From Dehalococcoidia bacterium (lineage in GTDB: Bacteria; Chloroflexota; Dehalococcoidia; GIF9; UBA5629), in the NCBI GenBank assembly GCA_011170325.1, contig DUEX01000017.1:1-37472 (forward strand): a stretch of DNA of 37,472 nucleotides, written 5' to 3'. Positions 1-37,472 of the stretch are shown here, piece after piece. The notes beneath the pieces are model-generated. The model was not told where the DNA came from, did not search any database, and saw nothing but the letters and a program-made list of their open reading frames with translations. How positions within the stretch are numbered: the first letter of the stretch is position 1; the number at the start of each line of letters is the position of its first letter. The translations under genes and the position numbers were made by a program.

Positions 1-151
1 TGTTCTCGTTTGGCAGTGTCCATTCAAGATTAAATTTGAAACCAAATAAATCTTCATATAACGCTACTGCCTGTTTCATGTTTTTGTTCTCCACGGCAAT
101 CGCTACTTCTTGCATTATTTCTACCTTTGGCTCTTCAGCTTCATAACTCAT
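1..151 (-). CDS. VOC/glyoxalase-fold protein, N-terminal part only
   Basis: The gene begins at an ATG at 151-149 and leaves the window at position 1, so only about 50 residues are visible. A GAAAGGAG ribosome binding site lies nine bases upstream. After an acidic leader the sequence reads VAIAVENKNMKQAVALYED followed by LFGFKFN. This is the opening strand-helix pattern of vicinal-oxygen-chelate proteins (glyoxalase, dioxygenase and bleomycin-resistance fold), in which a helix with xAVxFYxxxLGF leads into the second strand. Metal ligands and the substrate pocket lie outside the window, so no reaction can be assigned. It is the last visible gene of the minus-strand cassette that starts at 4085. 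Confidence 0.6.
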   Translation of the reverse strand, partial: MSYEAEEPKVEIMQEVAIAVENKNMKQAVALYEDLFGFKFNLEWTLPNEN

Positions 152-219
152 TTTTGAAATCTCCTTTCTGTATTTTGCTTCCTGAGCCAGGCAATCCTTG
201 ATAGCTTAGCCATTAAAGC

Positions 220-870
220 TTATGGCTTTGGTTCTTTCCTCAGGAAAATCTTTAGACTCCTGATGTCTCCTACTCCTTTCAAACTGGAAACCATGGCGAC
301 CAGGGTATTGCTGATGATGTCTTTAGGAAAAGCAGTTAGTGGTACAGGGCTATTGTTCACATAAATAGAGACACGTTCCCTCTGAGGCTCTATGAAACCT
401 TTTTCCAAGAGGTCAGCCAGGCCCTTGATATCCTGCAAAGAGAACTGTCTGGTCTTGGTTTCAAGTAGTTCATCAGTGGCTATAGCTGTGAGTTTCCTAA
501 GGGAGCTAAACGGTGGTCCAGCTTCCTTGCGATGAACCTCTATCTTAGGCGCGTTGCTCTGCTTAAATCCTTCAGCCAAGATAATGTCATAGTCTTCGCC
601 AAAGAAGCAAGCTATCTCATCAAGGCTAAGGTCCCGTGCAATGGGCTCGATTAGTGCAATCTTATCTGGGGAAACGGTGGCTGTAGCTTCACTTCCGGCC
701 TGAATATGGCGCCAGCTATCCTTGCCTGGTGTGTCAAAAGCCAATCCACGAGAGGCATGCTTGATGGTAGCTACTCGATAACCTCTCGATTTTAGTTCCA
801 AAATCAGTTTCTCTATCAGGGTAGTCTTTCCTGATTTTGATTTACCCACAATTGAAACTATGGGAGGCAT
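220..870 (-). CDS. mobB: MobB-like molybdopterin-guanine dinucleotide biosynthesis GTPase
   Basis: The 216-residue protein opens with a strand and the P-loop GKSKSGKTT at residues 9-17, followed by the helix IEKLILELKSRGYRVATIKH, which is typical of MobB. The motif DTPGKDS lies near residue 46 and ILAEGFKQ near residue 98, both family hallmarks. MobB binds GTP and assists MobA in attaching GMP to molybdopterin, making the dinucleotide cofactor of molybdo- and tungsto-enzymes. It is longer than the usual 165-175 residues, with an extra C-terminal segment of about 60 residues of unknown role. The ATG start follows a GGGAG-type site at somewhat long spacing. It follows the methyltransferase gene by 36 bp. 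No molybdoenzyme is encoded in the window. Confidence 0.88.
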   Translation of the reverse strand: MPPIVSIVGKSKSGKTTLIEKLILELKSRGYRVATIKHASRGLAFDTPGKDSWRHIQAGSEATATVSPDKIALIEPIARDLSLDEIACFFGEDYDIILAEGFKQSNAPKIEVHRKEAGPPFSSLRKLTAIATDELLETKTRQFSLQDIKGLADLLEKGFIEPQRERVSIYVNNSPVPLTAFPKDIISNTLVAMVSSLKGVGDIRSLKIFLRKEPKP

Positions 871-906
871 TCTCTATTTCTCTCCCTTCTAGTCCCGCTT
901 CTTCAC

Positions 907-1581
907 CTAGTTTTTCCCAGCCACAATCACCGTGAATCCAGCACCAGGAGAAAAACCTTGTTGTGGGGGCTCTATATGCTCTACCTTATCAGGCTTCTGA
1001 AACAGTGTTGAGATAACTTTTTCGATTGAAAAGCCAGCCTGCGTCAGGAGCATCTCAACTTCTGCGTAATTGTAGAAGGCAGCATGCTTGTAAAAATGGT
1101 GTCCTATCTCCTTCTTTAACTCATAAATTTCCCCCCAGGGGCTTTCTCGCAACACCAAGCCAGACACTAGTTTCCCACCATTTTTAAGGAGGCGATTGGC
1201 CTCCACTAGAGTCTTCGGGGATGAGTCTACAAAACATAGGGTGATGATGAGAAGTGCTGTCCCAAAAGTTTCGCTTTCAAAGGGAGTTTTCTCTCCTATT
1301 CCAAGAAACGTATTTATACCTCGATTCCTAGCTATCTTAAGAAGCTCGATTGATGGATCCAGCCCGTTCTCTATTCCTAATGCTTGGGCAAAACGACCGC
1401 TACCCACTCCGATTTCAAGCCATGGCTTTGGTAGTGGAGACAAGACCTGCTGCAAGGCTTGAACTTCTATAGCGAAGATAAGCTTCCCTCTATCTTCTTC
1501 AAACCAAGAATCATATTCCGAAGCCATGGAATTGAAGGCAGAAACTTTTAACTTTGTCATCTCCTGTAAGACTTTTTCCAC
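907..1581 (-). CDS. Class I SAM-dependent methyltransferase (Methyltransf_11 type)
   Basis: The predicted 224 residues contain the SAM-binding motif I, WLEIGVGSGRFAQALG, at about 54-69, and an acidic motif II region around GLDPS (73-77). A post-motif stretch of the type LLIITLCFVDSP and the step LVEANRLLKNGGKLV follow, as in Methyltransf_11/UbiE-like enzymes. The substrate cannot be read from the sequence. The start is uncertain. A GTG at 1581 has an AAGGAG site only two to three bases away. An ATG at 1560 directly abuts AGGAG, giving 217 residues. Both overlap or touch the end of the scaffold gene (stop at 1557-1559), so translation is probably coupled. Confidence 0.8.
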   Translation of the reverse strand: MEKVLQEMTKLKVSAFNSMASEYDSWFEEDRGKLIFAIEVQALQQVLSPLPKPWLEIGVGSGRFAQALGIENGLDPSIELLKIARNRGINTFLGIGEKTPFESETFGTALLIITLCFVDSSPKTLVEANRLLKNGGKLVSGLVLRESPWGEIYELKKEIGHHFYKHAAFYNYAEVEMLLTQAGFSIEKVISTLFQKPDKVEHIEPPQQGFSPGAGFTVIVAGKN

Positions 1582-2003
1582 GGCTCCTTTTTTAAAGCTA
1601 AGTAATCCTGAATTGCTGCTTTAACGGTGTCTGCCGCTAGGAGAGTACAGTGAAGGCTATCTTCGGGTAATCCGCCTAAAGCCTCCAAAATCTCACCCTG
1701 ATTCACCCCCAGTGCTTGAGCGATACTCCTGCCCTTGACCATTTCTGTTGCTATGCTGCCGCAGGCAATACTGGTGCCGCAGCCATCTGTCCAGAAAGCA
1801 ACATCCTTTATCTTACCATCCTTCACCTTAATCCATATCTCCATAGTATCGCCACAAGCACCGGTTACACTACCAAAACCATCGGCACCGGGAATGCTGC
1901 CTACATTTCGGGGATTCATAGCGTGGTCGATAACCGTTTCGGTATATATTCGCTTCATCTCTGCCATTATCTGGTTTTCCAGTTCATCAAACTCCGTAAC
2001 CAC
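1557..2003 (-). CDS. NifU/IscU-like iron-sulfur cluster scaffold protein
   Basis: With the start proposed here (GTG at 2003) the protein has 148 residues. AAGGAG lies six bases upstream and overlaps the TAA of the preceding mrp gene. A longer open frame reaching 2111 would run deep into mrp and has no such site. The three cluster-binding cysteine motifs of the IscU fold are present: GACGD (C50), GCGTS (C75) and HCT (C119). A fourth cysteine, C81, sits in IACGS. IscU/NifU proteins build [2Fe-2S] or [4Fe-4S] clusters before transfer to target proteins. Its place behind the Mrp ATPase and near the large Hdr operon suggests a role in loading iron-sulfur enzymes, but no desulfurase (NifS/IscS) is visible in the window. 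Confidence 0.85.
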   Translation of the reverse strand: MVTEFDELENQIMAEMKRIYTETVIDHAMNPRNVGSIPGADGFGSVTGACGDTMEIWIKVKDGKIKDVAFWTDGCGTSIACGSIATEMVKGRSIAQALGVNQGEILEALGGLPEDSLHCTLLAADTVKAAIQDYLALKKEPWKKSYRR

Positions 2004-2013
2004 TCTGATCTCC

Positions 2014-3036
2014 TTAAACGTTCTCTGTCTGTTTTGGTTTAAGCGGCAGTGCCTCAGCAAATTTCTGGGCAAGAGAGTCGAATACATCCGAGCTGTAGCG
2101 CTCGATCTCACCTCTGTCGCAAAGCCGGGCCAGCTCAGGGTCGATAGGTATCTGGGCTAAAAGAGATGCCCCAGCTATCTTTGCCATTTCATCGCCCTTA
2201 CTCTCGCCAAAAAGTTCCAGCCTTTTCCCAGTATCAGGCAGAGTGAAATAGCTCATGTTTTCCACTACTCCTAAAATAGGGACATTCATTTGTTTAGCCA
2301 TTTTCATTGCTTTCCTTACTACCATTGCTGCCAGCTCTTGAGGGGTGAATACTATAACTACACCGGATACTGGTATGGACTGCATTACAGTCAACGGAGC
2401 ATCGGCAGTGCCTGGTGGCAGGTCGACTATAAGGCAATCGAGCTGGCCCCAGAGCACGTCTTCCCAGAACTGCTGAATAGCTTTGCCAATAAGAGGTCCA
2501 CGCCAGATAACCGCATCATCCTCATGCTCTAGGACAAGATTGATAGACATAACCCCAATGCCCATTCTAGATAAAACCGGCAGGATGCCAGTATCGCTGC
2601 CACTGGGGCGAGCACCAGTCAAACCGAACATCTTGGGAATACTAGGACCGGTGATGTCGGCATCAAGAATGCCAACTCCCTTCCCTTGACGGGCGAGGGC
2701 AATGCTGAGAAGTGCTGCCACGAGGGATTTGCCTACACCACCCTTGCCGCTCATTACGGCAACCACATAGCCGATATCGTTAACTTCGTTGGGTTTAGCT
2801 TCTATAAAATTGACGCTTGCCTCATTTACCCCTGGCAGTTTCTTAGTAACATCGCTAACTTTGCCCTTGAGCCAGTCCTGAACATCTGAGTTCATAGCTA
2901 CGGAGGCAAGAGTGATATCGACTTTTTGGTTGGAAACGGTGATGTCACGAACTAAATTGAGCCTTACCAGACTGCGCATAGCACCTGGAACTAGCACCTC
3001 TTCCAAGTTCTGTCTTACCTGCGCTTCAGTTGCCAT
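2014..3036 (-). CDS. mrp: Mrp/NBP35-family P-loop ATPase (Fe-S carrier type)
   Basis: The 340-residue protein has an N-terminal MIP18/DUF59 domain (about 1-80) and then a MinD-like ATPase. The deviant Walker A SGKGGVGKS is at 96-104, the DADITGPS switch at about 125-132 and the DLPPGTAD motif near 205. This order is that of bacterial Mrp/ApbC proteins, which carry and transfer [4Fe-4S] clusters. One feature is odd: the C-terminal ENMSYF segment is followed by L266 and T269 where the family normally has the two cysteines of CPxC that hold the bridging cluster. Thus ATPase function looks intact but cluster binding may be lost or done differently. It lies 27 bp after the NifX-like gene and 10 bp before the scaffold gene. 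Confidence 0.9.
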   Translation of the reverse strand: MATEAQVRQNLEEVLVPGAMRSLVRLNLVRDITVSNQKVDITLASVAMNSDVQDWLKGKVSDVTKKLPGVNEASVNFIEAKPNEVNDIGYVVAVMSGKGGVGKSLVAALLSIALARQGKGVGILDADITGPSIPKMFGLTGARPSGSDTGILPVLSRMGIGVMSINLVLEHEDDAVIWRGPLIGKAIQQFWEDVLWGQLDCLIVDLPPGTADAPLTVMQSIPVSGVVIVFTPQELAAMVVRKAMKMAKQMNVPILGVVENMSYFTLPDTGKRLELFGESKGDEMAKIAGASLLAQIPIDPELARLCDRGEIERYSSDVFDSLAQKFAEALPLKPKQTENV

Positions 3037-3062
3037 CGACTTTAGTCCTTGGAATCCGTGTC

Positions 3063-3401
3063 CTAGTGGTCACATATATTATCGCCTGTAGCTAATTTAC
3101 CTTCTATGCAGTTCAGAACCGCCTTCTCCGGGTCACCTTCTAGAGCACCAATGACGACCTCGATTCGATTTTGTCTGAACAGACCCTGCGCCCGGGAGCC
3201 CATGCCACTGGCTATAACAACAGAGGCTCCTTCCTCTGCCAGCCATATTGGAAGCAGACCAGGTTCGTGTCCTGGGGAAGCGATGATTTCCTTTCCTACA
3301 ATCTCTTTCCTTGCCTCATCAACATCGAAGAAGGCAAACTGCTGGCAATGGCCAAAGTGTGCAGCTACTCTTCCATCAGTCACCGGAACAGCATACCTCA
3401 T
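3063..3401 (-). CDS. NifX/NafY-like dinitrogenase iron-molybdenum cofactor-binding family protein
   Basis: This 112-residue protein starts MRYAVPVTDGRVAAHFGHC and ends with a GDNICDH-type tail. These are the two ends of the small NifX/NifB-C/NafY fold (COG1433). The conserved AxHFGHC stretch, VIASGMGSRA near the middle and the C-terminal Cys-Asp-His are all present. Relatives bind iron-sulfur or FeMo-cofactor precursors in nitrogen fixers, but many anaerobes without nitrogenase carry such proteins, often beside Mrp ATPases as here. No nif structural genes are seen, so a general metal-cluster handling role is the more likely reading. The start follows AAGGAG at six bases. Confidence 0.85.
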   Translation of the reverse strand: MRYAVPVTDGRVAAHFGHCQQFAFFDVDEARKEIVGKEIIASPGHEPGLLPIWLAEEGASVVIASGMGSRAQGLFRQNRIEVVIGALEGDPEKAVLNCIEGKLATGDNICDH

Positions 3402-3434
3402 TTTGCTCTCCTTAGTTTAATTTCAGCATATGTT

Positions 3435-3527
3435 TCAACAAACTTTAACCTCTACAGCACGCATCTTCATAGGGCAAGGCAATGGTTCGCAGCATTCTGT
3501 TCTGCCACAGCAAGCTGCAATCTTCAT
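3435..3527 (-). CDS. Putative 30-residue cysteine-rich peptide
   Basis: A short frame lies in the gap between the NifX-like gene and the 96-residue hypothetical gene. It begins at an ATG at 3527-3525, preceded by a GGGGAAGG stretch, and ends at TGA 3435-3437. It encodes 30 residues of which six are cysteines. The core is ACCGRTECCEPLPC. This closely repeats CCGRTERCETPPC from the C-terminus of the FmdB-type zinc-ribbon protein two genes upstream, which supports it being a real coding sequence. The cysteine pattern suggests metal or cluster binding. It could alternatively be a degenerate copy of that tail. Function unknown. Confidence 0.45.
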   Translation of the reverse strand: MKIAACCGRTECCEPLPCPMKMRAVEVKVC

Positions 3528-3549
3528 AGCCTTCCCCTTCCAGGCCTAG

Positions 3550-3840
3550 CTAATCTATCTCTATCTCATACTTGGGTTTACCTTCCTCTAAGTTTATTAT
3601 GAGCTTGACTTCCTTTCCATTGGCCAGGTATTTTTCGGATTCATCGCGAATTTTTGCTAACTCTGGCGATTTTAGCAAAGATATAAGGGCTTCAAATCTT
3701 TTTTCAAGCTCCCTTCTGCCTTCATTCCCTTTCAGGAGTTCCCTGAGGCAATTCCCGTATTCTTGCTCAGCCAAGCATTTTATGCATTTTCCTGGTATCT
3801 CCACAGTTGAATATGTCGGTTTAAGCTCTATTTTGTCCAT
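3550..3840 (-). CDS. Small hypothetical protein with N-terminal CxxC
   Basis: I do not recognise this 96-residue protein. It has a cysteine motif near the N-terminus (GKCIKC, then a further Cys ten residues on), a central predicted helical region rich in Glu, Lys and Arg (about 36-72), and a C-terminal beta-like stretch. Its ATG at 3840 lies inside the end of the FmdB-type gene (13-bp overlap, AGGAAG directly before the ATG), so it is probably translationally coupled to that gene. The cysteines and the neighbours (zinc ribbon, Cys-rich peptide, NifX-like protein) hint at metal handling, but that is only context. Confidence 0.68.
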   Translation of the reverse strand: MDKIELKPTYSTVEIPGKCIKCLAEQEYGNCLRELLKGNEGRRELEKRFEALISLLKSPELAKIRDESEKYLANGKEVKLIINLEEGKPKYEIEID

Positions 3841-4085
3841 CTTCCTAATCTTCTCTGGCAGACATCACCTGTAGAGCAAGGAGGTGTTTCACATCGTTCT
3901 GTCCTGCCGCAGCAAGTGGTACCTGGCGCTCTGGTCTCAGTTCTCACTAGGTAAGAAGCAGAGACAAGCCTCTCCAGCTGGCCACTGCCACAACTAGGGC
4001 ACCGAATAGCCTTGCTGTCAGAACTACGGACCAATATCTCCGATACCTTCTCACATTGTTGACATTTATAGTCGTAAACTGGCAT
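3828..4085 (-). CDS. FmdB-family zinc-ribbon protein with Cys-rich tail
   Basis: The 85-residue protein begins MPVYDYKCQQC and has a second pair, CPSCGS, at about 34-37. This is the CxxC-x(n)-CxxC zinc ribbon of the FmdB regulatory family. The first 50 residues match the family domain. The tail is unusual: residues about 57-77 contain CCGRTERCETPPC and a further Cys, the same pattern as the small peptide at 3435-3527. FmdB was named from a formylmethanofuran dehydrogenase operon, but its molecular role is poorly known. It is the first gene of the cassette and follows a 187-bp gap after the HdrA gene at 4273-6234. The gap shows no promoter I would defend. The ribosome binding site is weak (CAGGT). 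Confidence 0.85.
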   Translation of the reverse strand: MPVYDYKCQQCEKVSEILVRSSDSKAIRCPSCGSGQLERLVSASYLVRTETRAPGTTCCGRTERCETPPCSTGDVCQRRLGRWTK

Positions 4086-4272
4086 TACCTGTTTTCTACT
4101 CTTAGCTTCTTATTACTGCTTGCTTGGTGGCGTTCAATAGCTGGTACACAAGGAGAACTCTTCACAATACAATCACCAATAGCAAGGTATCAGGGTCACA
4201 TGCTTATCAAATCTGCCCCTTATATAGACATATCAGTCGCGCAGAAGCCCATAGTCTTCGGCGAAAAGAGAA

Positions 4273-6234
4273 TCATACTAGCACCCCTTCTATCTCGGCC
4301 ATTATCTGCTCAGTGGTGAAGTGCTTGCTGGTGATGGCTCCTGATGGGCAAGCGGCAGCACAAGTGCCACAACCTTTGCATAAAGCCTCGTTAACCCGAC
4401 ATACCTCCTTATCTTCAATGAAAGAAATAGCTCCGTAAGGACAGAGAAATTCGCAGATTCGACAACCTGAGCATTTTTCCTCATCAATAATGGAGGTAGC
4501 TGCCTCTATCTCAACCTTACCTTTGCTGATTAAGGCTAAAACTCGGGCAGCGGCTGCCGAAGCCTGGGACACTGTATCTGGGATATCCTTTGGTCCCTGG
4601 CAGCAGCCCACTACGTAGATTCCCTCGGTCATGGTAGCCACTGGGTCCAGCTTGGGGTGGCGCTCTAAAAAGAAACCATCAGCCTTGCGACTGATAGATA
4701 AGATATGAGCCACTTCATTGGCATCTTGCTGTGACTCAATGGCAGCACACAGGACAACCATATCAGCAGGCACCTGGGTCACCTTACTATTATCAGGGTC
4801 CTCAGCGGTGATAATTAACCTCCCCTGGTCTGCTTCCTTTCCGTTGGCACTAGTGACCTGCTGCACCTTCCCACGAACGAAGTTGACTCCTTCCTTGACC
4901 AACCGCTGGTAGAAATCCTCATAATCCTTGCCAAAGCAGCGGATATCAGTAAATATTTGATATACCATACTGTTAGTCTTTTCTTTAATAAGGTGGGAAT
5001 GCTTCAAGGCATACATGCAGCATACCCGTGAGCAATAATCATGATAATTCTCATCACGGCTGCCGATACAGTGAACAAGGGCTACACTTCGTGGAATAGA
5101 ACCATCCTTTAATTGAATATTGCCGCCGGTGGGACCTGTGGCATTGCACAGTCTCTCGAACTGAAGTCCGGTAATAACATTGTCAAATTTCCCATAGCCA
5201 TATTGAGTAGCAATGGAAGGGTCAAAGGTCTGAAAGCCAGTAGCCACGATGATATTACCTACTTCTACCTCCACCAACTTGTCCTCCTGTTCAAAATCAA
5301 TAGCCCCCGCCTCACAGAATTTCTCACAAGCACGGCACTTACCCTTCTGAAAGTAGGCACAGTTCTGCCGATCAATGACGGGAACATTGGGCACTGCTTG
5401 GGGAAAGGGGGTATAGATAACCTTCCGCTGCCCTAAACCCATGTCGAACTCGCTGGTTACTTTCCACGGACACTTCTCCTGACAAAGGCCACAACCGGTG
5501 CACTTCTCCTCGTCGACATACCTAGCCTTTTTCCTGATCTTGGCCTTGAAGCTGCCGACATAACCTGACACCTCTTCAACTTCACTGTAAGAGAGTAACT
5601 CAATATAAGGATGTGAGCCCACTTGGCTCATTTTTGGAGTTAAGATGCAGGCGGAGCAGTCCAGAGTGGGGAAAGTCTTGTCCAGTTGAATCATATGTCC
5701 GCCGATAGAAGGCTCACGCTCCACCAAGTAGACCTTGTGATAAGAGTCAGCAATTTCCAAGGCTGCTTGGATACCTGCGATACCTCCACCTACTATCAAT
5801 GTGTTTGAATTTACGGGAACCTCTCTTATTTCGAGGGGCTCATGGTAGAAGACTCGCCGTACTGCAGCTTGTACCAAGGCCTGAGCCTTTTCTGTGGCTT
5901 TTTCGTGATCTTCAGTTACCCAAGAGCAATGCTCCCGAATATTAGCCATCTGGAATGAGTAGCGGTTCAGCCCTGCCTCTTCACAGACCCGGCGGAAGGT
6001 AGGTTCGTGCATATGAGGAGAGCAAGAGGCAACTATGACCCGGTTCAGCCCCAATTCCTTAATATCCCGCCCTATCATTTCTTGACCAGGCTCAGAGCAC
6101 ATGAACTTGTAATCCCGGGCTATTACTACTGAATCTAGAGTGCCAGCATACTGGCTTACCTGGGCTACATCTACCGTTCCGGCAATATTACTGCCACAGT
6201 GGCAGATATATACTCCTATTCTCACCTCTTCCAT
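4273..6234 (-). CDS. hdrA: HdrA-like flavin/iron-sulfur subunit (conventional form)
   Basis: The 653-residue protein has the full HdrA layout. An N-terminal cluster domain starts with C11-x-C13 and CSEPG near 46. An FAD Rossmann motif GGGIAGIQAALE lies near 148, the HdrA signature DCSACILTPKM near 195, and a ferredoxin motif CTGCGLCQEKC near 246. A CRACEKFC segment is near 316 and two C-terminal [4Fe-4S] ferredoxin motifs lie at C588-C598 and C619-C629. HdrA is the flavin-based bifurcation centre in heterodisulfide reductases. It is the last gene of the hdr-flx operon, 38 bp after flxA, with GGAG five bases before the ATG. By eye it is roughly three-quarters identical to the HdrA at 18268-20232. 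It lacks the large insertion found in the fused HdrA at 9370-12720. Confidence 0.95.
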   Translation of the reverse strand: MEEVRIGVYICHCGSNIAGTVDVAQVSQYAGTLDSVVIARDYKFMCSEPGQEMIGRDIKELGLNRVIVASCSPHMHEPTFRRVCEEAGLNRYSFQMANIREHCSWVTEDHEKATEKAQALVQAAVRRVFYHEPLEIREVPVNSNTLIVGGGIAGIQAALEIADSYHKVYLVEREPSIGGHMIQLDKTFPTLDCSACILTPKMSQVGSHPYIELLSYSEVEEVSGYVGSFKAKIRKKARYVDEEKCTGCGLCQEKCPWKVTSEFDMGLGQRKVIYTPFPQAVPNVPVIDRQNCAYFQKGKCRACEKFCEAGAIDFEQEDKLVEVEVGNIIVATGFQTFDPSIATQYGYGKFDNVITGLQFERLCNATGPTGGNIQLKDGSIPRSVALVHCIGSRDENYHDYCSRVCCMYALKHSHLIKEKTNSMVYQIFTDIRCFGKDYEDFYQRLVKEGVNFVRGKVQQVTSANGKEADQGRLIITAEDPDNSKVTQVPADMVVLCAAIESQQDANEVAHILSISRKADGFFLERHPKLDPVATMTEGIYVVGCCQGPKDIPDTVSQASAAAARVLALISKGKVEIEAATSIIDEEKCSGCRICEFLCPYGAISFIEDKEVCRVNEALCKGCGTCAAACPSGAITSKHFTTEQIMAEIEGVLV

Positions 6235-6272
6235 ACTAGCTCCAATCCTTTAGCCTTTGAATTGATACCTCG

Positions 6273-7133
6273 CTATGGCTGCTCTAAAAACTGCGATATC
6301 TGCTCTAGGGTGAATACCGGGCCATCCTGACAGACATACTTGTCACCCACATTGCATCGAGCACATTTACCCAAGCCGCACTTCATTTTAGCTTCCAGTG
6401 TAGTGACAATCTGGTCGTCTTTAAAGCCTAGCCCCTTTAGCACCGCTAAGGTGAAGTGAATCATTATCGGGGGGCCACAGATAATAGCAATGGCATTATC
6501 TGGTGAGGGTGCTAATTCCCTCAATACATCGGGGACCAAAGCCACTCGCCCTCCCCAGTGCTCATCGCCCCTGTCAACGGTGAGCTCCAGTTGAGTTCTA
6601 GGTGCTTCCATCCAAGTCTGAAACTCTGGCCTGAACACTAGGTCCTGAGGCGTGCGTGCCCCGTTAATGACTAGCAAATTCCCATAATTGTCTCTCTGTT
6701 CGAGTATTTTGTTGATCACCGGCCGTAATGGCGCCATCCCAATGCCACCGCCGATGATGACCATGTTCTTCCCCGCATAATCTTCCAAAGGGAAGTAGTT
6801 GCCGAAGGGCCCTCTCACTCCTAGGGTGTCCCCTGGCTCTAGTTCATGAAGTGCCCTGGTCACCGTGCCAATTTGCCGTACAGCGAATTCCAGGTCATCC
6901 TGATGCCGAGGCAAAGACACGATACCAAAGGGAGCCTCACCCTCCCCAAAGGCAGAGAGAAAGGCGAATTGCCCCGGCTTGTAGTCGAAGCTACCTCTGA
7001 TAGCAGCGTCCTCCAGTTCCACACGCAGAAGCTTGACATCAGGCGTCAGCTCGACAGTGCTTTTTATAGTTGCCAGATATGGCAGAAAAGGATTCTCAAG
7101 CCCCACTCTTGGCCTCCAACTGCTGAAGGTCAT
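6273..7133 (-). CDS. flxA: FlxA/AsrB-like FAD-NAD(P)H oxidoreductase subunit
   Basis: The protein has a ferredoxin-reductase-type FAD domain (YKPGQFAFLSAFGEGEAPFG near residue 52), a nucleotide-binding domain (IIGGGIGMAPLRPVI near 126; ICGPPIM near 218) and a C-terminal cluster site C252, C257, C260, C268 as in PyrK/AsrB proteins. Such subunits pass electrons between NAD(P)H and iron-sulfur partners. In sulfate reducers the FlxA protein feeds NADH electrons to HdrABC. The ATG at 7133 gives 286 residues and a 38-bp overlap with flxB, with GGGAG seven bases upstream. A GTG at 7106, with TGGAGG six bases upstream, would give 277 residues and begin close to the family's NPxLPYLA motif. Either start is possible. 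Confidence 0.9.
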   Translation of the reverse strand: MTFSSWRPRVGLENPFLPYLATIKSTVELTPDVKLLRVELEDAAIRGSFDYKPGQFAFLSAFGEGEAPFGIVSLPRHQDDLEFAVRQIGTVTRALHELEPGDTLGVRGPFGNYFPLEDYAGKNMVIIGGGIGMAPLRPVINKILEQRDNYGNLLVINGARTPQDLVFRPEFQTWMEAPRTQLELTVDRGDEHWGGRVALVPDVLRELAPSPDNAIAIICGPPIMIHFTLAVLKGLGFKDDQIVTTLEAKMKCGLGKCARCNVGDKYVCQDGPVFTLEQISQFLEQP

Positions 7134-8091
7134 CTATAATCTCCCGAATATCTATATTCACTGGGCAGGCTTTAATGCACCGGCCACACCCAACACAGGC
7201 GATATCTTGGAATTGCTCCGGGAAATAGAGCAGCTTATGATAGAAGCGTTGCTTTAACCGGGACCCCTTCGTAGCCCTCGGATTATAACCCCCAGCAATG
7301 CGGGTGAAGCCTGAAGATTGACAGCTCTCCCAACTCCGTACTCGTTCAATGTTTCCCCTATCAGAATAGTCCCGCACATCAAAGCAATAGCAGGTAGGAC
7401 AGACATAGGCACAGATACTGCAGTGTAGGCATCGGTCTGCAAGTCGCTCCCAGTAAGTATCGTCAAAGAGTCCCTTCATCGCTGGCATGACGTCCTTAAT
7501 AGGAACTGCCCGGGGCTCAGGTGGTGTAGGCAATACCCCCTCATATTCTGTGAAGCTCTCAGGTAATAGCATCTTGCCCTTTTTACTCGTAACTTGAACA
7601 ATATAGCCAACCTCTATCTCAGTCAGCAAGATATCTACATAGCTCGCATCATTGGGCGCGCTGCCCATACTGGTGCAGAAACACTCCGGCCGAGCTTGGC
7701 GGCAGGAGAGTCCAACAAGCACTGTTCGAGCATGTCGCTCCCGATACAGGGCATCACTCGGCTCCTGCAGGAGGGGCTTGTCCATTAAGGCAATGCCTCT
7801 GGCATCGCAGGGGCGCACCCCGAAGATGAGTGCGTCTCTCTCCACCATGGCTGGGACTAACTTGGTTTGCCCATCATTCCTCTGTACTGAGAAAAGGGTT
7901 TCCGTGGGGGGCAGAAACCACCCTTTAGGTGGGAGTGTGGTGTTATCGAAATCAAGGTCAACTTCCTCCGCTTTAGAGATAGGTTGAAATAAAGTCAGCC
8001 CCTGAACCCGAACTGGTGCAATGACGACATGCTCATGAAGCAGCAAATCGAGCCAACGAATCAGATTATCCTTAGACGCAAGCAAGTTCAT
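7096..8091 (-). CDS. flxB: FlxB/AsrA-like 4Fe-4S ferredoxin subunit
   Basis: The 331-residue protein has two clear [4Fe-4S] motifs near its C-terminus: C221-x2-C224-x2-C227-x3-C231 (CLHCSICAYVC) and C299-x2-C302-x2-C305-x3-C309 (CVGCGRCIKAC). The N-terminal 200 residues include GVRPCDARG near 93 and CFCTSMG near 137, as in anaerobic sulfite reductase subunit A and FlxB proteins. It likely relays electrons between FlxA and FlxC or HdrA. Its ATG overlaps the TGA of flxC by four bases, so translation is coupled. The protein is cytoplasmic, with no signal or membrane segments. Confidence 0.9.
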   Translation of the reverse strand: MNLLASKDNLIRWLDLLLHEHVVIAPVRVQGLTLFQPISKAEEVDLDFDNTTLPPKGWFLPPTETLFSVQRNDGQTKLVPAMVERDALIFGVRPCDARGIALMDKPLLQEPSDALYRERHARTVLVGLSCRQARPECFCTSMGSAPNDASYVDILLTEIEVGYIVQVTSKKGKMLLPESFTEYEGVLPTPPEPRAVPIKDVMPAMKGLFDDTYWERLADRCLHCSICAYVCPTCYCFDVRDYSDRGNIERVRSWESCQSSGFTRIAGGYNPRATKGSRLKQRFYHKLLYFPEQFQDIACVGCGRCIKACPVNIDIREIIDDLQQLEAKSGA

Positions 8092-8954
8092 TCTTCAAAT
8101 CCCAGCTTTTCTTCTTTCCTGAAGGTCGCGAAGGGAGGTTGTTCTTCAGAGGTCAGCCCCGCCCGGAAGGAAAAGAGCTCCTCCATCTCCTTCTCCAACT
8201 TCCGGTTGAGTAGACTCAAGGGGATATCCATTGGGCAAGCCCGCTCGCACTCATTGCAGCCAGTGCAACGCCCAGCTAGGTGAAGGGTGCGGTTGGTCTG
8301 CCACAGTTCATTCTCTCCCAGGGCAATTCTGATGCCTACCCACAAGGGACTGAGCTGTTCGGCAAAACACTCGGGGCAGTAGCAACCTGGGCAGATTTGG
8401 CGACAGGCATAGCAACGGATACAGCGCCCGAATTGCTCATGCCAAAATTCCCTCCTGCTAGCAATAGGCTTAGCCTCCATTTCTAAAATGTCAGGGTAGA
8501 GTTCACCCTCTAGCCGTCGTATAGGCTCCTGCTCAGCCAAGAAGTCATAGACCACTGGTTTAGGCAACCTGCAAGTTTGACACCTCGCCTGCAATGTTTG
8601 GCTCTTTTGGTTCCACGCTGTTTCCACCACACCAGTGCAGCTAACACCGATAATAAAGACCATCTCTCGTTTTATCTGCTCCTCATTCAAGAGCAGGTTG
8701 ATAGCCAGCGAGTCACAGGGCTTGACCACGACAGCCATCTTTTCACCCTTCTTGTCCAGGAGGTATTTAACCAGATTATGACTGCAAGTTTCGTCGAAGA
8801 TAAGCTGGTCTGTGCCAGTGAGCTCATAAGCGAAGAAGGGGCGAGCAGTAAGCCCGTCGCTGGCCCGCTCATAGCCGATGACACCCTTGACTGTTCCGCT
8901 TTTCAAGAGGCCTCGGGCCTGGTCCCGAATTTGCTGGGTTAACTCTAAATTCAT
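8088..8954 (-). CDS. flxC: FlxC-like iron-sulfur protein (FdhB/FrhB-related)
   Basis: The 288-residue protein has an N-terminal domain with VVKPCDSLAINLL near 96 and GVSCTGVVE, typical of formate dehydrogenase beta / F420-hydrogenase beta related proteins. Two [4Fe-4S] motifs follow at C178-C188 (CIRCYACRQIC, followed by the Cys-rich PGCYCPEC) and C230-C240 (CTGCNECERAC). Between FlxB and FlxD this layout matches FlxC. The C-terminal tail (NRKLEKEMEELFSF and the following residues) resembles the truncated remnant at 21611-21802. Start and stop overlap the neighbours by four bases on both sides. Confidence 0.87.
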   Translation of the reverse strand: MNLELTQQIRDQARGLLKSGTVKGVIGYERASDGLTARPFFAYELTGTDQLIFDETCSHNLVKYLLDKKGEKMAVVVKPCDSLAINLLLNEEQIKREMVFIIGVSCTGVVETAWNQKSQTLQARCQTCRLPKPVVYDFLAEQEPIRRLEGELYPDILEMEAKPIASRREFWHEQFGRCIRCYACRQICPGCYCPECFAEQLSPLWVGIRIALGENELWQTNRTLHLAGRCTGCNECERACPMDIPLSLLNRKLEKEMEELFSFRAGLTSEEQPPFATFRKEEKLGFEE

Positions 8955-9373
8955 CCTAAACTTCGCTCCTTGACACAGGGTCCAAGCTCAGCCAACTCCG
9001 TGGTGAAACTGGCTACTATCTCGGCAAACCTCTGGCCTTCTGAGGCAGAAACCCACTCCACTCGCAGGCGCTCCTTTGCTATACCTAGATAGTCGAGGAA
9101 ATTGCGAAGTAGTGCAAACCTGCGCCTGGCGTGATAATTGCCCTCGGTGTAATGACAATCGCCCGGATGACAGCCTGAAATCAAGACTCCGTCAGCCCCA
9201 CGCTGAAAGCACTTCAGCACTAGAAGAGGGTCAACCCGTCCGGAGCAAGGGACACGGATGATACGAACATTAGGGGCGTAGCTTATACGGCTAGTCCCAG
9301 CCATATCAGCGCCAGCATAGCTACACCAATTACACAAGAAACCAATGACCTTCGGTTGATACTCCACCTTCAT
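8951..9373 (-). CDS. flxD: FlxD/MvhD-like [2Fe-2S] electron-transfer subunit
   Basis: The 140-residue protein carries the MvhD/FlxD pattern: FLCNWCSYAGAD at the start (C14, C17), PCSGRVDP (C43), a Cys at 55 and SGCHPGDCHY (C68, C73). In methanogens MvhD bridges the hydrogenase to HdrA. In Flx systems FlxD bridges FlxABC to HdrA. No hydrogenase large subunit is present here, so the Flx role fits better. It directly follows the fused HdrA gene with an ATGA overlap, which supports physical contact between the two products. Confidence 0.93.
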   Translation of the reverse strand: MKVEYQPKVIGFLCNWCSYAGADMAGTSRISYAPNVRIIRVPCSGRVDPLLVLKCFQRGADGVLISGCHPGDCHYTEGNYHARRRFALLRNFLDYLGIAKERLRVEWVSASEGQRFAEIVASFTTELAELGPCVKERSLG

Positions 9374-12300
9374 AATGCCATAACCTCTGCCAGAAGTTGC
9401 TGGTCACTGAAACCCCTGAGTTTTATTGCCCCAGGGCGACACGCAGCAACACAGACACCACATCCCTTACACAGGCTCTCATTGATTGAGGCCACAACAC
9501 GTCCATCCTTGAGGGTTTCAGCTTCGATAGCTGTGAAGGGGCAAACCTGGCGGCATAGCAGGCAGCCACTGCACCGACTAATATCTACAATAGAGGTCAT
9601 CGGTTCGGCGTCAATGACGTCATGGCTAAATAGTTTCAGCACATACTCTGCAGCAGCACCACCTTGAGCTACAGATTCTGGTATATCAGTGGGTGCAATA
9701 GCACATCCAGCGAGGAAGATGCCGTCAGTGAAGGTCTCCACTGGGCGCAACTTGACATGTGCCTGAAGCAGATAGTTCTTGGTATCGTAGCTGATATTGA
9801 GGCTCTGGGCTAGCTTAGAGACTCCATCACTGGGCATCAGCCCCGTGGCTAGAACCACTAGGTCACCAGGTATGTTGAATGTCTTGTTCTTGAGAAGGTC
9901 TTGCCCAGAAACCGAGAGCCTGCCGTCGCACTGAGATACTTTGTCTATCCGCCCCCTCAGGTAAGTGGTACCTGCTTCCTGTGCCCGTGTCAGGAACTCC
10001 TCGAAAATCTTGCCTCCTGGCCCCCGAGCGTCGGTATACACAATATAACTATGGGTCTCCGGGTAATGCTCTTTTAGCATAACGGCATGCTTAGCCATAT
10101 ACATGCAGCACACCTTACTGCAATAGCCATTTCCAGTACGCTCATCACGGGACCCAACACAGCTGACGAAGACTATGTCTTTGGGGTGAACTCCATTAGA
10201 AGGGCAGATTACTTCGCCACCGGTAGGACCGGCGGCGCTCATCATTCTCTCCAGCTGTAGGCTACTGATGACGTCAGGATATACACCTCCACCATAGATA
10301 CTAAATTGGGTGTGGTCCAATACCTTAACCCCAGTAGCTACTACTATCGCTCCTACATCTTCCTCGACCACCTCATCTTGCATCTCATGGTCAATGGCTT
10401 TAGCTTCGCAAACCTTTTCGCACTCCTGACACTCTGAGCAGACTGCGCAATTAAGGCAGCGCTTGGCCTCGGCTACAGCCTTTGTCTCATCAAAGCCTAG
10501 CTCCACCTCAGCAAAAGAGCCAGCCCGTTTCCCCAACTCAAGTACGGGCATAACTGCTCTTTCTTTTGTTACAACCCCTTCTTTGGGCACATCCTTAACG
10601 CTTTCCCGGGCTTCTGGTCTACCCTCTTTCAGGTCAACGCTGCACAAGTAGCGGTCAATAGAAACGGCTACTTCCTTGCCAGTAGCTATAGCAGCGATAA
10701 CATCAGCCGGGCCAGAAACTACATCACCACCAGCAAAAACACCATCTATGTTAGTTTGTAATGTAATTGGGTCAACAACCAGTGTTCCCCACCCAGTAAA
10801 GGCAAGCTCTTTAGGTAGCATTTCCTTGTTAACCATTTGACCAATGGCAATAATCACATTATCCACGTCTATGTCGAATTCCGAGCCTTTGATTGGCATA
10901 GGACGACGACGACCGCTGGCATCGGGTTCACCCAATTCCATACGAATACATTGTATGCCGGTTACTCGATTATCCTTGGATAGTACCTTAACCGGTGCTG
11001 CCAGGAAGTGAATCTTTACCCCTTCATGCTCCATTTCCTCAATTTCACTGGGGATAGCTGGCATCTCAGCTCGAGACCGGCGATAGACTATAGTTACCTC
11101 TTTGACTCCGAGGCGCATGGCTACTCGAGCAGCATCAACAGCGGCATTGCCGCCACCGATAACAGCCACTTTGTTTCCCAGGCTGGCTTTGGCTCCAGAG
11201 CTAATTTGCTCCAAGAAATCGAGAGCGTGAATCACTCCTAGGGTATCTTCGCCAGGAATATTCATCTTTTGGCTAACGCCAGCACCTGTGGCTAGGAAAA
11301 TTGCTTTGTACCCTTGATTGAAAACTTCACTAAGGTTTTTCACCAGAGTATTCGTCTTAATTTCCACACCCAGCTCTTGCACATAGCTAATTTCGTTGTC
11401 TACTATCTCATTGGGCAATCGATATTCAGGGATACCATAGCGCAGAAGACCGCCAGCCTTTGGGGCAGCTTCAAACACTGTAACTGGATATCCCTGTCTG
11501 ACCAGGTCGTAAGCGCAAGCTATACCGGCAGGGCCGGAGCCGATGACAGCCACTTTTTCCTCTTTGGTTCTTTTCACTGGAGTTGCTTTCTCTCTGCCTG
11601 CCTTCAGCTCATAGTCAGCCATAAAACGCTTTAGCGACCTGATAGCTATAGGTTGGTCAACCTTGCCTCGCTCGCAATCTCGCTCACAAGGATGGGTACA
11701 CACCCGCCCACAAACCCCGGCGAAAGGCATGGTTCTGCGGAGCACATCCAGGGCTTCCTTGAATTTGCCCTGGGAAATAAGGGCTATGTAGCCCTGGGCG
11801 TTGACCCCGGCGGGGCAAGCGGCCCGGCAGGGTGGATAGCCTCGTTTGTCGATAGCGAAAACATTAGGTACAGCCTGTGGGAAAGGCCTATATATAGCCC
11901 TCCTGTTGGCTAGTTTGTATTCGAACTCGGAAGGGGCCTCAACCGGGCATACTTTCTCGCACTCTCCACAGCCTGTGCATTTGTCAACATCCACATATCT
12001 AGGTTTCTTCTTGACTTTGACCTTGAAATTGCCCACATACCCAGAGACTTCTACTACCTCACTATAGCTCATTAGTTCAATATATGGATGAGAGCCCACC
12101 AAGCTCATCTTGGGGGTAAGGATGCAAGCCGAGCAATCCAGGGTAGGAAAGGTCTTATCCAGCTGGATCATGTGCCCGCCAATGCTAGGCTCCCTTTCTA
12201 CCAAGTAGACCTTATGTCTGGAATCAGCAATTTCTAAAGCTGCTTGAATCCCGGCGATGCCCCCTCCCACCACCAGGGTATTGGGGTTGATTGGAACTTC

Positions 12301-12720
12301 TCTGGTCTCTAAGGGCTCGTTATAGTAAACACGACTTATTGCTGCACTAACCAGGGCTTTGGCCTTCTCCGTAGCTGCCCCATGGTCTTCGCTTACCCAG
12401 GAACAGTGCTCTCGGATATTGGCCATCTGGAACTGATATCGGTTCAGCCCAGCGCTTTCGCAAACTTGACGAAAGGTTCGCTCATGCATCAGTGGCGAGC
12501 AAGAAGCTACCACTACTCGGTTAATTCCTAGATTCTTAATGTCCTCTCTAATAAGGTCCTGCCCTGGATCAGAGCACATATAGGTGTAATTTCGAGCAGT
12601 TACTACAGAGGGCAATCCTTGAGCGAACTCAGTAACCGCATCTACATCAACTGTGCCAGCGATATTGCTCCCACAGTGGCAAATATAGACGCCGATTTTC
12701 CTGTCCATATTCCTATTCAT
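9370..12720 (-). CDS. Giant HdrA with an internal GltD/NfnB-like NAD(P)H:flavin module
   Basis: The 1116-residue protein is HdrA split by a large insert. Residues 1-290 are HdrA: CHC at 14-16, FAD motif GGGIAGIQA at 152-160, DCSACILTPKM at 195-205 and ferredoxin C248-C258. Residues about 294-760 are a complete GltD/NfnB-type unit. It has a Cys-rich leader (C298, C302, C337, C341, C345, C349), a second FAD site GSGPAGIA at 394-401, and a nucleotide site GGGNAAVDA at 522-530 with YRRSRAEMPA at 546-555, an NADPH-type signature. HdrA then resumes at CSECQECEKVC (761-771) and ends with ferredoxin motifs C1050-C1060 and C1084-C1094. The ordinary HdrA has only about 20 residues at the insertion point. 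It lies between hdrB and flxD in one operon, so it is presumably the central HdrA of the complex. AGGAGG precedes the ATG; a second ATG at 12708 is possible. Confidence 0.93.
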   Translation of the reverse strand: MNRNMDRKIGVYICHCGSNIAGTVDVDAVTEFAQGLPSVVTARNYTYMCSDPGQDLIREDIKNLGINRVVVASCSPLMHERTFRQVCESAGLNRYQFQMANIREHCSWVSEDHGAATEKAKALVSAAISRVYYNEPLETREVPINPNTLVVGGGIAGIQAALEIADSRHKVYLVEREPSIGGHMIQLDKTFPTLDCSACILTPKMSLVGSHPYIELMSYSEVVEVSGYVGNFKVKVKKKPRYVDVDKCTGCGECEKVCPVEAPSEFEYKLANRRAIYRPFPQAVPNVFAIDKRGYPPCRAACPAGVNAQGYIALISQGKFKEALDVLRRTMPFAGVCGRVCTHPCERDCERGKVDQPIAIRSLKRFMADYELKAGREKATPVKRTKEEKVAVIGSGPAGIACAYDLVRQGYPVTVFEAAPKAGGLLRYGIPEYRLPNEIVDNEISYVQELGVEIKTNTLVKNLSEVFNQGYKAIFLATGAGVSQKMNIPGEDTLGVIHALDFLEQISSGAKASLGNKVAVIGGGNAAVDAARVAMRLGVKEVTIVYRRSRAEMPAIPSEIEEMEHEGVKIHFLAAPVKVLSKDNRVTGIQCIRMELGEPDASGRRRPMPIKGSEFDIDVDNVIIAIGQMVNKEMLPKELAFTGWGTLVVDPITLQTNIDGVFAGGDVVSGPADVIAAIATGKEVAVSIDRYLCSVDLKEGRPEARESVKDVPKEGVVTKERAVMPVLELGKRAGSFAEVELGFDETKAVAEAKRCLNCAVCSECQECEKVCEAKAIDHEMQDEVVEEDVGAIVVATGVKVLDHTQFSIYGGGVYPDVISSLQLERMMSAAGPTGGEVICPSNGVHPKDIVFVSCVGSRDERTGNGYCSKVCCMYMAKHAVMLKEHYPETHSYIVYTDARGPGGKIFEEFLTRAQEAGTTYLRGRIDKVSQCDGRLSVSGQDLLKNKTFNIPGDLVVLATGLMPSDGVSKLAQSLNISYDTKNYLLQAHVKLRPVETFTDGIFLAGCAIAPTDIPESVAQGGAAAEYVLKLFSHDVIDAEPMTSIVDISRCSGCLLCRQVCPFTAIEAETLKDGRVVASINESLCKGCGVCVAACRPGAIKLRGFSDQQLLAEVMAL

Positions 12721-12738
12721 ATCCTTATATCCTCCTGT

Positions 12739-13629
12739 TTACGTCGCTGGTTCAGCCATCGTTACGGATGGTGCAAGGACCTTTTCGGCTGATATTACAC
12801 CTTTATCTAGCCCCAAGCCCTGAAGCTCAATGCCTAGCGCTACACCTAGCAATTGAGTAAAGAATAAAATGGGAAGGTTATAGCTGGTTCCAAATTTGCT
12901 ATTGACCATACCTTGGTAAGCATCCAGATTGGTCTGGCACAGGGGGCAGACGGTAACAATACACTGGGCGCCATTGCTGCCGGCGCTCTCAAGCAATTGG
13001 TGGATCAAACCCAGAGCCAAATCTAATTCAGGTATGATTAAGGACCCCCCGCAACAGCGGTCCTTTAGTGGGAAGGGGACGGGTTCTGCTCCCAAGCTTG
13101 CTATCAAGCGGTCAAGCGACTGCGGATTCTGTTGGTTATCAAAACTAGGCTCAGGACGAACTAGCTGACAGCCATAGTAGGGAGCCACTCTTAGCCCGGT
13201 AAGTGGGTTCATCACTTTGGACTCGATGGTCTTAAGGCCGGTATCATTAAAAATAACCTCAAACAAGTGCCGTATCTTGACTGTTCCCTTATACTCTAGG
13301 CCAGCAGTAGCTAAACATTCATCAACCTTGCCCTTCAGGTCAGGATATTCCCTGAGCTGAGAGTTAGCTCTGTTTAGTGTAGTGTAGCAGGAGCTACAGG
13401 GTGTTACTAAATCAAGCCCAGTCTTTTCAGCTAGGGCCAGATTACGAGCTGCGATGCAAAGCGACTCGAGTTCATTGGTTGAGCCATAAGGTGTCGACCC
13501 ACAGCAGTTCCAATCCTCTAGCTCGATTAACTCCATGTCGAGGGCTCCAGTGATAGCCTGAGTAGACAGACCATAGGCTACTGCGGTAGCCTCTAGTGAG
13601 CAGCCTGGAAAGTAGGAGTAGTACCTCAT
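12739..13629 (-). CDS. hdrB: HdrB-like subunit with two CCG domains
   Basis: The 296-residue protein has two complete CCG (Cys-rich) domains: C10, C42-C43, C78, C81 and C154, C192-C193, C228, C231. In HdrB of methanogens these ten cysteines hold two noncubane [4Fe-4S] clusters that reduce the CoM-S-S-CoB disulfide. Here the acceptor is unknown, because no coenzyme M or B genes and no DsrC are seen. The C-terminal 45 residues beyond the second domain are not part of the core fold. The ATG overlaps the TGA of hdrC (ATGA), and the gene lies 18 bp before the giant hdrA. Confidence 0.94.
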   Translation of the reverse strand: MRYYSYFPGCSLEATAVAYGLSTQAITGALDMELIELEDWNCCGSTPYGSTNELESLCIAARNLALAEKTGLDLVTPCSSCYTTLNRANSQLREYPDLKGKVDECLATAGLEYKGTVKIRHLFEVIFNDTGLKTIESKVMNPLTGLRVAPYYGCQLVRPEPSFDNQQNPQSLDRLIASLGAEPVPFPLKDRCCGGSLIIPELDLALGLIHQLLESAGSNGAQCIVTVCPLCQTNLDAYQGMVNSKFGTSYNLPILFFTQLLGVALGIELQGLGLDKGVISAEKVLAPSVTMAEPAT

Positions 13630-14417
13630 TGAGCACCTCCTAAAACATTAGCTTTTTCTATAATAGTTTTGAGTTGGTTGATTCCCCTTATTTTTCTAGG
13701 CTTAAGGGGCATGCGCCCGCGTGATAGCAGTTTTAACCCTATAGGGATCATCTTGAGAACAGCTAGGGGATTTGTTTTCAAGTAGAACTTGCTCATGACC
13801 CCAAGCTCATGGACACGTCCGTTATTGTTAATGGAGTTAACGAAGGCGTTGTACATGGCGGGGGTGGATGTTGCCCCGTGGCGTAGACCATGATGAAAGC
13901 TCAAGCGTTCAAGGGCGTGCATAAGCTCGGTTGGCTTGACATCCTTGGGGCAACGCACAGTGCAAAGGTAACAGGAGGCGCAAACCCACATGCTGTTGCT
14001 AGTCAAGACATCGTAACGTCTCCCCGCCCGGATCAAGGCAATAATTTTTCGAGGCGAATAGTCCATTTTGCCGACATTGGGGCAGGATGCAGAGCACATG
14101 CCACATTGGACGCACCAGCGAACGCACTCGCCACCTGGCGTAGAGCAGACCTCATCCAAAAAAGGGTTAGGTGCGGCAGGTTCAACCTTAAGAACGTCGA
14201 GGTTTTTGACCCATTCCTTTGCCCGGATTTCGCTGGCTACTGAAGCCACTCTTACAGGGGCATCCACCGTGGCTGCAATTACAAAATCGTAGTCTCCAGA
14301 TACTGGTTCAACAGTCTCTATCTCGGGCATTGCCTTTAACTCTTTCATGCCGTCTGTATGACCATCTCGCGCATATGACATCTCCATTTTGACCATTAAG
14401 TAAGCCTTTGTTCCCAT
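13626..14417 (-). CDS. hdrC: HdrC-like ferredoxin fused to an N-terminal Lrp/AsnC-type RAM domain
   Basis: The 263-residue protein has two parts. Residues about 1-85 (MGTKAYLMVKMEM to VLKVEP) form an Lrp/AsnC ligand-binding (RAM) domain, with the typical IETVEPVSGDYDFVIAATV strand pattern. Residues about 95-263 are HdrC: [4Fe-4S] motifs C102-C112 (CVQCGMCSASC) and C146-C156 (CASCYLCTVRC), then the helical tail of the family. HdrC passes electrons from HdrA to HdrB. The RAM half is a close paralog of the two stand-alone proteins just upstream. RAM domains usually bind amino acids or other small ligands and form dimers or octamers. AAGGAGG lies eleven bases before the ATG. Confidence 0.92.
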   Translation of the reverse strand: MGTKAYLMVKMEMSYARDGHTDGMKELKAMPEIETVEPVSGDYDFVIAATVDAPVRVASVASEIRAKEWVKNLDVLKVEPAAPNPFLDEVCSTPGGECVRWCVQCGMCSASCPNVGKMDYSPRKIIALIRAGRRYDVLTSNSMWVCASCYLCTVRCPKDVKPTELMHALERLSFHHGLRHGATSTPAMYNAFVNSINNNGRVHELGVMSKFYLKTNPLAVLKMIPIGLKLLSRGRMPLKPRKIRGINQLKTIIEKANVLGGAQ

Positions 14418-14451
14418 CCTACTGTTATCCTCCTTTTAGTAGCTAATTGGC

Positions 14452-14769
14452 TCAAGCTTGCGGAAGATGCGTGACGGACAGCTCTGAAATCTTCTCAGGC
14501 TCAATATGCTCAATCCTCCTATGCTCAACAGGCTCAATCCTAAGCACAAGAAGACGTGTGACCCATTCCTTTTCCAGTATCTTGTTTGCCACGAAGATAG
14601 TCCTTATCGGCACATCTACCTTAACCATAAGGTCATAGATCCCGGAAACTGGCTCGACGAACTCTACTTCGGGTATTTTCTCTAGCTCACCGGTTGCCCT
14701 TATGAGGTGCTCCTGGTTTTGAGTAATCTGCTCATCCACATTAATCAAAAAATAAGCCTTTGTTCCCAT
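14452..14769 (-). CDS. Stand-alone Lrp/AsnC ligand-binding (RAM) domain protein
   Basis: From the ATG at 14769 the protein has 105 residues. An upstream in-frame start at 14841 would add 24 residues with a Gly/Pro/Lys-rich run unlike the paralogs, while GAGGTGAGG sits right before the ATG chosen. It begins MGTKAYFLINV and contains VEFVEPVSGIYDLMVKVDVP, the RAM core. The N-terminal helix-turn-helix of true Lrp/AsnC regulators is missing, so it is unlikely to bind DNA alone. It is the second of three tandem RAM copies, the third being fused to HdrC. A ligand-sensing or assembly role for the Hdr complex is an inference. Confidence 0.85.
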   Translation of the reverse strand: MGTKAYFLINVDEQITQNQEHLIRATGELEKIPEVEFVEPVSGIYDLMVKVDVPIRTIFVANKILEKEWVTRLLVLRIEPVEHRRIEHIEPEKISELSVTHLPQA

Positions 14770-14861
14770 TTCCTCACCTCTTTTCTTCCAACCCTTTGCC
14801 AGGGGCAAGCCTGGTGTGGGTGATTCCTCTCCCCTATCCAAACCTGCCCCTGGTTCTCAGG

Positions 14862-15206
14862 TTATTTGTTTCCGGCTCGAATCCTCAGGAGATCCCTAAT
14901 CTTTGACCTCTTCTGTTCTTCGGCTATAACCTCGCTGAGGGCAGGCGTCGTCGCCATCTCTGGTTCGACATGCTCAACCGTGAGGATGCGGAAGCGTTTG
15001 ACCCATTCCTTTGCCCGTATCTTGTTGGCCACCAGGATAGCCCTTATCGGGACATCTACCTTCACCAGGAGGTCGCATGCCCCTGAGACTGGCTCAACAG
15101 CTTCCACCTCGGGGATTGCCTCTAAATCTCTCTGTGCATCTAGCCACTTATCCCCCTGACAGGCCGCATCCACCACATCGATCATGAAGTAAGCCTTCGT
15201 TCCCAT
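14862..15206 (-). CDS. Stand-alone Lrp/AsnC ligand-binding (RAM) domain protein, operon leader
   Basis: The first gene of the hdr-flx operon encodes 114 residues from the ATG at 15206 (AAGGAGG eight bases upstream; a GTG two codons earlier is too close to that site). It has the RAM core, with VEAVEPVSGACDLLVKVDVP near 34 and RAILVANKIRAKEWVKRF after it. A charged C-terminal extension follows (about 85-114) that the HdrC-fused copy lacks. There is no helix-turn-helix. The 92-bp gap to the next copy shows no terminator that I can defend, so all are probably co-transcribed. The gene faces a divergent two-component system. Confidence 0.85.
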   Translation of the reverse strand: MGTKAYFMIDVVDAACQGDKWLDAQRDLEAIPEVEAVEPVSGACDLLVKVDVPIRAILVANKIRAKEWVKRFRILTVEHVEPEMATTPALSEVIAEEQKRSKIRDLLRIRAGNK

Positions 15207-15287
15207 GCTCACATCCTCCTTTCCTAATTAAGTTTTCGAGGTAAAGAACCGTGTAACTGGTTCTAGCCTCATTTTCACTTTATCAAG

Positions 15288-15334
15288 TTAGCTGCCAAGT
15301 GCCATCCGGAACGGTGCCTATTTTTAGCTGCCAA
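15288..15334. promoter_or_regulatory. Direct repeat TTAGCTGCCAA x2, candidate operator
   Basis: An exact 11-bp word, TTAGCTGCCAA, occurs at 15288-15298 and again at 15324-15334, 36 bp apart start to start. It lies between the divergent RAM/hdr operon and the response-regulator gene. The distance is between three and four helical turns. NarL-type regulators often bind repeated short sites, so these could be binding sites for the regulator encoded next door. That is inference from position only. Confidence 0.4.
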
Positions 15335-15422
15335 AAAGGCTTAATTGAAATCCTGCTGAGTAAGTATTTTGACCACGCTAGCGGGCTAAAATTAGGTATT
15401 TTTGCTTGTAGGAGTGCCTCTA

Positions 15423-15451
15423 TTGAAGCACTGGCTAACGTAGGATATAAT
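15423..15451 (+). promoter_or_regulatory. Sigma70-type promoter of the two-component operon
   Basis: A TTGAAG -35 box (15423-15428) is followed after exactly 17 bp by a perfect TATAAT -10 box (15446-15451). Transcription would start near 15458, giving a leader of about 20 bases before the ATG at 15480. Confidence 0.6.
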
Positions 15452-15479
15452 TGAGGTGGAGAAAATGTTTGAGGGCGTT

Positions 15480-16145
15480 ATGGATAAGATCAAGGTTCTA
15501 CTTGCCGAGGACCACGTGGTAGTGCGCGAAGGTACTCGCGAGCTTATAAAGCGTGAGCCGGATATGGAAGTGGTTGGCGAGGCCAGTGACGGGGATGAAG
15601 CTGTCAAGCTAGCGGCTAAGCTGAAGCCAGATGTAGTCATAATGGATATCGCTATGCCTAAGCTTAATGGCATCGAAGCTACAAAGCAGATAAAGGCATC
15701 TCAGCCGGCTGTAGCCGTTCTGATACTTACTGCTTATGATAATGACCAGTATATTTTCGCTCTCTTGGAGGCAGGGGCGGCAGGCTATTTATTGAAGAAT
15801 GTGCGAGGGCGTGAATTAATTGATGCTGTTCGAGCAGTACATGCTGGCGAGTCAGTACTTCATCCTGCAGTTGCCCGTAGAGTTATAGACAGCCTTGTAT
15901 TCCCAGACCTCAAGCCAGCTAAGGACCAAGAAATTGAGCCTCTGAGTGAGCGCGAGGTAGAGGTGCTGAAGCTGGCAGCAAGGGGGATAAGCAATAAGGG
16001 TATTGCTGAGGAGCTCTGTCTCAGCGCACGCACAGTTCAAGCTCATTTAGGAAATATTTTTAATAAGCTGGGTGTCGGTTCGCGGACGGAGGCTATATTA
16101 TATGGTTTAAGGAAAGGCTGGTTCACTTTGGAAGACATGCCTTGA
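15480..16145 (+). CDS. NarL/FixJ-type response regulator
   Basis: The 221-residue protein has a receiver domain with acidic pocket E10-D11, phospho-acceptor D56 (VVIMDIAMP), T84 and K106 (LLKNVRG). A linker and a C-terminal LuxR-type helix-turn-helix follow (LSEREVEVLKLAARG through LGNIFNKLGVGSRTEA, about 155-210). Such proteins are phosphorylated by a partner kinase and then bind DNA. The ATG at 15480 is preferred: the promoter at 15423-15451 would put the transcript start near 15458, after the alternative GTG at 15456, and TGAGG lies close upstream. An ATG at 15465 is also possible. The kinase gene follows 40 bp later. Confidence 0.93.
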   Translation: MDKIKVLLAEDHVVVREGTRELIKREPDMEVVGEASDGDEAVKLAAKLKPDVVIMDIAMPKLNGIEATKQIKASQPAVAVLILTAYDNDQYIFALLEAGAAGYLLKNVRGRELIDAVRAVHAGESVLHPAVARRVIDSLVFPDLKPAKDQEIEPLSEREVEVLKLAARGISNKGIAEELCLSARTVQAHLGNIFNKLGVGSRTEAILYGLRKGWFTLEDMP

Positions 16146-16185
16146 CTTCTTGCTTTATTCAAGATGTTCAAGGAATTTTGCGTAT

Positions 16186-18207
16186 ATGGTTCTACATATG
16201 TCAAGCGGGGTGTTAAGGGTTATACGTAATCGTCATCTCTGGATTGTGCTGGCGATATTTGCCATAGGTATAATCTTTCACTACCCACAGCAGATGCCCT
16301 TCACAGGCCTAACGGCTCCCTTCTCCTTTCTAGGCTTAACCCGACATGCAGTTGAACGGATTCTGTTCTTAGTGCCTGTAACCTATATTGGCTTTGTCTT
16401 CGGAATAAAGGCTGGGCTGACCAGCTTAGGGTTTGCCCTTCTCATTATGTTGCCTCGGGCTGTTTTTATCTCTCCAAGCCTGCCCGATGCTTTATTTGAG
16501 ACTTTTGGCATTATCTTGATTGGCGGTTTGGTGAACTTATGGTTTGAGGAGCGCAGGAGAGAAAGGGAACACCAGCAACAGATGCTGCTAAGACTGGAAG
16601 CAGCCCAGCAGGAGCTTCAATCGCAAATTGAGGTCATAAGGACTAATGGAAAAAGGCTTGCTGCTTTAAATGATATCTCTGCTATTCTCAACCGGTCTTT
16701 GGAACTGCAAAATACCCTAAGCGCTGCTACCGATAAGGCTAGAGAAATAGTTGGTGCAGAGACTGCACTACTATTCCTCTTGGACGAAGGGACTCAAGAG
16801 CTTAAGCTTGAGGTTTACCAAGGTGTATCTGAAGAATTCGCCGCTGGCGTAGAAAGGCTAAAGGTAGGCGAAGGCTTCAATGGCCGAGTTGCTGAGACGG
16901 GGGAAACATTATTGGTAGAGGATTCTTCTCACGACCCTAGGCTTGCTAGAGAAGTGGTAAGGCGAGAAGGGCTGCAATGTCAACTCATCGTGCCTTTGAA
17001 GTCAGAAGGCAGGGTAGTTGGCACTCTATGCGTGGCCAGACATAATCAGAGGCGGTTTCTGGCTGACGAGGTGGATCTGCTTACTCTTATAGGTAATGAG
17101 ATTGGAATTACCATCGAGAATATGCATTTCTATCAGACGCAGCGCTTGATGACAGAGTGGCTGCGAAAGTCAGAGGAAAGCTATCGAAGGTTGTTCGAGA
17201 ATGCCCATGATGCTATCTGGGTACATGATTTGGAAGGTAACATTCAAATGGTTAATAAGGCCGCTGAAAAGCTTGTCGGCTATTCTGTAGAAGAGCTCTG
17301 CAAAGCAAATGTAAAGTCATTTCTCTCTGAGGAAAGCCTAAATTTAGCCAGAGAGGTAGGTCGTAAGTTGATCCAATGCCGGCCTGTGGACCAGCCCTAT
17401 GAGCAGAGACTGATCAGGAAGGACGGCACAGAGGCGATTTGTATGCTTACTACCAGCTTGATTACCAGTGATGGTGAGGCAGAGGCTTTTCAGAATATTG
17501 CCAGAGATGTGACTATGCAGAGGCATATGGAAGAGAACATGAAGTTCTACCTTCAGCAGGTTACTATGGCTCAGGAGGAGGAGCGTAAGCGTATTGCCCG
17601 AGAGCTTCACGATGACACAGCACAAGCTTTGATAGTGCTCTCACGTCAGCTGGATAGCCTTACCTCTACTACTGACCACTTATCAACGCAGGATATCGCA
17701 CATCTAGAGAAGTTACAGCAGCAAGCCGACGCGATACTGGAGGGGGTGCGCCGCTTTAGCCAAGACCTGCGACCATCCATCTTAGACGACCTAGGCCTTC
17801 TGCCGGCGTTGGAATGGCTAACTTCTGATGTGACCCATCACTTTGGGATAGCTGTGGGGATAGGAGTACTTGGCCCTGTGCGCCGTTTTGCTCCTGAGGT
17901 AGAGTTAGTGTTGTTCCGCATTGCTCAAGAGGCACTGAGGAACGTGTGGAAGCATTCTGAGGCATCAAGAGCTTGGGTTACAGTGGAGTTTGGTGATGAC
18001 AGAACTTCTCTGACTGTTAAGGATAATGGCAAAGGTTTTGAGCCACTACAAAATATAGGAGACCTAGCCAGCATTGGCAAGCTTGGGCTAATTGGAATGC
18101 AGGAGCGAGCTCGACTCATTGGGGGCAAGCTAACAGTGCAATCAGAGGCGGGCAAGGGAACAACCGTAACTGCTGAGGTACCAATTCAGAATAGCCTTAA
18201 GGATTAG
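16186..18207 (+). CDS. Membrane-anchored GAF/PAS sensor histidine kinase (NarX/DegS-like)
   Basis: The 673-residue protein has about four N-terminal membrane segments (roughly residues 18-121), a coiled-coil linker, a GAF domain (about 155-310) and a PAS domain (about 330-450). A HisKA_3 dimerisation domain carries the phosphorylated His475 in RELHDDTAQ. The ATPase domain has N586 (NVWKHSEAS), D613 (DNGKGFEP) and a GLIGMQERA stretch. This HisKA_3 type pairs with NarL-type regulators. The ATG at 16186 has AAGGAA ten bases upstream; a TTG at 16150 is in frame but has no site. The signal sensed is not evident; no heme- or Cys-cluster motif stands out. Its neighbours make redox or electron-acceptor sensing plausible. 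Confidence 0.92.
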   Translation: MVLHMSSGVLRVIRNRHLWIVLAIFAIGIIFHYPQQMPFTGLTAPFSFLGLTRHAVERILFLVPVTYIGFVFGIKAGLTSLGFALLIMLPRAVFISPSLPDALFETFGIILIGGLVNLWFEERRREREHQQQMLLRLEAAQQELQSQIEVIRTNGKRLAALNDISAILNRSLELQNTLSAATDKAREIVGAETALLFLLDEGTQELKLEVYQGVSEEFAAGVERLKVGEGFNGRVAETGETLLVEDSSHDPRLAREVVRREGLQCQLIVPLKSEGRVVGTLCVARHNQRRFLADEVDLLTLIGNEIGITIENMHFYQTQRLMTEWLRKSEESYRRLFENAHDAIWVHDLEGNIQMVNKAAEKLVGYSVEELCKANVKSFLSEESLNLAREVGRKLIQCRPVDQPYEQRLIRKDGTEAICMLTTSLITSDGEAEAFQNIARDVTMQRHMEENMKFYLQQVTMAQEEERKRIARELHDDTAQALIVLSRQLDSLTSTTDHLSTQDIAHLEKLQQQADAILEGVRRFSQDLRPSILDDLGLLPALEWLTSDVTHHFGIAVGIGVLGPVRRFAPEVELVLFRIAQEALRNVWKHSEASRAWVTVEFGDDRTSLTVKDNGKGFEPLQNIGDLASIGKLGLIGMQERARLIGGKLTVQSEAGKGTTVTAEVPIQNSLKD

Positions 18208-18267
18208 CAACTCAAGCATTTATTGGCTAGCTTGCCCCACGGGGCCCAACAATTTTAGGTGCCAAAT

Positions 18268-20232
18268 TCATGCTAGCACTCCTTCAATTTCAGCCATAAT
18301 TTCTTCGGTAGTGAAGTGCTTATGAGTAATTGCACCGCTGGGGCAGGCGGCAGCACAAGTGCCACAACCCTTACATAGAGCCTCATTAACTCGAGATACC
18401 TCTTTGTCCTCAATGAAGGAGATGGCACTGTAAGGACAAAGAAGGTTGCAGATCTGGCAGCCAGAGCATTTCTCCTCATCAATGACAGCGGTAGCTGCTT
18501 CCATCTCGACTTTGCCTTTGCTGATTAAGGCTAAAACTCGGGTAGCAGCAGCCGAGGCTTGGGCTACAGTGTCAGGTATATCTTTAGGACCCTGGCAACA
18601 ACCGGCAACAAAGATGCCGTCAGTCATGGTTGCCACTGGGTCAAGTTTGGGATGTCTCTCTATAAAGAAACCATCTGCACCTTGACTGATACTGAATAAC
18701 TTAGCAACTTCCTTGGCATCTGAGCGTGCCTCCAAGGCTATACACAAAATGACCATATCCACCGGAACTCGCATAGTTGTCCCTAATAGAGTATCTTCAC
18801 CGCAGACGATTAATTTCCCCTTCTCATCCTCGTTGATTGCCCTATCAGTAACTTCAGCTACCTTTCCTCGTATAAAAGTAACCCCCTCTTCAGAGAGACG
18901 CTTATAGAATTCCTCATATCCCTTGCCGAAGCAGCGCATATCTATATACATCTGATAAACTTCGGCATCAGTCCTTTCCTTTATAAGATGGGAATATTTG
19001 AGAGCATACATGCAGCACACTCGTGAGCAATACTCATGATAGTTTTCATCGCGGCTACCCACACAGTGGATAATAGCTATACTCTTTGGTTCTGAACTAT
19101 CTTTAAGAACTATTTTGCCGCTAGTAGGTCCTACAGCATTACATATTCTCTCAAATTCAAGGCCGGTAACAACATTATCAAAACGCCCGTAACCATATTG
19201 GGTGATGGGAGTGGGGTCGAAGGCATCGTAACCGGTAGTAATAATAATATTTCCTATGTCTACTTCGATGACCTGGTCAACCTGCTCAAAGTCAATGGCT
19301 CCCACCTCACAGAACTTTTCGCAAGCACGGCAGGTACCTTTTAGGAAATAAGCACAGTATTCTTTATCAATAACTGGGATGTTTGGCACCGCCTGGGCGA
19401 ATGGGGTGTAAATAGCTTTTCTCTTACTCAGGCCGAGGTCAAACTCACTATCTGCTTTCCACGGGCATTTCTCTTGGCAGACACCGCAGCTAGTGCATTT
19501 AGACTCGTCTACAAAGCGAGCCTTCTTCCGAATCCTCGCTTTGAAATTGCCGATAAAGCCAGAGATTTCCTCCACCTCACTATAGGTCATCAGTTCAATA
19601 TAAGGATGGGCACCTACTGCTGTCATCTTCGGCGTGAGGATACAGGCAGAGCAGTCTAAGGTAGGGAAGGTCTTATCAAACTGAATCATGTGTCCGCCAA
19701 TGCTGGGGTCTCTCTCTACTAGATAGACTTTATGCTCGGAGTCAGCAATTTCCAGAGCAGCTTGGATACCGGCGATACCGCCACCAACAATCAAAGTATT
19801 CGGATTAACCGGGATCTCCCTTATCTCCAGAGGCTGGTGATAATAAACGCGCTTCACTGCAGCGCTTACTAGTCTTTTTGCCTTCTCTGTGGCTTTTTCA
19901 TGGTCTTCGGTGACCCAGGAGCAGTGCTCCCGAATATTAGCCATCTCAAAGAGGTAAGGATTTATTCCAGCTTCTTGGACAGCACGGCGGAAGGTCGGCT
20001 CGTGCATCAGCGGCGAACAGGAGGCAACTACGGCCCGATTAAGGCCTAGTTGCTTAATATCCTCCTTAATCATATTCTGTCCTGGATCGGAACACATAAA
20101 CTTGTATTCCCGGGCAACTACCACCGAGTCCAAACCCTTGGCGAAATCGACTACTTGCTGTATATCAACTGTATCGGCGATATTAGCCCCGCAGTGACAA
20201 ATATAGACACCGATTCGGACTTTATCCTCCAT
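18268..20232 (-). CDS. hdrA: HdrA-like flavin/iron-sulfur subunit, second conventional copy
   Basis: The 654-residue protein has the same layout as the HdrA at 4273-6234: CHC near 12, FAD motif GGGIAGIQAALE near 149, DCSACILTPKM near 196, ferredoxin CTSCGVCQEKC near 247, CRACEKFC near 317 and C-terminal ferredoxin motifs at C589-C599 and C620-C630. By eye about three quarters of residues match that copy, so the two are recent paralogs. It lies 19 bp after the HdrD-like gene, with an excellent AAGGAGGTG site five bases before the ATG. The pair therefore looks like a separate HdrA-HdrD electron-transfer unit. It converges on the histidine kinase gene across a 60-bp gap. Confidence 0.95.
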   Translation of the reverse strand: MEDKVRIGVYICHCGANIADTVDIQQVVDFAKGLDSVVVAREYKFMCSDPGQNMIKEDIKQLGLNRAVVASCSPLMHEPTFRRAVQEAGINPYLFEMANIREHCSWVTEDHEKATEKAKRLVSAAVKRVYYHQPLEIREIPVNPNTLIVGGGIAGIQAALEIADSEHKVYLVERDPSIGGHMIQFDKTFPTLDCSACILTPKMTAVGAHPYIELMTYSEVEEISGFIGNFKARIRKKARFVDESKCTSCGVCQEKCPWKADSEFDLGLSKRKAIYTPFAQAVPNIPVIDKEYCAYFLKGTCRACEKFCEVGAIDFEQVDQVIEVDIGNIIITTGYDAFDPTPITQYGYGRFDNVVTGLEFERICNAVGPTSGKIVLKDSSEPKSIAIIHCVGSRDENYHEYCSRVCCMYALKYSHLIKERTDAEVYQMYIDMRCFGKGYEEFYKRLSEEGVTFIRGKVAEVTDRAINEDEKGKLIVCGEDTLLGTTMRVPVDMVILCIALEARSDAKEVAKLFSISQGADGFFIERHPKLDPVATMTDGIFVAGCCQGPKDIPDTVAQASAAATRVLALISKGKVEMEAATAVIDEEKCSGCQICNLLCPYSAISFIEDKEVSRVNEALCKGCGTCAAACPSGAITHKHFTTEEIMAEIEGVLA

Positions 20233-20251
20233 ATTTACACCTCCTTTAAGT

Positions 20252-21406
20252 TTAAATCACCTCTTGAACTAATTCGGCGATGTCCCTAATTTCAATGACG
20301 TCGCCCTTATCTGAGGTCAGCACGCTATCCTCAAAGTTAAGCATGCAGTAAGGACAAGCAACGGCTAATATACTGGCTCCAGTCTCAAGCGCCTGCTCGA
20401 GTCTTAAGTCAGAGAACCTTTCACCCTTTTTGGTTTCCATCCAGAGCCTCCCGGCACAGCCACCACAACATAAGGAATTTTCACGGTATTCCCACATCTC
20501 AAGCAACTCTAAACCAGGGATACTCTTCAAAGTTTGCCGAGGCTCATCATACATCCCCGCATAACGCCCTAGGCAGCAGGAGTCTTGATAAGTAACCTTT
20601 TTATTCAATTCTTTAGTGAACTTTAGCCTTCCCTCGTTAATAAGCTCGTTCAAATATTGAGAAAGGTGAATTACTTCAAAATTACCACCTAACTCGGGGT
20701 ATTCTTGCATGAAGGTGTGATAGCAATGTGGTGAGGTAACAACGATTTTGTTAACACCAGCTTTAGTGAAAGCCTCAATATTATTTCTGGCCAGACTTTG
20801 GAACACGCTCTCACTACCTGACTTGCGAATACTTTCACCGCAGCAGGATACCTCAGCACCTAGGATGCCAAAATCTACATCGGCCTTGTTCAGAATATTG
20901 GCTGCTGCCCGGGCAACCCTCTGTATGCTTGGGTCGTATGTTTGAATACAGCAGGGGAAGTATAATATCTCAGTTCCTTTGGTATATGTCTTTACGCCAA
21001 GGTCTTTTGCCCAATCTGGGCGGGTCTCCCGCGGTTCTCCCAGCGGATTGCCCACGGCGGCAAAGTTCTTAGCTACAAGCCGGAGTGAGTCAGGAACTTT
21101 GCCTACGCCTGCCTCCACAATGACTCTACGCAAATCCCTCATAATATCTACTACTTCCACACCACGAGGACACCGATCAACACACGCTTTACAGCCAACA
21201 CAGGTCCACAGGTCTTCATCTTCAAAGTCAACCAGGCCCAGTTGTGCCTGATGAATTAACTTGCGAAGCATAAAACTTCTTACCCTATTCCAGGGGCAAG
21301 TGCCAGTGCATAGACCGCATTGATAACACAGCTCGAATTTTTCACCACCAACTTCCTTCATAAAATCTAGCGTCTCTGGTGATGGGCTTACTGTTTGAAC
21401 AACCAT
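20252..21406 (-). CDS. hdrD: HdrD-like iron-sulfur protein (HdrC-HdrB fusion)
   Basis: The 384-residue protein joins two [4Fe-4S] ferredoxin motifs (C27-C37, CYQCGLCTGTC; C69-C79, CVGCKACVDRC) to two CCG domains (C152-C153, C188-C189, C228; then C277-C278, C313-C314, C351, C354). This is the HdrD/GlpC-like order. The first CCG domain ends in SPHCYH, so the first Cys of the usual CxxC is Ser225; one cluster site may be incomplete or of the variant type. No transmembrane segments are present, unlike methanogen HdrDE systems, where HdrE is the separate cytochrome. AAAGGAGG precedes the ATG. It forms an operon with the HdrA at 18268-20232. Confidence 0.9.
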   Translation of the reverse strand: MVVQTVSPSPETLDFMKEVGGEKFELCYQCGLCTGTCPWNRVRSFMLRKLIHQAQLGLVDFEDEDLWTCVGCKACVDRCPRGVEVVDIMRDLRRVIVEAGVGKVPDSLRLVAKNFAAVGNPLGEPRETRPDWAKDLGVKTYTKGTEILYFPCCIQTYDPSIQRVARAAANILNKADVDFGILGAEVSCCGESIRKSGSESVFQSLARNNIEAFTKAGVNKIVVTSPHCYHTFMQEYPELGGNFEVIHLSQYLNELINEGRLKFTKELNKKVTYQDSCCLGRYAGMYDEPRQTLKSIPGLELLEMWEYRENSLCCGGCAGRLWMETKKGERFSDLRLEQALETGASILAVACPYCMLNFEDSVLTSDKGDVIEIRDIAELVQEVI

Positions 21407-21471
21407 AATCGCCTCCTTTGTCTATCGCAAAAATCTTCCCTACTAAATTGCTATGTATAAAAGCAAATAAA

Positions 21472-21507
21472 AAGGTAGCTTGAGCCATTACTCAATATAG
21501 CTACCTT
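21472..21507 (-). terminator. Rho-independent terminator (minus strand)
   Basis: The arms AAGGTAGCT (21472-21480) and AGCTACCTT (21499-21507) form a perfect stem, with an inner TGAG/CTCA pairing around CCATTA. Read on the minus strand the hairpin is followed by TTTTTATTTG. It sits about 100 bases after the truncated FdhB/FlxC-like remnant and 66 bases before hdrD, so it most likely ended transcription of the gene that decayed. It could also act as an attenuator of hdrD. Confidence 0.65.
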
Positions 21508-21610
21508 GGATAAACACAGTTCCCCATGGGGGAATATTGTAGCACGTGTTTGCTAACTTGGCAAGCATAATCGGCCCCAAACCTATGAGATTCATTGCAA
21601 ATTTTCCTGT

Positions 21611-21802
21611 CTACAAGGCGATTTCAACCCCTTCCACTTTTAGCTCCTCACCGGTAATCGTCCTCAAGGGAGGACGAGCCTCTGTATCCATTCCAGACTG
21701 GTACTTGAAAATGTCAAATAGTTGCTTATTTAGCATGAAGGTTAATCGGGCTAAAGGTATATTGGATGAGCACACATCCTGACATTGACCACAGTCAGCC
21801 AC
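21611..21802 (-). pseudogene. Truncated remnant of an FdhB/FlxC-like iron-sulfur subunit
   Basis: An open frame of 63 residues starts VADCGQCQDVC and continues SSNIPLARLTFMLNKQLFDI. This matches the C-terminal ferredoxin motif and tail of FdhB/FrhB/FlxC-type proteins and resembles the tail of the FlxC at 8088-8954. Only one CxxCxxxC motif remains, the usual Pro after the last Cys is Ser, and the 200 or more residues expected before it are absent. Upstream the frame soon runs into the antisense of surE and stops. The region 21407-21888 holds this remnant, the terminator at 21472-21507 and no other gene that I can support. The remnant probably marks a rearrangement that brought surE next to the hdrD unit. 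Confidence 0.7.
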
Positions 21803-21888
21803 TCGAACAAGCTTAGCCCTTTGGATAAGCAGCTTTTGTCTTCTCCCGCCTGTTATGATAAACTCAAATAGTTTTTTGAGATGCTGCC

Positions 21889-22677
21889 ATGAAAATATTG
21901 GTTACCAATGATGATGGCATATATGCTGATGGGCTTTGGGCATTGGTAAAGGAGCTACGAGATGTAGGTACAGTAACTGTGGTCGCGCCGGATCGTGAGC
22001 AGAGCGGTGTCGGCACTTCAGTAACACTCCACCAGCCTTTAAGATTAGGCAAAACAAAGCCGCTGCTGAAAAGGGTGGATACATATTCAGTGGAAGGTAC
22101 TCCTGCTGATAGTGTAATTTTAGCTCTCAAGTTTGCTATGAGGGACAGAGCTGACTTGGTAGTTTCTGGCATCAACGAAGGAGCCAATTTAGGCAACGAT
22201 GTTTTTATCTCGGGAACAGTTGGTGCTGCTTTGCAAGGCTATTTCTATGGAATTCCTGCCATCGCCATTTCCGTAGCCGCCTTTGAAGGCTTTCATTTTG
22301 ATGTCGCCGCTAGGCTAGCTAGGCTGTTAGCTAGCGGAATCGGTGATGGAGCCTTAACCCAAAAACTGCTGCTAAATGTCAATTTACCTAATCTGCCCCG
22401 AGAAAAGATTGAGGGGATAGAGATTACTAAGCTGGGCGAGCGAAAATATGCTGATAGAATCGAACAGAGGCACGACGGCAGAAGGCAATACTACTGGATT
22501 GTACATGGCGAATCACAATGGAATATAAGTCCGGGCAGCGATATATGGGCGCTGAAGCAAAATAGGATTTCCATCACCCCTTTGCCCAATAATCCTGATA
22601 GCTCCAACCGCCATTTTCTTAATGGCTTAGCATTGAAGCTTTCTCAGGAATTGCTGGATAATAACCTTTTGAAGTAA
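21889..22677 (+). CDS. surE: SurE 5'/3'-nucleotidase
   Basis: The 262-residue protein begins MKILVTNDDG, with the metal-binding N7-D8-D9 of SurE, followed by VAPDREQSGVG (about 35-45) and VSGINEGANLGND (near 91), the other conserved active-site segments. SurE removes phosphate from nucleoside monophosphates using a divalent metal. Length and layout are normal for the family. The ribosome binding site is weak (TTGAGA). It opens a plus-strand run with the thiolase gene, which begins 20 bp after its stop. Confidence 0.95.
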   Translation: MKILVTNDDGIYADGLWALVKELRDVGTVTVVAPDREQSGVGTSVTLHQPLRLGKTKPLLKRVDTYSVEGTPADSVILALKFAMRDRADLVVSGINEGANLGNDVFISGTVGAALQGYFYGIPAIAISVAAFEGFHFDVAARLARLLASGIGDGALTQKLLLNVNLPNLPREKIEGIEITKLGERKYADRIEQRHDGRRQYYWIVHGESQWNISPGSDIWALKQNRISITPLPNNPDSSNRHFLNGLALKLSQELLDNNLLK

Positions 22678-22697
22678 ATTAAGGAGGCAGAATAGCT

Positions 22698-23987
22698 ATG
22701 CCAGAGGTGGTCATTGTTGGTAGTGTTCGAACAGCGGTTGGTGCTTTCGGAGGCTCTTTGAGGGATGTTCCGGTAGTAAATCTTGGCTCACTGGTTATTA
22801 AGGAAGCATTGAAGCGGGCTGGATTGAGACCTAAAGCTAGTGACAGGCTATTACAGTATGCTCCGAAGGCATTGGAGGATACTGGAGTGATTGAGCTGGA
22901 GAAGGCTCATTATGATTGGGATGATTCTCTTCGGGAGATTCAAGTGGACGAGGTAATTATGGGCAATGTTCTTCAGGGGGGGCAAGGCCAAAATACTGCT
23001 AGACAGGCTACGATTTACGCTGGTCTGCCTAAGGAGACTAATGCTTTTACCGTAAACAAGGTATGTGCCTCAGGACTTAAGGCAATTACTTTAGGGGCTG
23101 AGGCGATAATGCTGGGTGAGGCTGAAGTTGTAGTTGCTGGTGGTATGGAAAATATGAGTTATGCCCCCTACATTCTACCTCGAGCTCGCTGGGGATATCG
23201 GATGGATATTAATACCAAGGGTGAGGCTATCGACCTGATGGTTTACGATGGCCTGTGGGAGATATTCTATGGCTATCATATGGGACTGACAGCGGAAAAT
23301 ATTGCTGAGAAGTATAACATCTCTCGGCAAGAGCAGGATGAGCTGGGGCTTTTGAGCCATCAGCGGGCTAGAGCGGCTATAACCCAGGGGATATGTAAGG
23401 AAGAGATAGTGCCGGTGGTTATGCCTCAGAAGAGGGGGGAAGCTTTGGTCTTTGATACTGATGAGCGACCAATGGATACAAGTCTGGAAAAAATGGCAAA
23501 GTTACCTCCAGCATTTAAGAAAGACGGTACGGTTACTGCTGGGAATGCTTCTGGGATTAATGATGCTGCTGCAGCAGTAGTGCTGATGACTAGAGAGAAA
23601 GCTGAAGAACTGAAGCTTGAACCGTGGGGAGTCATTAAGTCTTACGCCTCAGGAGCTGTAGACCCAGCTTATATGGGATTAGGATTAGTACCAGCAGTTA
23701 AAAAGGCGCTAGATAAAGCTGGCGTAGGTATTAAAGATATGGATGTAATCGAGCTCAATGAAGCCTTTGCTGCTCAAGCCATAGCTTGCATAAGGGAGTT
23801 GAACTTAAGTTTAGATAACACAAATGTCTATGGCAGCGGCATTTCTCTGGGGCATCCTATTGGCTGCACCGGCGCTAGGGTGCTAGTTACTCTCCTTCAC
23901 GAGATGAAAAGGCGTGGTTTAAACTTAGGTCTGGCAACCATGTGTATTGGTGGCGGGCAAGGTATGGCTATGGTTGTAGAAAGATAG
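22698..23987 (+). CDS. Acetyl-CoA C-acetyltransferase (thiolase) with an N-terminal insert
   Basis: The 429-residue protein is a thiolase: nucleophile C123 in NKVCASG, MENMSYAPY near 151, NEAFAAQA and GHPIGCTGAR near the end, and CIGGGQG with the second catalytic Cys. It condenses two acetyl-CoA to acetoacetyl-CoA or runs the reverse. Family members are about 390 residues. Here an extra stretch of about 35 residues (roughly 46-80) sits between the first helix and the VDEVIMGNVLQ strand, pushing the nucleophile from the usual position near 90. The insert is in frame and rich in charged and aromatic residues. AAGGAGG lies ten bases before the ATG. Confidence 0.93.
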   Translation: MPEVVIVGSVRTAVGAFGGSLRDVPVVNLGSLVIKEALKRAGLRPKASDRLLQYAPKALEDTGVIELEKAHYDWDDSLREIQVDEVIMGNVLQGGQGQNTARQATIYAGLPKETNAFTVNKVCASGLKAITLGAEAIMLGEAEVVVAGGMENMSYAPYILPRARWGYRMDINTKGEAIDLMVYDGLWEIFYGYHMGLTAENIAEKYNISRQEQDELGLLSHQRARAAITQGICKEEIVPVVMPQKRGEALVFDTDERPMDTSLEKMAKLPPAFKKDGTVTAGNASGINDAAAAVVLMTREKAEELKLEPWGVIKSYASGAVDPAYMGLGLVPAVKKALDKAGVGIKDMDVIELNEAFAAQAIACIRELNLSLDNTNVYGSGISLGHPIGCTGARVLVTLLHEMKRRGLNLGLATMCIGGGQGMAMVVER

Positions 23988-24036
23988 TGCTGTGTGTGTA
24001 AAAATTAGCCACCTCACATATTATTAAGGAGACTCC

Positions 24037-24654
24037 TTGACTCGGCTTATTGTGATTAGACATGGGCGAACGGAATGGAACCGGGTGGAAAGGTTTCGAG
24101 GCAGGGCGGATATTGACCTGGATGGGGTGGGGGTGAAGCAGGCTGAAGCTACAGCCGAGCGAATTGCTGAATGGCAGATTTCGACAATTTATTCTAGTCC
24201 GCTCCGCCGAGCTTTGACCACAGCTAGAATTTTAGCTCAGCACCTTAACCTCGAAGTGGAGTTGCTACCTGGAATTATTGATATAGATTATGGGAGCTGG
24301 CAGGGACTTTCTCCCGAGGAAGCTGTGACTAAAGACAGGGCTCTTTATGCTAAGTGGCTGGAAAATCCTCATACGGTAAAATTTCCAGATGGCGAGAGCC
24401 TGGCGGAGGTCAGGGAAAGAGCAGCTTTGGCAGCAAGTAATGTAATGCAGCACTCGGGAGGAACCATTGCTTTGGTCTCTCACAAAGTGGTGTGCCAGAT
24501 TCTCATCCTCAGTTTTCTTGATTTGGACAACTCTCATTTTTGGCAGGTAGTCCAAGATGTCAGTGCTGTTAACATTTTTGAAATAAGGGATGGCATCCCA
24601 TCGGCTCTGCTTCTTAATGATACCTGTCATCTGAAGGAGCTAAAAGCATCCTGA
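24037..24654 (+). CDS. Histidine phosphatase family protein (phosphoglycerate mutase-like)
   Basis: The 205-residue protein carries the RHG motif at R8-H9-G10, SSPLRRALTTA near 53 and a second catalytic His149 in LVSHKVV. This is the branch-1 histidine phosphatase fold, shared by cofactor-dependent phosphoglycerate mutase, CobC-like and broad-range phosphatases. The length is that of the GpmB/CobC-like group rather than of GpmA (about 250), so a phosphatase is more likely than a glycolytic mutase. The start codon is TTG at 24037, supported by AAGGAG five bases upstream and by the fit of the first residues to the family. It follows the thiolase by 49 bp and precedes argC by 21 bp. Confidence 0.9.
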   Translation: MTRLIVIRHGRTEWNRVERFRGRADIDLDGVGVKQAEATAERIAEWQISTIYSSPLRRALTTARILAQHLNLEVELLPGIIDIDYGSWQGLSPEEAVTKDRALYAKWLENPHTVKFPDGESLAEVRERAALAASNVMQHSGGTIALVSHKVVCQILILSFLDLDNSHFWQVVQDVSAVNIFEIRDGIPSALLLNDTCHLKELKAS

Positions 24655-24675
24655 TTTAGGAGTCTTAATTTAGTT

Positions 24676-25707
24676 ATGTCGCGACTAAGAGTCGGCATCA
24701 TAAATGTTACCGGCTATGCTGGGGTAGAATTAGCTAGGTTGCTTCATCATCATCCTGAGGTGCAGCTTGCCTCAGTTACTGGGAGAAGTGCAGCCGGTCA
24801 GAAGTTGGCTGATGTTTTTCCTCACCTGGTTGGCATTGATTTAACAGTTACTGCTGAGCTTGATGAGGTTGACCTTGCCTTTTCAGCAATGCCCCACAAG
24901 GCAAGCATTGAGGTAATACTGCCATTGATTGAACGAGGCATCAGGGTTGTTGATATCAGTGCTGACTTTAGGCTTAAAGATGCCAGTGAGTATCCACGGT
25001 GGTATGAGTTTGTTCATCCAGCGCCGGAGCTATTGCAGGAAGCCGTTTATGGTCTGCCTGAATTCCATCGTTCTGAAATTGCCACAGCTAGCTTGGTAGC
25101 TAATCCTGGCTGCTATCCAACAGGAGCATTGTTGGCTCTGGCGCCGGTGGTTAAAGAGGAACTTGTCTATCCTGACATTGTTATTGATAGCAAGTCGGGT
25201 GTTTCCGGAGCTGGCAGGACTTTAAGCTTACCAACCCATTATGTTGAGGCTAGTGATAATGTCCGTGCCTATGCGGTGGAAGGACATCGCCATTTACCGG
25301 AGATTATTCAGGAACTCAAAACTTTGACCCCTAGCCTTTCCCCTTTGGTGACCTTCTTACCTCATCTAGTGCCGACAGCTCGAGGTATATTAAGTTCATG
25401 CTATGCCCAGCCGAAACAGGGAAAACTGGCTAAAGGTAGAGAAGAGCTAAAAGGACTTTATCGTGATTATTACAAAGATGAACCTTTTATCGGAATAGTG
25501 GATGAGCCGCCTGAGACCAAACATACCTGGGGGAGTAATCTTTGTCTCATTTATCCTACCATTGACCCCAGGACTGGCAGGATTATAGTCATCAGTTGCC
25601 TTGATAATCTGGTCAAAGGGGCTGCTGGACAGGCTATTCAAAATATGAATATAATGTTTGGCTTTCCAGAGGCGGCTGGGCTTGAAGCCCTGCCTGTTTA
25701 TCCTTAA
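24676..25707 (+). CDS. argC: N-acetyl-gamma-glutamyl-phosphate reductase
   Basis: The 343-residue protein has an N-terminal NADPH fold with GYAG (13-16) and the active-site Cys146 in NPGCYPTG. SKSGVSGAGR near 176 and the EGHRHLPEI stretch near 212 are also ArgC hallmarks. The enzyme reduces N-acetylglutamyl-phosphate to the semialdehyde in arginine biosynthesis. Length is normal. The AGGAG site is 13 bases from the ATG, longer than usual. No other arg gene is in the window. The tRNA-Glu gene starts 7 bp after the stop. Confidence 0.95.
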   Translation: MSRLRVGIINVTGYAGVELARLLHHHPEVQLASVTGRSAAGQKLADVFPHLVGIDLTVTAELDEVDLAFSAMPHKASIEVILPLIERGIRVVDISADFRLKDASEYPRWYEFVHPAPELLQEAVYGLPEFHRSEIATASLVANPGCYPTGALLALAPVVKEELVYPDIVIDSKSGVSGAGRTLSLPTHYVEASDNVRAYAVEGHRHLPEIIQELKTLTPSLSPLVTFLPHLVPTARGILSSCYAQPKQGKLAKGREELKGLYRDYYKDEPFIGIVDEPPETKHTWGSNLCLIYPTIDPRTGRIIVISCLDNLVKGAAGQAIQNMNIMFGFPEAAGLEALPVYP

Positions 25708-25714
25708 TTGAGCT

Positions 25715-25787
25715 GCCCCCATCGTCTAGAGGCCTAGGACACCAGCCTTTCAAGCTGAAAACAGGGATTCGAATTCCCTTGGGGGCA
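25715..25787 (+). tRNA. tRNA-Glu (anticodon TTC)
   Basis: The sequence folds as a cloverleaf: acceptor GCCCCCA/TGGGGGC, a D-arm containing GTCTAGAGG, anticodon loop CTTTCAA with TTC at 25749-25751, and a T-arm AGGGA-TTCGAAT-TCCCT. The first pair of the anticodon stem is a C-A mismatch. The 3' CCA is not encoded. The overall match to bacterial tRNA-Glu is close. A decayed recombinase frame on the minus strand overlaps its 3' half. Confidence 0.96.
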
Positions 25788-26117
25788 CTTCCCATACAAC
25801 TGTCAGCTTTTCCGGCGGGGATCGATAATTGATCTCACCATGTTCTTTCCAGATATTGACTCTGGTAACAAATGCTCTTAAAAACCGGAGCGCTCGCTAG
25901 GTGAGCCGGAGTTTAATGTTGTCCTCAGATTGCTGAGGAATGGCTCTATTGTTTTTCTATCTACAAGAAGAGGCATGTTTGTTCGTTCACAGTGGCGCAA
26001 GTCCTCCAGTTCACGTATCAGTTCCTGCTTTTCTAACTCTCTTTCCCTAGTTCGCTGCACGATGTTGCCAACCTGAATGGTAACCTTAAAGTATTTACCA
26101 CGGATAACCCGCCCAAA
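25750..26117 (-). pseudogene. Decayed serine-recombinase C-terminus ending inside tRNA-Glu
   Basis: On the minus strand an open frame (26117 to the TAA at 25878-25880) encodes the helical C-terminal region of a large serine recombinase. It includes LEDLRHCERTN, then TIEPFLSNLRTTL and GSPSERSGF, matching the usual 'xLxxxLxxGSxxERKAFLRSFV' pattern. One base is missing in the T-run at about 25880-25884. Restoring it continues the frame for 43 codons (LRAFVTRVNIWKEHGEINYR and on), ending in a TGA at 25750-25752 inside the tRNA gene. The catalytic N-terminal part is absent. The layout suggests an element once integrated at the 3' end of this tRNA. Confidence 0.65.
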
Positions 26118-26465
26118 TCATGACCTGGACAGAAGTTGATCAGCCTGATTGATCCTGAGGCAGAAACAAAAACACGAAAGCCACAAGCTCCTAGGTAGGT
26201 TGGACGCATAGATGAATCAGATAGTTCCTCTAATCAACTGCCCTGTCTGCCCCATCGAGTTCTATTTAACCTTCAGGTAGTCACGGAGATGTTGCAATTT
26301 ATAAAGCTTGTTTTACACACAACTGGTTTCTTTGCTTTGGGCAAGATAAAGCCTAAAGATGAGGCAGTAGTTAGGTTACCATTACAACATAGTAAGGCAA
26401 CACCAAGCTAGAGTCGCCGACTGCCTGGCAGACTAGCAGACAATTCAGATACCACAGGGACCCTA
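26118..26465. other. Gene-poor stretch beside the recombinase remnant
   Basis: No recognisable gene is present. An open plus-strand frame (26199-26411; one possible ATG at 26289, 40 codons from there) ends with LGKIKPKDEAVVRLPLQ. It has a plausible amino-acid mix but matches nothing I know and has no clear ribosome binding site. It may be a further fragment of the same lost element. Confidence 0.3.
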
Positions 26466-27398
26466 TCATACTGGAGGTTCTTCCTTGCCAGAGGAAGATG
26501 GCAACAATGATTGTTGGCTCTCTATCAAATAACCAAGCAGCTTATGCACTGGAAGGTCGCCAAGGTAAAGCTTTATGTGTGGCCAGGGAATCTCGATACC
26601 CTCCTTATCGAAGGCTTCCTTCAATCTTAGACGGAGTTCTCCCATTACACTCCACTGTTCAATTGGTTTGGTTTCACCGAGTATCTTTATTGCAATACCA
26701 GAATCCTCAAAGGCATCGACTCTGAGGACTTCGGGAGCCTTAATAATCCGTGGCGCCCACTCAGGGTCTGCGGCCAATTCCTGGCCCACTCTATTGATAA
26801 CTTCTATGACATGCCTCAGGTCTTCATTATATGAGACAGAGATATTCATGTTTAATCGTGACCACTCCCTGGTATAGTTGCTGGCAACCCCGATCTCACC
26901 ATTGGGAATGCTGTGAAGTATGCCATCGAGGTCCCTCAGGACCGTCCTTCGCAGGTCTACATCCTCAACCAAACCGATGACTCCAGCAACCTTGACTACG
27001 TCACCTAGGCCATATTGATTCTCCAACAGGATCAAGAAACCATTAAATATGTCCTTAATTAGGCTCTGCGCGCCAAAGCCGATTGCGATACCGGCGACAC
27101 CAAGTCCAGCCAGAGCTGGAGTCACATTTATGCCCACTTCAGCCAAGATAGTGAAAAGGACAATTATGCCGGTAGCTATCATCCCGGCCCGAATGAATAC
27201 TGAGCTTAATGTATCTGTTCTTTTCCTTATTAAGGTTTCCGGCTTGCCTTTCATTGTGTTCATCACGACTTTTCTTACTGTCATAGGTACAATGCGGCGC
27301 ATCACGAAGTATAGAGCCAGGTAGATAGCGATGATTAATAGAATGCTCCAGCCGTACTTCAAAAACCAATCTGTCACGATTGTCCAGTCAATTACCAT
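26466..27398 (-). CDS. MscS-family small-conductance mechanosensitive channel
   Basis: The 310-residue protein has three membrane segments: about 15-35, about 65-88, and the pore helix around 92-125 with the Gly/Ala-rich LAGLGVAGIAIGFGAQSLIKD typical of MscS. A beta domain follows (GDVVKVAGVIGLVEDVDLRRTVLRD) with the IPNG motif near 168, then a mixed cytoplasmic vestibule domain. MscS channels open under membrane tension and release solutes during hypo-osmotic shock. It is single-unit transcribed on the minus strand, divergent from the broken membrane gene at 27506. The ribosome binding site is GAGG, ten bases before the ATG. Confidence 0.94.
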   Translation of the reverse strand: MVIDWTIVTDWFLKYGWSILLIIAIYLALYFVMRRIVPMTVRKVVMNTMKGKPETLIRKRTDTLSSVFIRAGMIATGIIVLFTILAEVGINVTPALAGLGVAGIAIGFGAQSLIKDIFNGFLILLENQYGLGDVVKVAGVIGLVEDVDLRRTVLRDLDGILHSIPNGEIGVASNYTREWSRLNMNISVSYNEDLRHVIEVINRVGQELAADPEWAPRIIKAPEVLRVDAFEDSGIAIKILGETKPIEQWSVMGELRLRLKEAFDKEGIEIPWPHIKLYLGDLPVHKLLGYLIESQQSLLPSSSGKEEPPV

Positions 27399-27505
27399 AT
27401 TATGTGTACCTCAACAGCAATGTCAGCTTTCAACTAATTATACCTCGATTAGACCGCAAAAGAAATGTCCCTCCTGTCTTCTTTCCCAATCTTGAAATTG
27501 CAGAG

Positions 27506-27852
27506 ATGAGCAAGGTTCTCGGGATGATTGGTTTCATCGTTTTTGCTGTCGGCTCGCTTACAGCACTAGTTGCAGGCATAGTAGCCCCTGCTAATGGCAC
27601 AATAATCTTAGTGCTAGTAATTCTGGGTATCATTGTTGGGGCCATTAACATCAACACTACAGAAATTGTGCCGTTGCTGATAGCAGCTGTAGCTCTGATA
27701 TAGTAGGCATTGCAGGATTTGACCCTCTTGATCAGTTGGTTAGAGGCCTTGGTACAGTCACCAATCAGATCGTCTACTACCTTGCCAGGCTAATGGCACC
27801 GGCGGCAGTTATCGCAGCTGTGAGGGCACTAATAAGGGTTTGGCTTCCCTAG
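27506..27852 (+). pseudogene. Small hydrophobic membrane protein broken by a frameshift
   Basis: From ATG 27506 (or ATG 27524, which has AAGG at eight bases) the frame encodes three hydrophobic segments: IGFIVFAVGSLTALVAGIV, TIILVLVILGIIVGA and VPLLIAAVALI. It then stops at 27701. In the frame starting at 27703 coding sense continues without a gap for 49 codons: VGIAGFDPLDQLVRGLG, and a fourth hydrophobic segment near MAPAAVIAAV, ending at TAG 27850-27852. Together the two halves make one compact protein of about 114 residues with an even pattern of membrane helices. One base is missing near 27697-27703. It could be a true mutation or a sequencing error. Function unknown. Confidence 0.55.
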
Positions 27853-27941
27853 CGATTGACCACGAGTGATGTTCTGCTGGGATTAGCACCATCCAACAGC
27901 GTAAATATATCCCCTGTGGCTGGTGTATAAGCGGAATAATT

Positions 27942-28868
27942 CTACTGGTTAGTACATCTAACCAACAAGGCTGGAGTTGAAGTCCCCCTCATTACCTTGT
28001 TAGTGATGCTCCCGAATGCCCATTGACCAATTCCAGTGCGCCCATGTGTTGATATCACTATAAGACTAACGGCTTTTCTATTAACGTATTCAACTATAGC
28101 TTCAGCAGGACTTCCTACAGGCACTTCCAACCTTATGTTAAGTCCCTCTTTCTTAAGACGTTTCCTCACATCAGCTAGGTAGGTTAGGCATATCTCTTTA
28201 CATTTTTTAGTTTCGTACTTAAGGTACTCTTCCCAGCTTAAGGGCATGGGTGGAGGATAGTGGAGATGAGGATGGGAAAACAGCTCGCAGACTCTGAGTA
28301 GTACTATATCTACCGATTGGATACCGAATTGTCTTGCCAGCTCTTTGACATGGACAAGTACTGTTTCCGCTAATTCTGAGCCATCCAGCGGCACTAACAC
28401 CACCATCTTTTGGCCTTCTTTGTAGAAAGGTGTTCGGGGAGAACTGGCTCTAATCCGCAGGATGGGCACCGTGGATTCATGCATGACTTTATCTGCCACG
28501 CTGCCTCGGATCCAGCGGCCAATGCCTGATAGTCCGTGACTTGCAATTACTATAAGATCCATCTTATTTTCTGCAGCATAGTCCAGGATACTATCAGCAG
28601 CCTTTCCAAAAATGACTTGGCCATGTGCTCTTTCCTTGTATTTGAGTCCACTGACCAGCTTTCTGAGATAGTCCTTAGCCCCAGATTTAGCTTCTGATTC
28701 AATACGAGATTTGAACTCATGTTTAACTAATGGCATATCAAGGGGCGGAACGACATACAGAAATGTTATGCCTACTGCATTGTTTCTCGTGGCTATTGCC
28801 TCTACATGAGGCAGCACACATTCTGCTACATCAGAGCCATCCAAGGGAACCAAAATCTCGCTATACAT
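27942..28868 (-). CDS. Tandem-domain universal stress protein (UspA type)
   Basis: The 308-residue protein contains two Usp domains. Each begins with the ILVPLDGS / VLVPLDGSE strand (near 5 and near 157) and ends with the ATP-binding loop: SHGLSGIGRWIRGSV near 110 and THGRTGIGQWAFGSI near 277, both with the Gly-x2-Gly-x9-Gly-Ser spacing of nucleotide-binding Usps. Such proteins help survival under starvation and energy stress. It has its own promoter (28930-28959) and a strong GAGGAG site six bases before the ATG. It is probably transcribed alone, because its neighbours lie over 200 bp upstream or on the other strand. Confidence 0.94.
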   Translation of the reverse strand: MYSEILVPLDGSDVAECVLPHVEAIATRNNAVGITFLYVVPPLDMPLVKHEFKSRIESEAKSGAKDYLRKLVSGLKYKERAHGQVIFGKAADSILDYAAENKMDLIVIASHGLSGIGRWIRGSVADKVMHESTVPILRIRASSPRTPFYKEGQKMVVLVPLDGSELAETVLVHVKELARQFGIQSVDIVLLRVCELFSHPHLHYPPPMPLSWEEYLKYETKKCKEICLTYLADVRKRLKKEGLNIRLEVPVGSPAEAIVEYVNRKAVSLIVISTHGRTGIGQWAFGSITNKVMRGTSTPALLVRCTNQ

Positions 28869-28882
28869 AATATACTCCTCAT

Positions 28883-28895
28883 ACTGTCAGACAGT
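28883..28895. repeat. Palindrome ACTGTC-A-GACAGT in the usp leader
   Basis: A perfect 6-bp inverted repeat around one central base lies between the promoter and the ribosome binding site of the tandem Usp gene, at about +27 to +39 of the predicted transcript. It could be an operator for a dimeric repressor or a small RNA hairpin. Confidence 0.35.
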
Positions 28896-28929
28896 TAATA
28901 TGAGCCATAACCTACTCGTATTTGCATTA

Positions 28930-28959
28930 ATAATATGGCGCATTGCTCTTAGCTGTCAA
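28930..28959 (-). promoter_or_regulatory. Sigma70-type promoter of the usp gene
   Basis: On the minus strand a consensus TTGACA (28959-28954) is followed after 18 bp by TATTAT (28935-28930). The predicted start near 28923 lies about 55 bases before the ATG at 28868. Confidence 0.6.
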
Positions 28960-29083
28960 GTCCACCCGCTGCGAACTTCGATAAGAGGTGTGGAAAACCG
29001 GCTCTCCTCGAGAAACATATCCAGGCTGTCTTAGAGCAGTCGTTGAGATTATGCATGGCAAATCTCCAACTATCTATGTCAGC

Positions 29084-31159
29084 TTAATCCTCACAATTGT
29101 CCTCTTGCTCAGGCTTGAGGCAAGATATCTCTGTTAACTCTGGAGGTAGAGCTGCTCTGACCTGGCCCAGTGCCTCAGGATCCATTTCCTCGATGGCGGC
29201 TAGCGCGCCATGGGCGGTCTGTGTTGCGGCCTCTTCTTCGGTTAGACCGAGCATTCGAGCGGCTTCCCTGGCACCAGCGACAGCTTGAGCTACGGCCTCA
29301 ACAAGGTTAGCTCCAGTCTCAACTGCACCCTGGATAACTCCATAACCAGTGCCACGGAAGGCATCTTGAGGATTTACCTTGGCACGTTTCAGAGCGCGCA
29401 CAATGCCTACCATTGTTAAAGGGATCAATTGCTCAGTGTTCAATGATGTCTCATGAGCGGCGTGGATGGCTCCCCGTGCTGTATGTCGAGCCACATCAAT
29501 TCCATTTACTGGCGCCGCTTTTGCAGGCTTCAACATTTGTGATAGGCCGTTTTCCAGCATCTTGGCAACCCTGGATGTGAGCCTCAAACCTCGTGACGCC
29601 ACCAGGGTTGTCGTCTTAGCCATATCGGCCAGCTGATAGGCTGTCACGCTAATGGCTACATCTATGCCCGGCACTTGCCTGAGATAGCTGAACGGGAACG
29701 CGGTCACAAAGCCTAGTCCCGGAACCGAGCTCACGGCTCGAGCTATTGGTCTCGTTCGTGACAACAACTCGCCCAACACTATTTCCCGACCAATTTCGCC
29801 CTCTTCGCGGAGCTTGGTCAAAGTGTTCAGTGTCACAAGCCCCATTATGAAAGCTACAGCGAAGAGAAAGTCGAAGCCTGTTAGATATAGTACTGGCCAT
29901 TGAAGGGCCCTTGTGGGATCAGCCCATGTCAAGCTTATGGTAAATTGGCGAACGCTGAAAAAGTCGGCAAAGAGACCTCCAAATAGCGGCCCTAGACCGA
30001 TGCCTAGGCTGGTGGCCAAGGATGCCCCAGCCAAGTAAGGTGTCGCCTGGCCTTGAGGAGCCAATTTTAAGCCAATCGTGCCCACTGTGAGTGTCACACC
30101 AGCTGTGGCTATCCCGGCAAAGATGTGCAGTATCACCAGCAGCGGGATGGTTAAAAAATGCTGCTCTGGCATGGTGGTAAAAGTCCAGCCAAGTATTACC
30201 AGCAGATAAAGGGAGGCACACAGTGATAAGACCGCTTTGCTACCAAAATGGTCTGCCAGAGGCCCCCAAACGCGGAGAAATAATATGTTGAACAGCTGGC
30301 TTAGCACACTAAGCCCAATCACTGTTGAAAGAGGCATGCCTAGACGCTCAAGCATGTACACTGCAAAGAAGGGAATAGCCAAGTTTGAGGCAAAACCCCA
30401 GAAGAGCAGGAATTTCATTAGCTGCCTGAAGTTTTTGTCCTGGAGGGGTGAGGTGAGCGTTTTCCTTAGAGACAACTTTGGTTCGGTTCCAGGTTGCATC
30501 TGTGGTTCCGGCATGAGGCACATGAATACGGGGCTAGCTAGCCCGAGGAAGAGAGCACCGAAAAGGAAGGCAATGGTATAGCCAAACACCGCGTTCTCAC
30601 CGGATGCATGAGCCCGCCAATAGTCTACGAAGAATGCAGCAGCTAGACTGAAGACTACGGCGACTATAGTTGCCAGAGCTAACCGCCTCGAAAAAACGTG
30701 CCCTAGGATCTCCCGAGGAACCAAGTCACGGAGCCATGAGTTCCAGCCACAACTAGTAACAGCGGCAAATATACCACGAATCGTTATTAATACTAGCAGT
30801 ATGGATATAGCTCCTCCACTGGGAACTCCAATGAAAATAGGGATCAGAGCCATGGGGATCCACAACCCTTGTGCTAAGAACCAGGTAGCTATCGTGATGA
30901 ACTTGCGCTGCCTTAATCGCTCAACTAGCAGGATGACGGGTATCTGCAGAGGTGAGGTAATGAATGGGATGGCCGCCAAAATACCGATCTGGAAGTTGTT
31001 GGCGCCCAGAGCTAGGGCGAAGGCAGCCAGAAAGCCGCTCGTGGTGATGCTGAAGAAGCCCATAGAAGCCATGCCCTCCCAGGTGAGCATTCTCAGCCCG
31101 TGCTTCACTTCCTGATCTGAGAGACTTGGCTTAGGTTGAAAGATCTCCTTAATGCTCAT
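29084..31159 (-). CDS. MFS transporter with a long C-terminal helical extension
   Basis: Residues 1-445 of 691 form a major-facilitator protein with about twelve membrane segments. An MFS-like loop VERLRQRK lies near 79 and the LADHFGSK loop near 301. The substrate is not evident. Residues about 446-691 are an extra, mostly helical, soluble-looking domain. It contains three loosely repeated units with small residues around a Gly: TARGAIHAAHE (560-570), GTGYGVIQGAVE (603-614) and QTAHGALAAIEE (647-658). A tail beyond a 12-TM MFS is usually short, so this one is unusual. The ribosome binding site AAAGGT fits the ATG at 31159. A TATAAT box lies shortly upstream without a clear -35 partner. Confidence 0.88.
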   Translation of the reverse strand: MSIKEIFQPKPSLSDQEVKHGLRMLTWEGMASMGFFSITTSGFLAAFALALGANNFQIGILAAIPFITSPLQIPVILLVERLRQRKFITIATWFLAQGLWIPMALIPIFIGVPSGGAISILLVLITIRGIFAAVTSCGWNSWLRDLVPREILGHVFSRRLALATIVAVVFSLAAAFFVDYWRAHASGENAVFGYTIAFLFGALFLGLASPVFMCLMPEPQMQPGTEPKLSLRKTLTSPLQDKNFRQLMKFLLFWGFASNLAIPFFAVYMLERLGMPLSTVIGLSVLSQLFNILFLRVWGPLADHFGSKAVLSLCASLYLLVILGWTFTTMPEQHFLTIPLLVILHIFAGIATAGVTLTVGTIGLKLAPQGQATPYLAGASLATSLGIGLGPLFGGLFADFFSVRQFTISLTWADPTRALQWPVLYLTGFDFLFAVAFIMGLVTLNTLTKLREEGEIGREIVLGELLSRTRPIARAVSSVPGLGFVTAFPFSYLRQVPGIDVAISVTAYQLADMAKTTTLVASRGLRLTSRVAKMLENGLSQMLKPAKAAPVNGIDVARHTARGAIHAAHETSLNTEQLIPLTMVGIVRALKRAKVNPQDAFRGTGYGVIQGAVETGANLVEAVAQAVAGAREAARMLGLTEEEAATQTAHGALAAIEEMDPEALGQVRAALPPELTEISCLKPEQEDNCED

Positions 31160-31240
31160 GTATTACCTTTGAATTATACATAAACTCACTGAGAGCTTTT
31201 CGAAATTTGTCTTTCTTCATAACACTCTTACTGTTAAAAT

Positions 31241-31275
31241 AAAATGCTACCATGACTCAACTAAGGTAGCATTTT
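31241..31275 (-). terminator. Rho-independent terminator after the ABC binding-protein gene
   Basis: The 11-bp arms AAAATGCTACC (31241-31251) and GGTAGCATTTT (31265-31275) are perfectly complementary, with a 13-base loop. On the minus strand the stem ends in TTTTATTTT. It lies 35 bp after the stop of the substrate-binding protein gene. The loop shares CCATxACTCAA with the hairpin at 21472-21507. Confidence 0.75.
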
Positions 31276-31309
31276 CCACAGTATAGCAATCGTAAAAAGT
31301 CGCTGTTAT

Positions 31310-32491
31310 TTAGCCTATGCTGATCACTTCTATCCGAACATTCTTATAGCCAGTTTCAGTCGTAGGGTCCTTCACCACTTTCCAAATCTCATAGATACCA
31401 GAAACGCGGTCACCCTTGTCATTGAAAGTGATGATGCCGCTGGCACCACGGTACTTCTGCCCTACTTCGAAGAGAGCATCTTTTATAGCCTCACCATCAT
31501 AGATACCAGCTTTCTCTATTGCCTTAGCAATCATTTTTACAGCATCATAAGTAGTATCGCAGTAAACGCTGGGGTCTTTTCCGGTGGCAGCTTTGTAAGC
31601 AGCAGCGAACTTATCATAGGTTTCTCCTGATGGAGGCACAGACCTGGTGCCAGCCAATATCGCCTTTTCCATGAATTCAGCACATTTTGGATCACGAAAC
31701 ATATGGTCGCTGTAGTTGCCATCGCAGCCCAGCCAAGCAATTTCGTCCAGGCCCATCTCCAATGCTTGCTTGAAGATTATAATGCCATCTTCAATGTAGG
31801 TAACAGCAAGAACCACGTCTGGTTCGCTATCTTTAATGCTTTGTAGCTGGGTGCGATAATCCTCTTTAGCTGGATCAAAATGTATCGATATAACATGATT
31901 ACCATTCCATCCAGCCTTTTTGAGCGCTTCAATAAGCACCTCTTCTAAACTTACCCCATATGGGTTAGCCTGAACCATCGTAGCCAGCCTGGTAAACCCC
32001 TCCTCCATGATGACTTTAGCCAATATCCTGCCCTGAAAAGCATCGCGAGGCGTTGTGCGGAAAACCCAGTTTGTCCATGGCTGGTCAGAAATATCCGTCG
32101 AGGTAGCTGAGGGCGATACCATTAACACTTTTTGTTCTGCTAAATAAGGACCACAAGCCATAACAGCGCCGCTACTCATGCCACCTACAAGCACCGTCAC
32201 TCCGTCGGCCTGAACCATTTTCTTCACTTTTTCCAAACACCTGTCTGGATCGGTGGCATCATCCGCCTCCAATAGCTTTACCAGCGTGCTCAGTACTCCT
32301 CCATCGGCATTTATTTCCTCAACTGCAAGTCTGGCAGCTTCCAACCTATCTTTACCCTTGGGCCCCAACAATCCAGTAGTGGATAACACGCACCCTATCT
32401 TGATTGTCTCAGGTTCTGCTGGAGCACAGTCTATCGATGGTGTAAGCAAAAACAGCAAAGCAACCGCTATCAATGCTAACTTTTCAATCAT
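31310..32491 (-). CDS. Branched-chain amino acid-type ABC transporter substrate-binding protein
   Basis: The 393-residue protein begins with a hydrophobic signal segment (about 5-18) ahead of a Cys at 22. The cleavage region (SIDCAP) is not a canonical lipobox, so lipidation is uncertain. The mature part starts IKIGCVLSTTGLLGPKG and continues with AARLAVEEINADGG, the classic opening of the LivJ/LivK (Peripla_BP_6) fold. WTNWVFRTTPRD near 134 and the CDTTYDAVKMIAKAIEKAG helix near 320 also match. It would capture amino acids, amides or similar small organic solutes outside the membrane. No permease or ATPase gene accompanies it in the window, so it is an orphan here. The ribosome binding site GGGAGG is strong. 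Confidence 0.93.
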   Translation of the reverse strand: MIEKLALIAVALLFLLTPSIDCAPAEPETIKIGCVLSTTGLLGPKGKDRLEAARLAVEEINADGGVLSTLVKLLEADDATDPDRCLEKVKKMVQADGVTVLVGGMSSGAVMACGPYLAEQKVLMVSPSATSTDISDQPWTNWVFRTTPRDAFQGRILAKVIMEEGFTRLATMVQANPYGVSLEEVLIEALKKAGWNGNHVISIHFDPAKEDYRTQLQSIKDSEPDVVLAVTYIEDGIIIFKQALEMGLDEIAWLGCDGNYSDHMFRDPKCAEFMEKAILAGTRSVPPSGETYDKFAAAYKAATGKDPSVYCDTTYDAVKMIAKAIEKAGIYDGEAIKDALFEVGQKYRGASGIITFNDKGDRVSGIYEIWKVVKDPTTETGYKNVRIEVISIG

Positions 32492-32695
32492 GCACTACCT
32501 CCCTTCTAGGACTGGCATTATGGCATAATTTAGCACAAACACAGGGCTCCCTAGCCGGTGTTTCATATTTGGCCCCCCTGTAAGTATAACACAAACTCCA
32601 AAACGAGGAGCACCACCCAGCTCACATTAACACAAGCGTTTCTGGTGCCAGCGTGAGGAGTGTCCTTCACATTTTAAGAATCCAGCGCTACCTTT

Positions 32696-33703
32696 TTATG
32701 CTTGATCATGTTCATCTTGAATGCTCCCCACTAGTTCCTCTAAAATGTCTTCCAAGGTGATAAGGCCCACAATCTCACCTTCTCTATTTAAGACAACCGC
32801 TTGGTGGAGCCTCTTGGCCTTGAAGCTGCGGAGTTGTGCATCGATTTTCTTATCATCCGAGATAAAATAAGGTGGCCTGATTATCTTCCTGAGTGAAACG
32901 GATTTTTTAGCATTGATAAGCTTTAATAAATCTTTTGTGTGTATGAAACCTATTATATCCATATCCTTTCCTTTGGTAACAGGAAAACGGGAGTAACCTT
33001 TGTCTAATACAGTCTTCATAATCTGTTCAATAGGCGCATCAATATCAAGGACAGTCATTCTATCCCTGGGCATCATAACCTCTTCCACTGTTTTGTCATT
33101 TAGTGTGAAGACCCTTGATAACATCTTCTTTTCCTCAGCTGTTATAGCACCATCATCCTGACCTAACTGAATGTAAGTCCTTATTTCGTCTTCTGTCAAT
33201 AATGGCCTTTTTATTTTGGAGACGTTAACATCTAGTAAAAGCAATATTTTGTTAGCAAGGAATGTCACTGCAATAACCACAGGATTGAAGAGAGTTATAA
33301 TTGTCCTTAGTATGGGTGCAGTGATAAGAGACACGCGCTCATTAAAGTATTTCGAGTAGACTTTAGGGGTGATCTCGGCAAATACCAGAATAACAAGCGT
33401 TAATACACCTGTGACATAAGCAATGCCCGTCTCCCCACAGAAAGATATGGCGAGCGCAGTGGCAATTGCAGACATGGCCACATTGGCCAAGTTGTTGCCC
33501 AGTAGTATTGTCCCGATGAGTTGCTCAGGCTTTTTCAAGACACGCTCAACGATTTTGGCCCTTCTAGGCTCAGTCTTAGCTATGTGTGCCAATCGCAACC
33601 TATTAATAGCCATAAGGGCTGTTTCCGAGCCTGAAAAAAAGGCGGAAAGGCACAGGAGTAATAGCAAAAGAATAAGCATAACGAGAATGGGTAAGCTACT
33701 CAT
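32696..33703 (-). CDS. CNNM/HlyC-CorC family membrane protein with paired CBS domains
   Basis: The 335-residue protein has an N-terminal DUF21/CNNM membrane domain (segments near 6-25, 60-85, 92-112 and 125-150; SGSETALMAINRLRL at 24-38 is the family signature). It then has an acidic linker (LLTEDEIRTYI) and two CBS motifs (MMPRDRMTVLDI near 212 and the segment ending VGLITLEDILEELVG near 320). Relatives take part in magnesium or cobalt efflux, and the CBS pair binds adenine nucleotides. The C-terminal CorC_HlyC domain that many relatives carry is absent. CorA lies two genes away, which fits a magnesium homeostasis neighbourhood. GAGGAGG precedes the ATG. Confidence 0.9.
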   Translation of the reverse strand: MSSLPILVMLILLLLLLCLSAFFSGSETALMAINRLRLAHIAKTEPRRAKIVERVLKKPEQLIGTILLGNNLANVAMSAIATALAISFCGETGIAYVTGVLTLVILVFAEITPKVYSKYFNERVSLITAPILRTIITLFNPVVIAVTFLANKILLLLDVNVSKIKRPLLTEDEIRTYIQLGQDDGAITAEEKKMLSRVFTLNDKTVEEVMMPRDRMTVLDIDAPIEQIMKTVLDKGYSRFPVTKGKDMDIIGFIHTKDLLKLINAKKSVSLRKIIRPPYFISDDKKIDAQLRSFKAKRLHQAVVLNREGEIVGLITLEDILEELVGSIQDEHDQA

Positions 33704-33875
33704 ATTTTGCCTCCTCTAAGGGAAATCTTTAGATATCAAGCACACCAATTATCTCGAATCCGGTGCCCGCTCGGTAACGGCGGCAAGTTTACAACTACAT
33801 GTCAGCCACTAAAAACCACACATTCTCGCTCAATTTCTTTCTTTGGCCCCAGTCCCAGTTCACTACTGCCACTCT

Positions 33876-34559
33876 CTAATCCTTTTCAAATGCAGCCTTC
33901 AGAACATTCAGTTGACCATAGATAATAAGTCTGTCACCACCTTTTATCGTCTCGTCCGGTTTAGGAAAGCTAATCCATTTATTGCCTCGCTCAATGCCAA
34001 GAACTACTGATGAATCACTGCAGGGTAGCATCGCTTCCGAAATGGATTTGCCGGCAAGCGACGGATCTTGGGCAGCAAATATTCTTATAAGGCCATAGTT
34101 TTCCTTCACCAGAAATAGGTCTTCTGTTCTAGTATCCTGGAAAGCATGCAGTTTTAAAAGTCTACTCTCAACAAACCCCTCCCATTTTTGAGTGAGACCA
34201 CGATGGCTGGCGAGCTTGTAGATGAGATATACTGCGACGATGAGAATGACAATCCCTATTGGTACCTGATAACCCTCACTGGTAACAAGTGAGGAAGTGG
34301 CACTTACAATGACCGTGACAATTCCGGCGTTACCCAGTATCATCAGCCAAGTCACAATTCGTCGCCTCCGGGGATTGTTCACCACAATTTCCGCCTCTCG
34401 AGTGGTAAACCCTGTTCCTGTGAAGGCTGATAAAGCCTGGAACCTTGCCCTTTGCTCTTCCATTCCAGTCATCATCAATGCAATAGCGGCCGCCCTCACT
34501 ACTAGGAAAGATAAGGCTATCACTATCAGGGTGGGCAACAGTAAATATAGTCCGCCCAT
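33876..34559 (-). CDS. Membrane protein with C-terminal TrkA-C (RCK_C) domain
   Basis: The 227-residue protein has three predicted membrane segments (about 4-30, 68-92 and 98-117). Between the first two lies the conserved stretch FQALSAFTGTGFTTREAE. A C-terminal RCK_C domain (about 145-225) follows, with IRIFAAQDPSLAGKSI, GIERGNKW and GGDRLIIYG. RCK_C domains bind small ligands that gate potassium or other ion transporters. No RCK_N (NAD-binding) domain is present and three segments are too few for a complete Trk channel, so it may act as an oligomer or as a regulatory subunit. AGGAGG precedes the ATG. The cation-transport genes around it support a role in ion balance. Confidence 0.83.
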   Translation of the reverse strand: MGGLYLLLPTLIVIALSFLVVRAAAIALMMTGMEEQRARFQALSAFTGTGFTTREAEIVVNNPRRRRIVTWLMILGNAGIVTVIVSATSSLVTSEGYQVPIGIVILIVAVYLIYKLASHRGLTQKWEGFVESRLLKLHAFQDTRTEDLFLVKENYGLIRIFAAQDPSLAGKSISEAMLPCSDSSVVLGIERGNKWISFPKPDETIKGGDRLIIYGQLNVLKAAFEKD

Positions 34560-34670
34560 GTTGGCTACCTCCTGACCATTTTCTCTTCTAACGGATACAT
34601 CTCAATCTATAATAATTTTTGCGTCCCTGCGGTCGAATCACTCCACTGCTAACTCAGCAAGCTCAACTAC

Positions 34671-35762
34671 CTAGCAGTGTTTGTTTCCTTTGTTGTGGGG
34701 AGGTTTCATCATACGCCCGATGTAACCAACGAGCTTGTCTGGCTCCACAACAAAGGAAATAGCTTTAGTAACTTGCCGTCGCCTCAGAGTTATCCAATTT
34801 CTGGCCCAGAACCGCCACATGACAACCACAATGACCAGCCCCATGAACCCTAACACAGCGAAATAAGCCCATGACACCTTCAGTTCCGGCATATTCTCAA
34901 AGTTCATGCCGTAGATGCCAGCTACCAGCATAAGAGGCAGGAAAATAGTTGCCACTATGGATAGGACTTTCATCGTATCGTTCTGTCGGTTTGCTACAGA
35001 TGACATGTAGGCGGCAAGAGCATTGTCAGCTCTATCCCGAGTAGTTTGATTCAACTCCTCTATCCGCATCAGATGGTCGTAAATATCCCGGTAGAATATC
35101 TGTGCCTCTTCCTTTATCAACGGGAACTCGCCACGGCTCAGCTGGTTTAAAACCTCTCGCTGGGGAGCCATGACTCGATGTACCCGCAGTGCGGAACGCT
35201 TGAGTTTCATAATGGCTTCCAAAGTTGACTGATGCGGGCTGAGGATTGCCTCCTCCTCGATCTCTTCAACAATGTCACTCATCCTATCAATGGTGGGCAA
35301 GATATTATCGATCAACGCGTCGATAATGGCATGGGCTAGGAAATCTGTCCCATGTCTCATAGGACGGCCATCATCCTCCACCTGCCTTCTGATAGCTTCA
35401 ACGCTGTAAAGGGGGAAATGATGGCTGCTCACCACGAAATGGGGGCCAAGGAAGATTGCCAGTTCCGTTGTCTCCACTATGTCCGACTCTACAATGTGAT
35501 TGATACCGTGAACTACGATGAAGATGTAATCATCAAAGTCGTCGATTTTCGGTGGGTGAATCTCTGAGCTTAGGCAGTCCTCAATGGCAAGATGGTGGAA
35601 ATGGAAGCTTTGCTCCAAGAACTTACCGTCTTCTTCCAAGGGCTCGACGATATCCACCCAGAGCAGGCCTTGCCTGGACTCAAAAGCGGTTCTAACCTCT
35701 TCCTCGATGAGATCATGCCGAAGGTCACCCTTTGGGTTCAGATAATACGCCTTAAATGGCAT
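34671..35762 (-). CDS. corA: CorA-type divalent cation (Mg2+) channel
   Basis: The 363-residue protein has the long alpha/beta cytoplasmic funnel of CorA, including YIFIVVHGI near 80. Two membrane helices follow: about 263-283, ending at the selectivity motif G285-M286-N287 with ENMPEL after it, and about 296-318. Both are essential parts of CorA pentamers that let Mg2+ (and Co2+, Ni2+) into the cell. About 40 residues follow the second helix, where most CorA proteins end within ten; this tail is basic and may fold under the pore. GGGAGG lies shortly before the ATG. Confidence 0.93.
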   Translation of the reverse strand: MPFKAYYLNPKGDLRHDLIEEEVRTAFESRQGLLWVDIVEPLEEDGKFLEQSFHFHHLAIEDCLSSEIHPPKIDDFDDYIFIVVHGINHIVESDIVETTELAIFLGPHFVVSSHHFPLYSVEAIRRQVEDDGRPMRHGTDFLAHAIIDALIDNILPTIDRMSDIVEEIEEEAILSPHQSTLEAIMKLKRSALRVHRVMAPQREVLNQLSRGEFPLIKEEAQIFYRDIYDHLMRIEELNQTTRDRADNALAAYMSSVANRQNDTMKVLSIVATIFLPLMLVAGIYGMNFENMPELKVSWAYFAVLGFMGLVIVVVMWRFWARNWITLRRRQVTKAISFVVEPDKLVGYIGRMMKPPHNKGNKHC

Positions 35763-35909
35763 GTTTCACCTCCCTGATGAATCAATTAATTTCGACAAAT
35801 TCTAGCACTTTTAACCATGCTACTTTAACTTGTAGCCCGATGGGAGTCGCATTCTCCAGATTAGACTGATAGCAGGAGATATAAAGAAAAGCCATCCTTT
35901 TTAATGTAT

Positions 35910-35950
35910 TGCTCGATTAGTTTTTCAAAAACATATTTAGTTATCGAGCA
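35910..35950. repeat. Inverted repeat TGCTCGAT...ATCGAGCA
   Basis: Perfect 8-bp arms (35910-35917 and 35943-35950) flank 25 bases that themselves contain GTTTTT-C-AAAAAC. The structure sits just after the antiporter stop on the minus strand. It may end that transcript, although no run of T follows, or it may serve as an operator for corA. Confidence 0.4.
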
Positions 35951-35959
35951 CGTCCTTCC

Positions 35960-37472
35960 CTAGCCGCGCTTACGATTCGCACTCCTTGGAGCTGGATCTG
36001 CTCCCTTGGTGGTTTCAATAGATTCGTTCCCATTTTGTTGGGGAGTTTCAGCCGGTTTCTCAGCCTTGGCTTTATCTATATACCAACGATGATGTATCTT
36101 CACCGCTGGCAGTTTCATTTTACGAGCTAGCTTCGCTATTTTGCTTTGGCTAGTACCAAGAAGGATTGCTGCCTGAGAGGTAGAGATATACTCTTCGCCC
36201 AGAAGAGTCTTCCTGAATGTCCGCTCAAGCTGACCAGGGATATCGAACATGAGCCGCAGAACAAGATAGATAATAAGCACCAATAGTAATATAGGCATAG
36301 CTAAGGCAAAAGACCCAATATGAAGGAGACCACTGATAAATGGAATAAACCACATTCCTATAAGCACAGCCAACGAGAGCACAATACTGTTTCTCAGAAC
36401 AACATGAAGCGTCTCCCGTCTCCACTTCCTGGCTGATAGTCGCCGAGTCAATACATGTGCTACCGATTCATCAACGAGATTTCGGATGTTTCGCCATATG
36501 GTTACAAATGAGGGCACACACAACATTAGTAGTAAGAAACTGAAGAATAACCCGATGACGTCAGCTCGAATCCTGATGAGAAGAGCCAGGTCATTGACGA
36601 AACGGAGGCCAAAGGTTCCTATGCTGATAATAACTACCACGATCAGGAGGTTAATCACAATGGTCTTAAAAGCATGCCGAATTACTAAAGCTGCTATGCT
36701 GTCGTGGGCAAAGGTGGCGCGCAGTGCCTGCAGCCAGTCTGCTAGGCGAGACACGTATATTTTCAATAGCCCCGGTGATTTACGGTCAAGGAAGCTGACG
36801 ACTGAGTCCACCGAACGCATAATGTATGAGGTGGTTAACGATGTAAGAGCTGTAGCCAGAGCGATTATAGGGTAAAGGTGAGGAATCACCACTCCCTTGT
36901 CTATTCCTACCTTGGTGATAACCAAGGAGAATTCTCCCATCTGGGGCATGCCCATCCCCACTTGCAGTGAGGTTTTGCCATCGTGACCAGATATAAAGGT
37001 CCCCACAGTGTTGCTAAGGATCTTCCCCAGTATGAAAACCCCGGACACAACGAGGGCCGGGACAATGAAATCTTTGAACTGGGTTATGTCGATGAGCATT
37101 CCTATGGTCACGAAAAAGAGAGCAGCAAACATATCTCGCACAGGAGTTATGGTGTCTATGATAACTTCAGACTGTTGAGTGTCACCAATCAAAGCTCCCA
37201 TTAGAAAAGCACCGGCAGCCACTGATAACCCCAAATACTTGCCAATCAAGGCCATGGCAAAACACAGTCCTAGGCTAGTGATGAGGAGAGCTTCTTTGGA
37301 CTGGAAGCGATGAGTAAAATGGATGATTTTGGGTACAATAATTGCTCCAAATGCCAGTGAGGCTATTATGAAAATAACCAGCCTTAGTGAGAGTGAACCT
37401 ATGCCGCCTAGATCTGCAATGCCTGTGGTAGCTACACCTGAAAGCACGGCAACGATGGCTATGGCAGCGAAG
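35960..37472 (-). CDS. CPA2-type cation:proton antiporter with C-terminal helix-turn-helix, N-terminus outside window
   Basis: The frame is open to the window edge, so the N-terminus is missing. The visible part includes the second half of a KefB/NapA-like antiporter: GLSVAAGAFLMGALIGDTQQ, then VRDMFAALFFVTIGMLID, then GMGMPQMGEFSLV. A further block of about four membrane segments follows that ordinary antiporters lack. About 80 residues from the end comes an excisionase-like helix-turn-helix: YISTSQAAILLGTSQSKIAK, then KLPAVKIHHRWYI, matching the HTH_17 pattern. A hydrophilic tail rich in Lys, Glu and Asn ends the protein. No TrkA-N (RCK) domain is present. Exchange of Na+ or K+ for H+ is the family role; the ion is not determinable here. 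Confidence 0.87.
   Translation of the reverse strand, partial: FAAIAIVAVLSGVATTGIADLGGIGSLSLRLVIFIIASLAFGAIIVPKIIHFTHRFQSKEALLITSLGLCFAMALIGKYLGLSVAAGAFLMGALIGDTQQSEVIIDTITPVRDMFAALFFVTIGMLIDITQFKDFIVPALVVSGVFILGKILSNTVGTFISGHDGKTSLQVGMGMPQMGEFSLVITKVGIDKGVVIPHLYPIIALATALTSLTTSYIMRSVDSVVSFLDRKSPGLLKIYVSRLADWLQALRATFAHDSIAALVIRHAFKTIVINLLIVVVIISIGTFGLRFVNDLALLIRIRADVIGLFFSFLLLMLCVPSFVTIWRNIRNLVDESVAHVLTRRLSARKWRRETLHVVLRNSIVLSLAVLIGMWFIPFISGLLHIGSFALAMPILLLVLIIYLVLRLMFDIPGQLERTFRKTLLGEEYISTSQAAILLGTSQSKIAKLARKMKLPAVKIHHRWYIDKAKAEKPAETPQQNGNESIETTKGADPAPRSANRKRG

Follow-up and report, generated by a model that had tools for sequence, protein, structure and literature searches.

Proteins built on the RAM (Lrp/AsnC ligand-binding) domain are known to form dimers and rings in which amino acids or other metabolites are bound at the interfaces. 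Members that stand alone bind amino acids, change their oligomeric state on binding and can hetero-oligomerise with a full-length regulator, and their role has been described as unclear (PMC2995911). Four unrelated classes of bifurcating enzymes have been listed (PMC5861303), and acetogens are known to have HdrA proteins of large size (PMC9430772). The FlxABCD-HdrABC NADH dehydrogenase/heterodisulfide reductase (described by Ramos et al. 2015 and cited by both PMC5861303 and PMC9430772) has a gene set in common with the locus analysed here, a window of 37,472 nucleotides from a Dehalococcoidia bacterium (contig DUEX01000017.1, assembly GCA_011170325.1). One cluster of this window holds hdrABC together with mvhD/flxD, two iron-sulfur subunits and an NAD/FAD subunit, the names FlxB and FlxC being applied only in the sense of "like".

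Organisation of the gene cluster

The operon lies on the reverse strand and begins with the genes of two free RAM-domain proteins, R1 (14862..15206, 114 aa) and R2 (14452..14769, 105 aa), followed by a gene (14417-13626) in which a third RAM domain, R3 (14178..14417), is joined to HdrC (13626..14177). The hdrB gene (12739..13629), which encodes two CCG domains, overlaps hdrC by 4 bp and is succeeded by a gene for an HdrA of 1116 aa (9370..12720) that is interrupted by a GltD/NfnB-like module for NAD(P) binding. The remaining genes encode an MvhD/FlpD protein (FlxD-like, 8951..9373), an FrhB/FdhB- and Fer4-domain protein (FlxB/C-like, 8088..8954), a Fer4_22 iron-sulfur protein (FlxB/C-like, 7096..8091), a FAD/NAD-binding subunit of the ferredoxin-reductase type (FlxA-like, 6273..7133) and, at the end of the run, a second HdrA (4273..6234). 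Divergent to the operon, on the forward strand, are a NarL/LuxR-type response regulator (15480..16145) and its partner, a GAF-PAS-HisKA_3 histidine kinase whose N-terminal part is apparently membrane-spanning (16150..18207). Beyond the kinase lie a further HdrA (18268-20232), bringing the HdrA genes of the window to three, and a protein in which an HdrC-like part and an HdrB-like part are combined (20252-21406).

The GltD/NfnB-like module comprises about 500 residues, and the same HdrA fusion was seen in the related loci L154 and L187; partial genes in L142 (genome G003) and L143 (genome G023) also match it. Directly downstream of the HdrA-GltD gene of L187, a protein starting with a receiver (REC) domain (1794-4133) matches the GltD-like part of the window HdrA, and is another example of a redox operon that incorporates a signalling domain.

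RAM domains and their fusion to HdrC

The open reading frames of R1, R2 and R3-HdrC were intact, and the ATG of each was preceded by a purine run resembling a Shine-Dalgarno sequence, that of R2 being an internal ATG (MGTKAYF). The RAM domain occupies residues 1-80 of R1, ahead of a predicted helix (90-112), and residues 1-80 of the fusion protein; relatives of R1 were found in L154 and L185, and the L154 orthologue of R2 is 82% identical over the domain. In a Pfam search the RAM parts of all three proteins matched PF01037 with E values of 2.4e-4 to 4.5e-4 (20.5-21.4 bits), short of the gathering score of 25 bits. As this threshold was missed and the subfamily is divergent, the assignment is based on the fold, together with a profile match to 2cvi (E 0.0011). 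A GxxD turn lies between the second and third strands, with G41 and D44 invariant in a nine-row alignment.

Structure prediction was carried out with AlphaFold on an alignment of the window sequence and its relatives. Residues 1-80 of the fusion were modelled as a βαββαβ fold with a pLDDT of about 80-94, and the same fold was predicted for R1; the HdrC half, for which the alignment held only two full-length rows, fell to a pLDDT of 30-60 in places. On comparison with the PDB, the fusion model ranked Lrp/AsnC proteins (2e1c, E 5.6e-5) and stand-alone RAM modules at the top, with TM-scores over the target of 0.77-0.86 for R3 against TTHA0845 (2djw), STS042 (2zbc) and FFRP-DM1 (2e1a), and the R1 model ranked 2cvi and other Lrp/AsnC proteins first. 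Other ferredoxin-like domains (plant HMA) came next, with similar or slightly weaker scores. At the level of predicted structure, the N-terminal domains of R1 and R3 were thus confirmed as RAM folds, and a different fold for the N-terminus of R3, which the initial annotation had named as an outcome that would overturn its reading of residues 1-85, was ruled out. No helix-turn-helix match was obtained in R1, R2 or R3, all of which start at the RAM strand, and nothing recognisable was seen in R1 and R2 besides the RAM domain; ordinary Lrp/AsnC transcription factors were ruled out for these proteins by the absence of the helix-turn-helix. The picture first drawn from the sequence, of three tandem RAM paralogues heading the operon and lacking a DNA-binding domain, was therefore upheld by the Pfam matches, the predicted fold, the missing helix-turn-helix and the identity of R1 (49%) and R2 (44%) to the RAM domain of R3.

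The HdrC part of the fusion (residues 81-263) carries both CxxCxxCxxxCP cluster motifs, within residues 102-157. TIGR03290 recognised residues ~98-182 (E 1.2e-21, below the cut-off of that equivalog model), HdrC chains in the PDB matched from query residue 75 on (E 2.6e-18), and the usual HdrC N-terminus aligned at about residue 76, so that there is no real linker between the RAM and HdrC parts. The boundary first given, residues 1-85, was correct, give or take about five to ten residues. The direct fusion, and the association of RAM with several large iron-sulfur complexes, would also suit a passive, ligand-free domain that serves as an assembly or maturation scaffold, or as a dimerisation clamp, for iron-sulfur subunits. 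Ferredoxin-like folds serve elsewhere as dedicated chaperones, NapD being an example. The best structural neighbours, however, are RAM proteins of the ligand-binding Lrp/AsnC family and not chaperones, and most sister HdrABC operons do without any such factor, so that a passive role is considered improbable.

The fusion was found in four further genomes (L154, L185, L186 and L187), making five in total, all of different genera. In each of the five, the fused RAM is the last of two to four RAM copies and lies directly before hdrB: two free RAM genes precede it in L154 (MAG Dehalococcoidales CSMAG_2725), where the fusion is 62% identical to that of the window over 261 residues, three in L185, and one each in L186, which has a run of N inside the HdrC part, and in L187. 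In a domain tree, four fused RAM copies formed one group (88/93) with the fifth near it, a pattern that is compatible with a single fusion event without amounting to proof. For the RAM part of R3, comparison of the window with L154 gave a dN of 0.30 and a dS of 1.16, and the resulting dN/dS of about 0.25 indicates purifying selection, although the RAM part is conserved less than HdrC. The possibility that two genes were joined by chance or by assembly, to no function, could draw on the sub-threshold Pfam matches and on the fragmented state of the draft genome (135 contigs). It is refuted by the recurrence of the same fusion in five separate genomes and by the selection on the RAM part, and its likelihood is regarded as negligible. 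The repetition of the arrangement in related bacteria shows the RAM-HdrC fusion to be real; the joining of the third RAM to HdrC that had been read from the window sequence therefore stands, and the frame error or assembly artefact held up as its possible undoing is ruled out. Across 21 Hdr loci from the same family, the match between HdrC relatives and R3 began only at residue 68-85, and none of these loci was found to contain a RAM domain, in line with the original remark that no standard HdrC with such a domain is known, which the HdrC orthologues of most related genomes bear out.

Genomic distribution, the divergent two-component system and a candidate operator

When 84,980 prokaryotic genomes were scanned with a single peptide pattern, and the order, the class and the phylum were searched as well, close members of the RAM subfamily came only from the class to which the window belongs, the records that carry names being Dehalococcoidia. 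Weaker phylum-wide matches (E about 1e-4) were set aside, as the loci inspected, L095, L096 and L098, contained no recognisable RAM gene or redox context. The context of the RAM genes was read in 24 genomes, in which the operons headed by RAM encoded HdrABC (7), NuoE/NuoF with a GltD-molybdopterin protein (about 12), an NfnAB-like enzyme (L039) or related flavoproteins. RAM thus adjoins three of the four bifurcating classes of PMC5861303, namely HdrABC, the NuoEF/formate-dehydrogenase type and NfnAB, and free relatives also head operons without any HdrC. The Hdr-operon setting proposed at the outset was correct as described, but that account had missed both the HdrC-less RAM operons and the recurring module of RAM, two-component system and bifurcating enzyme. 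Extra RAM copies in G583 (L193, about 5836-6066) and G663 (L196, about 5471-5701) lie away from redox operons, beside genes resembling those for a metal-dependent hydrolase and a protease of the proteasome type.

A NarL-type regulator and a GAF-PAS-HisKA_3 kinase homologous to those at 15480-18207 were found divergent beside RAM in 20 of the 24 genomes. Among the exceptions, L092 had none, none was seen in G663, the pair was present in a different order in G583, and only a kinase remnant was left in L187. The N-terminal ~180 residues of the window kinase (16150-16690) matched no Pfam model, yet are conserved across the kinase family, and may from their membrane-spanning look constitute an unnamed sensor domain.

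The adjacency of regulator, kinase and RAM is an argument for RAM as a signalling partner, which would bind either a metabolite or the enzyme and signal this to the kinase or regulator, the HdrC fusion informing transcription of whether the complex is present or how large its redox load is. G069 would fit such a role as well: at its locus (L091, 7264-7992 and 10309-11082), two REC proteins carry a RAM-like C-terminal domain, amounting to RAM fused to a signalling domain, and are accompanied by a REC-GltD protein and by an iron-sulfur histidine kinase resembling a hydrogenase. Set against this, L092 has RAM and enzyme with no two-component system, L187 retains RAM-HdrC beside a decayed kinase, and the same system also lies beside RAM-less Hdr and NuoEF operons. 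An exclusive partnership is weakened by these cases, from which RAM appears as an addition to redox operons often adjoined by the system and not as its constant partner. A signalling role was judged rather unlikely.

A candidate promoter/operator, proposed from conservation of the sequence, was located at 15292..15323 on the reverse strand (AAATAGGC-N8-GGATGGCA-N2-TGGCAG), beginning 117 nt upstream of R1. The consensus AAATAGG(C/T)-N-CT-N4-C-R-GATGGCA-N2-TGGCAG was present in 6 of the 7 loci of the RAM-Hdr type examined, 101-117 nt upstream of where the first RAM gene starts. These loci showed 1-5 mismatches to it and shuffles about 11.5 on average, a comparison that favours the element because the consensus was drawn from the same sequences. 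A partly independent check was provided by the core, AAATAGGC-N5-10-RGATG, of which the window genome has a single copy (15323-15303) and the L154 genome two, every one of them next to this two-component system; simple base counting predicts about 0.6 and 0.3 chance matches, respectively. The element was absent from the RAM-less Hdr loci and from L187, where the kinase remnant (9471-9758) lies beside the RAM-HdrC operon; control region and kinase have apparently been lost together there. A dyad, TAGGCAAAATGGCCTA, was strong in L154, L185, L194 and L191; it was dropped as an operator of the window, in which the only match had five mismatches, a level reached by 40 of 200 shuffles and hence expected by chance.

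Proposed function and comparison with known systems

Our preferred reading, to which a probability of about one half is given, is that RAM acts on the enzyme as a ligand-responsive assembly or allosteric subunit, the free paralogues co-assembling with the fused one. The RAM domains would then work on the enzyme and not on DNA, forming dimers and rings with a small molecule at the interfaces as in other RAM proteins. The fusion would place such an interface on HdrC, the subunit that connects HdrA with HdrB. The free proteins R1 and R2 would co-assemble with R3 as DM1 does with FL11. Ligand binding might alter the clustering of complexes or the passage of electrons from HdrA through HdrC to HdrB, and bifurcation would in this way be matched to the metabolite level. 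Transcription of the operon is probably under the separate control of the divergent two-component system.

A role at the level of the enzyme is favoured over one in transcription since the fusion outlives the kinase in L187 and RAM accompanies the enzyme without the system in L092. It is further supported by the conservation of the fusion in five genera, as last copy and before hdrB, by the purifying selection on its RAM part, by nearest structures that are RAM modules, ligand-binding stand-alone ones included, by the variety of operons headed by RAM (HdrABC, NuoEF-type and NfnAB-like), and by the lack of a helix-turn-helix in R1-R3. Against it, most HdrABC systems of the same family have no RAM at all, and in most genomes RAM is free and tied as tightly to the two-component system. 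Ligand control of, or a scaffold for, the redox complex, as suggested in the initial annotation on sequence grounds, fits the fusion and the situation in L187. A wider proposal, that Dehalococcoidia possess a dedicated ligand-sensing RAM subunit, free or fused, by which a metabolite gates the assembly or electron flow of HdrABC/Flx, NuoEF-type hydrogenase/formate dehydrogenase and NfnAB, is tentative, and is held with distinctly less confidence.

To our knowledge, the switching on and off of flavin-based electron bifurcation at the enzyme level is poorly understood. If the enzyme-level reading is true, a metabolite-binding fold within HdrC, and heading three kinds of bifurcating-type operon, would represent a direct control point. 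Stand-alone RAM proteins, whose role PMC2995911 calls unclear, would also gain a possible job outside transcription.

Like R3, the stand-alone modules TTHA0845, STS042 and FFRP-DM1 have a RAM fold without a DNA-binding domain; unlike them, the RAM proteins of the window, at 17-23% identity, form a separate subfamily that is found in bifurcating-type redox operons and is in part fused to HdrC. The HdrC of methanogen HdrABC (5odc, 7bkb and 8rvu) has the same two-cluster core as R3-HdrC (E 2.6e-18 to about 1e-15), but no solved chain begins to match before query residue 75, and none covers the RAM part. No HdrC with a RAM domain or AsnC was found in a literature search whose coverage largely excluded subscription journals; HdrC and the Flx-type gene set are already known, and the RAM-HdrC fusion and the RAM/bifurcation module are apparently undescribed. 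Compared with FlxABCD-HdrABC, the window differs in the N-terminal RAM domain of its HdrC, in the two free RAM genes ahead of it and in the GltD-like insertion of its HdrA.
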